Assembly: GCF_028737255.1 (NCBI RefSeq)
Contig: NZ_JAQZAN010000024.1
Coordinates: 1 to 64,000 of the forward strand
DNA: 64,000 nt
Source: Actinomycetospora straminea
GTDB taxonomy: Bacteria > Actinomycetota > Actinomycetes > Mycobacteriales > Pseudonocardiaceae
Reading direction: 5' to 3'
Shown here: in pieces, positions 1 through 64,000 of the stretch
Layout of the letters: each line of letters begins with the position of its first letter
How positions within the stretch are numbered: position 1 is the first letter of the stretch
Notes under the pieces: generated by a model
The model's input: the letters and a program-made list of their open reading frames with translations, nothing else
Databases searched by the model: none
Told to the model about the DNA's origin: nothing
Program-made: the position numbers and the translations under genes

Positions 1-60
1 CAGGGCGGCGGTGGACAGGGCGGCGGTGGACAGGGCGGCGGTGGACAGGGCGGCGGTGGA
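1..60. repeat. 15-bp tandem repeat, 4 exact units, inside the NRPS-like gene
   Basis: Four exact copies of cagggcggcggtgga lie at 1-15, 16-30, 31-45 and 46-60, with a diverged fifth at 61-75. On the minus strand they encode STAAL repeated in frame. The array may continue beyond the window. Confidence 0.97.
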
Positions 61-1626
61 CAGGGCCACGGTGGGGGCGCTGTCGGACGGGGGCGCGGAC
101 ATCGTGACCCGGACGCGGGGACGCGGGGAGGGCGGCAGCGCAGGCCGTGGTGACAGCAGTGGCGGGGGCGCCGGGAGCGGCGGGAGCGGTGGCGTCGGCG
201 CGGCCGGCCGCCGGGCCACGACGGGCACCGTGGGCCGGGCGCCGCGACCGCCGGCGTCGGCGAGCCGCCCGAGGAACTCGACCTCGCCGTCCTCGGTGAC
301 GCGGCCGAGGTCGCCGGTCCGGACCACGCGGCCCGAGGGGTTGCCCGGGATGTCGACGGGGTCGGGGACGAAGGTCTCGCGGTCGAGGTCGGCGCGTCCG
401 ACGTAGCCGCGCGCCACCCCGGCGCCGGCCAGGCCGATCTCGCCGACCGCGCCCGGCGGCAGCGTCCGCGCGGGCCGGCCCGGGTCGAGGACGACGACGC
501 GGCCGGTGGGCAGCGGGACGCCGAGGGTGGCGGTGCGGTCCGGCCGGAGCTCGGTCCACAGCGCCGCGACGGTCGCCTCGGGCGGGCCGTACACCCCGAC
601 CAGGCGGCGGCCCGGGCGGTGCCAGCGGGCGACGAGGTCCGGCGGGTACGACGGGCCCGGGACGACGACGAGGCGCAGGTCGGGCAGGTCCACGTCGATC
701 CCGGCGAGCAGGTCGGGCCCGGCGCACAGCACCGAGATCCGCCGATCGCGCAGGTGGCGGCCGAGGGCGGCCGGCGCCCGCTCGACCCCGCCCGGCGGCA
801 CCACGACGGTGGCGCCGCGCGCCCAGGCCAGCCAGGTCTCGAGCACCGCGAGGTCGGAGCCCGGCGCGGCGCCGCGGTGCACGCGGTCGCCGGGCCGGAC
901 GCCGAGCACGTCACCGAGGACCCGCACGAGCGCCACGGCCGCGGTGTGGTCGACGGCCGTGGCCCGCAGGCCGCCGCCGTCGGTGGTGGGGACGACGTAG
1001 GCGAGCGCGTCCCGGCGGGGGCCGCACTCGACGTCGAGCAGGGCGCGCCCGTCCTGCTCGGCGACCAGGGCGGCGGCCCGGTCGAGGGCGACGACGTCCG
1101 CGCCCGCCGCCACCGCGAGCCCGGTCAGGTCCGGGGTGCCCCGGTCGGTGGCGAGGACCGTCGTGACGCCGACGTCGACGAGCAGCGTCGTCGTGGTGTC
1201 GGCCGTGAGGCCCGGAGCGACGGTGACCGTGGCCGCGCCCAGCCGCGCGACGGCGAGCAGGGCGGTGTGGGCGGCGTCGGGGCGGTCGAGCCGCAGCGCC
1301 ACCCGGTCACCGCCACGCACCCCGCGGACACGGAGGTACCGCGCGAGCCGGTTCGCGTCGGCGTCGAGCTCCCCGTAGGACAGGGTGCGGTCGGGGGTCT
1401 CGAGCGCGGCCGTGTCGAGCCGGTCGGCGTCCCGCCACGACGCGCAGCGCGTCGCCACCAGGTCGTCGAGGCGCTCCCCGGCACGGGCGCGAGGGCCCTG
1501 GGCCTCCCGCCCGTCGATGAGGACGTGGTCGGCGTGGGACGGGTCGGGCGCCGGCGGCTCCGCGAGGCGGAGCAGCGGGCGCGGTGTGTCGGACCCGGTC
1601 GGCAGGATCGGCACCCGGGACGGCAT
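1..1626 (-). CDS. NRPS-like adenylation-domain protein, degenerate, C-terminus cut by window edge
   Basis: An open frame of 542 codons runs from an ATG at 1626 off the left edge. Adenylation-domain landmarks are recognisable: TLSYGELDADANRLARYL (A1-like), GVYGPPEATV (A5), GEIGLAGAGVARGY (A6) and VVRTGDLG (A7). The A3 phosphate loop is not: where TSGTTGxPKG is expected the protein reads LAYVVPTTDGGGLR. After GRLAD the A8 motif and the small C-terminal subdomain with the A10 lysine are missing and a proline-rich linker follows, ending in STAAL repeats. The start lies 4 bases beyond the stop of the SbnA-like gene, so the two are probably one operon. The normal adenylation reaction is doubtful. 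It may be a scaffold or part of a larger Pls-like enzyme; the missing C-terminus would decide. Confidence 0.75.
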   Translation of the reverse strand, partial: MPSRVPILPTGSDTPRPLLRLAEPPAPDPSHADHVLIDGREAQGPRARAGERLDDLVATRCASWRDADRLDTAALETPDRTLSYGELDADANRLARYLRVRGVRGGDRVALRLDRPDAAHTALLAVARLGAATVTVAPGLTADTTTTLLVDVGVTTVLATDRGTPDLTGLAVAAGADVVALDRAAALVAEQDGRALLDVECGPRRDALAYVVPTTDGGGLRATAVDHTAAVALVRVLGDVLGVRPGDRVHRGAAPGSDLAVLETWLAWARGATVVVPPGGVERAPAALGRHLRDRRISVLCAGPDLLAGIDVDLPDLRLVVVPGPSYPPDLVARWHRPGRRLVGVYGPPEATVAALWTELRPDRTATLGVPLPTGRVVVLDPGRPARTLPPGAVGEIGLAGAGVARGYVGRADLDRETFVPDPVDIPGNPSGRVVRTGDLGRVTEDGEVEFLGRLADAGGRGARPTVPVVARRPAAPTPPLPPLPAPPPLLSPRPALPPSPRPRVRVTMSAPPSDSAPTVALSTAALSTAALSTAALSTAAL

Positions 1627-1629
1627 CGC

Positions 1630-2616
1630 TCAGGCCGATCGGGCGTCGACGACGGAGGGATCCCGCCCGAGCACCGCCTCGCCGTAGTGCTCGAGCACCC
1701 AGGAGCGCGAGTAGACGGTGTCGAGGTACCGCTCGCCCATGTCCGGGGCGATGGCCACCGCGGTGAGGCCCGGCGTGCCGTAGCGGTCGAGCCAGGCCGT
1801 CGCGCCGCTGACCACCGTCCCCGTCGAGCCGCCGAACAGGAAGCCGCGCGTGGCCAGGCGGTGGCAGGCCCGGACGGTGTCCTCCTCCTCGACGCGCACG
1901 ACGTCGTCGACGAGCGACGCGTCGAGCTGCGGGGGCGGCACGCTCATGCCCAGACCCGGGATCAGGCGCCGCGAGGCCGGGCCGCCGAAGCTCACCGAGC
2001 CCACGGCGTCGACGGCGACGATGCGCACGTCCGGGTTCCACCAGCGGAACCAGCGCGCGCACCCCATGAGCGTCCCGGTGGTGCCCGCGCCGACGAACAG
2101 CACGTCGAGCTCGGGGAACTCGCGGGCGATCGCCGGTGCGGTCGTGCGGTGGTGGGCCCGCCAGTTGGCGGGGTTGGCGTACTGGTCGAGCCAGACGTAG
2201 CGCGGGCTCGAGGCGCAGAGCCGCTGGATGTGGTCGATGCGGGCGCCGAGGAGGCCGGTCACCGGGTTCGGGTCGGTGACGGTGTGGACGTCGCTGCCGA
2301 GGGTCCGGATGAGCCGCCGGGTGGTCTCGTTGCAGCGCGAGTCGGTCACGCAGAGGAACCGGTAGCCTTTGCTCGCCGCGACCATGGCCAGCGCGACCCC
2401 GAGGTTCCCCGACGACGACTCGACGAGGACCGACCACTGGTTGAGCAGCCCGTCGCGCTCGGCCGCCTCCACCATCCCGCGCGCGGCCTTCAATTTGATG
2501 GACCCCGCGAAGTTGAATCCCTCGCACTTGAGGTAGAGCGCGTGACCGGTCATCGCGCGCAGGTCCACGAACAGTTCGTCCTCGTTGTACTGGAGGGGAT
2601 CAGAGATGATGGTCAC
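1630..2616 (-). CDS. sbnA: SbnA-like PLP enzyme (2,3-diaminopropionate precursor synthase)
   Basis: A 328-residue fold-type II PLP enzyme of the cysteine synthase superfamily. The best match I recognise is SbnA, which joins O-phosphoserine and glutamate to make N-(2-amino-2-carboxyethyl)-glutamate, the precursor of L-2,3-diaminopropionate used in siderophores and other peptides. Visible motifs are GSIK with the PLP lysine near residue 41, the substrate loop SSSGNLG (66-73) and the phosphate-binding GAGTTGT (176-182). GTG 2616 is chosen because family similarity begins at TIISDPLQYN; further upstream the frame is low-complexity. The usual partner SbnB, an ornithine-cyclodeaminase-like dehydrogenase, is not in the window. 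It lies 4 bases upstream of the NRPS-like gene, which suggests a diaminopropionate-containing product. A plain cysteine synthase paralogue is the alternative. Confidence 0.85.
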   Translation of the reverse strand: MTIISDPLQYNEDELFVDLRAMTGHALYLKCEGFNFAGSIKLKAARGMVEAAERDGLLNQWSVLVESSSGNLGVALAMVAASKGYRFLCVTDSRCNETTRRLIRTLGSDVHTVTDPNPVTGLLGARIDHIQRLCASSPRYVWLDQYANPANWRAHHRTTAPAIAREFPELDVLFVGAGTTGTLMGCARWFRWWNPDVRIVAVDAVGSVSFGGPASRRLIPGLGMSVPPPQLDASLVDDVVRVEEEDTVRACHRLATRGFLFGGSTGTVVSGATAWLDRYGTPGLTAVAIAPDMGERYLDTVYSRSWVLEHYGEAVLGRDPSVVDARSA

Positions 2617-3345
2617 GACGGTTCCCCCCGTAGCGTTGTGTGCCCGGTCGACGACGCAGAATGGTCGATGCGGGTACCGGTTCCTCGCGCTCCGACGTCG
2701 CCCGGAATGTCGTCGCCCGGCGCGCGAGCACGCCGAGCGGCGCCCCGCCGTCCCCGATGCCGAGCCGCGGACCGACCGGCCGGCGCGTCGCGCGTCGCGT
2801 CCGTCCTCCGCCCGCTCCACCCATGGCGACCCCCTGCACCCCGTCGTGCCGGACCTGTGTGTTCCAGTTCACCGATGCCCGGGGTTTCGTTACTCACAGG
2901 TGGTGTTTGCTGAGACGATTCACCCGTGTGGGGCAACATGGAGCGCGAGACCCGGCGGTGTCGGAGCAATTCGGACAGTGATCTGTCGCCGTCCGTGACG
3001 ACGTCTCGACGATCGGGGCGCCTTCCGGGGATATCGACTTCGCCTCACGTCCTGTGCCGCGCGCCGACCGTGGACGCTCGGCGTCGGGCCGTCCCACCCG
3101 CACCGCGGCCCGTGGGCGTCGTCGTCCCGGCTCGACCCGCGGCACGACGGAACGGTCCCGGCCCTCCGGGCTTCGGAGCGGTAACGATTCCTTGTCGTCC
3201 CCCGCGCACGGGTGCACAGTCAGGGATCCCCGACGTGCGGGCGGCCACTCCGTGTGGGGCCACCACCTCCCGGCCCGCCGTTTGCGCAGTGCGCGGCCGT
3301 CACGCCGGGAAACCGTTCACCGCAGCGCCGCGGGTGGGGGAAACC
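2617..3345. other. Intergenic region between divergent genes, no gene supported
   Basis: These 729 bases separate the divergent sbnA-like and sigma factor genes. Several short frames are open but their translations are Arg/Pro/Gly-rich with no family resemblance, as expected in DNA of this GC content. Promoters for both neighbours must lie here, but I cannot place a convincing -10/-35 pair. Confidence 0.6.
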
Positions 3346-3999
3346 GTGTTGACCGACGACCTCGACGGGCAGGCAGGAAGGGCGTCGCGGGGGGACCGCG
3401 CAGCGCTCACTGAATTGCTCGGCGTCCTGACGCCGATCGTCGAACGCTATTGCCGCGCGCGGTTCGGCGGACGGGAACGACCGACGACGTCGCCCGAGGA
3501 CCTGACCCAGGACGTGTTGCTCTCCGTCATCACGGCCCTACCGCGGTGGCGCCGCGCCGACGGGCCCTTCCTCGCCTTCGTCTACGGCATCGCGGCCCAC
3601 AAGGTGTCCAACGCGTTCCGCTCGCTGGGCCGGGACCGCAGCGCGGCGACCTCCGACGTGCCGGAGCTGCTCGACACCGCCGAGCTCGCCTCCGGCCCCG
3701 AGCAGCAGGCCATCGACGCCTGGACCCGCCACCGGCTGGGCCGTCTGCTCGAGCACCTGCCCGACCGCCAGCGCGAGATCCTGGTCCTGCGCACGGTGGT
3801 GGGGCTCTCGGTCGAGGAGGTCGCCCACGCCGTCGGCACCACGGCCGGCGCGGTGCGCATCGCGCAGCACCGGGCCCTCTGCCGACTGCGCCGCGTGCTG
3901 GAGGGCGATCTCGCCGCCACCCGGCGCCCGGCGCGGGGCGCCGCCCCCTCGGACCGGGCCGTCCGGCACACCGCGGCGCCGACCGGCGGTGCCGGGTGA
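3346..3999 (+). CDS. sigD: ECF RNA polymerase sigma factor, SigD/ShbA type
   Basis: 217 residues with the two core ECF regions. Region 2 includes TSPEDLTQDVLLSVITALPR and GPFLAFVYGIAAHKV, which is characteristic of ShbA (Streptomyces, drives the principal sigma gene hrdB) and mycobacterial SigD. Region 4 includes LEHLPDRQREILVLR and VEEVAHAVGTTAGAVRIAQHRAL, the helix-turn-helix for the -35 element. GTG 3346 follows GGGGGAAACC; TTG 3349 is the next possibility. The frame is open further upstream but has no conserved sequence. The stop overlaps the start of the anti-sigma gene (GTGA), so the two are translationally coupled, as in the M. tuberculosis sigD-rsdA pair. Confidence 0.9.
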   Translation: MLTDDLDGQAGRASRGDRAALTELLGVLTPIVERYCRARFGGRERPTTSPEDLTQDVLLSVITALPRWRRADGPFLAFVYGIAAHKVSNAFRSLGRDRSAATSDVPELLDTAELASGPEQQAIDAWTRHRLGRLLEHLPDRQREILVLRTVVGLSVEEVAHAVGTTAGAVRIAQHRALCRLRRVLEGDLAATRRPARGAAPSDRAVRHTAAPTGGAG

Positions 4000-5285
4000 C
4001 CGACGACCTCCCCGGCTGCGGGGCCTGCGCCGACCGCGATCCCGCGGACGAAGGACCCTGCCGTCACCACCGGCTGCGGCACGCCCTCGCCGACGACGAC
4101 GCCTTCCTCGACGACGTCGCCGCCGGGACGCACGCGGTCGCCGAACCGGTCGTCGACCACCCCGACGAGGAGGTGGAGCGGGAGCTCGCCGCGACCCTCC
4201 TCGCCTGGCGCGGGACCGTCTGCCGGTGCCCGGCGACGTGGTCGATCGACGTCGACCGCGCGGCCCTGCTGGTGCGCCGCGCCCGGACGGCCGGACGGCC
4301 CCGCCGGCTCGTCCCCGCCGGCACCCTCGCCGCCGCGGTCGTCGCGGGCCTGGTCGTGGTGACCGTGTGGTCGGGGGTCGGCGTGCGCCCCACCCCGCCG
4401 GCGGGCGACGACGTCGTGCTGCTCGCGTCGGCGGACCTGGACGAGGCCTCGGCGGCGATGCAGCGCGGTGACCTCGACCGCGCCACCGACGCACTGGCCC
4501 GCGCCGACCAGCGGCTCGCCGTGGTGCCACCGAGCGGCCTCGACCGGGAGGCGAGCGAGGTCCGCGCCCGCTGGCGCGCACTGCACGACGAGGTCGCGGC
4601 CCGCCCGGCCCCGCCCCGCCGCAGCACCGCCGCGTCCGGGGGCACCCCGCGGTCCTCCGAGCCTCCGCGGACGTCCGCCACACCGCCCCGGAGCACGCTC
4701 GTCGCGGCGCCCGGGTCCGAGCCGTCCGTCGACGGCCCGACGCGGACCCCGACCCGCACGCCCGGCCGCACCCCCGCGGCGCCACTCCCCGGAGCACCGG
4801 ACGACCACGACACCGAGCCGGCTACCGAGCCGAGCACCGCACCGAGCACCGAACCGAGCACCGAACCGGCGACCGAGCCGAGCACCGAGCCTGCCGCACC
4901 GCCGCGGACCGAGCGCCCGACCGAGCGCCCGACCGAGCGTCCGACCGAGCACCGGACGGAGCGGTCGAGCGAGCGCGGGGCGGGGCGTCCGACCGAGCGC
5001 CCGACCGAGCGCCGGGAGCCCGACCGCGCCGGCCGCGCCAGCGACCCCGACAGGACCCACCGGACCGAGCCGCCGGCGCAGGCCCCGGAGCACGGGTCGT
5101 CGCCCGCACCCTCGACGCGGCTGTCGACGACGGCCGCGTCGCCGGTCGGCGAGCGGCCGGCCTCGTCGTCGCGGGCCCGCGAGGACGAGGAGCGCCAGGA
5201 CGAGGAGCGCCAGGACGACCAGGACGAGGCGGACCAGCAGGACGACGAGGACCACGAGCCCGACGACGAAGACCACGACGACTGA
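3996..5285 (+). CDS. rsdA: RsdA-like membrane anti-sigma factor with repetitive extracytoplasmic tail
   Basis: 429 residues starting at GTG 3996, overlapping the sigma factor stop by 4 bases. Residues 1-105 are cytoplasmic, acidic, and should hold the SigD-binding segment. A single membrane helix (about 107-128, VPAGTLAAAVVAGLVVVTVW) is followed by a short helical stretch rich in Ala and Asp. A long disordered tail then carries TEP/STEP and PTER repeats (about residues 270-345) and ends in an acidic DEERQDE/DDED run. The cytoplasmic part has five cysteines (C8, C11, C21-22 region, C76, C78), which I do not recall as typical of RsdA. RsdA proteins are released by proteolysis through ClpP; the tail has no recognisable enzyme fold. 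Identification rests on gene order, topology and size. Confidence 0.75.
   Translation: MTDDLPGCGACADRDPADEGPCRHHRLRHALADDDAFLDDVAAGTHAVAEPVVDHPDEEVERELAATLLAWRGTVCRCPATWSIDVDRAALLVRRARTAGRPRRLVPAGTLAAAVVAGLVVVTVWSGVGVRPTPPAGDDVVLLASADLDEASAAMQRGDLDRATDALARADQRLAVVPPSGLDREASEVRARWRALHDEVAARPAPPRRSTAASGGTPRSSEPPRTSATPPRSTLVAAPGSEPSVDGPTRTPTRTPGRTPAAPLPGAPDDHDTEPATEPSTAPSTEPSTEPATEPSTEPAAPPRTERPTERPTERPTEHRTERSSERGAGRPTERPTERREPDRAGRASDPDRTHRTEPPAQAPEHGSSPAPSTRLSTTAASPVGERPASSSRAREDEERQDEERQDDQDEADQQDDEDHEPDDEDHDD
4911..5014 (+). repeat. PTER-coding 12-bp repeats in the anti-sigma factor tail
   Basis: The block gaccgagcgccc recurs with small changes, giving PTER repeated through this part of the anti-sigma protein. 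TEPS/TEPA repeats precede it at about 4816-4890. They encode a flexible Pro/Thr/Arg/Glu-rich segment outside the membrane. Confidence 0.85.
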
Positions 5286-5310
5286 TGGCCGTCGGGGAGA
5301 GAGGAGAGTG

Positions 5311-5394
5311 TGTCCGAGGGGGGACTTGAACCCCCACGCCCTACTAGGGCACTAGCACCTCAAGCTAGCGCGTCTGCCATTCCGCCACTCGGAC
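5311..5394 (-). tRNA. tRNA-Leu (anticodon GAG)
   Basis: Read on the minus strand, a 7-bp acceptor stem GTCCGAG/CTCGGAC closes a full cloverleaf. The anticodon arm is CTAGC-TTGAGGT-GCTAG with anticodon GAG. A long class II variable arm (TGCCCTAGTAGGGCG) is followed by a T arm with GGTTCAAGTCC. The long variable arm and anticodon GAG identify leucine (CUC/CUU codons). The discriminator is A, and the 3' CCA is not encoded. Confidence 0.97.
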
Positions 5395-5458
5395 TTGCGT
5401 GGGACCAGCGTAGACGACGCCGCGCCGCCCGATCACGGTGGGTGGCAGGATGCGGCGC

Positions 5459-6775
5459 ATGGGTCGTGCCGAGGACGAGGTCGTGACGCTGACCAGCGAG
5501 CTCATCCAGATCGACAGCCAGAACACCGGCGAGCTCGCGACGACGACGGGTGAGGCCGAGGCCGCCGCCTACGTGGACGCGAAGCTGCGCGAGGTGGGCT
5601 ACGAGACGGAGGTGGTCGAGTCGGGGGCCCCGGGGCGGCACAACGTGTTCGCCCGGCTCAAGGGTGCGGATCCGGACCGGCCGGCGCTGCTCGTGCACGG
5701 CCACCTCGACGTCGTGCCGTTCGACGAGAGCGAGTGGTCGGTCCACCCGCTGTCCGGCTCGGTCCAGGACGGCTACGTCTGGGGCCGCGGTGCGGTGGAC
5801 ATGAAGGACATGGACGCGATGATCCTGGCCCTCGCGCGCCAGTTCGCGGCCGAGGGCACGGTGCCGCCGCGGGACCTGGTGTTCGCGTTCCTCGCCGACG
5901 AGGAGGCCGGCGGCGCCTACGGCTCGCACTGGCTCGCCGAGCATCGCCCCGACCTGTTCGCGGGCTGCACCGAGGCGCTCGGCGAGGTCGGCGGCTTCTC
6001 CCTGACCCTCGGCGAGGACGTCCGGGTCTACCCGGTGATGACCGCCGAGAAGTCGATCGCGTGGATGAAGCTGCGGGTGCGCTCGCGCCCCGGGCACGGC
6101 TCGATGGTCCACGACGAGAACGCCGTCACGATCCTCTCCGAGGCCATCGCTCGCCTGGGTCGTCACCGCTTCCCGCTGGTGCTCACGGAGTCGGTCCAGG
6201 GCTTCTTCGACGAGGTCACGACGCTGACGGGCATCGAGTTCCCCACCGACTCCGCCGCCGCGCTCGACTCGGCGGTGGCGAAGCTCGGCGGGGTCGCCCG
6301 GGTCGTCGGCGCGACCACCCGCGACACCGCGAACCCGACGATGCTGCAGGCCGGCTACAAGGCCAACGTCATTCCGTCGGTGGCCGAGGCGACCGTCGAC
6401 TGCCGCGTGCTGCCCGGGCGGCAGGAGGCCTTCGAGCGCGAGCTCGACGAGCTGCTCGGGCCCGACGTCGAGCGCGAGTGGATCCGCAACCTCGAGGCCG
6501 TCGAGACCCCCTTCGACGGTGAGCTCGTCGACGTCATCACCCGCGCGGTGCAGGAGGAGGACCCGCAGGCCCACACGCTGCCCTACATGATGTCGGGCGG
6601 CACCGACGCCAAGGCGTTCGTGAAGCTCGGGATGCGCTGCTTCGGGTTCGCCCCGCTGCGCCTGCCCCCGGACCTCGACTTCACGGCGCTCTTCCACGGC
6701 ATCGACGAGCGGGTGCCGGTCGACGCCCTGCAGTTCGGCACCCGGGTGCTCGAGCGCGTCCTGCTGCGGTCCTGA
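5459..6775 (+). CDS. M20 family metallopeptidase
   Basis: 438 residues. Zinc-ligand motifs of the M20 family are all present: HGHLDVVP (H82, D84), GRGAVDMKD (bridging D114) and ADEEAGG (catalytic E148 and ligand E149), followed by the dimerisation domain and a late SGGTDAK segment. This points to a dipeptidase or deacylase like M. tuberculosis Rv2141c; the substrate cannot be read from the sequence. ATG 5459 is chosen with GGCAGG nine bases upstream; ATG 5450 and GTG 5438 are in frame. It overlaps the following quinone reductase by one base (TGATG), so the two are cotranscribed. Confidence 0.88.
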
Positions 6776-7722
6776 TGCGCGCCTGGCGGGTGCCGGAGCT
6801 CGGCCCGTTCGCCGAGGTCCTCGAGGTCGCCGACGTCCCGCGCCCCGAGCCGGGGGAGGGGCAGACGCGCGTGCGGATGGCCGCGGCCGCGCTGAACTTC
6901 GCCGACATCCTCTACGTCGACGGCCGGTACCAGGACCGGGTGCCGCCGCCGTTCACGCCCGGGCTCGAGGTGGCCGGGGTGACCGACGACGGCCGCCGCG
7001 TCATCGGGCCGGCGGTGATGCCGCACGGCGGGTTCGCCGAGGAGGCGGTACTGCGCACGACGTGGCCTTGGCCCGAGGGGATGAGCGCGGCCCAGGCGGC
7101 GGGGTTCTTCGTGGCCTACCAGACGGGCTGGTGCGCGCTGCACCACCGCACGACGCTGCGCGCGGGGGAGACGCTGCTCGTCCTCGCCGCCGCGGGCGGG
7201 GTCGGGGCGGCCGCCGTCCAGCTCGGCACGGCCGCGGGCGCGCGGGTGATCGCGGTGGTCGGCGACGCGGACAAGGCCGCGGTGGCGCGCTCCCTGGGCG
7301 CCGACGAGGTGCTGGTCGATCCCGACGACCTCGTGACCGCCGTTCGCGAGCTCACCGACGGCCGCGGCGCCGACGTCGTCTACGACCCCGTGGGCGGCGA
7401 CACCTTCGACGCCGTCCGCCGCGCCGTGGCGTGGGAGGGGCGGCTGCTCGTCATCGGCTTCGCCGGCGGGCGCCACGCCGACGCGCCCACCAACCACGTG
7501 CTGGTGAAGAACTACGACGTGGTGGGCGTGCACTGGGCGGCCTACCAGCAGCGGTCCCCGGACCTCGTCGCCGCCTGGCAGCGCGAGATCGAGGCGCTGT
7601 GGGACCGCCGGGCGATCGACCCGCTCGTGGGCGCCGAGTACGCGTTCGAGGACCTGCCCGCCGCCCTGACCGAGCTCGCGGCCCGCCGGACCACCGGCCG
7701 CGTGGTGCTCCTCGCGCCCTGA
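6775..7722 (+). CDS. Zinc-type MDR superfamily NADPH:quinone oxidoreductase
   Basis: 315 residues of the medium-chain dehydrogenase/reductase fold. An N-terminal GroES-like domain contains the family segment [15 protein letters not shown]. The Rossmann domain has [15 protein letters not shown] (AxxGGVG, about 142-156) and the quinone-reductase signature [11 protein letters not shown]. There are no zinc-binding cysteine clusters, as in quinone oxidoreductases, so it should reduce quinones or enones with NADPH. It starts on the ATG that overlaps the peptidase stop. Confidence 0.88.
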
Positions 7723-7800
7723 CGGACCGAGGCCGGCGTCGCGTCGCTGACGGGTCGCGGGCCGATCCCTCCGACCGCTCGGCGTCGGGTGCGATCGGAG

Positions 7801-7905
7801 GACCTATGCACGAGATCGCGTCGAGAATGCACGGCACCGACGGGTCCGCCACGGCCAAATCGGTCCCGCGCGGCGTCGGTCTCGACGCGATCTTGGGCAT
7901 AGGTC
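7801..7905. repeat. Near-perfect 26-bp inverted repeat with nested stem, possible MITE or bidirectional terminator
   Basis: The left arm 7801-7826 (GACCTATGC, mismatch, GATCGCGTCGAGA) and right arm 7880-7905 are complementary over 26 bases with two mismatches. Inside, ACCGACG near 7836 pairs with CGTCGGT near 7874, so the whole 105 bp could fold into one long hairpin. It lies between convergent genes (quinone reductase and DUF5703). No transposase or T-run is present. Confidence 0.85.
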
Positions 7906-7943
7906 AGCGCGAGGACCTCGCGCCCCGCCTCACCCCGAGGGGC

Positions 7944-8192
7944 TCAGGTCGCGAGCCCCGCGGCGAGGGAGCGGGAGAGCCTGCGCCGCAGCCACACCTT
8001 CCGGGTGCCGTCGGCGTAGAGCAGCGTGCGGGCGAGCTCCCAGCCACCGAACTCGGCGCGGATGCCGAGCTGGACCGTGGCCGAGATCCGGGTGACGTCC
8101 GGAGGCAGCCGGACGGGCTGGTACTCCCAGTCCCCTTCGACCACCGCCGAACCCACGAGAGCCCCGCCATCGCGGGCACCAGCGTCGTTCAC
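7944..8192 (-). CDS. DUF5703 family protein
   Basis: 82 residues. The core [14 protein letters not shown]...[27 protein letters not shown] matches the DUF5703 pattern of short actinobacterial proteins (a motif around GDWELAR and a basic strand LRRR). No function is known. GTG 8192 has GGAGGT nine bases upstream. In M. tuberculosis I recall Rv2137c, next to uppP, as a comparable gene, which fits the neighbourhood. It is a single-gene unit on the minus strand. Confidence 0.8.
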
Positions 8193-8294
8193 GAGCCGAC
8201 CACCTCCGGGACACCTGACGGAGCGGGAACCACCGTACGCACAGGCGGTCATCCCGCGCACGCGTCGCGCGGGCGCCGCGGGACCTGGATCGCG

Positions 8295-9284
8295 TCACTC
8301 CCAGGGCGGGAGGTCCGGCTCCTCGTCCTCGCTGTCGGGGTCGACCGGCGAGCTGACGTCGTCGAGCGCGCCCCGGATCGCCGAGGGCAGCACGAGCTCC
8401 TCGGCCGCGAGCGACCCGAGCAGCTGGGCCCCGTCGCGGGCCCCGACGACGGGCGCGACGACGCCGGGCCGGTCGCGGACCCAGGCCAGCGCGACCGCCA
8501 GCGGCGAGGTGCCGAGTCCGTGGGCGGCGGTGACGACGGCCTGCACGATCCGCGCGGTGCGCTCGGTGCGGTGCCGCCCGACGTAGCCCGCGAGGTGCTC
8601 CGACGCGCCGCGGGAGTCGGCGGGCACGCCCTCGCGGTACTTGCCCGTGAGCACTCCGCGGCCGAGCGGGGCCCACGGCAGCAGCCCGAGGCCGTGGTGC
8701 TCGGCGGCCGGCAGCACCTCGGACTCCACCGAGCGCTCGAGCAGCGAGTACTCCGACTGCACCGACACCAGCGGCAGCGACGTCAGCGCCTGCCGCGTCG
8801 CCGCCGACGCGACCTGCCAGCCCGCGTAGTTCGCGACGCCGGCGTAGCGGGCGCGCCCGGTGGTGAGCGCCACGTCGACGGCGGCGAGCGTCTCCTCCAG
8901 CGGCACGTCGTCGTCCCAGGCGTGCAGCTGCCAGAGGTCGACGTAGTCGGTGTTGAGCCGGTCGAGCGAGTCGTCGAGGGCCGTGAGCAGGGCCGCCCGC
9001 GAGGCGCCGCCACCGAAGGGCCCGTCGTCGCGCCGGGCGCCCGCCTTCGTCGCCACCACGACCTCGCCCCGCGGGATGACGTCGTCGAAGAGGCCGCCGA
9101 GGATCCGCTCGGCCTCGCCGCCGGCGTAGACGTCCGCGGTGTCGACGAGGGTCCCGCCGGCGTCGAGGAAGGCGAGCAGGGACGCGCCCGCCTCGTCCGC
9201 GTCGGTGTCGCGGCCCCAGCTCATCGTGCCCAGGGCCAGCCGCGAGACCCGCAGCCCGCTCGTGCCCAGGCGTCGCTGCTCCAC
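8295..9284 (-). CDS. Aldo/keto reductase
   Basis: 329 residues, the normal AKR length. The catalytic tetrad is visible: D51 and Y53 ([12 protein letters not shown]), K80 (VVVATKAGA) and H121 (LWQLHAWDD). The NADPH-binding end carries the [10 protein letters not shown] segment. It should be a (beta/alpha)8 NADPH-dependent carbonyl reductase of unknown substrate. The end is an acidic tail ([11 protein letters not shown]). GTG 9284 is preferred: similarity begins at [13 protein letters not shown] and a TAAGGT hexamer sits 8 bases upstream. It is transcribed divergently from uppP. Confidence 0.9.
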
Positions 9285-9292
9285 GGGGAAAC

Positions 9293-9298
9293 ACCTTA
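9293..9298 (-). promoter_or_regulatory. Predicted -10 of aldo/keto reductase (near-leaderless)
   Basis: TAAGGT on the minus strand, 8 bases before GTG 9284, fits the TANNNT -10 of actinobacterial leaderless transcripts. Confidence 0.55.
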
Positions 9299-9354
9299 CG
9301 AAGAGGTCACGGGCGAGCCCCCGGGGGCACGCCGTCACGTCACGGCGGGTGCAC

Positions 9355-9360
9355 TACCGT
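9355..9360 (+). promoter_or_regulatory. Predicted -10 of uppP (near-leaderless)
   Basis: TACCGT ends 8 bases before GTG 9369. Transcription would start at or one base before the start codon, which favours GTG 9369 over ATG 9387. Confidence 0.5.
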
Positions 9361-9368
9361 CCGTCGCC

Positions 9369-10235
9369 GTGACGGCGGGTGCACCGATGAGCTGGCTCGA
9401 GGCGGTGGTCCTCGGCATCGTGCAGGGACTGACCGAGTTCCTGCCGGTGTCGTCGTCGGCGCACCTGCGCATCACCTCGGCGTTCTTCTTCGGCAACGAC
9501 GCGGGCGCGGCCTTCACGGCGGTGACCCAGCTCGGCACCGAGACCGCGGTGCTCATCTACTTCTTCTCCGACATCTGGCGCCTGCTCAAGGCCTGGTTCG
9601 TCGGCCTCGCGCGGCGCGAGGAACGCGGCTACGACTACAAGCTCGCCTGGTACGTGATCCTCGGCTCGATCCCCATCGGCGTGCTGGGGCTGGCGTTCGA
9701 GGACGCCATCAAGGGCCCGGCGCGCAACCTGTACCTCAACGGCGCGGTATTGATCATCTTCGCCCTGGTCCTCGCCGCCGCCGAGCGCTACGGGCGCCAG
9801 CGCCGAGGCCCCGACCAGCTCACGCTGCGCGACGGCATCGTCATGGGCTGCGCGCAGGCGATGGCGCTGATCCCCGGCGTCTCGCGCTCGGGCGGCACGA
9901 TCAGCGCGGGCCTCTTCCTCGGGCTCGAGCGGGCGGTCGCCGTCCGGTTCTCGTTCCTGCTCGCGCTGCCGGCGGTGTTCGCCTCGGGGCTGACGCAGAT
10001 CCCGGACATCCTCGACCCGTCCGCCGCCGACGTGCAGGGCAGCCTCGTCGTGGTGCCGAGCATCCCGCAGATGATCGTCGCCACGCTCATCGCGTTCGCG
10101 CTCGGCTACGCCTCGATCGCCTGGCTGCTGCGCTTCGTCGAGAACCACACGATCTACGTATTCGTCTGGTACCGCGTGCTGCTGGGCCTGGTCGTGCTGC
10201 TCGCCGTGAGCAACGGGGTCGTGCCGGCCACCTGA
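9369..10235 (+). CDS. uppP: Undecaprenyl-diphosphate phosphatase
   Basis: 288 residues, polytopic membrane protein of the BacA/UppP family, which recycles undecaprenyl diphosphate to the monophosphate lipid carrier for peptidoglycan and other envelope polymers. Both signature segments are present: [15 protein letters not shown] near the N-terminus and [18 protein letters not shown] in the middle, providing the Glu-rich and PGxSRSG catalytic motifs facing the periplasm. About eight membrane helices can be traced. The start may be GTG 9369 (promoter spacing) or ATG 9387 ([10 protein letters not shown]). In M. tuberculosis uppP is followed by the same phosphatase, DUF3090 and SCO1664-type genes. 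Confidence 0.95.
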
Positions 10236-10245
10236 GGATCCGACG

Positions 10246-10251
10246 TAGTGT
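10246..10251 (+). promoter_or_regulatory. Predicted -10 of the histidine phosphatase gene
   Basis: TAGTGT lies 8 bases before GTG 10260 and supports that start codon. Confidence 0.5.
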
Positions 10252-10259
10252 CGGTCCTC

Positions 10260-11012
10260 GTGACCACCGTGATCCTCCTGCGCCACGGCCGGTCGACGGC
10301 CAACGTCTCGGGCGTGCTCGCCGGCCGCACCGAGGGCGTCGGCCTCGACGACCACGGGCGGTCCCAGGCCGAGAAGCTAGTCGACCGGCTCGCGGAGCTG
10401 CCCCTGGCCGCGGCCGTGACGTCGCCCCTGCAGCGCTGCCGGGAGACCCTCGCGCCGCTGCTCGCCGCCCGCGGGCTCGAGGCGACGGTGGAGGAGGACC
10501 TCTCCGAGGTCGACTACGGCGACTGGACCGGCCGCAAGCTCGGCGAGCTGGGCAAGGAGGACCTCTGGAAGGTCGTCCAGGCGCACCCGTCCGCCGCGGT
10601 GTTCCCCGGCGGCGAGGGACTGGCCGGCATGCAGGCCCGCGCGGTCGCCGCGATCCGCCGCCACGCCGCGCGCATCGGGGCCGAGCACGGCGAGAAGGCG
10701 CTGTGGGTGGCGTGCAGCCACGGCGATGTGATCAAGGCCGCGGTCGCCGACGCGCTGGGCCTGCACCTGGACTCGTTCCAGCGGATCGTCGTCGACCCGT
10801 GCTCGGTCAGCGTGATCAGCTACACGCCCACGCGACCCTTCGTGGTGCGGGTCAACGACACCGGCGGGGACCTGTCCGCGCTGGTCCCGAAGCCGGACAC
10901 GGACGAGACGGGGGAGACGGGGGAGCCCGGCGGCGACGAGAGCACCGCCGCGGCGGGCGACGACGTCGTCCCCGCGGAGGCCACCGTCGGCGGATCGACG
11001 GGAGTAGCATGA
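10260..11012 (+). CDS. Histidine phosphatase (MSMEG_4193 family)
   Basis: 250 residues. The phosphoglycerate-mutase superfamily signature LLRHGRST holds the phosphohistidine (H8 or H9 by start), with SPLQRCRET, the acid/base segment EVDYGDWTG, and the second histidine in ACSHGD. The family is conserved in actinobacteria next to DUF3090 and SCO1664-type genes (M. tuberculosis Rv2135c position), but the substrate is unknown. Residues beyond about 205 are an acidic Gly/Glu/Thr-rich tail (TDETGETGEPGGDE) without fold. GTG 10260 is supported by the upstream hexamer; GTG 10248 is also in frame. Confidence 0.88.
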   Translation: MTTVILLRHGRSTANVSGVLAGRTEGVGLDDHGRSQAEKLVDRLAELPLAAAVTSPLQRCRETLAPLLAARGLEATVEEDLSEVDYGDWTGRKLGELGKEDLWKVVQAHPSAAVFPGGEGLAGMQARAVAAIRRHAARIGAEHGEKALWVACSHGDVIKAAVADALGLHLDSFQRIVVDPCSVSVISYTPTRPFVVRVNDTGGDLSALVPKPDTDETGETGEPGGDESTAAAGDDVVPAEATVGGSTGVA

Positions 11013-11067
11013 GACGGCCGTCCACGCCAGAGGACACCATCCCTCGGCGGCGCCCCGCCCGGAGTCC

Positions 11068-11073
11068 TACGAT
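11068..11073 (+). promoter_or_regulatory. Possible -10 upstream of the DUF3090 gene
   Basis: TACGAT lies 9 bases before ATG 11083, slightly further than at the other genes. No purine-rich ribosome site is obvious in front of this start. Confidence 0.4.
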
Positions 11074-11082
11074 CGAGATGCC

Positions 11083-11652
11083 ATGCCCAGGGTGATCCAC
11101 GTCTTCCGCCAGCCCGACCGGTTCGTCGCCGGCACCGTCGGGCAGCCCGGTGAACGCTCCTTCTACCTGCAGGCCACGGAGCAGGCCAGGAAGGTGAGCG
11201 TGCTGCTGGAGAAGCAGCAGGTCTCCGTGCTCTCGGAGCGGATCGGCACCCTGCTCGAGGAGGTCTCGCGCCGCTTCGGCGCCGAGGTCCCCGTCTCGGT
11301 GCCCGAGGACGAGGTCGACACCTCGCCGCTCGAGGTGCCGGTCGAGGAGGAGTTCCGGGTCGGCACGATGGGCCTGGGCTGGGACGCCGAGTCCCGCAAC
11401 GTCGTCGTGGAGCTGCTCGCGGTCACCGAGGAGGAGATCGACGAGTCGGTCGTCCTCGACGACACCGACGAGGGCCCCGACGCCCTGCGCGTGTTCCTCT
11501 CGCCGGCCGGGGCCCGCGCGTTCGCGACGCGGGCCGAGCGGGTCGTCTCCGCCGGTCGCCGCCTGTGCCCCTTGTGCACCCAGCCGCTCGACGCCGCGGG
11601 CCACATCTGCCCGCGCCAGAACGGTTTCCGCCGCGTGACCACCCCTGAGTAG
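11083..11652 (+). CDS. DUF3090 family protein with C-terminal zinc ribbon
   Basis: 189 residues. The opening PRVIHVFRQPDRFVAGTVG and RSFYLQA are hallmarks of DUF3090. The C-terminus carries CPLC...HICPRQNGFRR, a four-ligand cluster likely to bind zinc. The family is actinobacterial, about this length, and consistently encoded with the SCO1664-type protein; the two probably act together. No biochemical function is known. The next gene starts 4 bases after the stop, so they are cotranscribed. Confidence 0.9.
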   Translation: MPRVIHVFRQPDRFVAGTVGQPGERSFYLQATEQARKVSVLLEKQQVSVLSERIGTLLEEVSRRFGAEVPVSVPEDEVDTSPLEVPVEEEFRVGTMGLGWDAESRNVVVELLAVTEEEIDESVVLDDTDEGPDALRVFLSPAGARAFATRAERVVSAGRRLCPLCTQPLDAAGHICPRQNGFRRVTTPE

Positions 11653-11656
11653 GCGC

Positions 11657-12487
11657 GTGGACGCGGAGCGGAACGGAACCCACCGACCCGACACCTCGGA
11701 GTCCGAGGAGCTGCTGCTCCACGGGCGCATCGAGGTGGAGGGACGCCTCACCGAGGCGTCGAACACCACGCTGCTGTGCTCGATCTCGACGAACGGGCTC
11801 GAGGAGCGGTGCGTCTACAAGCCCGTCCGCGGCGAGCGGCCCCTCTGGGACTTCCCGGACGGCACGCTCGCCGGCCGCGAGGTGGCGACGTACCTGGTCA
11901 GCGAGGCGGCGGGGTTCGGCGTCGTCCCCCCGACGGTGCTGCGCGACGGGCCGTTCGGGCCCGGCATGGTGCAGCGCTGGATCGAGACCGACGACGAGCG
12001 CGAGCTGGTCGACATCCTGGCCCCCAAGGACGTGGGCAAGGGCTGGCGCACGGTGCTGCGCGCCCGCGGTATGGACGGCGACCCGGCGCTGCTCGTGCAC
12101 GCCGACGACCCGGCGCTGCGGCGGATGGCGGCGCTCGACGTCGTCGTCAACAACGCCGACCGCAAGGGCGGGCACGTCCTCGCGGGCGCCGACGGCGGCG
12201 TCTACGGCGTCGACCACGGCATCTGCCTGCACCGCGAGGAGAAGCTGCGCACGGTGCTGTGGGGCTGGGTGGGCGAGCCGCTGACCGACGACGTCGTCGA
12301 GTGCCTGCGGACGCTGCGGGCGAAGCTCTCGCCCGGGAACCCGGCGGGCCTGGACGACACGCTGCACGAGCACCTGACCCGCGCCGAGGTCAGCGCCCTG
12401 CGCTCGCGGGTCGCGCGGCTCATCGACGCGAACGAGCTGCCCGCCCCCGGGGGCCGCTGGCCCCCGATCCCGTGGCCCGCGTTCTGA
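11657..12487 (+). CDS. SCO1664 family protein (PI3/4-kinase-like fold predicted)
   Basis: 276 residues of the TIGR03843/SCO1664 type. Typical segments are LLHGRIEVEGRLTEASNTTLL, CVYKPVRGERPLWDFPDGTLAGREVA, LDVVVNNADRKGGHVL and VYGVDHGICLH. The YKP lysine, NADRKxxHV and DHG motifs resemble the ATP-binding, catalytic and metal-binding motifs of the phosphoinositide-kinase/HipA-like superfamily, so a kinase activity is plausible but unproven. It begins at GTG 11657 directly after the DUF3090 gene. Confidence 0.88.
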   Translation: MDAERNGTHRPDTSESEELLLHGRIEVEGRLTEASNTTLLCSISTNGLEERCVYKPVRGERPLWDFPDGTLAGREVATYLVSEAAGFGVVPPTVLRDGPFGPGMVQRWIETDDERELVDILAPKDVGKGWRTVLRARGMDGDPALLVHADDPALRRMAALDVVVNNADRKGGHVLAGADGGVYGVDHGICLHREEKLRTVLWGWVGEPLTDDVVECLRTLRAKLSPGNPAGLDDTLHEHLTRAEVSALRSRVARLIDANELPAPGGRWPPIPWPAF

Positions 12488-12500
12488 CCCCACCCACCCC

Positions 12501-12544
12501 ATGTGAGCGAAATTCCCGGCCATGGCCGGGAATTTCGCTCACAT
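12501..12544. repeat. Perfect 44-bp palindrome
   Basis: A 22-bp arm beginning ATGTGAGCGAAATTCCCGG is followed without any spacer by its exact complement, ending at 12544. It is less GC-rich than its surroundings and lies between the SCO1664-type gene (stop 12487) and the MBL hydrolase start. As RNA it would form a 44-nt hairpin; there is no trailing T-run. It may be a terminator, a regulatory site or a copy of a genomic repeat. Confidence 0.95.
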
Positions 12545-12568
12545 AGCCCTGAGCCGAGGTACGACGCC

Positions 12569-13510
12569 GTGCCGTCCGCACGCCGCGATCCGCGCTGGCC
12601 GCGCGACTTCCACCACCGCCGCACCGCGGGCCTGCTCAACCCGCTGCAGGTGCTCGAGCTGGCCCGCTCCATGCCCGGGGCCGAGGGCCGCGACGGCGCG
12701 CGGGTGCCGGTGGTCGACGCGCGGCCGCTCCCGCCCGCGGGGCCCGGCGAGATCGCGGTGACCTGGCTCGGCCACTCCTCGGCGCTGCTGCGCGTCGACG
12801 GCGTGACGCTGCTCGTCGACCCCGTGCTCGCCGGCGGCATCCCCGGCGCGCGCCGGCGCCTCACCCCGCCCGCGCTGACGCCCGAGCAGCTGCCGCCGCT
12901 GGACGCCGTGCTGATCAGCCACGACCACTACGACCACCTCGACGCGCCCACCCTGCGCCGGCTGCCGCGGGACACGCCCGTGCTGGTCGGGGGCGGTGCG
13001 GCGCCCTGGTTCGCGCGGCGGGGCTTCACCGACGTCACCGAGCTCGACTGGTGGGAGGGCACCCGCGTCGGCGGGGTGCAGGTCGAGTTCGTCCCCGCCC
13101 ACCACTGGTCGCGGCGGACCCTGCTCGACACCTGCCGCCGGCTCTGGGGCGGCTGGGTCGTCACGGGTGCCGACGGCCGCAGCGTCCTGCACGCCGGCGA
13201 CACGGGCTACGGGCCGTTCCCGGCGCGCATCGGCGCGCGGCACCGGGACATCGCGGTCGCCCTGCTTCCGGTCGGCGCCTACGCGCCCCGCCGGCTGCTG
13301 CGCGGCGTGCACATGGACCCTGCCGAGGCGGTCCGCGCGGCCGGGGACCTCGGCGCGCGCCACGTCGTCCCGATCCACTGGGGCACGTTCGTGCTCTCCG
13401 GCGAGCCGGTGCTCGAGCCGCTGGAGCGGGTCCGCGAGGAGTGGGTCCGGGCGGGACGGGACGGCGCCGACCTCTGGGACCTCCCGATCGGCGGGACGCG
13501 GGTCCTGTGA
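12569..13510 (+). CDS. MBL-fold metallo-hydrolase (NAPE-PLD/UlaG-like)
   Basis: 313 residues. The metallo-beta-lactamase signature is SHDHYDHLD (HxHxDH), preceded by TWLGHSSALLRVDGVTLLVDPVL and followed by VEFVPAHHWSRR, HAGDTGYGPF (bridging Asp) and a late VPIHWGTF histidine. The overall pattern is that of the NAPE-phospholipase D/UlaG-type branch, whose bacterial members have mostly unknown substrates. GTG 12569, with GAGG nine bases upstream, is preferred over an in-frame GTG inside the palindrome. The stop overlaps the MFS start (GTGA). Confidence 0.88.
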   Translation: MPSARRDPRWPRDFHHRRTAGLLNPLQVLELARSMPGAEGRDGARVPVVDARPLPPAGPGEIAVTWLGHSSALLRVDGVTLLVDPVLAGGIPGARRRLTPPALTPEQLPPLDAVLISHDHYDHLDAPTLRRLPRDTPVLVGGGAAPWFARRGFTDVTELDWWEGTRVGGVQVEFVPAHHWSRRTLLDTCRRLWGGWVVTGADGRSVLHAGDTGYGPFPARIGARHRDIAVALLPVGAYAPRRLLRGVHMDPAEAVRAAGDLGARHVVPIHWGTFVLSGEPVLEPLERVREEWVRAGRDGADLWDLPIGGTRVL

Positions 13511-14756
13511 GCTCGTCGACCCTCACCGTCGTCCCCCCGCGCCGCTCCGGGCGCGCCCTCGCCGTGTGGGGCGTCGCCGTCCTCGCGTACGTCGCGGCGG
13601 TGCTGGGTCGGTCGTCGCTCGCCGCGACCGGGGTCACCGCCGCCGAGCGCTTCGACGTCTCCTCGGGCGTGCTGTCGCTGCTCGCGGTGGTGCAGCTCGC
13701 GGTGTACGCCGCCCTGCAGATCCCCGCGGGCGTGCTCGTCGACCGCGTCGGGCCGCGCCGGGTGATCGCCGGCGGGGCCGTGCTCGTCGCCGCCGGGCAG
13801 GTGGTGCTCGCGCTCGCGGCGCCGTTCTGGCTGGCCGTCGCCGGGCGGATGCTCGTCGGCGCCGGCGACGCGGTGACCTTCGTCAGCGTCCTGCGCCTCA
13901 TCCCGTCGTGGTTCCCGGCGCGCCGGGTGCCGCTCTACAACCAGCTCGCGGGCATCCTCGGCCAGCTCGGGCAGGTGGTCTCGGCCGTGCCGCTCGCCGC
14001 GCTGGTCGTCGGGACCGGCTGGACACCCGCCTACCTCGCCGCCGGCGGCACCGCGGTGCTCGTCGCCGTGCTCGTCCTCGCCGTGGTGCGCGACGGTCCC
14101 GCGGGATCGCCGGCGCCGGCGGGCCCGGCCGTGAAGGGCGGCCTGGGCGCGGCCCTGCGCGAGCCCGGGGTGCGGCTGGCCTTCTGGTGCCACCTCGCCT
14201 CGCCGTTCCCCGGCAACGTGTTCGGTCTGCTGTGGGGGTTCCCGTTCCTCACCGGCGGCGAGGGCCTCACGGGCGGCACCGCCCGCGGCCTGCTCGCGCT
14301 CTACGTCGTCGCGGGCATCGCGATCGGACCGCTGCTCGGCACGCTCGCCGGCCGCTTCCCGCACCGCCGGGTCGCGCTCATCGTGGCCGGCACCGTGGCC
14401 CAGGCGGTGATGTGGCTCGTCGTGCTCGCCTGGCCCGGCCCCGCGCCGCTCGCCCTGCTCGTGCTGCACGTGGTCGTGCTCGGCGGCGGGGGGCCGGCCT
14501 CGCTCGTCGCCTTCGACATCGCGCGCGCCGCGGTGCCGCCGCAGCGGATCGGGCGCGCCTCGGGGATCGTCAACGTCGGGGGCTTCGTCTCGACGGTCCT
14601 GGTCGTCCTGCTCGTCGGCGTCGCCCTCGACTTCCAGGGCGCCGGCACACCCGACACCTACACGCTCGAGGCGTTCCGGCTCGCGATGCTCGTGCAGGGG
14701 CCGGTGTGGCTGGTCGCGCTGCTGGGGATCGGGCACTCCGCGCGGCGGGTGCGCGC

Positions 14757-15557
<801 letters not shown>

Positions 15558-15628
15558 GGGGCCTCCTGGGGGCTCTCGCGCGGGCAGTGGTCGGCTCATC
15601 GGGTCAGCTCATCGGGTCAGCTCAGTCG

Positions 15629-16387
15629 TCAGCTCATCGACAGGCCGCCGCTGACCGACAGCGTCTGGCCGGTGATGTAGGCGGCCTCGGGCGAGGCGAG
15701 GAAGGCGACGGCGTGCGCGATGTCGGCCGGCTGCGCGAGCCGGCGCAGGGGGATCGCGCGCACCAGCGCGTCGTGCAGCTTGGGGTCGTGCTCGGTGACG
15801 GCGGCGAGCAGCGCGGTGTCGGTCGGTCCGGGGCTCACGCAGTTGACGCCGATGCCGTGACGGGCCATCTCGCGCGCCGTCGTCTTCGTGAACGCGATGA
15901 TCCCGCCCTTGGCCGCGGAGTACACGGCCTCGCCGGACGAGCCCACGCGCCCGGCGTCGGAGGCGAGGTTGACCACCCGCCCGCCGCCCTGGGCCACCAT
16001 CAGCGGCAGCACCGCGTGCGAGGTGTGCAGGACGCCGTAGAGGTTGACCGCGATGATGCGGTCCCAGTCGGCGGGGTCGGAGTCGACGAAGGGCCCGATG
16101 ACGTCGATGCCGGCGTTGTTCACCAGCACGTCGATGCGCCCGTGCCGGTCGCGGACGGCGCCGACCATGGCGTCCACCGAGGCGCGCGAGGCGACGTCGG
16201 TGGCGAGGCCGGTCGCGCCGCCGCCCAGCGCCCGGGCGGTCTCCTCGGCGGTGGTGCCGTCGACGTCGGTCGCCACCACGGTCGCGCCCTCGGCGGCGAG
16301 CACCTCGGCGATCCCGCGCCCGATGCCCCGCCCGGCGCCGGTGACGACGGCGACCCTGCCGTCGAGCCTGCCGTCCAGCCTGCCCAT
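15629..16387 (-). CDS. Short-chain dehydrogenase/reductase
   Basis: 252 residues of a classical SDR. TGAGRGIG (16-23) binds the cofactor, NNAG (90-93) follows, and the catalytic S143, Y156 and K160 (YSAAK) are in place, with the SPGPTDT segment after. D41 at the end of the second strand favours NAD(H). Most likely a 3-hydroxyacyl-CoA or alcohol dehydrogenase cooperating with the adjacent crotonase-like gene, 71 bases downstream. The ORF starts at ATG 16387 without a strong ribosome site. Confidence 0.9.
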   Translation of the reverse strand: MGRLDGRLDGRVAVVTGAGRGIGRGIAEVLAAEGATVVATDVDGTTAEETARALGGGATGLATDVASRASVDAMVGAVRDRHGRIDVLVNNAGIDVIGPFVDSDPADWDRIIAVNLYGVLHTSHAVLPLMVAQGGGRVVNLASDAGRVGSSGEAVYSAAKGGIIAFTKTTAREMARHGIGVNCVSPGPTDTALLAAVTEHDPKLHDALVRAIPLRRLAQPADIAHAVAFLASPEAAYITGQTLSVSGGLSMS

Positions 16388-16421
16388 GCCGGTGATCGTG
16401 ACACGGTGAGGACCGTGGGCG

Positions 16422-17072
16422 TCAGCCCCGACCGACCAGTCGCGCGGAGACGATGACGTTGTCCGTGTACGAGCGGCCGGTGCGGTCCAGCGCGCCGCCG
16501 CAGGTGATCAGCCGAAGCTCGGGGCCGGCGGTGTCGCCGTACACGTCGCGGGTCGGGAACCAGTTCTTCGACACCTGCACCGTCCCGACCACCGAGAACA
16601 CCGCGACCGACCCGTCGCGGCGGGTCACGGTGATCCGGTCGCCCGCGGTCGCCGCCGCGAGGTCGGCGAACACCCCGCGCCGCCCGTCGCCGTCGACGTG
16701 CCCGACCAGCACCGCGGGCCCGCGTTCGCCCGGCGTCGGGCCGTGCCGGTACCAGGCCGCCTGCTCGGGCGTGTGCACCGACGGCGCCTCGATCCGCCGC
16801 TGCTCGTCCACCCCGACCGGCACGAGCGACGAGCACGCGTCGATCCGGTCGACGGTCAGCGCCACCGGCTCCGACGCGGACATCGGCGTCGCGTCGGCGC
16901 GCCACGGCGCCGTCGTGGGCGGGCAGGGGTCGGCGCGCGCCGCGGTCGCGACGCCCATCGCCGCGCAGACGGCGGCCAGGACGAAGGCGAGCACGGCGAG
17001 CGCCCGCACCACGAACGAGGAATCGGGGGCCGGGAGCGGGCGGCGACGCCGCGCACGACGGTGCCGGCTCAC
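16422..17072 (-). CDS. Class F-like sortase
   Basis: 216 residues: a basic N-terminus, one membrane helix (VVRALAVLAFVLAAVCAAMG) and a C-terminal sortase domain. Catalytic residues are recognisable: His in VLVGHVDG, Cys in LITCGGALDR and a late Arg in VIVSARL. The pattern of AWYRHGPTPGERGPAVLVGHVD is typical of actinobacterial class F sortases, whose substrates are largely unknown. GTG 17072 overlaps the stop of the small secreted protein gene (GTGA), so the two are translationally coupled and probably work as a pair. Confidence 0.9.
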   Translation of the reverse strand: MSRHRRARRRRPLPAPDSSFVVRALAVLAFVLAAVCAAMGVATAARADPCPPTTAPWRADATPMSASEPVALTVDRIDACSSLVPVGVDEQRRIEAPSVHTPEQAAWYRHGPTPGERGPAVLVGHVDGDGRRGVFADLAAATAGDRITVTRRDGSVAVFSVVGTVQVSKNWFPTRDVYGDTAGPELRLITCGGALDRTGRSYTDNVIVSARLVGRG

Positions 17073-17413
17073 CGCCGCGACGCGGGCCGCGCGGGGCGGG
17101 TGCGCAGCGTGCCCACGGTGATCAGCACGAGCCCGAGGGCCCACCACCAGGCCACCGACGGCGTGACCGGCCCGTCCTCGGGCTCGGTGACCTCGGGGAC
17201 GACGTCGGCACGCGACCCGTCGCCGGTGGGCGCGGCACCCACCGGGACCACCGCGACCTGGCCGCCGTCGGGACGGTAGCCCGGCGCGCCCGCCGGGATG
17301 TTGGCGTAGTACGCGGTCGGCGCGGTGGGCGCGGAGGGCACTGCCGTGGCGGGCCCGGCACCCCCGAGCAGGACGATGGCCGACACCCCGGCCACCAGCA
17401 CGGATCGCGCCAT
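17069..17413 (-). CDS. Small secreted, C-terminally membrane-anchored protein paired with the sortase
   Basis: 114 residues. A signal peptide (MARSVLVAGVSAIVLLGGAGPATA) is followed by a Pro/Ala/Gly-rich mature part of about 65 residues. A C-terminal helix (VAWWWALGLVLITVGTL) and a basic tail (RTRPARPASRR) complete the layout of a sortase substrate. No LPxTG or LAxTG precedes the helix; the sequence there is DGPVTPS. It could be an unconventional substrate or a partner subunit of the sortase. ATG 17413 has GGGGGAG four bases upstream. Confidence 0.72.
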   Translation of the reverse strand: MARSVLVAGVSAIVLLGGAGPATAVPSAPTAPTAYYANIPAGAPGYRPDGGQVAVVPVGAAPTGDGSRADVVPEVTEPEDGPVTPSVAWWWALGLVLITVGTLRTRPARPASRR

Positions 17414-17609
17414 GTTCTCCCCCGACGACCTCCTCCAGCCCCACGCGGGAGGAGAGCCCGCAGTCAACTCCGGTGAGTGTCGAGACAGCACGCAGCGTGA
17501 CGGCGCGTCGCGGGACACCTTCGGGGGATTCGTCGCCCGGGTCCGTGTGCCGGTCCTGGGTGGGACCGTCCGTACCCCGCTCTCGGCGGCCGGATCGCGA
17601 TCGTCGTCG

Positions 17610-17615
17610 TAGCGT
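17610..17615 (+). promoter_or_regulatory. Predicted -10 of the AAA ATPase gene (leaderless)
   Basis: TAGCGT followed by 7 bases and GTG 17623 matches the leaderless pattern exactly and helps choose this start. Confidence 0.55.
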
Positions 17616-17622
17616 GGGGGAG

Positions 17623-19059
17623 GTGAGCTCCTCCTCTGCTCCTTCCGTACCCACCGATCTCCCCACCACCGCCGGCGAGCTGGCCCGCAGCGGCCACCCG
17701 GCGGCGACGGCCCGCAGCGTGCGGACCGAGCTGCGCGACAACCTGCTGACCCGCCTGCGGGACGGTGTGGACCCCTGGCCGGGGATCGTCGGGTTCGACC
17801 GGACCGTGCTCCCGCAGTTCGAGCGCGCCGTCCTCGCCGGGCACGACGTGGTGCTGCTCGGCGAGCGGGGTCAGGGCAAGACGCGGCTGCTGCGCAGCCT
17901 CGTGAACCTGCTCGACGAGTGGACCCCCGTCATCGAGGGCTCCGAGCTGGGCGAGCACCCCACCGAGCCGATCATCCCCGCGAGCCGGCGCCGGGTCGCC
18001 GAGCTGGGCGACGACCTGCCGATCACCTGGCGCCACCGCGACGAGCGCTACGCCGAGAAGCTCGCGACGCCGGACACCTCCGTCGCCGACCTCATCGGCG
18101 ACGTCGACCCGGTCAAGGTCGCCGAGGGCCGCAGCCTGGGCGACCCCGAGACGATCCACTACGGCCTCGTGCCGCGCGCGCACCGCGGGATCGTGACGAT
18201 CAACGAGCTGCCCGACCTCGCCGAGCGCATCCAGGTCGCCCTGCTCAACGTCATGGAGGAGCGCGACATCCAGGTCCGCGGCTACACGCTGCGCCTGCCG
18301 CTGGACATCATGCTCGTGGCCAGCGCGAACCCCGAGGACTACACCAACCGCGGGCGGATCATCACGCCCCTCAAGGACCGGTTCGGCGCCGAGGTCCGCA
18401 CCCACTACCCGCTCGAGGTCGCGGGCGAGGTCGCCCTGGTCCGCCAGGAGGCCCACCTCGTCGCGGAGGTGCCCGACCACCTCGTCGAGGTGCTCGCGCG
18501 CTTCACCCGCCACCTGCGCCAGTCCGGCGCGGTCGACCAGCGCAGCGGCGTCTCCGCCCGCTTCACGATCGCCGCCGCCGAGACCGTCGCCGCCGCGGCG
18601 CTGCGCCGCGCCGCGGTGACCGGCGAGGACACCCCCGTCGCCCGGCCCGTGGACCTCGAGGCCGTGCCGCCGGTGCTGCGCGGCAAGCTCGAGTTCGAGT
18701 CCGGCGAGGAGGGCCGCGAGGCCGAGCTCCTCACCCACCTGCTGCGCCGCTCGATCACCGAGACCGCCCGCGCCCGCCTGGCCGGCGTCGACCTGGCCCC
18801 GCTCGCCGACGGCGTCTCGGCCCTCGAGGGCTCGCGACGCGTCGTCACCGGCGACCGCGTGGCCGCGCGCCAGGTCGTCGACGCCCTGCCGTCGATGTCG
18901 GTGGTCTACACGGTGGCCGAGCGTCTCGGTGCCGCCGGCACGGAGGCCCCCGGGCCCCTCGCCAGCGCCGTCGAGCTCGCGCTCGAGCACCTCTACCTCA
19001 CCCGCAAGCTCGCGAAGGACGACGACGCCGAGGACGGGACGGTGGCGTATGGCGGCTGA
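17623..19059 (+). CDS. AAA ATPase, MoxR/magnesium-chelatase-like
   Basis: 478 residues. Walker A is LLGERGQGKTRLL (about 82-94), Walker B-like GIVTINELPDL, and a sensor segment VASANPEDYTNRGRIITPLKDRFG follows, as in magnesium-chelatase ChlI and MoxR proteins. The family member closest in my memory is M. tuberculosis Rv0958. It overlaps by 11 bases the VWA gene that follows. AAA plus VWA pairs act as metal-insertion or protein-remodelling machines in which the ATPase drives a VWA adaptor; the client here is unknown. An in-frame GTG at 17614 is the alternative start. Confidence 0.88.
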   Translation: MSSSSAPSVPTDLPTTAGELARSGHPAATARSVRTELRDNLLTRLRDGVDPWPGIVGFDRTVLPQFERAVLAGHDVVLLGERGQGKTRLLRSLVNLLDEWTPVIEGSELGEHPTEPIIPASRRRVAELGDDLPITWRHRDERYAEKLATPDTSVADLIGDVDPVKVAEGRSLGDPETIHYGLVPRAHRGIVTINELPDLAERIQVALLNVMEERDIQVRGYTLRLPLDIMLVASANPEDYTNRGRIITPLKDRFGAEVRTHYPLEVAGEVALVRQEAHLVAEVPDHLVEVLARFTRHLRQSGAVDQRSGVSARFTIAAAETVAAAALRRAAVTGEDTPVARPVDLEAVPPVLRGKLEFESGEEGREAELLTHLLRRSITETARARLAGVDLAPLADGVSALEGSRRVVTGDRVAARQVVDALPSMSVVYTVAERLGAAGTEAPGPLASAVELALEHLYLTRKLAKDDDAEDGTVAYGG

Positions 19060-21031
19060 CCCCACCGGCCCCGAGGGGCAGGGCCCGGCCAGCGGGCGCT
19101 ACTCCTACGGCCGGTACTACGACGGCCCCGACCCGCTCGCCCCGCCGTTCGACCTGCGCGAGGCGATGGACGAGCTCGGTCGCGACGTCATGGAGGGCAC
19201 GTCGCCGCGCCAGGCGATGCAGGAGCTGATGCGCCGCGGGCTGGGGGAGCAGCGGGGTCTCGACGACCTCATGCGCCGGCTCAACGAGCGCCGCAGCCGG
19301 CTGCAGCGCACACACCGGCTCGACGGCACCCTGCAGGAGGTCCGCGAGCTCCTGGAGCAGGCGCTCGAGGCCGAGCGCAACTCGCTGCAGGCCGAGGACT
19401 CCGACGACGCCCGGTTCCGCGAGATGCAGCTCGACGCGCTGCCACCATCACCGGCGGGCGCCGTGCGCGAGCTCGAGGAGTACGACTGGCGCAACGCCGA
19501 GGCGCGCCAGGCCTACGAGCAGATCCGCGACCTGCTCGGCCGGGAGGCGCTCGACCAGCGCTTCCAGGGCATGAAGCAGGCGATGGAGAACGCCACCCCG
19601 GAGGACGTCGAGGCCGTCCGCGAGATGATCTCGGACCTCAACGACCTGCTCGAGGCGCACGGTCGCGGCGAGGACACCACGGACCAGTTCCGCGAGTTCA
19701 TGGGCAAGCACGGGCAGTACTTCCCGGAGAACCCGCAGACCACCGACGAGCTGATCGACCTGCTGGCCGAACGGTCCGCGGCGGCCCAGCGGATGATGAA
19801 CTCGCTGTCGGCCGAGCAGCGCGCCGAGCTCGAGGGCCTCATGCAGCAGGCCTTCGGCGACCCGCGGCTGGCCGAGCAGCTCGGGCGTCTCGACCAGCAG
19901 CTGCAGGGCTTGCGGCCCGGCGAGGACTGGCAGGGGCGCGGCCGCTTCCGCGGCGAGGACCCGCTCGGCATGGGCGAGGCGACCCGCGCCATGGAGGAGC
20001 TCGGGCAGATGGACGCCCTGGCCGAGCAGCTCTCGCAGTCCTACCCGGGCGCACGCATGGAGGACATCGACCTCGAGGCGCTCGAGGCCACGCTGGGTGA
20101 GCAGGCGCGCGTCGACGCGCAACGGCTCGCGGAGCTCCAGCGGGAGCTCGAACGCCAGGGCGTGTTCCAGCGTGCGGCCGACGGCTCCTTGATGCTCTCG
20201 CCGAAGGCGCTGCGCCAGCTCGGCCAGTCGTCGCTGCGCGACGTGGTGGGGTCGATGTCCACCCGGCGTGGCGAGCGCGAGACGCAGCGCTCGGGCGCGG
20301 CGGGCGAGGCCACCGGCGCCACACGGCCCTGGTCGTTCGGCGACACGGAGCAGTGGGACGTGCCGCGGACACTGCTCAACGCGGAGATGCGGCACGCCTC
20401 GGGCGACCCGCGGACCCTCGACGTCACCGACGTGGAGATCGTCGAGACCGAGCAGCGCACGCGCGCGGCCGTGGCCCTGTGCGTCGACACGTCGTGGTCG
20501 ATGGTGGCCGACGGGCGCTGGGTGCCGATGAAGCGCACGGCGCTGGCGCTGCACCACCTCGTCTCGACGCGCTTCCGGGGCGACGCCCTGCAACTCGTCA
20601 CGTTCGGCCGGCACGCCAAGGAGGTCGAGCTCGGCGAGCTGACCGCCCTGGAAGGGGCCTGGGAGCAGGGCACGAACCTGCACCACGCGCTGCTGCTGGC
20701 CGGTCGGCACCTGCGCAGGAACGCCGACGCGGCGCCGGTCGTCCTCGTCGTCACCGACGGCGAGCCGACCGCGCACCTCGAGTCGGACGGGCACGCGGTG
20801 TTCGACTACCCGCCGAGCCCGGAGACGCTGCGGGCGACGCTCGGGGAGGTCGACGCGCTCGCCCGGCTGAACGCGGCGATGACGGTGTTCATGCTCGGCG
20901 ACGACCCGCGGCTCGAGGCGTTCGTCGACCTCGTGGCCCGCCGGGCCGGTGGGCGGGTGGTCAACCCGGACCTCGACGGGCTCGGAGCCGCCGTGGTGAG
21001 TGACTACCTGGCGAGTCGCCGACGACGCTGA
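19049..21031 (+). CDS. VWA-domain protein, partner of the AAA ATPase
   Basis: 660 residues. The N-terminal two thirds are helical and charged (many ELxR/DLxR repeats). The C-terminal VWA domain begins near residue 470, with the MIDAS motif VDTSWSM (DxSxS) at about 478 and later T and D ligands (LVVTDGEPT). The arrangement matches the Rv0959-type partner of Rv0958. The start ATG lies inside the end of the ATPase gene, so the products are made together. Cytoplasmic; no signal peptide. Confidence 0.88.
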   Translation: MAADPTGPEGQGPASGRYSYGRYYDGPDPLAPPFDLREAMDELGRDVMEGTSPRQAMQELMRRGLGEQRGLDDLMRRLNERRSRLQRTHRLDGTLQEVRELLEQALEAERNSLQAEDSDDARFREMQLDALPPSPAGAVRELEEYDWRNAEARQAYEQIRDLLGREALDQRFQGMKQAMENATPEDVEAVREMISDLNDLLEAHGRGEDTTDQFREFMGKHGQYFPENPQTTDELIDLLAERSAAAQRMMNSLSAEQRAELEGLMQQAFGDPRLAEQLGRLDQQLQGLRPGEDWQGRGRFRGEDPLGMGEATRAMEELGQMDALAEQLSQSYPGARMEDIDLEALEATLGEQARVDAQRLAELQRELERQGVFQRAADGSLMLSPKALRQLGQSSLRDVVGSMSTRRGERETQRSGAAGEATGATRPWSFGDTEQWDVPRTLLNAEMRHASGDPRTLDVTDVEIVETEQRTRAAVALCVDTSWSMVADGRWVPMKRTALALHHLVSTRFRGDALQLVTFGRHAKEVELGELTALEGAWEQGTNLHHALLLAGRHLRRNADAAPVVLVVTDGEPTAHLESDGHAVFDYPPSPETLRATLGEVDALARLNAAMTVFMLGDDPRLEAFVDLVARRAGGRVVNPDLDGLGAAVVSDYLASRRRR

Positions 21032-21163
21032 GCACATCAGCCGACAGGAGAGCACCCCATCCGGGTGATCGAGTGGTGGGCAACCGGGCGTCACGACCAC
21101 GAGGGGCAACAGCGCGTAAGCTCGGCCGTGGCTGGAGCCGATCCCCCCCGCGGCTCCTGGCCA

Positions 21164-21241
21164 CCCCGGCCGGGTCCGTCATCCCGTGCGGGGCCGGCGT
21201 GCTCGCCCACGCCGCGCCCCGCCGACAGGACCCGGCCGGGG
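21164..21241. terminator. Strong nested hairpin downstream of the VWA gene, possible terminator
   Basis: CCCCGGCCGGGTCC (21164-21177) pairs perfectly with GGACCCGGCCGGGG (21228-21241). The enclosed 50 bases contain a second stem (GGCGTG with CACGCC and flanking GCGGGGC/GCCCCGC). It sits 132 bases after the VWA stop and 87 bases before mshC. No T-run follows, so it may equally be a structured repeat. Confidence 0.6.
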
Positions 21242-21315
21242 TCCCGCCCTCTCCTTCGCGCCACCCCCGGCGAGCGGTTCGCCACCAGCCCCGGCTTTCT
21301 CCCGGCGAGCGGGCA

Positions 21316-21321
21316 TAGGCT
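21316..21321 (+). promoter_or_regulatory. Predicted -10 of mshC (leaderless)
   Basis: TAGGCT, then 7 bases, then ATG 21329. The same spacing is seen at dop and the FAD enzyme gene. Confidence 0.6.
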
Positions 21322-21328
21322 CGGGCCC

Positions 21329-22579
21329 ATGCGAGCGTGGTCACCGGTCGACGTCCCGCGGATCCCCGGCAGTGCGCCCCCGTTGCGCCTCCACGACACC
21401 GCCAGCGGCGGGGTCCGCCCCACGGCGCCGGGGTCGACCGCGCGGATGTACGTCTGCGGCATCACGCCCTACGACGCGACCCACCTCGGCCACGCAGCGA
21501 CCTACCTGGCGTTCGACCTCATCAACCGCCTCTGGCTCGACGCCGGTCACGACGTCCACTACGTCCAGAACGTCACCGACATCGACGACCCGCTGCTCGA
21601 GCGCGCCGACCGCGACTCCGTCGACTGGGTCGTGCTGGGCATGCGGGAGACCGCCCTGTTCCGCGAGGACATGGCGTCGCTGCGGATCCTCCCGCCGCGC
21701 GACTTCATCGGCGCCGTCGAGGCCGTCGACGAGATCAGCGAGCTGGTCGGCAAGCTGCTGGCCAACGGAGCGGCCTACCGCGCCGACGACGAGCAGTACC
21801 CGGACGTCTACCACGACCACACGGCCACCCGGGACTTCGGCTACGTCTCGCGCTACTCCGACGCGCGGATGCGCGAGATCTTCCCCGAGCGCGGCGGCGA
21901 CCCCGACCGGCCCGGCAAGCGCGACCCGATCGACGCCCTGCTGTGGCGCATGGCCCGCGACGGCGAGCCGTCGTGGGCCTCCGACCTCGGCGAGGGCCGG
22001 CCCGGCTGGCACGTCGAGTGCGCCGCGATCGCGCTCAACCGCCTCGGCGACCAGTACGACGTGCAGGGCGGCGGCTCCGACCTCGCCTTCCCGCACCACG
22101 AGTACGGCTCGGCGCACGCCGAGGCCCTCACCGGCGCGCACCCGCTGGCCCGGCACTACTGCCACGCCGGGATGATCGGGCTCGACGGCGAGAAGATGTC
22201 GAAGTCGAAGGGCAACCTCGTCTTCGTCTCCCGCCTGCGCGGCGACCGCGTCGACCCGATGGCGATCCGCCTGGCGCTGCTCGCGGGGCACTGGCGCAGC
22301 GACCGGTCGTGGACCGCCGACGTCCTCACCGCCGGCCAGGCGCGCCTGCACCGCTGGCGCGAGGCCGCCGCCGCGCCCACCGGGCCGGACCCCGAGGACA
22401 CGATCACTCGGGTGCGCACCCACCTCGCCGACGACCTCGACACCCCGGGCGCGCTGGCCGCGCTCGACGCCTGGGCCGACGAGGTGCTCGCCCGCCGCGA
22501 CGCCGCCGGCTGGACGCCCGACGGCCCGACCCGCGTCGCCGACGCCGTGGACGCGCTGCTGGGGGTCACGCTGCGCTGA
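21329..22579 (+). CDS. mshC: Cysteine:GlcN-Ins ligase of mycothiol biosynthesis
   Basis: 416 residues, a cysteinyl-tRNA-synthetase paralogue that joins cysteine to glucosaminyl-inositol with ATP, the third committed step of mycothiol synthesis. Class I synthetase motifs are clear: [20 protein letters not shown] with the HLGH (HIGH-like) site and the zinc cysteine, the zinc-ligand stretch [10 protein letters not shown], and the KMSKS loop in [12 protein letters not shown]. It lacks the anticodon-binding end of CysS, and its length equals known MshC. Preceded by a leaderless-type promoter. Its presence marks the organism as a mycothiol producer. Confidence 0.96.
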
Positions 22580-22598
22580 GGCGGGGTACGCCCGGGGC

Positions 22599-22955
22599 AT
22601 GGCTCAGAACGTCCTCGGCGGCCGGCTCGCCGACTGCGGTCACGACCCGAAGACCGGCTTCTACCGCGACGGCTGCTGCGAGACCGGTCCCGACGACGCG
22701 GGCGTGCACACGGTGTGCGCCCGCGTCACCGCGGAGTTCCTGTCGTTCTCCGCGGAGCGCGGCAACGACCTCACGCGCCCCGACGCGAACTTCCCGGGCC
22801 TGCAGCCCGGCGACCGCTGGTGCCTGTGCGCGACGCGGTGGAAGGAGGCCCTCGACGGGGGCGTCGCCCCGCCGGTCGTCCTCGAGGCCACCCACGCCCG
22901 CACCCTCGAATGGGTCGACCTCGCCGACCTGGAGAAGCACCGGATCACCGAGTGA
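22599..22955 (+). CDS. DUF2237 family protein
   Basis: 118 residues. The sequence NVLGGRLADC...TGFYRDGCCETGPDDAG...HTVCARVTAEFLSFSAERGNDL...PGDRWCLCATRWKEA...APPVVLEATH is the full DUF2237 signature, with six conserved cysteines. The family is widespread in bacteria, cytosolic, and of unknown function; the cysteines suggest metal binding or redox chemistry. It follows mshC by 19 bases in the same direction, so cotranscription is likely. Confidence 0.93.
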   Translation: MAQNVLGGRLADCGHDPKTGFYRDGCCETGPDDAGVHTVCARVTAEFLSFSAERGNDLTRPDANFPGLQPGDRWCLCATRWKEALDGGVAPPVVLEATHARTLEWVDLADLEKHRITE

Positions 22956-22985
22956 GCCGCACGCCGATGCGGTAGGCATCGCCCT

Positions 22986-24410
22986 GTGCCGTCGGACCCG
23001 CCCACCGCGACCCAGGTCCAGGCGCACCGGTTCGCGGTGCGCCGCCTGGAGTCGGCGTTGGTCGGCCGCGACCCCACGCCGCGCCACGATCCGGGCCGGC
23101 GGCAGAACCGCGCCCTGCTCGTGGGCGCGGTCCTCGGGGTGCTGGCGCTCGTCGGGTTCGCGGTCGTGGGCCTCGTGCGCGGGGACGAGGGCTGGCGCGA
23201 CGAGGCCGTGGTGCGCGGGGAGCCCTCGGGCGCGCTCTACGCGGTCGCGCACGGTCCCGACCGCCTGGTCCCCGCCCTCAACCTGACCTCCGCGCGTCTG
23301 CTCGCCGCGGCGGCGGGCAACGCCGCGGACGCCGGTGGCCTCGCCGGCCCGCCGGTCCCGGTGCGCGACGACGCGCTGGCGCAGGCCCCGCGCACCGCGC
23401 CGGCCGGCATCCCCGGCGCGCCCGCGGTGCTGCCCGACCCGGCGGCGCCGGTCGCCGACGCCTGGGCGGTTTGCGACCGCGCGGTCCTCGACCCCTCGGT
23501 GCCCGATCCGGCCGCCGACCCCGTCGTCACCACCGTCGCGCTCGGCGGGCTCCCCGCGCCCGGGCGCCCGCTCGCCGCCGAGGAGGCGCTGCTGCTGCGC
23601 GGGCCGGACAGGTTCTGGCTGGTCAGCCAGGGTCGGCGGGCACAGATCTCCCCGGATGCCGGCTCGGTGGTGCGCGGCCTCGAGCTCACCGGGGCCCGCG
23701 CCCGCACCGCCAGCCCGGCCCTGCTCGGCACGCTGCCCGAGGCGCCGGCGCTGCGGCCGGTCACGGTGCCGGGCACCGGCACGACGCCCACCGAGCCCCG
23801 CACCGCCGGGCTGGGCGTGCCCGTGGGCGCCGTCGTCAGCCCGGACGGCGCGCGCTTCCACCTCGTGGCCGCCGACGGGGTGCAGGAGGTGCCGGCGGTC
23901 GTCGCGCAGCTGGCGAGGTTCGCCAACCCCGACCCGGCCGCCGACCCCGGCATCGCCGCCGTCCCGGCCGGGCGCCTCGCCGACGCCCCGCGGGTGACGG
24001 TCGTCGACGTCGCCGCCTACCCGGCGACCTTCCCGCGCCTCGTCACCTACGACACGGCCACCACCGTCTGCGCGCGCCCCGACGGCGCCGGCGCCACCGC
24101 CGTCTTCGCCGGCCCCGGGCTGCCCGGCCCGGTGGAGCCGACCCCGCTCGTCGGGCCCCCGCTCGACGGCGCCTGGGTCGCGGGTGGCGGCGCCTACGTC
24201 GTCCCCGTCGATCCGGCGGGGCCGGGTGGGGCCGGCGACCCCGCGACCGGCGTCCTCGTCGACCCGGGCGGACGCGTCTTCGTCGTCCCCGACCCCGGCG
24301 CGGCGGCCGCGCTCGGTCTCGGCGTCCCGCGGCCGGCGCCGCGAGCGGTGCTCGACCTCCTGCCGCGCGGGCCGACCCTGGATCCGCTCGCCGCGCAGAC
24401 CGCCCGCTGA
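22986..24410 (+). CDS. eccB: EccB-like type VII secretion protein, orphan
   Basis: 474 residues. The N-terminus is typical of EccB: TATQVQAHRFAVRRLESALVGRD, then HDPGRRQNRALLVG and one membrane helix (VLGVLALVGFAVVGLV). The large extracytoplasmic part has repeats around VSPDGARFHLV and two cysteines (VCDRAV and TVCARPDG) that form a disulfide in known EccB. EccB is an essential membrane ATPase-like component of ESX translocons and normally sits with eccC, eccD, mycP and ESX substrates. None of those are here: the neighbours are DUF2237 and an MFS gene. GTG 22986 is the start. Confidence 0.88.
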   Translation: MPSDPPTATQVQAHRFAVRRLESALVGRDPTPRHDPGRRQNRALLVGAVLGVLALVGFAVVGLVRGDEGWRDEAVVRGEPSGALYAVAHGPDRLVPALNLTSARLLAAAAGNAADAGGLAGPPVPVRDDALAQAPRTAPAGIPGAPAVLPDPAAPVADAWAVCDRAVLDPSVPDPAADPVVTTVALGGLPAPGRPLAAEEALLLRGPDRFWLVSQGRRAQISPDAGSVVRGLELTGARARTASPALLGTLPEAPALRPVTVPGTGTTPTEPRTAGLGVPVGAVVSPDGARFHLVAADGVQEVPAVVAQLARFANPDPAADPGIAAVPAGRLADAPRVTVVDVAAYPATFPRLVTYDTATTVCARPDGAGATAVFAGPGLPGPVEPTPLVGPPLDGAWVAGGGAYVVPVDPAGPGGAGDPATGVLVDPGGRVFVVPDPGAAAALGLGVPRPAPRAVLDLLPRGPTLDPLAAQTAR

Positions 24411-24448
24411 CACCCCGCGAAGGCCCGGCATCCGGCAGGGTGCGGGGC

Positions 24449-25654
24449 ATGGCGGACCTGCGGACCTCGACGCGGCGGGGCGCACTCGCCCCGGCCTGGG
24501 CGCTGTGGACCGTCGTCTTCGTCGTCGCCTTCGGCACGAACGTCCCGACGCCGCTGCTGCTGGTCTACCGCGACACGCTCGGGCTCGCCCCGACCACGCT
24601 GACCGCCGCCTTCGGCGTGTACGCCGCGGGCCTCATCCCGGCGCTCCTGCTCTCCGGCCCGGCATCGGACCGCCTCGGGCGCCGGCCGGTCGTGGTGCCG
24701 TTCGTCGTGCTCGCCGGCCTGGTCTCCGTGCTCTTCCTCGCCGCCGGCTCGTCGGTGCTCGTGCTCTTCCTCGGCCGGTTCCTGCAGGGCGCGGTGTCCG
24801 GGGTGGTGTTCAGCGTCGGTACCGCCTGGCTGGGGGAGCTGGTCGGCGAGCCCGGGCGCTCGGCCCGCCTGACGACGATCGCGCTCGCGATGGGATGGGC
24901 CCTCGGGCCGCTGGTCGCGGGGCTGATGGGGCAGTGGGTGGTGCTGCCGACCGTGCTGCCCTACCTCGTGCACGTCGCGCTGATGGTCGGCGCCGTCGCG
25001 CTCCTGCCGGGCATCCCGGAGACGCTGACACCCGACCGCCGGCGGGCGAGCGGGTCCGTCGTCAACCTCGGCGTCCCGCCGGGGACGCGGTGGGCGTTCG
25101 CGCTGGTCGTGGTGCCGATCGCGATCGGGGTGTTCGCGTTCCCCTCGACGGCGGTCACGGTGCTGCCGCTGCTGCTGACCCAGCAGATGTCCGGCGTGGC
25201 GGTGGCCGTGGCGGGGATCGTCGCCGGCGTCACGCTCTCCACCGGCGCGCTGGTGCCCCCGCTGCAGCGCCGCCTCGGCGCCGCCTGGTCGGGGCCGGTG
25301 GGGCTCGGGCTCGGTGCCCTGGGGCTCGGGCTCGCCCTGCTGTCGCTGGTGCTGTCGGCCTGGCCGCTGCTGCTGCCCGTCGCCCTGCTGCTCGGCGCGG
25401 GCTACGGGCTGTGCCTGGCCTCGGGGCTCGCGATCGTCGCCCGCCTGGCCGTGCCGAGCGAGCGGGGCGCCCTGACCGGCACCTTCTACGCCTGCGCCTA
25501 CCTCGGCTTCGGGGTGCCGTACCTGCTCTCGGCCCTCGCCGGCCTCACGGCCAGCGGCAGCCTCGCCGGCCCGCTCGCGGGGCTGGGCGTCGCCTCCGCC
25601 GTCGTCGCCGCACTCCTGGCCCTGCCCGCCGCCCGGCGCCTCGGCGCCCGCTGA
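24449..25654 (+). CDS. MFS transporter
   Basis: 401 residues, 12 predicted helices. The MFS signature loop reads SGPASDRLGRRPVVVP between helices 2 and 3, and GRFLQGAVSGVVFSVGTAWLGEL covers helices 4 and 5. This resembles drug-efflux-type MFS proteins of unknown substrate. ATG 24449 lies 38 bases after eccB. It converges on a second MFS gene, the two separated by repeat DNA with hairpins. Confidence 0.85.
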   Translation: MADLRTSTRRGALAPAWALWTVVFVVAFGTNVPTPLLLVYRDTLGLAPTTLTAAFGVYAAGLIPALLLSGPASDRLGRRPVVVPFVVLAGLVSVLFLAAGSSVLVLFLGRFLQGAVSGVVFSVGTAWLGELVGEPGRSARLTTIALAMGWALGPLVAGLMGQWVVLPTVLPYLVHVALMVGAVALLPGIPETLTPDRRRASGSVVNLGVPPGTRWAFALVVVPIAIGVFAFPSTAVTVLPLLLTQQMSGVAVAVAGIVAGVTLSTGALVPPLQRRLGAAWSGPVGLGLGALGLGLALLSLVLSAWPLLLPVALLLGAGYGLCLASGLAIVARLAVPSERGALTGTFYACAYLGFGVPYLLSALAGLTASGSLAGPLAGLGVASAVVAALLALPAARRLGAR

Positions 25655-25655
25655 C

Positions 25656-25805
25656 CGCGCGCCGGCGACGGGGGAGCGAGGGTCACCTCGGCTGCCTGCC
25701 ACGCAGCGAGGGCGTCCCTCGCTCCCACCACGCGCGCCGGCGACGGGGGAGCGAGGGTCACCTCGGCTGCCTCCCACGCAGCGAGGGCGTCCCTCGCTGC
25801 CACCA
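25656..25805. repeat. 75-bp tandem duplication with terminator-like hairpins between convergent MFS genes
   Basis: Two 75-bp units (25656-25730 and 25731-25805) differ at very few positions; a partial third start follows. Each unit holds an 11-bp inverted repeat: GGGAGCGAGGG (25672-25682) with CCCTCGCTCCC (25716-25726) in unit 1, and one mismatch in unit 2 (25747-25757 with 25791-25801). The position between convergent genes suggests a duplicated bidirectional terminator. Confidence 0.9.
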
Positions 25806-25851
25806 CGCGCGCCACCACGCGCGCGCCCCACGACGCGAGCGCGCGAGCGAC

Positions 25852-26988
25852 TCAGCGCCGCGGCACGAGCACCGCGGCCCCGACGCGCAGCGCGCCCGCG
25901 AGGCCGACGGCCGCGACGGGGGAGAGGTGGTAGGGCCCGAGGAAGATCGCCGGCGCGGCGGCGGCCCCGAGGAACCGCCCCGCCTGGACCACCGACACCC
26001 CGCCGGCCGTCCCCCCGCGCAGCACGAGGGTGTTGACGCCGACCAGCACGCACTGGGCCGCGACGCCGGCGGCCGCCCACACGGCGCCGATCGCCACCAC
26101 CGACGGCAGCAGCCCCACCGCGGCCACGAGCACCGCGCCCCCGACGGCGCCGGCGCGCACGAGCACCCCGGGCCCCAGGCGGTCGACGCCGCCGCCGACC
26201 ACGCGCGCGGTCAGCAGCCCGGCGATCCCGAACCCCGTCAGCAGCGCCCCGCGCAGCCCGGCGCCCACGGCGAACGCGTCCTCGACCCGCAGCGCCACGA
26301 GGAACGCCAGCCCGCCCAGCGCCCCCCACGCGAGCCCCGCGACCAGGCCGAGCCGCAGCACCGACGGCCGCCAGGCGTCGCGCAGCCGCGGGCGCTGCTC
26401 GGTCGTGTCCGCCGCGTCGGCGGGCAGTCCGGCCGCCGCGAGCAGGGCCGCGACGACGGCGACGCCCACGAACGCGCCCCGCCAGTCGACCTCCGCGGCG
26501 AGCCCGCCCACCAGCGGCGCGAACGTCATCCCGGCCGCCTGCAGCGAGCCCATCACCCCGAGCGCGCGCCCGAGCCGTTCCGGCGGGGTCGCCGCCGCCA
26601 GCGCCGCGAGCAGCAGCGGTGTGGTGAACGCGTTGGCCGCGCCCTGCAGCGCCCGCGCGCCGAGGAAGAGCCAGCCGCTGCCGGCCACGGCCGCGAGCAG
26701 CGACACCACGACGTAGGCGACGTAGGCGATCCGCACCGTCCGGGGCGCGCCCCAGCGCTGACCGAGCGTCCCGGACACGAGCATGAGCAGGGCGAACGGC
26801 AGCAGGTAGGCCGTCAGCGACGCGGACGCCGCCGCGGGGGAGAGGCCGAGGTCCGCGCCGAGCTCGGGCAGCATCGACGCGGTGATCCCGCCGCCGAACG
26901 GGCCGAGGAAGCCCCCGGCGTAGAGGGCCGCGACCCGCAGGCGGTCGAGCGCGGGGCGAGGTGGTGCCGCGGGGGAGGGGCCGGTCAC
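25852..26988 (-). CDS. MFS transporter
   Basis: 378 residues with 11-12 predicted helices. The loop GTLGQRWGAPRTVRI is the helix 2-3 signature, and GARALQGAANAFTTPLLLAAL follows. It belongs to the drug-resistance-like MFS group; substrate unknown. GTG 26988 overlaps the stop of the PAC2 gene by 4 bases (GTGA), so it is read from the PAC2 transcript. Confidence 0.83.
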   Translation of the reverse strand: MTGPSPAAPPRPALDRLRVAALYAGGFLGPFGGGITASMLPELGADLGLSPAAASASLTAYLLPFALLMLVSGTLGQRWGAPRTVRIAYVAYVVVSLLAAVAGSGWLFLGARALQGAANAFTTPLLLAALAAATPPERLGRALGVMGSLQAAGMTFAPLVGGLAAEVDWRGAFVGVAVVAALLAAAGLPADAADTTEQRPRLRDAWRPSVLRLGLVAGLAWGALGGLAFLVALRVEDAFAVGAGLRGALLTGFGIAGLLTARVVGGGVDRLGPGVLVRAGAVGGAVLVAAVGLLPSVVAIGAVWAAAGVAAQCVLVGVNTLVLRGGTAGGVSVVQAGRFLGAAAAPAIFLGPYHLSPVAAVGLAGALRVGAAVLVPRR

Positions 26989-27917
26989 CGCTCCCAGGGA
27001 CCCTTGCCGGGACCGGGCGGACCGCCCGCCGTGCCCCCGGGACCACCCTGGCCGCTGCTGCCCGGCCCGCGCCTCCGCAGGTAGCGCTCGAAGTCGGCGG
27101 CGATCTCCTCGCCCGAGGCCTCCTCGAGGTCGGTCTCGGCGTCGCCGGCCTCCTCGAGGGCCTTGACGTACTCGCGCACCTCGTCGTCCTCGTCGGCCAT
27201 CTCCGAGACCGTGCGCTCCCACTTCTCGGCCTGCTCGGGCAGCGCACCCAGCGGCACCTCGACGTCGAGGACCTCCTCGACGCGCTGGAGCAGGGCGATC
27301 GTGGCCTTCGGCGCGGGCGGCTGCGAGACGTAGTGCGGCACCGCGGCCCAGAACGAGATGGCGGGGATGCCGGCCTGCACGCAGGCGTCGTTGAGGACAC
27401 CGGTGATGCCGGTCGGGCCCTGGTAGCGCGAGCTCGAGAGCCCGTAGCGGGCCGCGGAGGCCTTGTCGAACGACGAGCCGGTCACCGGGACCGGACGGGT
27501 GTGCGGGGTGTCGGCGAGCAGGGCGCCGAGCGTGATGACGGTGGTGACACCGAGCTCCTCGGCCTTCGCGACGATCTCGGCGACGAACGAGCGCCACCGC
27601 ATGTTCGGCTCGATGCCTCGCACGAGCACCAGGTCACGCTCGGATCCGGGTGGGCGGCAGAGGGTGAACCGGGTGGTCGGCCAGTCGATGGCGCGGCTGA
27701 TGCCGTCGACCAGGCGCACGGTCGGGCGCGAGACCTGGAAGTCGTAGTAGTCCTCGGGGTCGATCGCGCCCAGCTCGGTGGCGTCCCAGTTCAGGGCGAG
27801 GTGCTCGACCGCGGTGGAGGCGGCGTCACCCGCGTCGTTCCAGCCCTCGAACGCGCACAGCATGACCGGGTCCGACAGTTCACGAGCAGGGATCCCGGGG
27901 TCGTCGGAGACTGACAC
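26985..27917 (-). CDS. PAC2 family protein
   Basis: 310 residues. The opening LSDPVMLCAFEGWNDAGDAASTAVEHL and later TRPVPVTGSS and YQGPTGITGVLNDAC are typical of PAC2 proteins, the family of eukaryotic proteasome-assembly chaperone 2. The C-terminal 70 residues are charged then Gly/Pro-rich. The role of bacterial PAC2 is not settled; here, as in mycobacteria (Rv2125 position), it lies upstream of metH, ten kilobases from the proteasome genes. GTG 27917 is preceded by TAAGCT and 6 bases. Confidence 0.88.
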   Translation of the reverse strand: MSVSDDPGIPARELSDPVMLCAFEGWNDAGDAASTAVEHLALNWDATELGAIDPEDYYDFQVSRPTVRLVDGISRAIDWPTTRFTLCRPPGSERDLVLVRGIEPNMRWRSFVAEIVAKAEELGVTTVITLGALLADTPHTRPVPVTGSSFDKASAARYGLSSSRYQGPTGITGVLNDACVQAGIPAISFWAAVPHYVSQPPAPKATIALLQRVEEVLDVEVPLGALPEQAEKWERTVSEMADEDDEVREYVKALEEAGDAETDLEEASGEEIAADFERYLRRRGPGSSGQGGPGGTAGGPPGPGKGPWER

Positions 27918-27923
27918 CGGCCC

Positions 27924-27929
27924 AGCTTA
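27924..27929 (-). promoter_or_regulatory. Predicted -10 of the PAC2-MFS operon (leaderless)
   Basis: TAAGCT on the minus strand, 6 bases before GTG 27917. It faces away from the metH promoter 50 bases on. Confidence 0.55.
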
Positions 27930-27979
27930 CGTGTCGTGACGAGGCTCGCAGTGGAGCCGGACCTGCTCGGCGATCACGT

Positions 27980-27985
27980 TACGAT
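27980..27985 (+). promoter_or_regulatory. Predicted -10 of metH (leaderless)
   Basis: TACGAT, 6 bases, then ATG 27992. With transcription starting at the gene there is no room for a cobalamin riboswitch. Confidence 0.55.
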
Positions 27986-27991
27986 CGCGTG

Positions 27992-31537
<3,546 letters not shown>

Positions 31538-31542
31538 TCTCC

Positions 31543-32244
31543 GTGCCTGATCTGGCTGCCGTCCTGTGGGACATGGACGGCACGCTGGTCGACTCCGAGT
31601 GGCTGTGGGACGTGTCCCTGGCCGACCTCGCCGCGCACCTCGGCGGCGAGCTCTCGGTCGAGCTGCGCGAGGACCTCGTCGGGTCGTCGCTGCCGCGCTC
31701 GGTGTCGGCCGTGCGCGCCGCGGCGGGGCTCGACCCCGACGACCCGGACGGCGTCGCGGCCGACGGCCGGTGGCTGCTCGAGCGCACCAAGCGGCTCTTC
31801 GCCGTAGACCTCCCGTGGCGTCCCGGGGCCCGGGAGGCCCTCGTCGCGGTGCGCGCGGCGGGGCTGCCGACCGCGCTCGTCACGAGCACCTACCGCGAGC
31901 TGACCGACGTCGCGCTCGACACCATCGGGCGGCAGTTCTTCGACGTCACCGTGTGCGGCGACGAGGTGTCGGCGACCAAGCCGGACCCCGCGCCGTACCT
32001 GCGGGCCGCGGAGCTGCTCGGCGTCGCGCCCCACGCGTGCGTCGCCGTGGAGGATTCGCCGACCGGCACGCGCTCCGCGGTGGCCGCGGGCGCGACCGTC
32101 GTGGTGGTCCCTTCGGAGGTCTCGGTTCCGCCGGGGGAGCGACGGCTGCTGCGCCCGGACCTCGTCGGGCTGTCCGTCGACGAGCTGCGCGAGGCGTTGC
32201 TGATCGGGAGCGACGACCACCGGTCGCGAGCCGGCGCGCGGTGA
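31543..32244 (+). CDS. HAD-superfamily hydrolase (beta-phosphoglucomutase-like)
   Basis: 233 residues. The HAD motifs are all present: motif I LWDMDGTLVDSE (DxDGT), motif II TALVTST, and motif III/IV KPDPAPYLRAAELLG with VAVEDSPTGTRSAVAAG. The helical cap after motif I makes it subfamily I, like phosphatases and beta-phosphoglucomutase. The substrate is unknown. It begins 5 bases after metH and is probably cotranscribed; the same arrangement occurs in mycobacteria. Confidence 0.9.
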   Translation: MPDLAAVLWDMDGTLVDSEWLWDVSLADLAAHLGGELSVELREDLVGSSLPRSVSAVRAAAGLDPDDPDGVAADGRWLLERTKRLFAVDLPWRPGAREALVAVRAAGLPTALVTSTYRELTDVALDTIGRQFFDVTVCGDEVSATKPDPAPYLRAAELLGVAPHACVAVEDSPTGTRSAVAAGATVVVVPSEVSVPPGERRLLRPDLVGLSVDELREALLIGSDDHRSRAGAR

Positions 32245-32307
32245 GCGCACGGTGACCGTCCGGCGCACCCCGGATGGGGCCGGCAGTGTGCGACCGGTTC
32301 CGTCCCC

Positions 32308-32589
32308 GTGCGACGATGGCTCGACGTGAAGACGTTCGAGGAGCTCTTCGACGAGCTCGAGGTCAAGGCGCGGGACCGACCGGCCGGATCCGGGACCGTG
32401 GCCGCTCTGGATGCCGGGGTGCACGCCCAGGGCAAGAAGGTGCTCGAGGAGGCCGGCGAGGTGTGGATCGCGGCCGAGTACGAGACCGACGAGAAGCTGG
32501 CCGAGGAGATCTCCCAGCTGCTCTACCGCGTCCAGGTCATCATGCTCGGCCGCGGGCTCACGCTCGCCGAGGTCTACAAGCACCTGTAG
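32308..32589 (+). CDS. hisE: Phosphoribosyl-ATP pyrophosphatase
   Basis: 93 residues, monofunctional HisE, which removes pyrophosphate from phosphoribosyl-ATP in the second step of histidine synthesis. Family segments include [35 protein letters not shown] (the EExxE metal-binding helix) and [24 protein letters not shown] 32308 gives [10 protein letters not shown], equal in length to the mycobacterial start, and is preferred over GTG 32326. hisG follows 35 bases downstream. Confidence 0.95.
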
Positions 32590-32624
32590 TCGACACCACG
32601 GGGGTGTCGGGAGGAGAAGGACCC

Positions 32625-33521
32625 ATGCTCCGCGTCGCCGTTCCCAACAAGGGATCCCTGTCGGAGGAGGCGTCGACGATGCTGCGCGACGCCGGTTACC
32701 GGCAACGGACGGACAGCCGCGACCTGAGCCTGCACGACGAGGCGAACGGGGTCACGTTCTTCTACCTGCGGCCGAAGGACATCGCGACCTACGTCTCCGA
32801 GGGCCAGCTGCACCTCGGCATCACGGGCCACGACCTGACCGAGGAGTCCAGCGCCTCGGTCAACCAGCTGCTCCGTCTCGGGTTCGGGCACTCGAAGTTC
32901 CGCTACGCCGCGCCCGCGCGCAACGAGTGGACGGTCCAGGACCTCGCCGGCAAGCGGATCGCGACGTCGTACCCGCGTCTCGTCCGGGCCAACCTGGCCC
33001 AGCAGCGCATCGCGGCGAAGGACGTCATCCGCCTCGACGGGGCGGTCGAGATCTCGATCGAGCTGCAGGTGGCGGACGCCATCGCCGACGTCGTCAGCTC
33101 GGGGCGCACGCTCGCCCAGCACGGGCTGGTGACCATCGGGGACCCGATCACCGAGTCCGAGGCGGTGATCATCGACCGCAACGCCAAGTTCGACCAGGTG
33201 CCCGACTCGCCGGAGACCGAGCGCTCGAAGTCGCGCTTCGTCGAGCGCCTGCGCGGCGTCGTCTACGCCCGCCGCTACGTCATGCTCGACTACGACTGCC
33301 CCCGTGACCTGCAGGACCGCGCCGTCGAACTGACGCCGGGCATCGAGTCGCCGACCGTCGCGCCGCTGTCGAACGAGAAGTTCGTCGCGGTCCGCTCCAT
33401 GGTCGAGCGCAAGCGGGTCAACGACATCATGGACGAGCTCGCCGACCTGGGCGCCACGGGCATCGTCACCTCGTCGCTGCAGTCGTGCCGCGCCATCGGC
33501 GCGGGCAACGGGAACCGCTGA
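32625..33521 (+). CDS. hisG: ATP phosphoribosyltransferase, long form
   Basis: 298 residues, the first and feedback-controlled enzyme of histidine synthesis. MLRVAVPNKGSLSEEA opens the catalytic domain; ITGHDLTEES and the PRPP-binding region (SSGRTLAQHGLV) follow. The C-terminal 75 residues, from MLDYDCPRD on, are the ACT-like histidine-binding regulatory domain, so this is the long hexameric form that does not need HisZ. ATG 32625 has GGAGGAGAAGG just upstream. Confidence 0.97.
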   Translation: MLRVAVPNKGSLSEEASTMLRDAGYRQRTDSRDLSLHDEANGVTFFYLRPKDIATYVSEGQLHLGITGHDLTEESSASVNQLLRLGFGHSKFRYAAPARNEWTVQDLAGKRIATSYPRLVRANLAQQRIAAKDVIRLDGAVEISIELQVADAIADVVSSGRTLAQHGLVTIGDPITESEAVIIDRNAKFDQVPDSPETERSKSRFVERLRGVVYARRYVMLDYDCPRDLQDRAVELTPGIESPTVAPLSNEKFVAVRSMVERKRVNDIMDELADLGATGIVTSSLQSCRAIGAGNGNR

Positions 33522-33564
33522 CCCTCGCCCCGACGGTCCGACCCCTCAGCGAGGGCGGACCGTC
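33522..33564. terminator. Inverted repeats between convergent hisG and thioesterase genes
   Basis: Two overlapping stems are possible: CCCTCGC (33522-33528) with GCGAGGG (33549-33555), and GACGGTCCG (33532-33540) with CGGACCGTC (33556-33564). Only 24 bases separate the two stop codons. A bidirectional terminator is likely. Confidence 0.55.
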
Positions 33565-34358
33565 AGCGCCTGCGCGGCGCGGCCGACCGGGCCGTGCTCG
33601 TCGTGCAGCACCGAGAACGCCGTGCCGAGCCCCTCGGGGCCGATGACGCTGTCGGCGTCGAGCCCGATCCACTCGCCGCGCGGGGCGCGGTGGACGTGGA
33701 GCGTCAGGTCGGTGTTGACGAACAGCCAGTCGTTGAGGTCGAGGCGCGCGGCCGCGCCGTTGGTGGAGTCGGCGATCGAGGCGAGCCGCTGCCACGGCGT
33801 CGGCTCCTCGCCTTCGACGACCGGCACCCGCAGCCGGCCCCACGCCCGCCCCGGCCCGGACTCGCCGAGGTGGCCCTCCAGCCAGCGCCAGTCGATGGCG
33901 TCGAGGTAGCCGGGCAGCCAGCCCGCCGGGCTCGGGATCGCGCGGCCCTCCTCGGGACCGGGCATCGACGGGCCGGGCGCGGTGGCCGCCGCCGCGGTGT
34001 CGGTGACCGCCAGGCGCCAGCCCGCCGCCCGCGCGACCGCCCGGCCGGCGGCGGCGAGCTCGGCGACGACGAGCTCGATGGTGCGCCCGGCCCGCTCGAC
34101 GCGCGCGGAGACGGTGAGCTCGCCCATCGGCACCCGCCCGAGGACCTCGACGGTCAGGCGCGAGAGCAGCATCTCCTCGCGCGGCGCGCACTGCTCCAGC
34201 GCGCGCACCAGCAGCGCGCTCGGCGGTCCCATGTGCTGGCCGTCGGGGAACCAGGGGCCGGCGGTGGAGCCGGTGGCGAGCACCCGCTGCGTGCCCGGCG
34301 GGTCGTCCGCGACGGGCGGCAGCAGGCGGAAGAAGGGCTCGGTCACGAGCGCGGTCAC
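33546..34358 (-). CDS. Acyl-CoA thioesterase-like protein (double hotdog)
   Basis: 270 residues. PSALLVRALEQCAPREEMLLSRLTVEVLGRVPMGELTVSARVERAGRTIELV in the first half and NDWLFVNTDLTLHVHRAPRGEWIGLDADS in the second are typical of the two hotdog repeats of TesB-type actinobacterial thioesterase family proteins (M. tuberculosis Rv2120c neighbourhood differs). Substrate unknown, probably an acyl-CoA. GTG 34358 overlaps the stop of the RecB-like gene (GTGA). Confidence 0.82.
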   Translation of the reverse strand: MTALVTEPFFRLLPPVADDPPGTQRVLATGSTAGPWFPDGQHMGPPSALLVRALEQCAPREEMLLSRLTVEVLGRVPMGELTVSARVERAGRTIELVVAELAAAGRAVARAAGWRLAVTDTAAAATAPGPSMPGPEEGRAIPSPAGWLPGYLDAIDWRWLEGHLGESGPGRAWGRLRVPVVEGEEPTPWQRLASIADSTNGAAARLDLNDWLFVNTDLTLHVHRAPRGEWIGLDADSVIGPEGLGTAFSVLHDEHGPVGRAAQALTVRPR

Positions 34359-35308
34359 GGGGCGTCTCCCACGGGCTGTCCGGAGGGTGTGGCGGAGCGG
34401 GGGCGGGGCACGGGCAGGGGGGCCGGGGTGGTGGGTGCCGCCGGCGACGTGGCCGTCGCCGGTGTACCCACGGACGTGTCTCCGGGCCAGCCCGGATAGG
34501 GCGGGGGCGTGCCGCCGTGTGCGGGGCAGCGGTCGCGGAACGGGCACCAGGTGCAGCCGGGGCCGGGGTTCGGGCGGAAGTCGCCGGTGGGCGCGGCCCT
34601 CGTGATCGCGGCCCAGACCGCGGCGAGCACGCGGGCGAAGCGGTCGAGCTCGTCGGCGGTGGGCCGCAGGGTCAGCGTGGTGGTGTCGGCGAGGTGGAGC
34701 AGCCGCAGCGTCGGCACCACGCCCCGGGTCCGCGCGAGCAGCAGCGCGTAGAAGCGGACACCGAACAGCGTCCGCCCCTCGGCGTGCACCGACGGCGCGG
34801 GCCCGGACTTGTAGTCGACGACGGTGAGCCCGCCCGGCCCGGTGTCGAGCCGGTCGAGGTAGCCGCGCAGCGGGGAGCCGTCGGCGAGCTCCGCCTCGAC
34901 GCGCAGCTCGCGGGCCTCGGAGGTGACGGTGCGCGGGTCCTCGAGGGCGAAGTAGCGGGCGAGCAGCCCGTCGACGCCCGGCTCCTCGCCGAGGAGCGCC
35001 CGCTCCGTGGGGTCGAGGGCGTCGAGCACCGCGACGGCGAGGTCCCGCGCGGTTCCCAGCCGGCGGGCCTCGGGCTCGAGGGCGTGGAGGCGCTCGAGCA
35101 CCGTGTGCACCACCGTGCCCCGCAGCGCCCCGGGCGACGGCGTCTCGGGCAGCCGGTCGACCGCGCGGAAGCGGTAGAGCAGCGCGCAGCGCCGGAAGTC
35201 GACGGCCCGGGACGGCGAGAGCGCGGCCGGGCGCGGCGGGGCCCCGACCTCCGCCCCGACCTCCGCCCCGATCACCGCCCCGGCCTGCGTCGCCGTCTCC
35301 GTGCCCAC
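34355..35308 (-). CDS. RecB-family PD-(D/E)XK exonuclease with Fe-S cluster cysteines
   Basis: 317 residues. LSPSRAVDFRRCALLYRFRAVDRLPE begins the fold, GTVVHTVLERL provides the N-terminal His helix, and RGYLDRLD...LTVVDYKSG gives the D-(D)xK active site. One cysteine near residue 41 plus CTWCPFRDRC form the four-cysteine cluster of AddB/Cas4-like nucleases. It corresponds to M. tuberculosis Rv2119 in position. The N-terminus has VGAEVGAEVG repeats, and the last 60 residues are Pro/Thr-rich and disordered. GTG 35308 lies 7 bases after TAGCCT. Confidence 0.9.
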   Translation of the reverse strand: MGTETATQAGAVIGAEVGAEVGAPPRPAALSPSRAVDFRRCALLYRFRAVDRLPETPSPGALRGTVVHTVLERLHALEPEARRLGTARDLAVAVLDALDPTERALLGEEPGVDGLLARYFALEDPRTVTSEARELRVEAELADGSPLRGYLDRLDTGPGGLTVVDYKSGPAPSVHAEGRTLFGVRFYALLLARTRGVVPTLRLLHLADTTTLTLRPTADELDRFARVLAAVWAAITRAAPTGDFRPNPGPGCTWCPFRDRCPAHGGTPPPYPGWPGDTSVGTPATATSPAAPTTPAPLPVPRPRSATPSGQPVGDAP

Positions 35309-35315
35309 GAGCGTG

Positions 35316-35321
35316 AGGCTA
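35316..35321 (-). promoter_or_regulatory. Predicted -10 of the RecB-like gene (leaderless)
   Basis: TAGCCT on the minus strand, 7 bases before GTG 35308. Confidence 0.55.
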
Positions 35322-35365
35322 GATCACGGCACCGACAGCCCCGGGCGGTTCGGCGAGGTCCGAGC

Positions 35366-35522
35366 GCGAGGGGCACGCTGCGCATGATCGAGAGGCTGGC
35401 GGACCTGCCGACCGTGCCCCTCGCCGCGACAGCTCTCCAGAACGATCTCTCCAGAGTGTCGCCACGGTCGTCGCGCCGACAGCAGCCGCGACACCCTCGC
35501 GAGATCGACATGGAGAGCGTCG
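35366..35522. repeat. Hairpin repeat, copy A
   Basis: About 157 bp repeated again 183 bp downstream. It has two stem-loops: GCGAGGGGCAC with GTGCCCCTCGC, and an imperfect 30-bp pair starting CTCTCCAGAACGATCTC (35433) and ending near 35517 with GAGATCGACATGGAGAG. The 446-base region between the divergent recB-like and trmI genes holds copies A and B and no gene. Confidence 0.9.
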
Positions 35523-35548
35523 GGGGAGCGCGCCAGCCTCGGCGCACC

Positions 35549-35708
35549 GCGAGGGGCACGTTGCGCATGATCGACAGGCTCGCGGGCCTGCGGACCGTGC
35601 CCCTCGCCGCGGCACCTCTCCAGGACGATCTCTCCGGAGTGCCGCCAGCGCGTCGCCGCGCCGGACGACAGCCACGACACCCTCGCGAGATCGAGAGGGA
35701 GAGCGTCG
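35549..35708. repeat. Hairpin repeat, copy B
   Basis: About 160 bp, roughly 85 percent identical by eye to copy A and in the same orientation, with the same two stem-loops; the CTCTCCAGGACGATCTC arm starts at 35616. It ends 33 bases before the trmI -10. Confidence 0.9.
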
Positions 35709-35740
35709 ACCCACGCCCCCGTCGGCAGGGGGCCGGTGCC

Positions 35741-35746
35741 TAGGGT
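35741..35746 (+). promoter_or_regulatory. Predicted -10 of trmI (near-leaderless)
   Basis: TAGGGT, 8 bases, then GTG 35755. Confidence 0.5.
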
Positions 35747-35748
35747 GA

Positions 35749-36777
<1,029 letters not shown>

Positions 36778-36898
36778 CGCTGCGTGAACACCAGGGCCCT
36801 GAGGTGCAGGAGGAATCACCCTCGGTGACGTGATGCAAGGGCGGCTCGTGAGAACTCCGTCACCGGGACGCTACTCCACGGACACCTCGATTCGCGGG

Positions 36899-36904
36899 TA
36901 CGGT
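36899..36904 (+). promoter_or_regulatory. Possible -10 of mpa
   Basis: TACGGT lies 30 bases before GTG 36935, leaving a short leader with an AGGAGG ribosome site at 36924-36929. Confidence 0.4.
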
Positions 36905-36934
36905 TCTGGTCACGGAGTAGCGGAGGAGGGCGCC

Positions 36935-38740
36935 GTGACGACTGACGACGACCCCAGGGGCCGATCCGACCAGGGCCGGGACCGCGGACACGACCGTGGC
37001 TCGGCGGACATGGCAGCACAGGTGCGCTTCCTCGAGGACGAGGTCGCGCTGTTGCGTCGCAAGCTGACCGAATCCCCGCGGCACGCGCGCATCCTGGAGC
37101 AGCGGCTGGGCGAGGCGCAGCAGCGCGTCGCGCAGCTGACGGAGCGGAACGACAAGCTCACGGAGACCCTCAAGGAGGCCCGGGCGCAGCTCGTGGCCCT
37201 CCGCGAGGAGGTCGACCGGCTCGCGCAGCCGCCGTCGAGCTACGGCACGTTCCTCGAGGCGCACGACGACTCCACGGTCGACGTGTTCACCTCCGGACGC
37301 CGCATGCGCGTGGCGGTGTCGCCCGCGGTGGAGATCGCCGACCTGACCCGCGGGCAGTCCCTGCGGCTCAACGAGGCGCTCACCGTCGTCGAGGCGGGCT
37401 CCTACGAGCGCATCGGCGAGGTGGTCGCGCTGCGCGAGGTCCTCACCGAGGAGGACGGCACGCGCAACCGCGCCCTGATCATCGGGAACGCCGACGAGGA
37501 GCGGATCGTCCACCTGGCCGACTCGCTGCTCGACGCGGACGCGCCCGAGCTCAAGGCCGGCGACTCGCTCATGGTAGACACCCGCGTCGGCTACGCGTAC
37601 GAGAAGGTCCCGAAGGCCGAGGTCGAGGAGCTGGTCCTCGAGGAGGTCCCCGACGTCGCCTACACCGACATCGGCGGGCTCTCGCGGCAGATCGACTCCA
37701 TCCGCGACGCGGTGGAGCTGCCGTTCCTGCACGCGGACCTGTTCCGGACCTACCAGCTGCGCCCGCCGAAGGGCGTGCTCCTCTACGGGCCGCCCGGGTG
37801 CGGGAAGACGCTCATCGCCAAGGCGGTGGCGAACTCGCTGGCGAAGAAGGTCGCCGAGACCCGCGGCGAGGACAGCCGCGACGTCAAGGCGCACTTCCTC
37901 AACATCAAGGGCCCGGAGCTGCTCAACAAGTTCGTCGGCGAGACCGAGCGGCACATCCGGATGATCTTCCAGCGGGCGCGCGAGAAGGCGTCCGAGGGCA
38001 CGCCGGTGATCGTGTTCTTCGACGAGATGGACTCGATCTTCCGGACCCGTGGTTCGGGTGTCTCGAGCGACGTCGAGACGACCATCGTCCCGCAGCTGCT
38101 GAGCGAGATCGACGGCGTCGAGGGGCTCGAGAACGTCATCGTCATCGGCGCCTCGAACCGCGAGGACATGATCGACCCCGCGATCCTGCGGCCGGGCCGG
38201 CTCGACGTGAAGATCAAGATCGAGCGTCCCGACGCCGAGGCGGCGCAGGACATCTTCTCGAAGTACCTGATCGACGGGCTGCCGCTGCACGAGGACGACA
38301 TCGACGAGTTCGGCGGCAACCGGGCGGCGTGCCTCGAGGGCATGATCGAGCGGGTCGTCGAGCGGATGTACGCCGAGACCGACGAGAACCGGTTCCTCGA
38401 GGTCACCTACGCCAACGGGGACAAGGAGGTCCTGTACTTCAAGGACTTCAACTCCGGCGCGGTCATCGAGAACATCGTCGGGCGCGCGAAGAAGTCGGCG
38501 ATCAAGTCCGAGCTGGAGAGCTCGCAGCCGGGCCTGCGCGTGCAGCACCTGCTGGACGCCGTCGTCGACGAGTTCGCCGAGTCCGAGGACCTGCCGAACA
38601 CCACCAACCCGGACGACTGGGCCCGGATCTCGGGCAAGAAGGGCGAGCGGATCGTCTACATCCGCACGCTGGTCACCGGCAAGGGTGCGACGCAGGGCAA
38701 GGAGATCGACACCGCGTCGAACACCGGCCAGTACCTCTGA
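36935..38740 (+). CDS. mpa: Proteasome-activating AAA ATPase (ARC/Mpa)
   Basis: 601 residues, the hexameric unfoldase that threads Pup-tagged proteins into the 20S core. In order: N-terminal coiled coil (about 25-85, with [19 protein letters not shown]) that binds Pup, tandem OB domains (about 90-235), and the AAA domain with Walker A GPPGCGKT (about 285-292), Walker [10 protein letters not shown] and the arginine-finger region. The extreme C-terminus GQYL has the penultimate tyrosine that docks on the proteasome alpha ring. GTG 36935 follows AGGAGG; longer in-frame starts have no conserved sequence. Confidence 0.96.
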
Positions 38741-38765
38741 CCGGGCCGGTACCTGTGACAGTGGG

Positions 38766-38771
38766 TACCGT
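38766..38771 (+). promoter_or_regulatory. Predicted -10 of the alpha/beta hydrolase gene (leaderless)
   Basis: TACCGT, 6 bases, then ATG 38778. Confidence 0.55.
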
Positions 38772-38777
38772 GTAGGC

Positions 38778-40013
38778 ATGAGCGACGAGTCACCCTGGCC
38801 GTCCCGCCCGGACCGCAACGAGGTCCGCGGGGCGGCCGGTGTGGCGTCGGAGGCCGTCGACATCATCTCGCGGCCGGTGCAGGGCACCCACGAGGCGATC
38901 TCCGGCACCGTGTTCGGCGTGCTGCGCCGCGTCGGGCTCGGGCCGGCGTCGAGGCCCGTGCAGGTGGTGCACGACGGCATCAGCACCGGCGTCTACGCGG
39001 CCGTCCGCGGCATCTCCCACCTCGCGGGGCGGGGGATCGGCGCCGCGGCCGCCCTGGCCCGTCCCGGCGACTGGCGTCCCGTCACCGGCACGCCCACGGG
39101 CGCGGTGCTCACCGGGGCCGTCAACGGGCTGGTCGGCGACCACATGGTGGCCCTCGACAACGACCTCGCCGTCCCGATGACGCTGTACACGGCGACGGTC
39201 GCCGACGACGACCCGCACGCCGAGCTGCCCGGCGACCCCGAGGCCCTGCGCGCCGTGGTCGCCGACCACCCCGAGCGCGATCTCACCCGCCTCGTGCTCT
39301 TCGTCCACGGCCTCGGTGAGACCGAGCACGCCTGGCGCCTCTACGGCGAGGCGAGCGCGGGGGAGGGCTACGCCGAGCGGGCCGCATCGGCGACCGGCGC
39401 GACGCCGCTGCTCCTGCGCTACAACACGGGGCTGCCCATCGCCGACAACGGCGCGGCGCTGTCCCTGCTGCTCACCGACCTGTGGCGGCGCTGGCCCGAG
39501 GAGGTCGCGCGCCTCGACCTCGTCGGGCACTCGATGGGCGGGCTCGTGCTGCGCCACGCGTGCCACCACGCCGTGCAGACGGGCCAGCCGTGGGTCGGCG
39601 CCGTCCGCCGGATGATCTACCTCGGCTCGCCGCACCGCGGGGCGCCGCTGGCCCACCGCGTCGACCAGATCGCCACCCAGCTCTCGCGGTGGTCGCGCTC
39701 GCGCACGTGGGGGGAGTTCCTGGACCGGCGCTCGGCGGGCATCCGCGACCTCGTCGCCGGGGTGTCGGACACCGAGGTGCCGCTGCTCGCCCACGCCTCG
39801 CACCACGCCGTGGCCGCCTGCGTCACGAGCTCGGCGCACCACCCGCTGGCCAACGCGCTGGGCGACCTGCTCGTGCCCGTGGACTCCGCCGGCGGCGCCG
39901 TGGCCGACGTCGAGCCGCTGACGTCGTCGCACCACTTCCACCTGCTCAACGACCCGGACGTGCACGAGCACCTCATGCGGTGGCTGACGGCGGAGGACGA
40001 GCCGGCCTCGTGA
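38778..40013 (+). CDS. Alpha/beta hydrolase (lipase/PGAP1-like)
   Basis: 411 residues. The nucleophile elbow is LVGHSMGGLVLRHA, preceded by the oxyanion stretch LVLFVHGLGETEHAW; YLGSPHRGAPLAHRVD follows, as in PGAP1-like acyl hydrolases, and a late HHFHLL may supply the catalytic histidine. The first 110 residues are helical and Gly/Ala-rich (VQGTHEAISGTVFGVLRRVG), possibly membrane-associating. No signal peptide. It sits between mpa and dop and is coupled to the following MFS gene by a GTGA overlap. Confidence 0.85.
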   Translation: MSDESPWPSRPDRNEVRGAAGVASEAVDIISRPVQGTHEAISGTVFGVLRRVGLGPASRPVQVVHDGISTGVYAAVRGISHLAGRGIGAAAALARPGDWRPVTGTPTGAVLTGAVNGLVGDHMVALDNDLAVPMTLYTATVADDDPHAELPGDPEALRAVVADHPERDLTRLVLFVHGLGETEHAWRLYGEASAGEGYAERAASATGATPLLLRYNTGLPIADNGAALSLLLTDLWRRWPEEVARLDLVGHSMGGLVLRHACHHAVQTGQPWVGAVRRMIYLGSPHRGAPLAHRVDQIATQLSRWSRSRTWGEFLDRRSAGIRDLVAGVSDTEVPLLAHASHHAVAACVTSSAHHPLANALGDLLVPVDSAGGAVADVEPLTSSHHFHLLNDPDVHEHLMRWLTAEDEPAS

Positions 40014-41233
40014 GCGGGCCCGCACCCGGGCACCGCGCGCGCCTCGTCGTCCTCGGCGCGCTCACCGCCGCCGCCCCGCTGAGCCTCGACACCTACCTCC
40101 CGGCGCTGCCGGCGCTCACCGCCGACCTCGCGACGACGCCGTCGGTCGCCCAGCTCTCGCTGACCTCCTGCCTCGTCGGCCTGGCGCTGGGGCAGCTGGT
40201 CGCGGGCCCGCTGTCCGACGTGCTGGGCCGGCGGCGCCCGATGCTGCTCGGCGCGGCGGGGTTCGCGATCGCCTCGGTCCTCTGCGCGGTGGCGCCGAGC
40301 GTCGAGGTGCTCGTCGGGTTGCGGCTGGCGCAGGGGCTGCTCGGCGCCGTGGGGATCGTGGTGGCGCGGGCGGTGGTCCGCGACACCAGCGACGCGACGA
40401 CCTCCGCGCGCTCGTTCGCGACGTTGATGCTGGTCTCGGGCGTGGCGCCGATCGTCGCGCCGGTGCTCGGCGGGCAGCTGCTGCGGGTGACGAGCTGGCG
40501 CGGGGTCTTCGTGGTCCTCGCGGTGTACGGCGTGCTGACCGGGGTCGCGGTGCTCGCGCTCGTGCGGGAGTCGCTGCCGCGCGCACGGCGCCGGGCGGGC
40601 AGCGCGGCCGCGACGATCGCCTCGTTCCGGGTGCTGCTGGGCGACCGGCGGGTGGTGGCGTGCGTGCTGGCCGCGGGGTTGACGTTCTCGGCGATGTTCG
40701 CCTACATCTCGGGCTCCACGTTCGTGCTCCAGGACCTCTACGGGCTCTCGCCGCAGGGCTTCTCGGGGGTGTTCGCGGCGAACTCGGTGGCGATCGTGAC
40801 GTCGGTGCAGGTCGCGGGCCGGCTCGCGGGCTCGGGGCGGGTGCGCCCGGAGCGCCTGCTCGTCGTCGGGCTCGGGGTCGCCGTGGTCGGCACCGGGGTG
40901 CTGCTCGTCTCCGCCCTCGTCGGCGCCGGGCTCGCCGGCATCCTCACGGGGCTCGTCGTCACCGTCGTCGGGGTCGGGCTCGTCCTGCCCAGCGCCACGA
41001 CCCTGACCCTCGCCGACCACCCCGAGCACGCCGGCAGCGCCTCGGCCCTGCTCGGGACCGCGCAGTTCCTCGTCGGGGCCGGCACGGCGCCGCTGGTGGG
41101 CCTCGCGGGCGGGCGCACGGCGGTGCCGATGGCGGCGACCATGGCGGGCGCGGTGGTGCTCGCCGCCGTGGTCTTCGGCATCCTCTGGCGGGGCGCCCGC
41201 CCGGAGCGGGCCGCGGACGCCGAGCACGCATAA
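40010..41233 (+). CDS. Bcr/CflA-type MFS drug transporter
   Basis: 407 residues with 12 predicted helices. Helix 1 ends in [15 protein letters not shown], the signature of the Bcr/CflA subfamily; the helix 2-3 loop is [16 protein letters not shown] and motif C-like [12 protein letters not shown] is in helix 5, typical of drug/H+ antiporters. GTG 40010 overlaps the preceding stop. The gene ends 10 bases before dop. Confidence 0.88.
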
Positions 41234-41236
41234 GGT
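41231..41236 (+). promoter_or_regulatory. Predicted -10 of dop (leaderless)
   Basis: TAAGGT overlaps the stop of the MFS gene and is followed by 7 bases and ATG 41244. Confidence 0.55.
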
Positions 41237-41243
41237 CGGGGGC

Positions 41244-42761
41244 ATGACGGCGCGGCGCATCATGGGCACCGAGATCGAGTACGGCATCTCCGTCCCCGGC
41301 GACCCGGCGGCGAACCCGGTGATCACGTCCACCCAGATCGTGCTGGCCTACGCCGCGGCCGCCGACGTCCCGCGCGCCCGCCGCGCCCGCTGGGACTACG
41401 AGGTCGAGTCGCCGCTGCGCGACGCCCGGGGCTTCGACCTCGGCCCGAGCGCCGGTCCGCCGCCCGACGCCGGCGACCTCGACGACCTGGGCGCCGCCAA
41501 CGTCATCCTCACCAACGGCGCGCGGCTCTACGTCGACCACGCGCACCCGGAGTTCTCGGCGCCCGAGGTCACCACCCCGCGCGACGCCGTGATCTGGGAC
41601 AAGGCGGGGGAGCGGGTGATGGAGGACGCCGCCGAGCGGGCCGCCACCGTCCCCGGCACGCCGCGCATCCAGCTCTACAAGAACAACATCGACAACAAGG
41701 GTGCGAGCTACGGCTCCCACGAGAACTACCTCTGCGCCCGCCAGACCCCGTTCCCGACGATCATCACGGGCCTGACGCCGTTCTTCGCGTCGCGCCAGGT
41801 CGTGGTCGGGGCGGGCCGCGTCGGGCTCGGGCCCTCGGGCGACGAGCCGGGCTTCCAGCTCTCGCAGCGCGCCGACTACATCGAGGTCGAGGTCGGGCTG
41901 GAGACCACGCTCAAGCGCGGCATCATCAACACCCGCGACGAGCCGCACGCCGACGCCGACAAGTACCGGCGCCTGCACGTCATCATCGGTGACGCGACGC
42001 TCGCGGAGTACTCGACGTTCCTCAAGGTCGGCACCACCGCGCTGGTGCTCTCGATGATCGAGGCCGGCGTCCGCTTCGACGACCTGCGCCTGCTCGAGCC
42101 GGTGCGCTCGGTGCACCGCATCAGCCACGACCCGACGCTCAAGACGCTGGTCGACCTCTCCGACGGCCGGAAGATGACCGCGCTCGACATCCAGCGCTCC
42201 TACCTCGAGCGCGCCTGGAAGCACGAGGAGACCACGGGCGACGGCGAGATCGACCCGATGACCCGCGAGGTGCTCGACACCTGGCAGGAGGTCCTCGACG
42301 ACCTCGACACCGACCCGCTGCGCTGCGCCGACCGCCTCGACTGGGTCGCCAAGCTCAACCTGCTGCAGAGCTACCAGCAGCGCGACAACCTGCCCTGGGA
42401 CTCGCCGAAGCTGCACCTCATCGACCTGCAGTACGCCGACGTGCGGCAGGCCAAGGGGCTCTACAACCGGCTGGTGACCCGCGGGTCGATCAAGCGCCTG
42501 GTCACCGAGGAGGAGGTCCGCGCGGCGGTGACGAAGCCGCCGGAGGACACCCGCGCCTACTTCCGCGGCCGCTGCCTCGAGCGCTACCCGGCCGAGGTGG
42601 CCGCGGCCTCGTGGGACTCGGTGATCTTCGACCTGGGACGCGAGTCGCTCGTCCGGATCCCCACCCTCGAGCCCCTGCGCGGTACCCGCGGGCACGTCGG
42701 GGAGCTCATCGACAACTCCGCCGACGCCACCGCGCTCGTGGAGGCGCTGACACGGGGATAG
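41244..42761 (+). CDS. dop: Pup deamidase/depupylase
   Basis: 505 residues of the carboxylate-amine/glutamine-synthetase-like fold. [17 protein letters not shown] starts the ATP site; [15 protein letters not shown] holds the catalytic aspartate (D98); [24 protein letters not shown] and [11 protein letters not shown] are shared with PafA. The segment 43-85, variable in charge and Gly/Pro-rich, is the Dop loop absent in PafA. It converts the terminal Gln of Pup to Glu and removes Pup from substrates. The order dop-pup-prcB-prcA follows. Confidence 0.97.
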
Positions 42762-42807
42762 CCGTGGGGATCGCCGCGGGACACGGGCGGACCGCCCGGA
42801 CGATCGG

Positions 42808-42813
42808 TAGTGT
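42808..42813 (+). promoter_or_regulatory. Possible -10 of pup-prcBA
   Basis: TAGTGT lies 33 bases before the pup ATG; the leader carries a GGGAGG ribosome site at 42836-42841. Confidence 0.45.
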
Positions 42814-42846
42814 TCACGGCGCAGTACCGAGACCCGGGAGGCAGCC

Positions 42847-43041
42847 ATGGCGCAGGAACAGACCCAGCGGCAGGGCGGGGGCGACGACGGCGAGGGCGGC
42901 GAGGACACCACCGCCGCCGGCCAGGAGCGCCGCGAGAAGCTCGGTGAGGACGTCGACACGATCCTCGACGAGATCGACGACGTGCTCGAGGAGAACGCCG
43001 AGGACTTCGTCCGCGCGTACGTCCAGAAGGGCGGCCAGTAA
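42847..43041 (+). CDS. pup: Prokaryotic ubiquitin-like protein Pup
   Basis: 64 residues, disordered and acidic. The second half (EDVDTILDEIDDVLEENAEDF) forms the helix that binds the Mpa coiled coil, and the end VQKGGQ is the conserved GGQ tail that Dop deamidates to GGE before PafA ligates it to lysines. The length equals known Pups. Confidence 0.98.
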   Translation: MAQEQTQRQGGGDDGEGGEDTTAAGQERREKLGEDVDTILDEIDDVLEENAEDFVRAYVQKGGQ

Positions 43042-43206
43042 CCTCTCGGTCGGAGGTTCGTCCTCCGTTCGGCCCATTCTCGTCCCGCCGCCCCCGCGGC
43101 CCGGTCCGCCGGGCCCGGGGGCGGCGCTCCATCTCCCACCCGGCCACCGCCCGGCCACCCACCCGGACACCGATCCCCGACCCGACTGCTCAGGAGCGCC
43201 CCACCG

Positions 43207-44052
43207 ATGGAGCCCTCGTCGGCCCTGCCCCCGGCCTACTTCCACGCGGGGACGGCCTCGTTCGTCGACTTCCTGCGCGAGGTCCGGCCCGACCTGCTGC
43301 CCGGGTCGAACGCGCGGCCGGTGACGGCCGAGCAGGCCGGCCCGTCCGGGACCGGCACCGCCGCGCACGGCACGACGATCGTGGCCGCGACGTTCTCCGG
43401 CGGCGTCGCCATCGCCGGTGACCGGCGCGCGACGATGGGCAACCTCATCTCCTCGCGCGACATGCAGAAGGTGTTCGTCACCGACGACTGGACGGCGGCG
43501 GGCATCGCGGGCACCGCGGGGATGGCCGTCGAGGCCGTGCGCCTGTTCACCGTCGAGCTGCAGCACTACGAGAAGCTCGAGGGCGTCCCGCTCACCTTCG
43601 ACGGCAAGGCGAACAAGCTCGCCGGCATGGTGCGGGGCAACCTCGGCGCCGCGATGCAGGGCCTGTCGTTCGTCCCGCTGTTCGTCGGCTTCGACGTCGA
43701 TGCCGCCGACCCGGCCCGCGCCGGCCGGATCATCTCCTACGACGTCGTCGGCACCCGCAGCGAGGAGACCCACTACGCCGGGGTCGGCTCCGGCTCGCTG
43801 TTCGCCAAGTCGGCGCTGAAGAAGCGCCACGACCCGCAGGGCTCGCGCGACGACGTCGTGCGCACGCTCGTCGAGGCGCTCTACGACGCCGCCGACGACG
43901 ACTCCGCCACCGGCGGTCCCGACACCATCCGCGGCATCAACCCGGTGGTCGTGACGATCGACGCCGAGGGCGCGACGATGCTCACCGACGACGAGGTCGG
44001 CACGGTCGCCGACGCCGTCGTCGCCGGGCGCCGCGAGCGCCCCGGCGGCTGA
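43207..44052 (+). CDS. prcB: Proteasome beta subunit
   Basis: 281 residues. A 55-residue propeptide precedes the catalytic threonine: processing at AAHG/TTIVAATF exposes T56. The Ntn-hydrolase residues GGVAIAGDRRAT (Asp/Arg) and the lysine near RDMQKVFV are in place. It forms the two inner rings of the 20S core. Start ATG 43207 follows AGGAG at 43191-43195; prcA follows 60 bases on. Confidence 0.97.
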   Translation: MEPSSALPPAYFHAGTASFVDFLREVRPDLLPGSNARPVTAEQAGPSGTGTAAHGTTIVAATFSGGVAIAGDRRATMGNLISSRDMQKVFVTDDWTAAGIAGTAGMAVEAVRLFTVELQHYEKLEGVPLTFDGKANKLAGMVRGNLGAAMQGLSFVPLFVGFDVDAADPARAGRIISYDVVGTRSEETHYAGVGSGSLFAKSALKKRHDPQGSRDDVVRTLVEALYDAADDDSATGGPDTIRGINPVVVTIDAEGATMLTDDEVGTVADAVVAGRRERPGG

Positions 44053-44112
44053 TCCGGCCGGCCCACCCGAGACCCACCCCACCCGAGCCCAGACCCAGGA
44101 GCGCTCCCCGCC

Positions 44113-44943
44113 ATGACGATGCCGTTCTACGCGTCGGTCGACCAGCTGATGCGCGACCGCTCGGACCTCGCGCGCAAGGGCATCGCGCGGGGCCGCAGCG
44201 TCGTCGTGCTGACCTTCGCCGGCGGCGTGCTGTTCGTGGCGGAGAACCGGTCGAACTCGCTGCGCAAGGTCTCGGAGATCTACGACGCGATCGGGTTCGC
44301 CGCGGTCGGCCGGTACAACGAGTTCGAGAACCTGCGCACCGCGGGCATCCGCTACGCCGACGTGCGGGGCTACACCTACGACCGCCGCGACGTCTCCGGG
44401 CGCTCGCTGGCCAACGCCTACGCCCAGATCCTGGGCGCGAGCTTCATCGAGCAGCAGAAGCCGTTCGAGGTCGAGCTCTGCGTCGCCGAGGTCGGCGAGA
44501 CCCCCGACCGCGACAAGCTCTTCCGCATCACCTACGACGGGTCGATCTCCGACGAGCCCCGCTTCGTGGTCATGGGCGGCACCACCGAGCCGATCAGCGC
44601 GGCGCTCCGGAGCTCCTACGAGTCCGACCTCGAGATGCGCGACGCCCTGCGCATCGCGCTCGAGGCGCTGCAGTCGGCGAACGGGTCGTCGTCAAGCGCG
44701 TCCTCGTCGTCCTCGTCGTCCTCGTCGTCCGCGGAGGCCCTCGGGGTCGACGCCCTCGAGGTGGCCGTGCTCGACCGGGCCCGCCGTCCCCGCCGCGCCT
44801 TCCGCCGGGTCACCGGGGCGGCGCTCGCCGAGCTCCTGCCCGGGAACGCGGCGCCGGAGTCGTCGGCGGACGCCTCGGAGGGCACCGACACCGGCGCCGG
44901 CGACGAGGTCTCGGGCGCGGGCGGGGCCGACCCCCAGGCCTAG
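44113..44943 (+). CDS. prcA: Proteasome alpha subunit with serine-rich insert
   Basis: 276 residues. The start [31 protein letters not shown] is the gate-forming and H0 helix region of PrcA; it lacks a catalytic Thr and forms the outer gating rings where Mpa docks. Between residues 192 and 208 a run of serines ([15 protein letters not shown]) interrupts the C-terminal helix, and the last 35 residues are acidic and disordered, longer than in mycobacterial PrcA. The run is made of tcgtcc-type codons in a 9-bp repeat (about 44688-44731). Confidence 0.95.
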
Positions 44944-45014
44944 GAACGCCGCCGCGGGTATCGATGCCGCGGATGGCCTTCCGCGACCGGTGCCGCGGAC
45001 ACCACCCTGGGCGG

Positions 45015-45971
45015 GTGCGGACACCGTCGTCGTCACACCTGGCGAACCTCGACCTCAACCTGCTGGTGTCGCTGCGCGAACTGCTGCGCGAGCGCAACGT
45101 GACGCGGGCGGCCGCGCGGGTCGGGGTCACGCAGCCGGCCGCGAGCGCCGCGCTGTCCCGCCTGCGCCGCCACTTCGACGACGAGCTGCTCACCCGCCAC
45201 AACGGGAGCTACGTGCTCACCCCGCTCGCCGCGCAGCTGGCGGAGCAGGTCGAGGGCGTGTGCGCGGCCGCGGAACGGCTCTTCGGCACGGGCCGGCAGT
45301 TCGACCCGGCGACGACCCGGCGCGGCTTCACGCTGCTGCTCGCCGACTACACGATCGCGGTGCTCGGGACGGCGCTCTCCTCGGCGCTCGCGGTGCGCGC
45401 CCCGGGCGTGGAGCTACGGCTGCGGCTGGTGCGGGAGTCGTTCACCGCCGACATCGCCGAGACGAGCCGGCTGATCGACGGCGTGGTGGCGCCGCCGTCG
45501 CCGCGCTTCGACCGCCCTGACCTGCGCTCGGTCGAGCTCTTCCGCGACCGCTGGGTCCTCCTGCTCGACGCCGCCCACCCCGCCGCGGACGACGAGCTCA
45601 CCCCCGCGGTGCTCGCGGCCCTGCCCTGGGTGGTGCCGTTCGCGCCCGACCGCGGGTTCTCGACGGCGGTGCCGATGACCCGCGAGCTCGCCCGGCTCGG
45701 GATCGAGCCCGACACCCGCGTGCGCGTGGAGAGCTACCTCGGGGTGCCCCACCTGGTGGCCGGCACCGACCGGGTGGCGCTGGTGCAGGAGCGGCTGGCC
45801 CGGGAGGTCGCGCCGCGGCTCGGGCTCGTGGTGCGCGAGTGCCCGGCCTCGGAGCGCGCCCCGGCCGCCGCGGAGATCCGGGAGCGGTTCTGGTGGCACG
45901 CCGACCTCGACGGCGACCCCGCCCACCGGTGGCTGCGCGAGCTCCTCGTCGAGCTGGGCGCGGGCGTCTGA
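45015..45971 (+). CDS. LysR-family transcriptional regulator
   Basis: 318 residues. The winged HTH at the N-terminus reads LDLNLLVSLRELLRERNVTRAAARVGVTQPAASAALSRLRRHFDDELLTR, close to NodD-type LysR proteins; the effector domain of about 200 residues follows. LysR proteins usually control an adjacent operon in response to a pathway metabolite. It reads in the same direction as the catabolic operon beginning 85 bases later. GTG 45015 is chosen from the usual distance to the HTH; ATG 44964 and 44973 are in frame. Confidence 0.9.
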   Translation: MRTPSSSHLANLDLNLLVSLRELLRERNVTRAAARVGVTQPAASAALSRLRRHFDDELLTRHNGSYVLTPLAAQLAEQVEGVCAAAERLFGTGRQFDPATTRRGFTLLLADYTIAVLGTALSSALAVRAPGVELRLRLVRESFTADIAETSRLIDGVVAPPSPRFDRPDLRSVELFRDRWVLLLDAAHPAADDELTPAVLAALPWVVPFAPDRGFSTAVPMTRELARLGIEPDTRVRVESYLGVPHLVAGTDRVALVQERLAREVAPRLGLVVRECPASERAPAAAEIRERFWWHADLDGDPAHRWLRELLVELGAGV

Positions 45972-45974
45972 CCC

Positions 45975-46003
45975 CCTCGCCATCAACGCGGTTGATGGTG
46001 AGG
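45975..46003. promoter_or_regulatory. Candidate LysR operator (13-bp arms, T-N11-A)
   Basis: CCTCGCCATCAAC and GTTGATGGTGAGG flank GCG, with one mismatch between the arms. It contains TCAACGCGGTTGA, the T-N11-A core of LysR sites, 41 bases upstream of the operon's -10 hexamer. It could also act as a terminator for the lysR gene. Confidence 0.6.
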
Positions 46004-46043
46004 CAGCGCGAATCGCTATTTCCGCGCGCCACCCGTCCCTTCC

Positions 46044-46049
46044 TAGCGT
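46044..46049 (+). promoter_or_regulatory. Predicted -10 of the catabolic operon (leaderless)
   Basis: TAGCGT, 7 bases, then ATG 46057. Confidence 0.55.
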
Positions 46050-46056
46050 GTGACGC

Positions 46057-47373
46057 ATGCCGCACCCGCTCACCGACCTCCCGGTCCGCACCGTCGTGCG
46101 GGATGCGCTCCTGCACCCGGCCGACCCCGCCGAGCACCGGGTCGACGCCGACGTCTGCGTCGTCGGGGCCGGCATCGCCGGGCTCTCCGCCGCCGTGGAG
46201 TCGGCGCGCCTCGGCCGCGACGTCGTGCTCGTGGACGCGCTGCCGGTGCTCGGCGGGCAGATGGTGAACTCGCTGATCGGCCTGTTCTGCGGGGCGTTCG
46301 GCAACGCGCCGGAGCACCGCCGGCTCACCTACGGCCTGCTCGACGACATCTTCACCGACCTCGGGGCGAGCGGGGACATCTTCTACCGCGTCGGCCACAC
46401 CATCACCGTCGGCTACGACGAGGTGCGGCTGGGGCGCTGGGTGGAGGACACCGTCCGCGAGCACGGGATCAAGGTGCTCACGGGCGCGTCGCTGGTGGGC
46501 GTGGACCGCGAGGGCGACCGGGTCCTCGGCGCCCGGTTCGCCACCCGCTACGGCGCGGTCGACGTCCGGGCCCACGGCTTCGTCGACGCCAGCGGCGACG
46601 CCGCCCTGTGCTGGGCGGCGGGCCTGCCCTGCCGCCTGCCCGAGCGGGAGATCTACGGCAGCCAGCAGCTGGTCGTCGAGCACCTCGACGAGTCCGACCC
46701 GCCCGAGCCCGCCGACCTCGCGGCGCGCGTCGCGGCCAAGGCCGCCGAGTACGGGCTGCGCCGCCACGACGGCCTCGCCTTCTACTTCCCGGGCCGCGGC
46801 ACCGCGGTGCTCAACATGACCCACATCGAGGCCCCGCTCGACCCGATCGCGGCCGCCGAGGCCCAGCTCGAGGGCAAGGCCCAGGCCGACCGGGTGGTGG
46901 CGTTCCTGCGCGCCGAGTTCCCCGAGGTGTTCGGCAAGGCGTCGGTCCGCTCCTACGGGCTGCCCGGCCGCCGCCAGACCCGCTGGGTCGCCGGGGTCCA
47001 CCAGCTCACCGTCGACGAGGTCCGCGCCGGCACCCGCTTCCCCGACGCGGTCGCCCGCACCGCCTGGCCGATCGAGCTGCACGACACCCCGTCCGGCTAC
47101 GTGTGGGAGACCTTCGGGCCCGACCACCTGCACTACGTCCCGCTGCGCGCGATGACGCCGCCGGACACGGCGAACCTGCTGGTCGCGGGCCGCTGCGTCG
47201 ACGGCGACGCCGCGGCGCTCTCGAGCGTGCGGGTGATGGGCCCGTGCGCGGCGATGGGCCACGCCGCCGCGCACGTCCTCGACCTCGTCGGCCCCGACGG
47301 CACCGTCCACGACGTCCCCGCCCGCCGGGCCGCCGAGCTCACCGACCGCATCCGGCCCAACGTCGAGGACTGA
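46057..47373 (+). CDS. FAD-dependent oxidoreductase
   Basis: 438 residues. VDADVCVVGAGIAGLSAAVESARLG (GxGxxG at 37-42) begins the FAD Rossmann fold, followed by VLGGQMVNSLIGLFCG. VDASGDAALCWAAGLPC in the middle and NLLVAGRCVDGDAAALSSVRVMGPCAAMGHAAAH at the end are typical of the FAD_oxidored (PF12831) family, whose substrates are mostly unknown; a small carboxylate or hydroxy-acid dehydrogenation is plausible. First gene of the operon; the aconitase X large subunit starts 10 bases after it. Confidence 0.85.
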   Translation: MPHPLTDLPVRTVVRDALLHPADPAEHRVDADVCVVGAGIAGLSAAVESARLGRDVVLVDALPVLGGQMVNSLIGLFCGAFGNAPEHRRLTYGLLDDIFTDLGASGDIFYRVGHTITVGYDEVRLGRWVEDTVREHGIKVLTGASLVGVDREGDRVLGARFATRYGAVDVRAHGFVDASGDAALCWAAGLPCRLPEREIYGSQQLVVEHLDESDPPEPADLAARVAAKAAEYGLRRHDGLAFYFPGRGTAVLNMTHIEAPLDPIAAAEAQLEGKAQADRVVAFLRAEFPEVFGKASVRSYGLPGRRQTRWVAGVHQLTVDEVRAGTRFPDAVARTAWPIELHDTPSGYVWETFGPDHLHYVPLRAMTPPDTANLLVAGRCVDGDAAALSSVRVMGPCAAMGHAAAHVLDLVGPDGTVHDVPARRAAELTDRIRPNVED

Positions 47374-47383
47374 GGCGCCCGCG

Positions 47384-48664
47384 ATGATCCTGACCGACGA
47401 CGACCGCCGCCTGCGGGACGGCGACGAGGGCCCGGCGGTGGCGGCCGCCATGGACCTGCTGGTCCGCTACGGCGAGGCCCTGGACGCCGAACGCCTCTGC
47501 GACGTCCGCAACGTCGCGGGCACCACGACCCAGCCCTCCCCGGTGAAGGCCCGCCTGGTCGCCGAGGGCGGCTGGGACCGGGCGTTCTCGCTGATCAACC
47601 TCGACGCCGACGAGACGCTGCCGATCCCGCCGATGGCCGTCCCGACCTGCCAGCTCCAGCACGGCTTCGGCCGCGACGCGGTCGGTGTCGCGCCCTACCC
47701 GCCCGAGATGATCGCGCTGCAGGACGACGGCGAGGCCTTCGTCGGGGCCCGCGGGGTCTCGGTGCTCGCCACCTGCACGCCGTACCAGGTCGGCAACCTG
47801 CCGGTGCGCGGCGAGCACTGCGCCTGGATGGAGTCCTCGGCGGTCGTCTACGCCAACAGCGTGCTCGGCGCCCGCACCAACTGCGAGGGCGGCGCCTCCA
47901 CCGGCGCGGCCAGCCTCACCGGACGCATCCCGTGCTGGGGCAACCACCGCGACGACGAGCGGCTCGGCACCCACCACGTGCGCGTCGAGACCCCGGTCGC
48001 GAGCTTCCTCGACTGGGGCCTGCTCGGCTACGCGGTCGGCGACGCCGTGCAGGAGGGCCGGCCCGTCGTCACCGGCGACCTCGCGCTCCCGGACCTCACC
48101 GACCTCAAGCACTTCGGCGCCGCCGCGGCCTCGTCGGGCGGGGTGGAGATGTACCACGTCCCCGGCGTCACGCCGGAGGCGACGAGCACCGAGGCGGCCT
48201 TCGGGGGGCGGCCGCCGCGGGACACCGTCGTCTTCGGGGCGGCCGAGCGCCGCGCGGCCTACGAGCGGCTCAACGACCAGGGGACGTGCGAGGACGTCGA
48301 CTTCGTCCTGCTCGGCTGCCCGCACGCCTCGCTCGACCAGCTCCGCGACGCCGCCCGCGCCCTCGAGGGCCGGCGCCTCGCCGACGGCACCGAGCTGTGG
48401 ATCATGGCGCCGCGGGCGCTGGTCGCCGTCGCCGAGCGCTCCGGCTACACCGCGGTCATCGAGGCGGCGGGCGGGCGGGTGCTCACCGACTCGTGCCCGG
48501 CGATGTCGCGCACCGCCCCCGCCGGCACCCGGGTGTTCGCCACCGACTCGGCCAAGCAGGCGCACTACCTGCCGGCGATCCTCGGGATCGAGGCGTGGTT
48601 CGGCACCACCGCGGAGTGCGTCGACGCCGCGGTGACCGGCCGCTGGCGGGGTGAGCTGCGGTGA
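47384..48664 (+). CDS. Aconitase X, catalytic (large) subunit
   Basis: 426 residues of the DUF521/AcnX type. NVAGTTTQPSP, PYPPEMIAL, CTPYQVGN (C131), YANSVLGARTNCEGG (C167) and the late LTDSCPAMS (about C371) are family hallmarks, the cysteines being the expected Fe-S ligands. Known AcnX members are dehydratases: cis-3-hydroxy-L-proline dehydratase in bacteria and phosphomevalonate dehydratase in archaea. Here the enzyme is split: the swivel domain is the next gene, overlapping by 4 bases. The substrate in this operon is unknown; dehydration of a hydroxylated carboxylate or amino acid is the most likely chemistry. Confidence 0.88.
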   Translation: MILTDDDRRLRDGDEGPAVAAAMDLLVRYGEALDAERLCDVRNVAGTTTQPSPVKARLVAEGGWDRAFSLINLDADETLPIPPMAVPTCQLQHGFGRDAVGVAPYPPEMIALQDDGEAFVGARGVSVLATCTPYQVGNLPVRGEHCAWMESSAVVYANSVLGARTNCEGGASTGAASLTGRIPCWGNHRDDERLGTHHVRVETPVASFLDWGLLGYAVGDAVQEGRPVVTGDLALPDLTDLKHFGAAAASSGGVEMYHVPGVTPEATSTEAAFGGRPPRDTVVFGAAERRAAYERLNDQGTCEDVDFVLLGCPHASLDQLRDAARALEGRRLADGTELWIMAPRALVAVAERSGYTAVIEAAGGRVLTDSCPAMSRTAPAGTRVFATDSAKQAHYLPAILGIEAWFGTTAECVDAAVTGRWRGELR

Positions 48665-49146
48665 CCGACCTCCAGCGCCCCGCGACCCGCGCCGGCGTCG
48701 TCCTGCGCGGGCGCACCGTCGTCCCCGGCGTCGTCACCGGCGAGGCGCTCGTCTCCCCGGAGACCATCTCCGGCTGGGGCGGCATCGACCCCGCCACCGG
48801 CACGATCATCGAGGCCCGCCACCCCCTGGCAGGCGTCTGCTTCACCGGGAAGATCCTCGTCTTCCCCGGCGCCAAGGGCTCCTCGGGCTGGTCGGGGTTC
48901 TTCCAGACCACGCGCCTGCTCGGCACCGCGCCGATCGGCATGGTCTTCGCGGTCACCACGACGAAGGCGGCGCTCGGGGCCGTGGTCACCCGCGTGCCCG
49001 CCCTCGCCGACCTCGACGCCGACCCGGTCGCGGTCCTGCGCACCGGCGACCGCATCCGGCTCGACGCGACGGCCGGGGTCGTCGAGCAGCTGGACCGCCC
49101 GGACAGGACAGCCCTGACCGACACGACAGCGGGGGAGGACCGATGA
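48661..49146 (+). CDS. Aconitase X, swivel (small) subunit
   Basis: 161 residues. GEALVSPETISGWGGIDPATGTIIEARHPLAGVCFTGKILVFPGAKGSSGWSGF is the DUF126 swivel-domain signature, with the GSSGxS substrate-carboxylate loop. It forms a heterodimer with the preceding large subunit. GTG 48661 overlaps the large-subunit stop, and its own stop overlaps the Rieske gene start (ATGA). Confidence 0.9.
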   Translation: MTDLQRPATRAGVVLRGRTVVPGVVTGEALVSPETISGWGGIDPATGTIIEARHPLAGVCFTGKILVFPGAKGSSGWSGFFQTTRLLGTAPIGMVFAVTTTKAALGAVVTRVPALADLDADPVAVLRTGDRIRLDATAGVVEQLDRPDRTALTDTTAGEDR

Positions 49147-49625
49147 GGATCGCGGTGATGCGCGCCGACGAGCTCGCGCCCGGCGAGCACCGCGTCGTGC
49201 AGGTCGGGCGGCGCTCGATCGGGGTGTTCCGCGTCGGCGACGAGTACTACGCGCTGGCCGACCACTGCCCCCACCAGGGCGGACCGCTGTGCCGGGGACG
49301 CGTCGCGCCGCTCGCCACCGCCGGCGCGCCCGGCGAGGTCGCCCTCGACCCCGACCGGCTCTTCGTCGCCTGCCCCTGGCACGGCTGGGAGTACGACGTC
49401 ACCACCGGCCAATCGTTCCTGGGCCCGGGGGAGGCGCCCGTGCGCAGCTACCCCGCCGAGGTGCTCCCCGGCGACCTCACGCCCGACCCCGTCACCGGCC
49501 GCGTCCCCGGCCCCTACGTCGCGGACACCTACGCGGTGACCGTCGAGGACCGCGTGGTCGTCGTCGACACCTCCGCACGTCGAGCAGCAGCCCCGGCTCC
49601 CGGGGTGGAGGAGACAGCACCGTGA
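49143..49625 (+). CDS. Rieske [2Fe-2S] protein
   Basis: 160 residues, a single Rieske domain. Ligands are C42 and H44 (DHCPHQGG) and C77 and H80 (VACPWHGWEYD). The 32-residue gap between the two ligand pairs is longer than in most small Rieske ferredoxins and includes an inserted loop (VAPLATAGAPGEVALD). No oxygenase catalytic domain is encoded, so it is an electron carrier or subunit, perhaps for the FAD enzyme. It is coupled to both neighbours by 4-base overlaps. Confidence 0.9.
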   Translation: MRIAVMRADELAPGEHRVVQVGRRSIGVFRVGDEYYALADHCPHQGGPLCRGRVAPLATAGAPGEVALDPDRLFVACPWHGWEYDVTTGQSFLGPGEAPVRSYPAEVLPGDLTPDPVTGRVPGPYVADTYAVTVEDRVVVVDTSARRAAAPAPGVEETAP

Positions 49626-50752
49626 CCGACACCCTGCCCGGCACCGCACCCGGCACCACAACCGACACCGCGGCCCGACCCCGGCGCGCGTCCCGCACGC
49701 CCGTCGTCGACGCCGACGTCCACCCGGCGGTGACCCCGCAGCGCCTGGCCCGCGAGCTGCCCGAGCCGTGGCGGCGGCGCTACGAGCGCTTCGGCGTGCG
49801 CGGGGCCCCGCCGCCGGCGATCTACCCGCGGACCCGCAACGGGGGCATGCGCGCGGACTCCCACCCGGCCTCGGGACCCCCGGGCAGCGACCTCGGGATG
49901 CTGCGCGAGCAGCTGCTCGACCCCTACGACGTCCTCGCGGGCGTGCTCATCCCGTTGCAGGGCCACACGTGGGGCGCCGAGGAGCCCGACTTCGCTGCCG
50001 CCCTGTGCCGGGCGCTCAACGACGTCCTCGTCGCCGACTTCCTCGACCCCGAGCCGCGGCTGCGCGCCAGCATCTGTCTCGCCCACGAGTCGCCCGAGCA
50101 GGCGATCGCCGAGATCGAGCGCCGCGCCGGCGATCCCCGGTTCGTCCAGGTCCTGTTCCCGAGCGGCACCCACCTGCCCCTGACCGACGCCAAGTACCGT
50201 CCGGTGCTCGCCGCGGCGGCCGAAGCCGGCCTGCCGATCGGGATGCACCTCGGCGGCACCGAGGGCCACCGCGGCGACGGCTGGCCGTCGTTCTACCTCG
50301 AGCAGCACGGCTGGTACGGCAACGCGATGGCGATGGCGCTGACCACGCTCGTCGCCGGCGGCGTGCTCGACGCCGTCCCGGACCTGCGCCTCGTGCTCGT
50401 CGAGGGCGGGCTGACCTGGGTGCCGTCGATGCTGTGGGGGCTCGACGAGGCCTGGGCGCGGTTCTCCGACGACGTGCCGTGGCTGCAGCGCCCGCCGTCG
50501 GAGATCGTGCGCGAGCGGTGCTGGTTCACCACGCAGCCGATCGACGAGCCGGAGAACCTCGAGCACCTGGCGGTGACGATCCGCCAGAGCGGGCTGGCGG
50601 ACCGGATCCTGTTCGCGTCCGACTACCCGCACTGGGACTTCGACGACCCGGTGACGGCGCTGCGCGTCCTCCCGGCCGACCTGCGCCGGCCGATGATGGC
50701 CCGCACGGGCGCGGCGCTCTACGGCATCGAGCTGCCCGAGGGGGCGTCGTGA
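49622..50752 (+). CDS. Amidohydrolase 2 family metal-dependent hydrolase (first copy)
   Basis: 376 residues. A TIM-barrel hydrolase of the ACMSD/LigY-like group: the first strand reads VVDADVHPAV (DxDxH rather than HxH), IGMHLGG gives a second metal histidine, and ILFASDYPHWDFDDP the late aspartate motif. Related enzymes decarboxylate or hydrate dicarboxylates and cleave C-C bonds in aromatic catabolism. The first 28 residues are Thr/Pro/Ala-rich. GTG 49622 overlaps the Rieske stop. Confidence 0.85.
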   Translation: MTDTLPGTAPGTTTDTAARPRRASRTPVVDADVHPAVTPQRLARELPEPWRRRYERFGVRGAPPPAIYPRTRNGGMRADSHPASGPPGSDLGMLREQLLDPYDVLAGVLIPLQGHTWGAEEPDFAAALCRALNDVLVADFLDPEPRLRASICLAHESPEQAIAEIERRAGDPRFVQVLFPSGTHLPLTDAKYRPVLAAAAEAGLPIGMHLGGTEGHRGDGWPSFYLEQHGWYGNAMAMALTTLVAGGVLDAVPDLRLVLVEGGLTWVPSMLWGLDEAWARFSDDVPWLQRPPSEIVRERCWFTTQPIDEPENLEHLAVTIRQSGLADRILFASDYPHWDFDDPVTALRVLPADLRRPMMARTGAALYGIELPEGAS

Positions 50753-51873
50753 CGGCCGGCGGGGTGGACGGGGTCGCCGGGGTGGGCGGGGCCGTCGACA
50801 CCGACACCCACGTCGCGCCCGCGTCGCTGGCCGCCCTGATGCCCTACCTCGCCCCGTTCTGGCGCGACTACGCGGAGGGCGCCGCCCTGCGCCTCGACCC
50901 CGCCCAGGCCGGCGCCTACCCGCCGGGCGCCACCGACGGGCCCGCCCCGGCCGACGTGGCGACGCTGCGCGAGCGGGTGCTCGACGTGCCCGCCCCGGGC
51001 GGGGTGCCGGTGCGGACCGCCGTGCTCAGCGCCACCTCGGCGTTCGACGTCAGCCGCAACCCCTACTACGACGCCGCGCTCTGCGGGGCGCTCAACGACT
51101 GGGTGGTCGAGCACTTCCTCGACCACGACGACCGGCTGCGCGGGGGCATCGCGGTCCCCTCCGGCGACCCGGAGGCGGCCGTCGCGGAGATCCACCGGCG
51201 CGCCGACGACCCGCGGTTCGTCCAGGTGCTGCTCCCGGTCCGGGGCCACGACCACCGCTACGGCCACCGCCGCTTCCTGCCCGTGCTCGAGGCCGCGTCC
51301 GAGGCCGGGCTCGCGGTGACCCTGCACGCGTGGGGCCGGGCGGGGAGCGCGGCCACGCCCACCGGGTTCACCCACACCTACCTCGCCGACTACCTCTCCC
51401 AGGGCCACCTGGCCCAGGCGCAGCTGACGAGCCTCGTCGTCGAGGGGGTCCTCGACCGGCTGCCCGGCCTGCGCGTGGTCGTCGCCGAGTGCGGGTTCTC
51501 CTGGCTGCCGCCGCTGCTCTGGCGGCTCGACAAGGAGTGGAAGGGCATCTGGCGCGAGGTGCCGTGGGTGCGCCGCCCACCGTCGTCGTACCTGCACGAG
51601 CAGGTGCGCTTCACCAGCACCCCGGCCCACCTGCCGACCGACGCCACCGAGCTCGCCGACGCGCTCGAGGTGATCGGGGCGGCCCGGCTCGTCATGTACG
51701 CGGGCGACCACCCCCACGTCCACGGCGACGGCACCGCCCGTCTGCTCGCGGCGCTCGGCCCCACCGAGCGCGCCGCGGTCCTCGCCGGCACCGCGGAGGA
51801 GTTCCTGCTCCGCCGCACGCCCACCGACTCGTCCACCCCCCGATCGCACCGTCGCGAGGAGGCTCCCCGATGA
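50749..51873 (+). CDS. Amidohydrolase 2 family metal-dependent hydrolase (second copy)
   Basis: 374 residues, a paralogue of the preceding protein. The first motif reads AVDTDTHVAP, then VTLHAWGR in place of IGMHLGG, VVAECGFSWLPPLLWRLD, and VMYAGDHPHVHGDG at the last metal site. Shared segments such as DRLRGGIAVPS and ADDPRFVQVLL show a common origin, but the active-site loops differ, so the two probably form a heteromer or act on successive intermediates. GTG 50749 and the following SBP start both use overlapping stops. Confidence 0.83.
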   Translation: MTAGGVDGVAGVGGAVDTDTHVAPASLAALMPYLAPFWRDYAEGAALRLDPAQAGAYPPGATDGPAPADVATLRERVLDVPAPGGVPVRTAVLSATSAFDVSRNPYYDAALCGALNDWVVEHFLDHDDRLRGGIAVPSGDPEAAVAEIHRRADDPRFVQVLLPVRGHDHRYGHRRFLPVLEAASEAGLAVTLHAWGRAGSAATPTGFTHTYLADYLSQGHLAQAQLTSLVVEGVLDRLPGLRVVVAECGFSWLPPLLWRLDKEWKGIWREVPWVRRPPSSYLHEQVRFTSTPAHLPTDATELADALEVIGAARLVMYAGDHPHVHGDGTARLLAALGPTERAAVLAGTAEEFLLRRTPTDSSTPRSHRREEAPR

Positions 51874-52913
51874 CCACCGCCCGAATCCGCCGACCGTGGG
51901 TGCGCCTGCTGGCCGGCCTGCTCGTCGCCTGCGCGGTGCTGGCCGGCTGCGGCGAGGGCGACACCACCGACGACGGCCGGCAGCGGATGACGTTCCTCAA
52001 CATCCTGCCGATCGAGTCGCTGTCCTACGCCCCGGAGCTCATCGCGGACACGCGCGGGTTCTTCGCCGCGCGCGGGCTGGAGGTCCGGTTCGAGGCCACC
52101 CAGGGCTCCGCGCCGGCGATCCAGACGCTGCTGGCGGGGTCGGCGGAGATCAGCCGCATCGGCGACATCGAGACCATGATCGCGGCGGGGAACCGCCAGG
52201 CGCCCCTCGTCGGGGTCGGCGAGGTCATCCACCGCGGGACGATCCGCGTGGTCTCGGCGAACGACGACCCGATCACCCAGCCCGCCCAGCTGCGCGGCAA
52301 GCTCATCGGGACCCCGTCGGAGGGCGGGACGAGCTCCATCACCCTCGACCTGCTCGCCGCCTCGGCCGGCGTGCCCCCGGCCGAGGTCCGCCGCCAGGTG
52401 GTCGGGCTCGCGCCCGGCGTGTTCGACCTGCTCACCGCGGGCCGCATCGACGGCTACATGGTCTCCCTGGACACCTCGGTCCTCCTGCAGCGCACGCGCC
52501 CCGAGGCCGTCGTCCTCGACCCCAACCAGTCGATCACCGCCGGCGCGCAGATCTACGCCACCTCGGCGCAGGCCGCCCGGGACCCCGCCGAGCAGGACAA
52601 GCTGCGCCGCTACCTCGCCGCGATCGACGACGCCGTGCGGTTCATCGTCGCCGACGAGGCGAACGGCTTCGCCGGGACCATGGCCGCGATCGGCGGGAAG
52701 TACCAGGTGCCGGCGCTGCGCGACCCGGAGACCGCGCGCCTCGCCCTCGCGGCCTACGTCGACTCCTACACCGGCGGCGAGAGCCTCACCGGTATCGCGC
52801 CGCAGCGCTGGCAGCAGACCTACAACGAGATCGTCGGGGTCGGGCAGCTGCCCGCGGGCCTCGACCCGAACCGGTGGATCGACACGACGCTGGCGCCCGC
52901 GGCGCCGTCCTGA
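51870..52913 (+). CDS. ABC importer substrate-binding lipoprotein (NitT/TauT type)
   Basis: 347 residues. A basic signal sequence and lipobox VLAGC (acylated C27) mark an extracytoplasmic lipoprotein. The mature part (SYAPELIADTRGFFAARGLEVRF; IGTPSEGGTSSITLDLLAASAG) is the SsuA/TauA/NMT1-like binding fold that delivers sulfonates, nitrate or aromatic and pyrimidine-like acids. The ligand cannot be read directly. It is coupled to the second amidohydrolase (ATGA), tying import to the catabolic enzymes. Confidence 0.9.
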   Translation: MTTARIRRPWVRLLAGLLVACAVLAGCGEGDTTDDGRQRMTFLNILPIESLSYAPELIADTRGFFAARGLEVRFEATQGSAPAIQTLLAGSAEISRIGDIETMIAAGNRQAPLVGVGEVIHRGTIRVVSANDDPITQPAQLRGKLIGTPSEGGTSSITLDLLAASAGVPPAEVRRQVVGLAPGVFDLLTAGRIDGYMVSLDTSVLLQRTRPEAVVLDPNQSITAGAQIYATSAQAARDPAEQDKLRRYLAAIDDAVRFIVADEANGFAGTMAAIGGKYQVPALRDPETARLALAAYVDSYTGGESLTGIAPQRWQQTYNEIVGVGQLPAGLDPNRWIDTTLAPAAPS

Positions 52914-52963
52914 CCCGCACCGATGCCGACCGGACACCCACCGCACCAGGCCAGGAGGCGGCG

Positions 52964-53845
52964 ATGACGACGCAGCAGACCCCCACGGCGACGTGGACCC
53001 CACCACCCGTCCGACGCGACGAGTTCGACGCGTCCGGCGACACCGCCGAGCCCGTGGGCTCGCGCGCCGTCGGGCTGCGGGTCGCGGGCGTCGACAAGAC
53101 CTACACGACGCGCCGCGGGGACGTGCACGCCCTGTCGGACATCGACCTCGAGGTGGGCCGGGGCGAGTTCGTCTCGCTCGTCGGGCGCTCGGGCTGCGGC
53201 AAGACGACGCTGCTGCGGGTCCTGTCGGGCCTGCTCGCGCCGACCGCGGGCACCGTCGAGGCCGGCGACCGCCCCGCGTGGGTGGCGGGACGCCGCGACG
53301 ACGCGGTGTTCGCGGAGTTCGGCCTGGTGTTCCAGGAGGCCAACCTCTTCCCGTGGTTCACGGTGGTCGACAACGTCGCGCTGCCGCTCAAGCTGCGGGG
53401 GGTCGGCAAGGCGGAGCGGCGGGCCCGGGCGACCGAGCTGTGCGCGACCGTCGGCCTCACCGGGTTCGAGGACTCGTACCCGCGCGAGCTCTCCGGCGGC
53501 ATGCGCCAGCGGGCCGCGATCGCGCGGGCGCTGGCGTGCGACCCGTCGGTGCTGCTCATGGACGAGCCGTTCGGCGCGCTGGACGCCATGACCCGCGACC
53601 GGATGAACCTCGAGCTGCAGCAGATCCACGCCGTGTCGGGGACGACGGTGGTGTTCGTGACGCACTCGATCAGCGAGGCGGTGTTCCTCGCCGACCGGGT
53701 CGTGCTGCTGACGCCCCGGCCCGGGCGCATCCGGTCCGTCACCCCGATCGACCTGCCCCGGCCACGCACGGTCGAGGTCGAGGCCACCGCGGAGTTCGGC
53801 GAGCTCGTCGTCGGGCTGCGTCGCCAGCTGGACGAGGAGGACTGA
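52964..53845 (+). CDS. ABC importer ATPase (NitT/TauT type)
   Basis: 293 residues. Walker A GRSGCGKTT (74-82), Q-loop FQEANLFPWFTV, signature LSGGMRQR, Walker B VLLMDEPFGALD and H-loop VTHSISEA are all intact. The sequence around FPWFTVVDNVALPLKLRG is that of SsuB/TauB. A 35-residue disordered extension precedes the domain. AGGAGG lies 6 bases before ATG 52964. Confidence 0.95.
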   Translation: MTTQQTPTATWTPPPVRRDEFDASGDTAEPVGSRAVGLRVAGVDKTYTTRRGDVHALSDIDLEVGRGEFVSLVGRSGCGKTTLLRVLSGLLAPTAGTVEAGDRPAWVAGRRDDAVFAEFGLVFQEANLFPWFTVVDNVALPLKLRGVGKAERRARATELCATVGLTGFEDSYPRELSGGMRQRAAIARALACDPSVLLMDEPFGALDAMTRDRMNLELQQIHAVSGTTVVFVTHSISEAVFLADRVVLLTPRPGRIRSVTPIDLPRPRTVEVEATAEFGELVVGLRRQLDEED

Positions 53846-53847
53846 CG

Positions 53848-54717
53848 GTGACGACCTCACTGGACCGGGACACCGACACCCGCACCGACGGCGCCCCGCC
53901 GCCCCCCGTCGACGCGGACGCCACCCCCGCCGAGGGCGAGTCGCCCTGGATGCGGCGGCTGCCGTGGGTCAGCGGGCCGCTGATGCTCGTCGCGCTGCTC
54001 GGGATCTGGCAGTTCGCGGTGTCCGTGGTCGGCGTCTCGGAGTTCATCCTCCCCGCGCCCGCGGCGGTCGTCGGGGCGCTCGGCGACCTCTTCGCCGACC
54101 CCGAGATCGGGAGCCACATCGGCGTCACCCTGTTCGAGGTGCTCGCGGGCTTCGGCATCGCGCTGGTGGTCGGGGTCGCCGTCGGCGCGACCCTCGGGCG
54201 CATCGCCTGGCTGCAGCGCGCGGTGCAGCCGGCGCTGGTGGCCCTGCAGGTGGTGCCGAAGGTGGCCTTCGTGCCGATCTTCGTCATCTGGTTCGGGTTC
54301 GGCCCGACCTCGAAGATCATCATGGCGGCGCTGCTGGCGTTCTTCCCGATCATGCTCAACGTGATGCTCGGGGTGCGCTCGGTGGACCGCGGCCACCGCG
54401 ACGTCATGCGGGGCCTCGGCGCGAGCAAGTGGGCGACGTTCCGGGACATGGAGCTCCCGACGACGCTGCCCTACGTCTTCGCGGGCGCCGAGGTCGCCAT
54501 CGTGTTCTCCGTGATCGGCGCGATCGTCGGCGAGTACCTCGGCGGCAGCCAGGGCCTCGGCTACCTCGTCGTGTCGAGCCTCAACGCCCTCGACGCGCCC
54601 CGGCTGTTCGCCGTGATCGTCCTGCTGGCAGTGCTGGGCTCGCTGCTCTACGTCGCGGTGACGACGGTGAAGAAGGTCGTCATCCCCTGGCACGACTCGG
54701 TCCGCACCGGGGTCTGA
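53848..54717 (+). CDS. ABC importer permease (NitT/TauT type)
   Basis: 289 residues with six predicted membrane helices after a disordered, acidic N-terminus of about 35 residues. The coupling (EAA) loop is MRGLGASKWATFRDMELPTTLPYVFAG, as in SsuC/TauC. GTG 53848 begins 2 bases after the ATPase stop. Last gene of the operon; its stop is one base from that of the convergent lipid-kinase gene. Confidence 0.93.
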   Translation: MTTSLDRDTDTRTDGAPPPPVDADATPAEGESPWMRRLPWVSGPLMLVALLGIWQFAVSVVGVSEFILPAPAAVVGALGDLFADPEIGSHIGVTLFEVLAGFGIALVVGVAVGATLGRIAWLQRAVQPALVALQVVPKVAFVPIFVIWFGFGPTSKIIMAALLAFFPIMLNVMLGVRSVDRGHRDVMRGLGASKWATFRDMELPTTLPYVFAGAEVAIVFSVIGAIVGEYLGGSQGLGYLVVSSLNALDAPRLFAVIVLLAVLGSLLYVAVTTVKKVVIPWHDSVRTGV

Positions 54718-54718
54718 G

Positions 54719-56248
54719 CTACACCTCGCGCGGCCGGTAGACGGGGATCGCGCCCGGGGCGATCCGGAAGACGAACCGGTCGGCGTCGGGCTGCACCTCG
54801 CCGTCGGTCGCGAGCCCGACCGGCGGGCCGACGACGCGCACCGAGAGCCGGGTGCGGGTGTTGGCCACGTAGACGCGGCTGCGCGAGAGCGTGCCCGCGA
54901 GCACCGAGACGACGAAGCGGGTGCGCGAGAACGGCACGTCCGCGCGCAGGAAGCGCACGTCGAGCACGCGGGCGTCGAGGCGCGGGCGGAACAGCGGCGC
55001 CATGCCGCGCGGCTCGTAGCCGCCGTTGCCGACGAAGAGCAGCCAGATCGTCCGGCGCTTGCCGTCGATCTCGACGACCAGCGGCGACGCCTCGGCGAGC
55101 ACGCGGACCAGCGCGAACGCCGCCGACGGCCACTTGCCCCAGCGCTCCTCCCAGCTCTCGCGGAGCCGGACCATGTCCGGGTAGCCGCCGAGGCTCGCGG
55201 TGTTGACGAACGCGACGCTGCGGGTCTCGCCCCCGTCGCCCGCGGTCATGTCGACGACGCCGACGTCGACGAGCACCGCGTCGCCGTCGCGGGCCGCGCT
55301 CAGCGCCGTCGGGGTGTCGTCGACGCCGACGTCGCGGGCGAAGTGGTTCAGGGTGCCCTCGGGCAGCACCATCAGCGGCACCCGCCGCCGCTGCGCGAGC
55401 CCGGCGAGCGCGGCCACCGACCCGTCGCCCCCGGCCACCCCGATCGCGCGCGGTTCGGTGCCGTCGGCGGTGGGGCGGTCGAGGGCGGCCTCGACCTCGT
55501 CGACGAAGTCGATGCCCGGCTCCGGCACGATCACCTGGGCGCGGGGCAGGACCTCGTGGATCTCCGAGGGCGGCGCCGGCGGCTCGGGCTCGCCGTCGGT
55601 GTCCGCGACGCCGATCACGGGCGCCACGATCTGGCCGAGCGTCTCCAGCGGCCCGGGCGTCCCGGCCGAGCTGTTGGCGACGACGACGAGCCCGGCGCCG
55701 TCCCCGAGGGCGGGGGCGTTGCCGGCCGGGCGGGCGCGGGCCGGGGCGTGGCGCACGACCGGCCACCAGCGGCGCGTCAGCAGCGCCACGCCGATGCCGA
55801 GTCCGGCGCCGGCGACCACGTCCTCGACCGTCCGTTCCCCGAGGACCACCCGGGCGGTCGACACCCCGACCGCGACCGGCGCCAGCACGCCCCCGAGCAG
55901 CGGCGACTCCATGGCGGCGGCGGTGACGAACGCCGTCGAGGACGCCGCGTGCGCGGACGGGAAGCGCCGGCCCCAGGGCCGCGCGCGGGGCAGCAGCGGC
56001 TTGGCCAGCGCGTGGGCGATCGCCGAGGTCGCGGCCGCGGCCATCACCCCGCGCACCCCGGCGCGGCGGCGCGGACCGCGCCCCGAGGCCATGAGCCCGC
56101 CGGCCACCGCGGCCCACAGGAGCCCGCGGTCGGCGGTGCGGTCGAGGCGGCCGAGCCAGCGGGGCAGGGCGGGGGAGCGGTCGACGCCGGGGAGGTCGCG
56201 CACGGGGAGGTCGCGCACCGGGAGGTCGCGCACCGGGAGGTCGCTCAC
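54719..56248 (-). CDS. PAP2-diacylglycerol kinase fusion with degenerate phosphatase site
   Basis: 509 residues. The N-terminal part (about 35-165) is a PAP2-like membrane domain: KPLLPRARP (83-91), then PSAH (97-100) instead of PSGH, and ARVVLGERTVEDV where the catalytic histidine is replaced by R139 and the Ser by A132. The C-terminal part is a DGK catalytic domain with GVAGGDGSVAALAG and LPEGTLNHFARDVGV, and an intact downstream region. The phosphatase half is probably inactive while the lipid-kinase half is probably active. The start overlaps the stop of the upstream paralogue (GTGA). The first 20 residues are VRDLP repeats. Confidence 0.87.
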   Translation of the reverse strand: MSDLPVRDLPVRDLPVRDLPGVDRSPALPRWLGRLDRTADRGLLWAAVAGGLMASGRGPRRRAGVRGVMAAAATSAIAHALAKPLLPRARPWGRRFPSAHAASSTAFVTAAAMESPLLGGVLAPVAVGVSTARVVLGERTVEDVVAGAGLGIGVALLTRRWWPVVRHAPARARPAGNAPALGDGAGLVVVANSSAGTPGPLETLGQIVAPVIGVADTDGEPEPPAPPSEIHEVLPRAQVIVPEPGIDFVDEVEAALDRPTADGTEPRAIGVAGGDGSVAALAGLAQRRRVPLMVLPEGTLNHFARDVGVDDTPTALSAARDGDAVLVDVGVVDMTAGDGGETRSVAFVNTASLGGYPDMVRLRESWEERWGKWPSAAFALVRVLAEASPLVVEIDGKRRTIWLLFVGNGGYEPRGMAPLFRPRLDARVLDVRFLRADVPFSRTRFVVSVLAGTLSRSRVYVANTRTRLSVRVVGPPVGLATDGEVQPDADRFVFRIAPGAIPVYRPREV

Positions 56249-56250
56249 CG
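56191..56250 (-). repeat. 15-bp tandem repeat, 4 units, at the start of the second PAP2-DGK gene
   Basis: ggaggtcgcgcaccg repeats at 56191, 56206, 56221 and 56236 with one or no changes. Read on the minus strand it encodes VRDLP (or VSDLP), and the last unit spans the GTG start. Confidence 0.95.
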
Positions 56251-57837
56251 GGCGGTCGCGCGGTGCGGCCAGCGCGCCTCGTCGCGGCGGTAGACGGGGA
56301 CGGGGTGGTCGGCCACCCGGTAGCGCAGCCGGCGGGCACGCCCGACGACCTCGCCGTCGGCGGCGACGTCGACCGGCCCGTCGAGCAGCTCGATGTCCAG
56401 CGACCGCATGGCGCTCTCCTGGTAGATCCTGTTGTGCCCGAGCACGCCGGTGGCCAGGGCGAGAAAGGCCCGGGCCCGGGCGAACGGCCGGTCGGCGCGC
56501 AGGTAGCGGACCTCCAGCACGCCGGTGTCGAGCCGGGGCCGGTACGACGGCACCATCCCCGTCGGCACGTAGGGCCCGTTGCCGACGAACAGCATCCACA
56601 CCGAGCGCTCCACCCCGTTGAGGCGGACACGGATCGGCCGGCTGCGCGCCAACGTCACGAGCAGCGCGACGACGGCGGCGGGCCATTTGCCCCAGCGCTT
56701 CTGCCACTTCTCGCGCAGGCGGACCATCTCGGGGTAACCGCCGAACGCCGAGGTGTTGACGAAGACGACCCGGCGGGGCTCCTGGCGGCCCTCGGCGTCG
56801 GCGTGCAGCCGCAGCTCCCCGAGGTCGACGGCGACGGCCTCGCCCGCGCCGGTCGCGTCGATCGCCTCCTGGGTGTCGTAGACACCGACGTCGCGACCGA
56901 AGTGGTTGAGCGTGCCGGCGGGGATCAGCGCCAGGGGCAGGTCGAGGTCCTCGGCCACCCGGGCCGCGGCGGCCACCGAGCCGTCGCCGCCGGCGATGCC
57001 CACCGCCCGCACGCCGGGCTCGCGGGCGGCGTCGATGAGCGTCTCGGCGAGGTCGGCCCCGTCCTCGAGGCGCAGGACCCGGGCGCGGGGGAGGGCGCCG
57101 ACGAGCTCCTCGTACGGGTCGACGCCCGCCCGGCCCGAGCGGGTGTTGACGAGCACGACCAGGCCCTCGCCCTCGGGCAGCACGGGCGCGCCGGCCACGG
57201 GCCGGGCGGCGGCCTCGTCGATGCTGCGCAGCGGGAGCCAGCGGCGGGTGGCCAGGGCGGCGCCGGCCCCGAGGGCGACGCCCGCGGCGACGTCGCTGGT
57301 CCAGTGCACGCCGACGTGCACCCGGGAGTACGCCACCGTCGCGGCCAGCGGGACCACCCACGTCGCGGCCTTCGGGCTCTCCATCGCGACGGCGGTGGCG
57401 AACGCGGCGGCGGAGGCGGCGTGGCCGGAGGGGAAGGACGACGAGGTGGGCGGGTCGTCGAGGGAGCGGTAGTCGGGCAGGAGCTCGGCGGCGGGCCGGC
57501 GGCGGGGCACCAGGGGCTTGAGGACGGCGTTGGCCAGGAAGCTCGCCCCGGCGATCGCGAGCACCCCGCGCAGCCCGCCGCGGCGGGTGTGGCGTGTCCC
57601 GGCGGCGAGCACGCCGGCGACGGCGAACCACAGCCTGCTGTGGTCGGCGGACCGGCTCAGGGCGGCCAGCGCAGGGTCGGCGACCGTGTAGGGCAGCGCC
57701 CCGATCGCGGTCGTGATCCGGCAGTCCTGCTCGTTGACGTCGGCCAGCCGCTGCCGGCTGCCCCGCGCCCCCTGCCGCACCCGGCGGCCCACGCCACGGG
57801 AGATGTCGGTTGCCAGTCCTCGTGCGGGGAGCGCCAC
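56245..57837 (-). CDS. PAP2-diacylglycerol kinase fusion, both sites intact
   Basis: 530 residues. The PAP2 domain has all three motifs: KPLVPRRRP (107-115), PSGHA (136-140) and SRVHVGVHWTSD with H178 and D182. The DGK domain from about 225 has GIAGGDGSVAAAA (GGDGS 283-287) and IPAGTLNHFGRDVGV. It should both dephosphorylate a lipid phosphate at the membrane and phosphorylate a lipid in the cytosol, acting in phospholipid or isoprenoid carrier turnover. GTG 57837 follows TACGGT by 7 bases. The second copy is coupled to it. Confidence 0.9.
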   Translation of the reverse strand: MALPARGLATDISRGVGRRVRQGARGSRQRLADVNEQDCRITTAIGALPYTVADPALAALSRSADHSRLWFAVAGVLAAGTRHTRRGGLRGVLAIAGASFLANAVLKPLVPRRRPAAELLPDYRSLDDPPTSSSFPSGHAASAAAFATAVAMESPKAATWVVPLAATVAYSRVHVGVHWTSDVAAGVALGAGAALATRRWLPLRSIDEAAARPVAGAPVLPEGEGLVVLVNTRSGRAGVDPYEELVGALPRARVLRLEDGADLAETLIDAAREPGVRAVGIAGGDGSVAAAARVAEDLDLPLALIPAGTLNHFGRDVGVYDTQEAIDATGAGEAVAVDLGELRLHADAEGRQEPRRVVFVNTSAFGGYPEMVRLREKWQKRWGKWPAAVVALLVTLARSRPIRVRLNGVERSVWMLFVGNGPYVPTGMVPSYRPRLDTGVLEVRYLRADRPFARARAFLALATGVLGHNRIYQESAMRSLDIELLDGPVDVAADGEVVGRARRLRYRVADHPVPVYRRDEARWPHRATAR

Positions 57838-57844
57838 GGCGTCG

Positions 57845-57850
57845 ACCGTA
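57845..57850 (-). promoter_or_regulatory. Predicted -10 of the PAP2-DGK operon (leaderless)
   Basis: TACGGT on the minus strand, 7 bases before GTG 57837. Confidence 0.55.
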
Positions 57851-57948
57851 GTGATCGGGCCCCGACGGCTCGGTGCTGCCCCGCGGCGGAGGCGCCGGTG
57901 GGGGTGACGCGGGCCGTCGCAGAGGCCACAACGGCGGGTCCGCTGGCC

Positions 57949-57954
57949 TAGGGT
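57949..57954 (+). promoter_or_regulatory. Predicted -10 of pafA (leaderless)
   Basis: TAGGGT, 6 bases (GGAGGG), then ATG 57961. The spacer itself resembles a ribosome site, so a leadered start further upstream is also possible. Confidence 0.5.
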
Positions 57955-57960
57955 GGAGGG

Positions 57961-59319
57961 ATGCAGCGGAGGATTTACGGGGTCGAGACCGAGTTCGGTG
58001 TCACCTGCACCTTCCACGGCCAGCGGCGCCTGTCGCCCGACGAGGTCGCCCGCTACCTGTTCCGCCGGGTCGTGTCCTGGGGCCGGTCGTCGAACGTCTT
58101 CCTGCGCAACGGGTCGCGGCTCTACCTCGACGTGGGCAGCCACCCCGAGTACGCCACCGCGGAGTGCGACTCGCTGACCCAGCTCGTCGCCCACGACAAG
58201 GCGGGCGAGCGGATCCTCGAGGACCTCCTGCTCGACGCCGAGCGGCGCCTCGCCGACGAGGGCATCGGCGGCGACATCTTCCTGTTCAAGAACAACACCG
58301 ACTCGGCGGGCAACTCCTACGGCTGCCACGAGAACTACCTCGTCGGGCGGTCGGGCGAGTTCTCGCGCATCGCCGACGTGCTGCTGCCCTTCCTCGTGAC
58401 GCGCCAGCTCATCGCCGGCGCGGGGAAGGTGCTGCAGACGCCGCGGGGCGCGGTGTTCTGCCTGTCGCAGCGCGCCGAGCACATCTGGGAGGGCGTCTCC
58501 TCCGCCACCACGCGGAGCCGCCCGATCATCAACACCCGCGACGAGCCGCACGCCGACGCCGAGCGCTACCGCCGCCTGCACGTCATCGTCGGCGACTCGA
58601 ACATGTCCGAGGTCACCACGCTGCTCAAGGTGGGCACCACCCACCTCGTGCTCGAGATGATCGAGCAGGGCGTGCAGTTCCGGGACTTCACGCTGGACAA
58701 CCCGATCCGCGCCATCCGCGAGATCAGCCACGACCTCACCGGGCGTCGCCCCGTGCGCCTGGCCGGGGGCCGCGAGGCGAGCGCGCTGGACATCCAGCGC
58801 GAGTACCACGCCCGCGCCGTCGAGCACGTCGCCCGCCGCGGCTCCGACCCGATCACCGACCGGGTCGTCGAGCTCTGGGGCCGCACGCTCGACGCGGTGG
58901 AGCGCCAGGACCTCTCGCTCATCGACCGCGAGATCGACTGGGCGATCAAGCACCGCCTCGTCGAGCGCTACCGGTCGCGCAACGACCTCGGGCTCTCCAG
59001 CCCGCGCGTCGCCCAGCTCGATCTCGCCTACCACGACATCCGTCGCGGCCGTGGCGTGTTCGACCTGCTCCAGCGCAAGGACATGGTCGACCGGGTGACC
59101 GACGACGGCGAGATCGAGGCGGCGAAGGACACCCCGCCCCAGAGCACCCGGGCCAAGCTGCGCGGCGACTTCATCGCCGCCGCCCAGGCCGCCGGGAGGG
59201 ACTTCACAGTGGACTGGGTCCACCTCAAACTGAACGACCAGGCCCAGCGAACCGTCCTGTGCAAGGACCCCTTCCGTGCCGTCGACGAACGTGTCGACCG
59301 ATTGATCGCGACCTTGTAA
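57961..59319 (+). CDS. pafA: Pup ligase PafA
   Basis: 452 residues, the only known Pup-protein ligase. [16 protein letters not shown] opens the ATP site; [18 protein letters not shown] holds the catalytic aspartate D57; [19 protein letters not shown] and [19 protein letters not shown] are conserved with Dop. The C-terminal domain (from about 390) ends [15 protein letters not shown]. There is no Dop loop. Separated from pup-prcBA here by about 13 kb of accessory genes. Confidence 0.97.
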
Positions 59320-59409
59320 CGGAGGCCACGTCGGCGGCGTGCCGCGGGGGCGCACGAGGTAACCACGAACGCACTGACCGACGACGCCGAGGGACGGCAC
59401 GAGAACTCG

Positions 59410-61296
59410 ATGGAGCACCAGCCCCGCACCTCCCGCCTGCACGGCCCCGTGGCGGCGCCGAGCACGCTGCACAGCGCCCACACCGCTCACGAGGCCGCGC
59501 CGGTCCCGGTCGACACGTCGGTGGTGGGCACGGTGCTCGGGGGGCGCTACCGCGTCGGCGAGTGCATCGGGGCCGGGGCCATGGGCGTCGTCTTCACCGC
59601 CTGGGACCGCCGGCTGCGCCGCACGGTCGCGGTGAAGCAGCTCGCCGCCCGCGGCCACCGCGACGCGACCGAGGACCACGTCGCCCGCGCACGGGCCATG
59701 CGCGAGGGCCGGATCGCGGCGCGCGTCGTGCACCCGCGGGCGATCGCGGTGTTCGACGTGGTGGTCGACGGTGATGCCGGGTCCGGGCACGGCCCGTGGC
59801 TGGTCATGGAGTACCTGCCCTCGCGCTCGCTGGCGGCCGTGCTCGCCGAGCAGGGGCCGCTCGAGCCCCGCGAGGCCGCGTGGGTGGGCGCGCAGGTGGC
59901 CGACGCGCTGGGCGCGGTGCACGAGGCGGGCATCGTCCACGGCGACATCAAGCCCGGCAACGTGCTGATCACCGACGACGGCGTCGCGAAGATCACCGAC
60001 TTCGGGGTCTCGCGCGCCTCCTGGGACACGACGTCCACGGGTGGCGGCATGGTGGCCGGGACGCCCGGCTACTTCGCGCCCGAGGTGGCCCGGGGCGGCG
60101 ACCCGTCGCCCGCCTCCGACGTGTTCTCGCTCGGCGCGACGCTCTACGCCGCCGTCGAGAACGAGCTCGTCTGCGGGCGGCACGACAACACGCTCGCGGT
60201 CCTGCACGCCATGGCCGAGGGCCGGCTGCGCCCCGCCACCCGCGCCGGCGTGCTCGGGCGCCCGCTCGCGGCGATGCTGCGCCTCGACCCCGAGCACCGG
60301 CCGGGCACGGGTGCGGTGGAGCGTGCCCTGCGCGCCCGGGCCGGCACCGCGCCGTTCATCCCGGCGCCGCGGCCGGCTCCCGCGGAGGCCGGCGCCGACG
60401 GGGACCACGAGGACGCCGTCCCGGCCCCGCGCCGTCCCGGCACCGCCGACCTCCCCGCCACGGCCGGGGCGCTCCCGGTCGCGGAGTCGGTCGGGTCGGA
60501 GCCGGTCGGGTCGGACCCGGTCGCGCCGGACCCCGACCGGATCGATCCCGAGGAGCCCGTCGCCCCCGCGACCACCACCGCGTCGAGCGGCCTCGCGGCC
60601 GGCCCGGAGCGGATCGGCGGGGCCGGCGCGGCCGCGGCGGCGTCGTCGCTGGCCCGCCCCGGGGCCGCCGCCGCACCGACGCGCACGCTCGCGGCGGGCT
60701 CCGACCGCCGGCGCCCGTCCCGCTGGTCGCGCCCGCGCCGGGCCGCGGCGGTCGCCGCGGCCTCGGCGGTCGTGCTGGCCGGGGGCATCGGTGTGGCGAT
60801 CGCCGCCGGCACGGGGGGTGACACGGGGAGCGGTCCGGTCGCCGCCCCGACGCCGGCGCCCGTCCCGACCTCGGCGCCGCCGGAGGCCCCCGCCGACCCG
60901 CTCGGCGGCACCGACACCGAGCTGCCGACCCCGAGCGTCGCCGCCCCGCTCTCGCCGACCGACCCGTCCGACCCGCCGTCGGGCGGCGACCCGGCCACCG
61001 TCGTCGTCGACTACTACGCGGCCCTGCCCGGCAACATCGACGGCGCGTGGGCGGTGCTCTCCGACGAGGCCCGCGACGAGTCCGGCGGCTTCGAGGGCTA
61101 CCGGCGCTTCTGGTCGGGGATCCGCGAGGTGCGGACCTCGAACGTCGCGGTGCGCGGCGACACCGTCACCGCCGACATCGAGTTCACCACCGAGCGCGGC
61201 CGGACGAGCCGGGAGAACTACCGGTTCGAGGTCGATCGCGACGACGACGGCCAGGTGCGCATCCAGCGGGCGCAGCGCAGTTCGGATTCGAGCTGA
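59410..61296 (+). CDS. Transmembrane Ser/Thr protein kinase (non-RD)
   Basis: 628 residues. The kinase domain (about 46-310) has the glycine loop GAGAMG (54-59), K76 in VAVKQL, HGDIKPGN (177-184) in the catalytic loop, DFG (197-199) and APE (FAPEVARGG). The loop is HGD rather than HRD, so it is a non-RD kinase and may not need activation-loop phosphorylation. A disordered Pro/Ala linker leads to one membrane helix (about 446-468). After a Pro/Thr-rich stalk comes an extracytoplasmic NTF2/SnoaL-like domain (VVDYYAALPGNIDGAWAVLSDEARDES), a likely sensor. It lies between pafA and pafB, where mycobacteria have none that I recall. ATG 59410 is the first good start. Confidence 0.88.
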   Translation: MEHQPRTSRLHGPVAAPSTLHSAHTAHEAAPVPVDTSVVGTVLGGRYRVGECIGAGAMGVVFTAWDRRLRRTVAVKQLAARGHRDATEDHVARARAMREGRIAARVVHPRAIAVFDVVVDGDAGSGHGPWLVMEYLPSRSLAAVLAEQGPLEPREAAWVGAQVADALGAVHEAGIVHGDIKPGNVLITDDGVAKITDFGVSRASWDTTSTGGGMVAGTPGYFAPEVARGGDPSPASDVFSLGATLYAAVENELVCGRHDNTLAVLHAMAEGRLRPATRAGVLGRPLAAMLRLDPEHRPGTGAVERALRARAGTAPFIPAPRPAPAEAGADGDHEDAVPAPRRPGTADLPATAGALPVAESVGSEPVGSDPVAPDPDRIDPEEPVAPATTTASSGLAAGPERIGGAGAAAAASSLARPGAAAAPTRTLAAGSDRRRPSRWSRPRRAAAVAAASAVVLAGGIGVAIAAGTGGDTGSGPVAAPTPAPVPTSAPPEAPADPLGGTDTELPTPSVAAPLSPTDPSDPPSGGDPATVVVDYYAALPGNIDGAWAVLSDEARDESGGFEGYRRFWSGIREVRTSNVAVRGDTVTADIEFTTERGRTSRENYRFEVDRDDDGQVRIQRAQRSSDSS

Positions 61297-61337
61297 CGCG
61301 CCGGGCACCGGCGTTCGAACACGTGCGCGAGGAGTCG

Positions 61338-61343
61338 TAGGCT
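61338..61343 (+). promoter_or_regulatory. Predicted -10 of pafBC (leaderless)
   Basis: TAGGCT, 6 bases, then GTG 61350. Confidence 0.55.
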
Positions 61344-61349
61344 CACGGG

Positions 61350-62345
61350 GTGTCGACGAGCCCGTCCGCGCGCGCCGAACGCCTGGTCAACCTGGTGCTC
61401 TGCCTGCTCTCGACGCGCCAGTACCTCAGCGCCGAGCGGATCCGGGCCACCGTGCCCGGCTACGCCGACGTGGCGTCCGACGAGGCCTTCTTCCGCATGT
61501 TCGAGCGGGACAAGGCCGAGCTGCGCGAGCTCGGGGTCCCGCTCGAGACGGGGCGGTCGTCGCTGGCCGAGCCCGTCGACGGCTACCGGATCGCGCGCGG
61601 TGACTACGAGCTCCCCGACATCGACCTCGCCCCCGACGAGGCCACGGCCGTCGCCCTGGCCGCGCGGCTGTGGGACTCGCCGGCGCTCGCCGGGGCGGCG
61701 CGCACGGCGCTGCAGAAGCTGCGCGCGGCCGGGATCGCCGTCGACCCGGACGCCGCGTCCGCCGTGCAGCCGCGCCTGCAGGCCGCCGAGCCGGCCTTCG
61801 CGCCGCTGCTGGCGGCCAGCCGGGCGGGGCGGGTCGTCACGTTCACCCACCGGTCGCACCCCGCCGCCGAGGCGCGCACGCGGACCGTCGAGCCGTGGGG
61901 CGTCGTGTCGTGGCGGGGGCGCTGGTACCTCGTCGGCCACGACCGCGACCGCGACGACGTGCGCTGCTTCCGCCTCTCGCGCATCGGCGACGACGCCCGG
62001 GCGATCGGGCCGCGGGGTGCGGTGAGCCCGCCCGCGGACGTGGACCTCGTCGCGATCGTCGCCGCGTCCGCCGGCCCGCCGCCGCCGACGGGCCGCGCGC
62101 GGATCCGGCTCGTCCCCGGTCGGGCGCAGGGCCTGCGGCGAGGCTCGCGGCCGGACCCCCAGGGCGACCCGGACGTCGTCGAGATCGACCTCGGGCGCGT
62201 CGACATGGCCGCCCGCTGGGTGGCCGGGCACGGCCCCGACGCCGTGGTGCTGGAGCCGCCGGAGCTGCGCGAGGCGGTGGTGGGGCTGTTGCGGGGATCG
62301 GTCGTGTCCGCTGCCGACACCGTCGACGCCGGGAGTGCCCGGTGA
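61350..62345 (+). CDS. pafB: WYL-domain regulator PafB
   Basis: 331 residues: N-terminal winged HTH (AERLVNLVLCLLSTRQYLSAERIRATVPGY...MFERDKAELRELGVPLE), then a WYL domain (RTVEPWGVVSWRGRWYLVGHDRDRDDVRCFRLSRI) and a C-terminal WCX segment. PafB and PafC form the transcription activator of the LexA-independent DNA-damage response in actinobacteria; WYL domains are thought to sense single-stranded nucleic acid. The stop overlaps pafC (GTGA). Confidence 0.95.
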   Translation: MSTSPSARAERLVNLVLCLLSTRQYLSAERIRATVPGYADVASDEAFFRMFERDKAELRELGVPLETGRSSLAEPVDGYRIARGDYELPDIDLAPDEATAVALAARLWDSPALAGAARTALQKLRAAGIAVDPDAASAVQPRLQAAEPAFAPLLAASRAGRVVTFTHRSHPAAEARTRTVEPWGVVSWRGRWYLVGHDRDRDDVRCFRLSRIGDDARAIGPRGAVSPPADVDLVAIVAASAGPPPPTGRARIRLVPGRAQGLRRGSRPDPQGDPDVVEIDLGRVDMAARWVAGHGPDAVVLEPPELREAVVGLLRGSVVSAADTVDAGSAR

Positions 62346-63331
62346 CCGCCGGCGTGTCCGAGCGGCTGCCCCGCCTCCTCACCCTCGTGCCCTACCTGCT
62401 CGCGCGTCCGGGCATCGCGGTGGCCGACGCGGCCGCGGACTTCGGCGTCCCCGAGGCCCAGCTGCGCCGTGACCTCGAGCTGCTGTGGATGTGCGGGCTC
62501 CCGGGCTACGGGCCCGGCGACCTGGTGGACCTGTCCTTCGAGGGCGACACCGTCACCGTCACCTTCGACGCCGGCATGCGTCGCCCGCTGCGCCTCTCGG
62601 GCACGGAGGCGGCCACCCTCGCCGTCGCGCTGCGGGCCCTGGCCGACGCGCCGGGCGTCGTCGACGCCGACGCCGTGCAGCGCGCGCTGGCGAAGATCGA
62701 GGACGCGGCCGGGCGGGTCGGCGACACCGCGGCCGAGGCGGGCGAGCCCGCCGGGGAGGGCGTCGCCGTCGGCCTGGGCCGGCGTCCGGGGCGGGCCGAG
62801 GACGCCGTCCGCCGGGCCGTCGAGACGGGCCGCGCCCTGCGCCTGACCTACTACTCGGCGTCCCGTGACGCCGTCGGCCGCCGCGACGTCGACCCCATGC
62901 GCCTGCTCCTCGTCGACGCCTCCGCGTACCTGGAGGCGTGGTGCCGGCGCGCCGAGGGCGTGCGGCTGTTCCGCCTCGACCGGGTCGACGACGCCGAGGT
63001 GCTCGACGAACCCTCCGCCCCGCCGCCCGGGGTACGGGGCCGCGAGGGGTCGGGGGAGGAGCTGCTGCGGCCCGACGACGGCGCGTTCGTCGCCGCGCTC
63101 GTGCTGCACCCGGCGGCGCGCTGGGTCGCCGAGTACTACCCGGTCGAGGACCTGCACGCCGACGACGACGGCTCCGCCCGCGTGACCATGCGGTACGGCG
63201 ACCGCGACTGGATGGTGCGGCTGCTGCTGGGGCTGGGCGACGCCGTGGAGGTGCTGGCCCCGGCGGACCTGGTCGAGGCCCGGCGGGCCCGGGCCCGCGA
63301 GGCGCTGGCCGTGTACGGCGTGGAGGGCTGA
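62342..63331 (+). CDS. pafC: WYL-domain regulator PafC
   Basis: 329 residues with the same architecture as PafB: HTH (RLPRLLTLVPYLLARPGIAVADAAADFGVPEAQLRRDLELLWMCGLPGY), WYL domain (RLTYYSASRDAVGRRDVDPMRLLLVDASAYLEAWCRRAEGVRLFRLDRV) and WCX end. The HTH is the type that pairs with PafB. A 60-residue variable segment (about 110-145) is Gly/Ala-rich. GTG 62342 overlaps the pafB stop. Confidence 0.95.
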   Translation: MTAGVSERLPRLLTLVPYLLARPGIAVADAAADFGVPEAQLRRDLELLWMCGLPGYGPGDLVDLSFEGDTVTVTFDAGMRRPLRLSGTEAATLAVALRALADAPGVVDADAVQRALAKIEDAAGRVGDTAAEAGEPAGEGVAVGLGRRPGRAEDAVRRAVETGRALRLTYYSASRDAVGRRDVDPMRLLLVDASAYLEAWCRRAEGVRLFRLDRVDDAEVLDEPSAPPPGVRGREGSGEELLRPDDGAFVAALVLHPAARWVAEYYPVEDLHADDDGSARVTMRYGDRDWMVRLLLGLGDAVEVLAPADLVEARRARAREALAVYGVEG

Positions 63332-63347
63332 GCCCGGTCCGTCGGTG

Positions 63348-63385
63348 CTCTCCATCTCGATCTCTCGGGAGTGTCGCCGTTGTCG
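63348..63385 (+). repeat. Hairpin-repeat family, single arm, copy C
   Basis: CTCTCCATCTCGATCTC followed by TCGGGAGTGTCGCCGTTGTCG. This is the same 38-base arm as in copies A and B 28 kb away. Confidence 0.85.
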
Positions 63386-63445
63386 TTGGTCGTGGCGCAC
63401 TCGGCTCCGCGACGAGCGGGAGCGGGGGAGCAGTGGTTCACGGTG

Positions 63446-63487
63446 CTCTCCACGTTGATCTCTCGAGGGTGTCGCCGCTGTCGTCGA
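63446..63487 (+). repeat. Hairpin-repeat family, single arm, copy D
   Basis: CTCTCCACGTTGATCTC followed by TCGAGGGTGTCGCCGCTGTCG. Direct repeat of copy C 98 bp downstream, both between pafC and the DUF222 gene. No gene is seen in 63332-63561. Confidence 0.85.
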
Positions 63488-63532
63488 CCCCGGCCCTGAG
63501 CTGCGCGGACGATGCCGCGGAACGGCACCACG

Positions 63533-63554
63533 GTGTCGGTGGGGCTGGTAGTAT
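63533..63554 (+). promoter_or_regulatory. PafBC-like damage promoter motif
   Basis: GTGTCGGTG (63533-63541), 7 bases, then TAGTAT (63549-63554). As I recall it, the RecA-independent damage promoter of mycobacteria is tTGTCRgtg-N8-TAnnnT, so this is a near match with one base less in the spacer. Confidence 0.5.
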
Positions 63555-63569
63555 CGAACACGTGTTCGA
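63554..63569. promoter_or_regulatory. LexA (SOS) box overlapping the start of the DUF222 gene
   Basis: TCGAACACGTGTTCGA is a perfect palindrome matching the actinobacterial LexA site TCGAAC-N4-GTTCGA. It overlaps the last base of the -10 hexamer and the GTG at 63562, so bound LexA would block transcription. Confidence 0.9.
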
Positions 63570-64000
63570 CAACGGGTGGTGCGCAGCGACCCCGGTCGCG
63601 CCTGCTCGACCGACGTGGTCGGAGCAGGCGCCGGGACCGGCGCTCGCCGCTGCCCTCGCGACGTCCGCGCCGGTGGACCTCGTCGACGACGAGGGTTTCG
63701 ACGCCGTCGAGCGCCTGGCGGGGTGGGAGGCGCTCGCGGCCTGGACCCAGGCGCGGCTCCACCAGGAGATCGCCGACTACCTGCACGCCCGCCGGGCGCG
63801 GGAGCGCGGGGAGGGGCGTGGGGAGCTGGCGTCGCAGTCGGTGGCGATGGAGGTCGCCACCGTCGGCCGGGTCGCAGCGCGCACCGGCGAGATCCGCGTG
63901 CACCAGGCGGACGTACTGGTCGACCGCCTGCCGGGCACGCTCGCGGCGCTCGACGCGGGGCGGATCTCGATCTCGCACGCCCGCGTCGTCATCGAGCAGA
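63562..64000 (+). CDS. DUF222/13E12-family protein, 3' end beyond window
   Basis: 146 codons are visible from GTG 63562 to the edge. FDAVERLAGWEALAAWTQARLHQEIADYLHARRAR and the following ARTGEIRVHQADVLVDRLPGTLAALDAGRISISHARVVIEQ are the DUF222 (13E12 repeat) pattern; these proteins usually end in an HNH nuclease domain, which here would lie beyond the window. The start codon is 7 bases after TAGTAT, a leaderless arrangement, and inside a LexA box, so it should be damage-inducible. Many actinomycetes carry many copies with such boxes. Confidence 0.85.
   Translation, partial: MFDNGWCAATPVAPARPTWSEQAPGPALAAALATSAPVDLVDDEGFDAVERLAGWEALAAWTQARLHQEIADYLHARRARERGEGRGELASQSVAMEVATVGRVAARTGEIRVHQADVLVDRLPGTLAALDAGRISISHARVVIEQ

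Follow-up and report, generated by a model that had tools for sequence, protein, structure and literature searches.

A conserved actinobacterial operon that joins a putative AibH1H2-type oxygenase to a FAD oxidoreductase and a split aconitase X

Ten coupled genes of Actinomycetospora straminea, running from a LysR-family regulator to an ABC permease at positions 45015–54717 of the window (the whole stretch of 64,000 nucleotides analysed here), probably constitute a LysR-controlled catabolic operon by which a small organic acid is imported, hydroxylated in an O2-dependent manner, oxidised and dehydrated. The gene content, the signatures of an oxygenase and of aconitase X (AcnX), and the conservation of the linkage are demonstrated. 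Each of the parts is of a known kind, and their combination was not found in the open-access PMC literature: in keeping with the earlier note on this DNA, which knew of no described pathway of such composition, we found there neither an AcnX–oxygenase or AcnX–FAD cluster nor a pathway with the same gene set.

Gene content and conservation of the operon

All ten genes lie on the forward strand. The LysR gene (45015..45971; PF00126/PF03466) is followed after 85 bases by a FAD-dependent oxidoreductase (46057..47373; PF12831, E 4e-73) and, after a gap of 10 bases, by the large (47384..48664; PF04412, E 2e-109) and the small, or swivel, subunit of AcnX (48661..49146; PF01989, E 3e-22). Then come a Rieske [2Fe-2S] ferredoxin with the motif C-x-H...C-x2-H (49143..49625; PF00355, E 4e-17) and two genes annotated as amidohydrolases (Amidohydro_2, PF04909, E values 3e-38 and 7e-30), namely H2, an AibH2-like putative catalytic subunit (49622..50752), and H1, an AibH1-like partner subunit (50749..51873). 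The series ends with an NMT1-type solute-binding lipoprotein (51870..52913; PF09084), a NitT/TauT-type ABC ATPase (52964..53845) and an ABC permease (BPD; 53848..54717). The earlier note had listed the same genes, and profile matches bear out all of its positions and families, including a complete NitT/TauT-type importer with binding protein, one permease and one ATPase. Its 4-base overlaps between the AcnX large subunit and the lipoprotein are real, with ATG or GTG starts, but there are five such junctions, all overlapping, rather than six. Overlaps at the lipoprotein/ATPase and ATPase/permease boundaries would need CTG starts (52910 and 53842), to which ATG 52964 and GTG 53848 are preferred. 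No NCBIfam cut-off was reached among the matches listed (for the ATPase, the best 25 of 187), and no ligand is therefore assigned to the importer. The host of the operon is a soil actinobacterium.

A search for the same gene set in other actinomycete genomes found the linkage conserved. All ten genes occur in the same order in Actinomycetospora lemnae, A. callitridis, A. chibensis and Pseudonocardia sp. ICBG1293 (68–97% identity by gene), the LysR gene of the last lying about 1.2 kb away, and a further genome (G660) has the ten in that order too, at 64–90% identity. The set is cut by a contig end in Pseudonocardia sp. KRD291, accompanied by an IlvD gene in genome G418 (locus L159), and present without the oxygenase in G663 (locus L160). 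Because the ten genes recur in the same order in relatives, the linkage is more than chance, and the idea of an uncharacterised import-and-degrade operon built around a split AcnX stands.

A perfect palindrome of the T-N11-A type, CCATCAAC-GCG-GTTGATGG (45980..45998), is a possible LysR operator; it is the sole match within the window, with 0 in 100 shuffles. With a consensus picked after inspecting the window and locus L085, the best-scoring similar site lies 76–78 bases upstream of the FAD match start in 13 of 29 loci, and in many loci, including the close relatives L159 and L161, the fit is not clearly above that of shuffles. Relatives of the regulator (47–95%) adjoin FAD–AcnX in other loci.

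The H1/H2 pair and the aconitase X

Sequence, ligand signature and Rieske neighbour point to H1H2 being an AibH1H2-type dinuclear monooxygenase. AibH1 and AibH2 are described as subunits of a Rhodococcus Mn/Fe C–H monooxygenase (PMC7782822), and they provide the best PDB matches of H1 (6m2i_A, AibH1, E 6e-56) and H2 (6m1w_B, AibH2, E 5e-75). In alignments, all six metal ligands given for AibH2 (D25, H27, H211, E265, D337 and H340; PMC7782822) are kept in H2 as D32, H34, H209, E261, D334 and H337, and all five mononuclear ligands given for AibH1 (D24, H26, H201, E255 and D328; PMC7782822) are kept in H1 as D19, H21, H193, E247 and D320. The second-sphere Asp342 of AibH2, whose D342A mutant is reported to have diminished activity (PMC10401708), corresponds to D339 of H2. 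The small Rieske ferredoxin encoded next to H2 is a putative AibG-like electron donor. No AibF-type flavin reductase is found among the ten genes; three PF14759 reductases are encoded elsewhere in the genome, and such a reductase is described as belonging to the aib cluster and not to the definition of AROs, the recently discovered dinuclear oxygenases related to amidohydrolases (PMC10811679).

Could the pair instead consist of amidohydrolase-type C–C hydrolases or decarboxylases which, together with AcnX, would process a hydroxylated cyclic or dicarboxylic acid, as the earlier note proposed? PF04909 does include decarboxylases (5-carboxyvanillate, gamma-resorcylate), but these are weaker matches (best 8e-10 for H2 and 6e-11 for H1), and AibH2, AibH1 and other AROs match far better (5e-75 to 2e-49 for H2). 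Moreover, the dinuclear ligand set and the second-sphere Asp are complete, a Rieske gene adjoins, and the clades of H1 and of H2 run parallel to each other, as expected of a fixed heteromer, in trees made by a quick method with long-branch warnings. We thus consider a hydrolytic or decarboxylating pair very improbable.

Two known systems help to place the putative oxygenase. The aib cluster of Rhodococcus wratislaviensis C31-06, whose AibH1H2GF is a 2-aminoisobutyrate monooxygenase (PMC7782822, PMC10401708), shares with the operon a PF04909 H1/H2 pair with all ligands, a Rieske ferredoxin, LysR and a catabolic setting. Compared with the cluster as described there, the operon lacks the AibF reductase and the enzyme families of aibD1, E, C and A, has an ABC importer in place of an amino-acid permease and contains the FAD–AcnX core in addition; Aib is therefore an unlikely substrate. 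With SfbO and the AROs (PMC10811679), H2 has in common the PF04909 fold family, the dinuclear ligand set and the Rieske neighbour. The sulfate-binding Arg232 and Arg235 of SfbO correspond to His and Tyr of H2 in an alignment read by eye, and the operon, unlike SfbO as described in that source, has a clear H1/H2 pair.

The AcnX subunits, which are split in the operon and score 222.6 and 67.7 bits, show the features of their family: catalytic and swivel domains, the catalytic Ser and the Fe-S cysteines. Split subunits are shared with TkAcnX, a type IIb mevalonate 5-phosphate dehydratase (PMC8184944), whose Cys 110, 283 and 342 correspond to Cys131, Cys312 and Cys371 of the large subunit, and whose active-site Glu, Ser, Lys and Tyr are likewise present (Glu150, Ser151, Ser152, Lys391 and Tyr395); Ser74 of the small subunit occupies the position of the catalytic base. 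The operon enzyme keeps the cluster cysteines of this archaeal protein and the residues by which it binds the carboxylate. The phosphate loop given for TkAcnX (Gly48, Val49, Ser50 and Asn53, plus Asn79; PMC8184944) is not recognisable: phmmer leaves residues 45–121 unaligned to TkAcnX, and the loop reads GTTTQPS, with no Asn. The context is one of bacterial catabolism, and none of the ten genes is a mevalonate gene. AtAcnX (PMC8184944) belongs to the same dehydratase family and has the catalytic Ser and a Trp at the Trp35 position in common with the operon enzyme. It differs at the third cluster Cys and at Thr72, which is Gly76 in the small subunit, and the operon contains no hydroxyproline gene among its ten. 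The residues that bind the 3-hydroxyproline nitrogen were not found in the alignment; as for the Asp203 equivalent, there is no Asp in large-subunit residues 44–63, a stretch along which the alignment is uncertain. This argues for an AcnX substrate that is probably other than 3-hydroxyproline and disfavours the proline-like compounds considered earlier. The compound that enters the pathway would probably be an organic anion lacking a ring nitrogen of the 3-hydroxyproline kind.

A FAD–AcnX core with exchangeable modules

The system is centred on the FAD–AcnX pair, to which the oxygenase is added as one exchangeable module among several. This core is widespread among relatives, and its additions are an IlvD-type dehydratase (64 of 98 loci), the oxygenase (14 of 98, so that most FAD–AcnX loci studied are without it) or other dehydrogenases. 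Among the 80 named loci that were retained from 386 AcnX loci, 60 encode the FAD protein (≥45% identity, with >80% of its length covered), and 11 have the oxygenase linked to FAD–AcnX (7 in Actinomycetota and 4 in Pseudomonadota; one, L110, ends before any Rieske gene). We rejected the view that the FAD protein is the dedicated redox partner or reductase of the oxygenase, because it is kept in many oxygenase-free loci. It is a probable dehydrogenase of the core module; in a PDB profile search, the best 60 of 174 matches were mostly to its N-terminal nucleotide-binding part. IlvD/EDD–FAD–AcnX operons of actinobacteria and proteobacteria (for example L046 and L149) encode related FAD and AcnX proteins, and often LysR, and have a dihydroxy-acid-dehydratase paralogue where our operon has the oxygenase; no description of their function was found in the open-access PMC literature. 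Plasmid searches gave IlvD-type contexts and unlinked oxygenase contexts. TauD/TfdA, present in 4 of 82 loci, was discarded as a third alternative to IlvD, as it occurs with IlvD in L150 (a locus with no annotation) and with the oxygenase in L116.

Within one genus, 7 of 9 AcnX carriers encode an oxygenase at E≤1e-100, against 10 of 53 other genomes (Fisher p 0.001, kinship ignored), a related oxygenase without AcnX thus occurring in 10 of the 62 genomes. Where the AcnX locus was seen without an oxygenase (six genomes, the locus of G717 being cut by a contig end), four genomes have a related pair elsewhere, and none at this threshold was found anywhere in G675 and G690. The unlinked cassettes have a related LysR, two of them are preceded by a similar LysR-type site, and the binding proteins of L179 and L182 are 66–67% identical to that of the window. 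Others, 5 of 9 unlinked cassettes looked at, have NDMA-type alcohol dehydrogenases instead, which also occur in the AcnX locus L057. In the quick-method H2 tree, again with long-branch warnings, actinobacterial linked loci form one clade, and proteobacterial linked H2s intermix with plasmid-borne oxygenases around which no AcnX occurs within 10 kb, so that more than one association event is likely.

These distributions bear on two further readings. The operon might serve two compounds, with an inserted oxygenase cassette handling its own substrate and AcnX–FAD another. This would fit an oxygenase that is optional, that also occurs away from AcnX, accompanied by a LysR, a transporter and dehydrogenases of its own, that is missing from the otherwise identical operon of L160, and that, within the genus, is found without AcnX in 10 genomes and lacking from 2 with AcnX. 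However, the association is seen in two phyla, the two enzymes co-occur within the genus, 4-base overlaps flank the cassette on both sides, and the regulators and binding proteins of the cis and trans forms are related; we regard separate substrates as unlikely, if still worth bearing in mind. Alternatively, the oxygenase could replace IlvD, converting the same intermediate or giving the same product by a different chemistry. No locus among 81 in the first sample has both (Fisher p 7e-7, kinship ignored), the label switches at least five times on the AcnX tree (four of them forced by starred branches), and an IlvD of the linked clade is missing from the window genome, whose three homologues do not exceed 41.5% against the 49 linked IlvDs used for comparison. 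Yet an independent-pairs test on the first sample was not significant, a hydroxylase and a dihydroxy-acid dehydratase would not obviously yield the same product, and a second sample, collected to put the exclusion to the test, gave one same-genus genome (L159, 1 of 98 loci) with both in one operon, so that strict exclusion gave way to 'rarely together'. Replacement therefore appears improbable.

A possible pathway and its implications

How might the modules cooperate in the LysR-controlled catabolic operon that we favour? We envision that the NitT/TauT-type system takes up a small organic acid and that H1H2, presumably with a dinuclear Mn/Fe or Fe/Fe centre, would hydroxylate a C–H bond, with electrons supplied by the Rieske ferredoxin encoded next to it and by a reductase whose gene lies elsewhere. 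The FAD oxidoreductase would oxidise an intermediate, and AcnX, with its [4Fe-4S]-type cysteine set, would take water off a beta-hydroxy carboxylate, its substrate being the hydroxylase product either directly or after oxidation. Both the order of these steps and a single pathway shared by all genes are what we infer. We know of no substrate that fits all modules among those weighed (hydroxyproline, mevalonate, carnitine, ectoine, tartrate, hydroxycitrate, quinate and others), and therefore claim none.

More tentatively, a Mn/Fe amidohydrolase-fold monooxygenase attached to the FAD–AcnX core may install the hydroxyl that an AcnX of a new substrate class then eliminates as water, in an undescribed aerobic pathway. 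If so, this would be a two-enzyme, CoA-free activation and desaturation of a small organic acid, and the AcnX would belong to those types to which no function has been assigned, as types IIc to IIf are described (PMC8184944). A dihydroxy-acid dehydratase paralogue serves in other lineages, and a single close relative has it together with the oxygenase.

Most ARO substrates are not known: 555 AibH2-like proteins are listed as uncharacterised, and an association of ARO-type genes with small-molecule permeases has been recorded (PMC10401708). The locus unites in one operon an ARO with an AcnX whose specificity is probably new, and the substrate question of both families can thus be approached together, with the lipoprotein as a means of identifying the ligand and with the LysR site and operon as an expression read-out. 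A corollary for annotation is that 'amidohydrolase' pairs adjoining a Rieske gene may be oxygenases.

An operon joining a predicted dinuclear-type oxygenase to aconitase X

As the earlier note proposed, all ten genes of the operon are real and lie closely packed on the plus strand, where a LysR gene (45015-45971) is followed by those for an FAD oxidoreductase (46057-47373), the aconitase X (AcnX) large (47384-48664) and small (48661-49146) subunits, a Rieske protein (49143-49625), two PF04909 proteins, H2 (49622-50752) and H1 (50749-51873), an NMT1-type solute-binding lipoprotein (SBP; 51870-52913), an ABC ATPase (ending at 53845) and a permease (ending at 54717). The described 4-base overlaps are present at five junctions in succession; two further ones arise only with CTG starts. 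The closest named relatives are Actinomycetospora, the AcnX of A. lemnae being 96% identical. Directly upstream of LysR are two consecutive plus-strand frames (43207-44943) that we take to be proteasome beta and alpha subunit lookalikes. Downstream are two long minus-strand proteins (54719-57931, plus overlapping frames beyond), tandem paralogues that presumably resemble a PAP2-type phosphatase fused to a diacylglycerol-kinase-like domain.

The two PF04909 'amidohydrolases' had been read as a C-C hydrolase/decarboxylase pair, a reading not borne out by PDB sequence searches: the best matches are AibH2 for H2 (6m1w_B, E 5e-75) and AibH1 for H1 (6m2i_A, E 6e-56), decarboxylases of the family rank below them, and the dinuclear ligands are complete. 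According to passages of PMC7782822 and PMC10401708, the 2-aminoisobutyrate hydroxylase of Rhodococcus has AibH2 and AibH1 as its two subunits and a Rieske protein as its electron donor; AibH2 binds two metals (Fe/Fe in the former, Mn/Fe in the latter) through D25, H27, H211, E265, D337 and H340, AibH1 a single metal through D24, H26, H201, E255 and D328, and activity is diminished in AibH2 D342A (PMC10401708). H2 keeps all six AibH2 ligands (D32, H34, H209, E261, D334, H337) and the second-sphere aspartate at the D342 position (D339), H1 all five AibH1 ligands (D19, H21, H193, E247, D320), and the Rieske motif C-x-H...C-x2-H is intact. By their sequences, the two proteins are thus a predicted dinuclear-type oxygenase. 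There is no AibF-like reductase within the operon; three PF14759 ferredoxin reductases are encoded elsewhere in the genome. Elsewhere, too, lies a further PF04909 paralogue (G000:C55:14297-15157, 29% identical to H2) with one stop codon within the matched stretch.

At AcnX-linked loci, window included, the H2 signature is complete in 12 of 13 H2-type rows (L110 is gapped at the final two) and the H1 signature in 11 of the 13 H1-type ones, the two pieces of the L055 H1 making up the remainder; two rows, from L108 and L110, called H2 by best match are H1-type by signature. Among 49 class-genome rows retrieved with H2, 29 have all six ligands, only seven of them with the second-sphere aspartate; the other 20 lack the full set, and many of these are probably partner subunits.

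The AcnX large subunit matches the archaeal mevalonate 5-phosphate dehydratase TkAcnX (phmmer E 8e-56) better than the 3-hydroxyproline-type AtAcnX (E 1e-40). With reference residues from passages of PMC8184944, counted by hand on phmmer alignments and the letters then checked, the three cluster cysteines of TkAcnX (110, 283, 342) align with C131, C312 and C371, its E129, S130, S131, K361 and Y365 with E150, S151, S152, K391 and Y395, and, in the small subunit, its catalytic base Ser62 with S74. Because cluster and active-site residues are kept, a [4Fe-4S]-type dehydratase acting on a beta-hydroxy carboxylate is predicted. A 3-hydroxyproline substrate is disfavoured, since the proline-nitrogen residues of AtAcnX were not found: Thr72 is replaced by Gly, and no Asp equivalent to Asp203 lies in the expected stretch (residues 44-63), where the alignment is uncertain. 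Nor is the mevalonate-phosphate loop of TkAcnX recognisable. The protein thus appears to belong with AcnX types IIc to IIf, which, as described in part of PMC8184944, have the landmark residues of neither known function. Two Streptomyces loci carry a second small-subunit homologue upstream (L082:5220, 55% identical to ours; L083:5114, 52%).

A conserved FAD-AcnX core with varying partners

The earlier note had named linkage in other genomes as a check, and Rieske-H2-H1 beside FAD-AcnX does recur across AcnX loci. A contig scan with the AcnX alignment gave 386 relatives; among the best 80, 60 loci have the FAD gene (at least 45% identity, with more than 80% of the length covered), and the core is therefore FAD plus AcnX. 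An IlvD/EDD (dihydroxy-acid-dehydratase-type) gene is present in 52 of these 80 loci, oxygenase subunits in 11 (L110 stops short of the Rieske gene; weak H1-/H2-like matches of 30-33% in L057 and L096 were left out), neither in 17, several of them cut by contig ends, and both in none. Fisher's test for exclusion gave p 7e-7 (81 rows, window included), but five independent pairs fell short of significance. By a quick method, the oxygenase/IlvD label changes at least five times on the AcnX tree, four changes being forced by starred branches. The three IlvD/EDD homologues of the window's genome are each at most 41.5% identical to any of the 49 linked IlvDs used for comparison, among which identity is at least 46%.

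In a family search (E<=1e-100), AcnX turned up at 40 places in 39 of 390 genomes, and 20 of these places were picked as apparently new to the named set; once L166, L169 and L176 were dropped as identical to L050, L053 and L072, 17 loci remained. Eleven have IlvD only, four neither and one (L161) the oxygenase only. The last, L159 from the same genus, reads LysR-FAD-IlvD-AcnX-Rieske-H2-H1-importer and rules out strict exclusion: the two modules are not exclusive, only rarely together (overall, 98 rows: 63 with IlvD alone, 13 with the oxygenase alone, 21 with neither and 1 with both). Oxygenase and IlvD may represent successive steps.

Transporters also differ among AcnX loci (NitT/TauT ABC, branched-chain-type ABC, TAXI/TRAP, TctC, Fe- or phosphonate-type ABC, and at some loci MFS proteins nearest the AAHS and MHS (shikimate) families, below their cut-offs); most of these families carry organic anions. 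A relative of the UGSC family (seleno)protein (NCBIfam NF041046, PF24696) adjoins FAD-AcnX at L032:4203-5847, occurs near AcnX in L057, L074, L076, L100, L168 and L178, and adjoins an unlinked oxygenase in L188; a ~370-aa protein without Pfam match likewise adjoins FAD-AcnX loci, and the two are possibly another module of the same chemistry. A TauD/TfdA-family dioxygenase adjoins FAD-AcnX at L114:16488-17375, L115:16433-17311, L116:15174-16049 (with oxygenase) and L150:11083-11900 (with IlvD). Phytoactinopolyspora has a gene for the pre-mycofactocin synthase MftD close to AcnX (L034:2530-3759), and relatives of this gene are similarly placed in Microbacterium; L095 and L102 are among the neighbourhoods noted. 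L057 has NDMA-type (Rxyl_3153) alcohol dehydrogenases, which are mycofactocin-linked, near AcnX.

Oxygenase genes in trans

L160, in genome G663, is the window's operon minus Rieske-H2-H1, and elsewhere this genome carries a cassette LysR-Rieske-H2-H1-(~1 kb)-SBP (H2 54-55%, SBP 66% identical to ours). G699 has the linked form plus a similar cassette, in which the ~1 kb before SBP presumably holds a hydrolase-like frame. In G698 and G672 the oxygenase is absent from the AcnX loci and Rieske-H2-H1 is found elsewhere, beside LysR, an AAHS-type MFS, NDMA-type alcohol dehydrogenases and an aldehyde dehydrogenase. Of the 62 genomes of this genus, which we infer to be Pseudonocardia since the coordinates of G697 and G699 match named loci, nine carry AcnX: three have linked oxygenase (G660, G697, G699), four a related pair elsewhere (G663, G672, G698 and G717, H2 52-55%; the G717 AcnX locus is interrupted by a contig end), and G675 and G690 have no oxygenase genome-wide at E<=1e-100. 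At that threshold, oxygenase occurs in 7/9 AcnX carriers versus 10/53 others (p 0.001, kinship ignored).

Five of the nine unlinked-oxygenase loci examined in this genus have NDMA-type alcohol dehydrogenase genes close by (L179-L182 and L185-L189; left out were L183, whose H2 match is weaker, and L184), and the AcnX locus L057 carries the same dehydrogenases. By analogy with Aib catabolism, these neighbours fit oxidation of an alcohol that the oxygenase would produce, in cells also using AcnX; this is not proof of one shared pathway. On a tree of the oxygenases (quick method, with long-branch warnings), the eight linked H2 rows from actinobacteria fall into a single clade, and the proteobacterial linked H2s are intermixed with three plasmid-borne oxygenases, none with an AcnX gene annotated within 10 kb; the AcnX association therefore probably had more than one origin or was repeatedly retained. 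L184 (G685:C1:2879001-2899000) is a decayed relative of the operon, with H2 (75%) and short SBP, ATPase and permease matches; FAD, AcnX and Rieske matches are absent.

Candidate LysR site and proposed pathway

A perfect palindrome, CCATCAAC-GCG-GTTGATGG (45980-45998), fits T-N11-A; it is the sole match within the 64-kb window and appeared in none of 100 shuffles. With a scoring consensus picked after the window and L085 had been seen, the best site lies 76-78 bases upstream of the FAD hit start in 13 of 29 loci, of oxygenase and IlvD types alike; the score was reached by no more than 2 of 200 base shuffles in 14 of the 29 and by more in the other 15. In a further check on 18 regions of our choosing (300 shuffles each), seven had a site whose score at most five shuffles reached: the window, L162, L164, L168, the LysR-MFS gap of L180, and the stretches upstream of Rieske (-75/-76) in two unlinked cassettes, L180 and L181. 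The other 11 failed, among them the close relatives L159 (37/300) and L161 (156/300) and the unlinked cassettes L182 (22/300) and L179 (103/300). T-N11-A is the general site form of LysR proteins, and the palindrome therefore supports, and does not decide, LysR control.

All enzyme classes of the operon are already known, and AibH2-like genes are often adjoined by a Rieske gene and permeases, as a passage of PMC10401708 states. We found no description of the oxygenase-AcnX combination or the FAD-AcnX core among the papers that our searches of open-access PMC listed; the text examined of PMC10811679 does not mention aconitase, dehydratase or AcnX, nor does that of PMC10401708 mention aconitase. 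The operon unites an importer and an intact AcnX with a Rieske protein and a dinuclear-oxygenase signature, and its linkage is conserved. We envision a scenario whereby an organic acid would be taken up by the ABC importer, H1H2 would insert one oxygen atom from O2 into a C-H bond, and the FAD enzyme and AcnX would carry out oxidation and dehydration, in either order. The IlvD module of the relatives suggests polyhydroxylated or branched acids.
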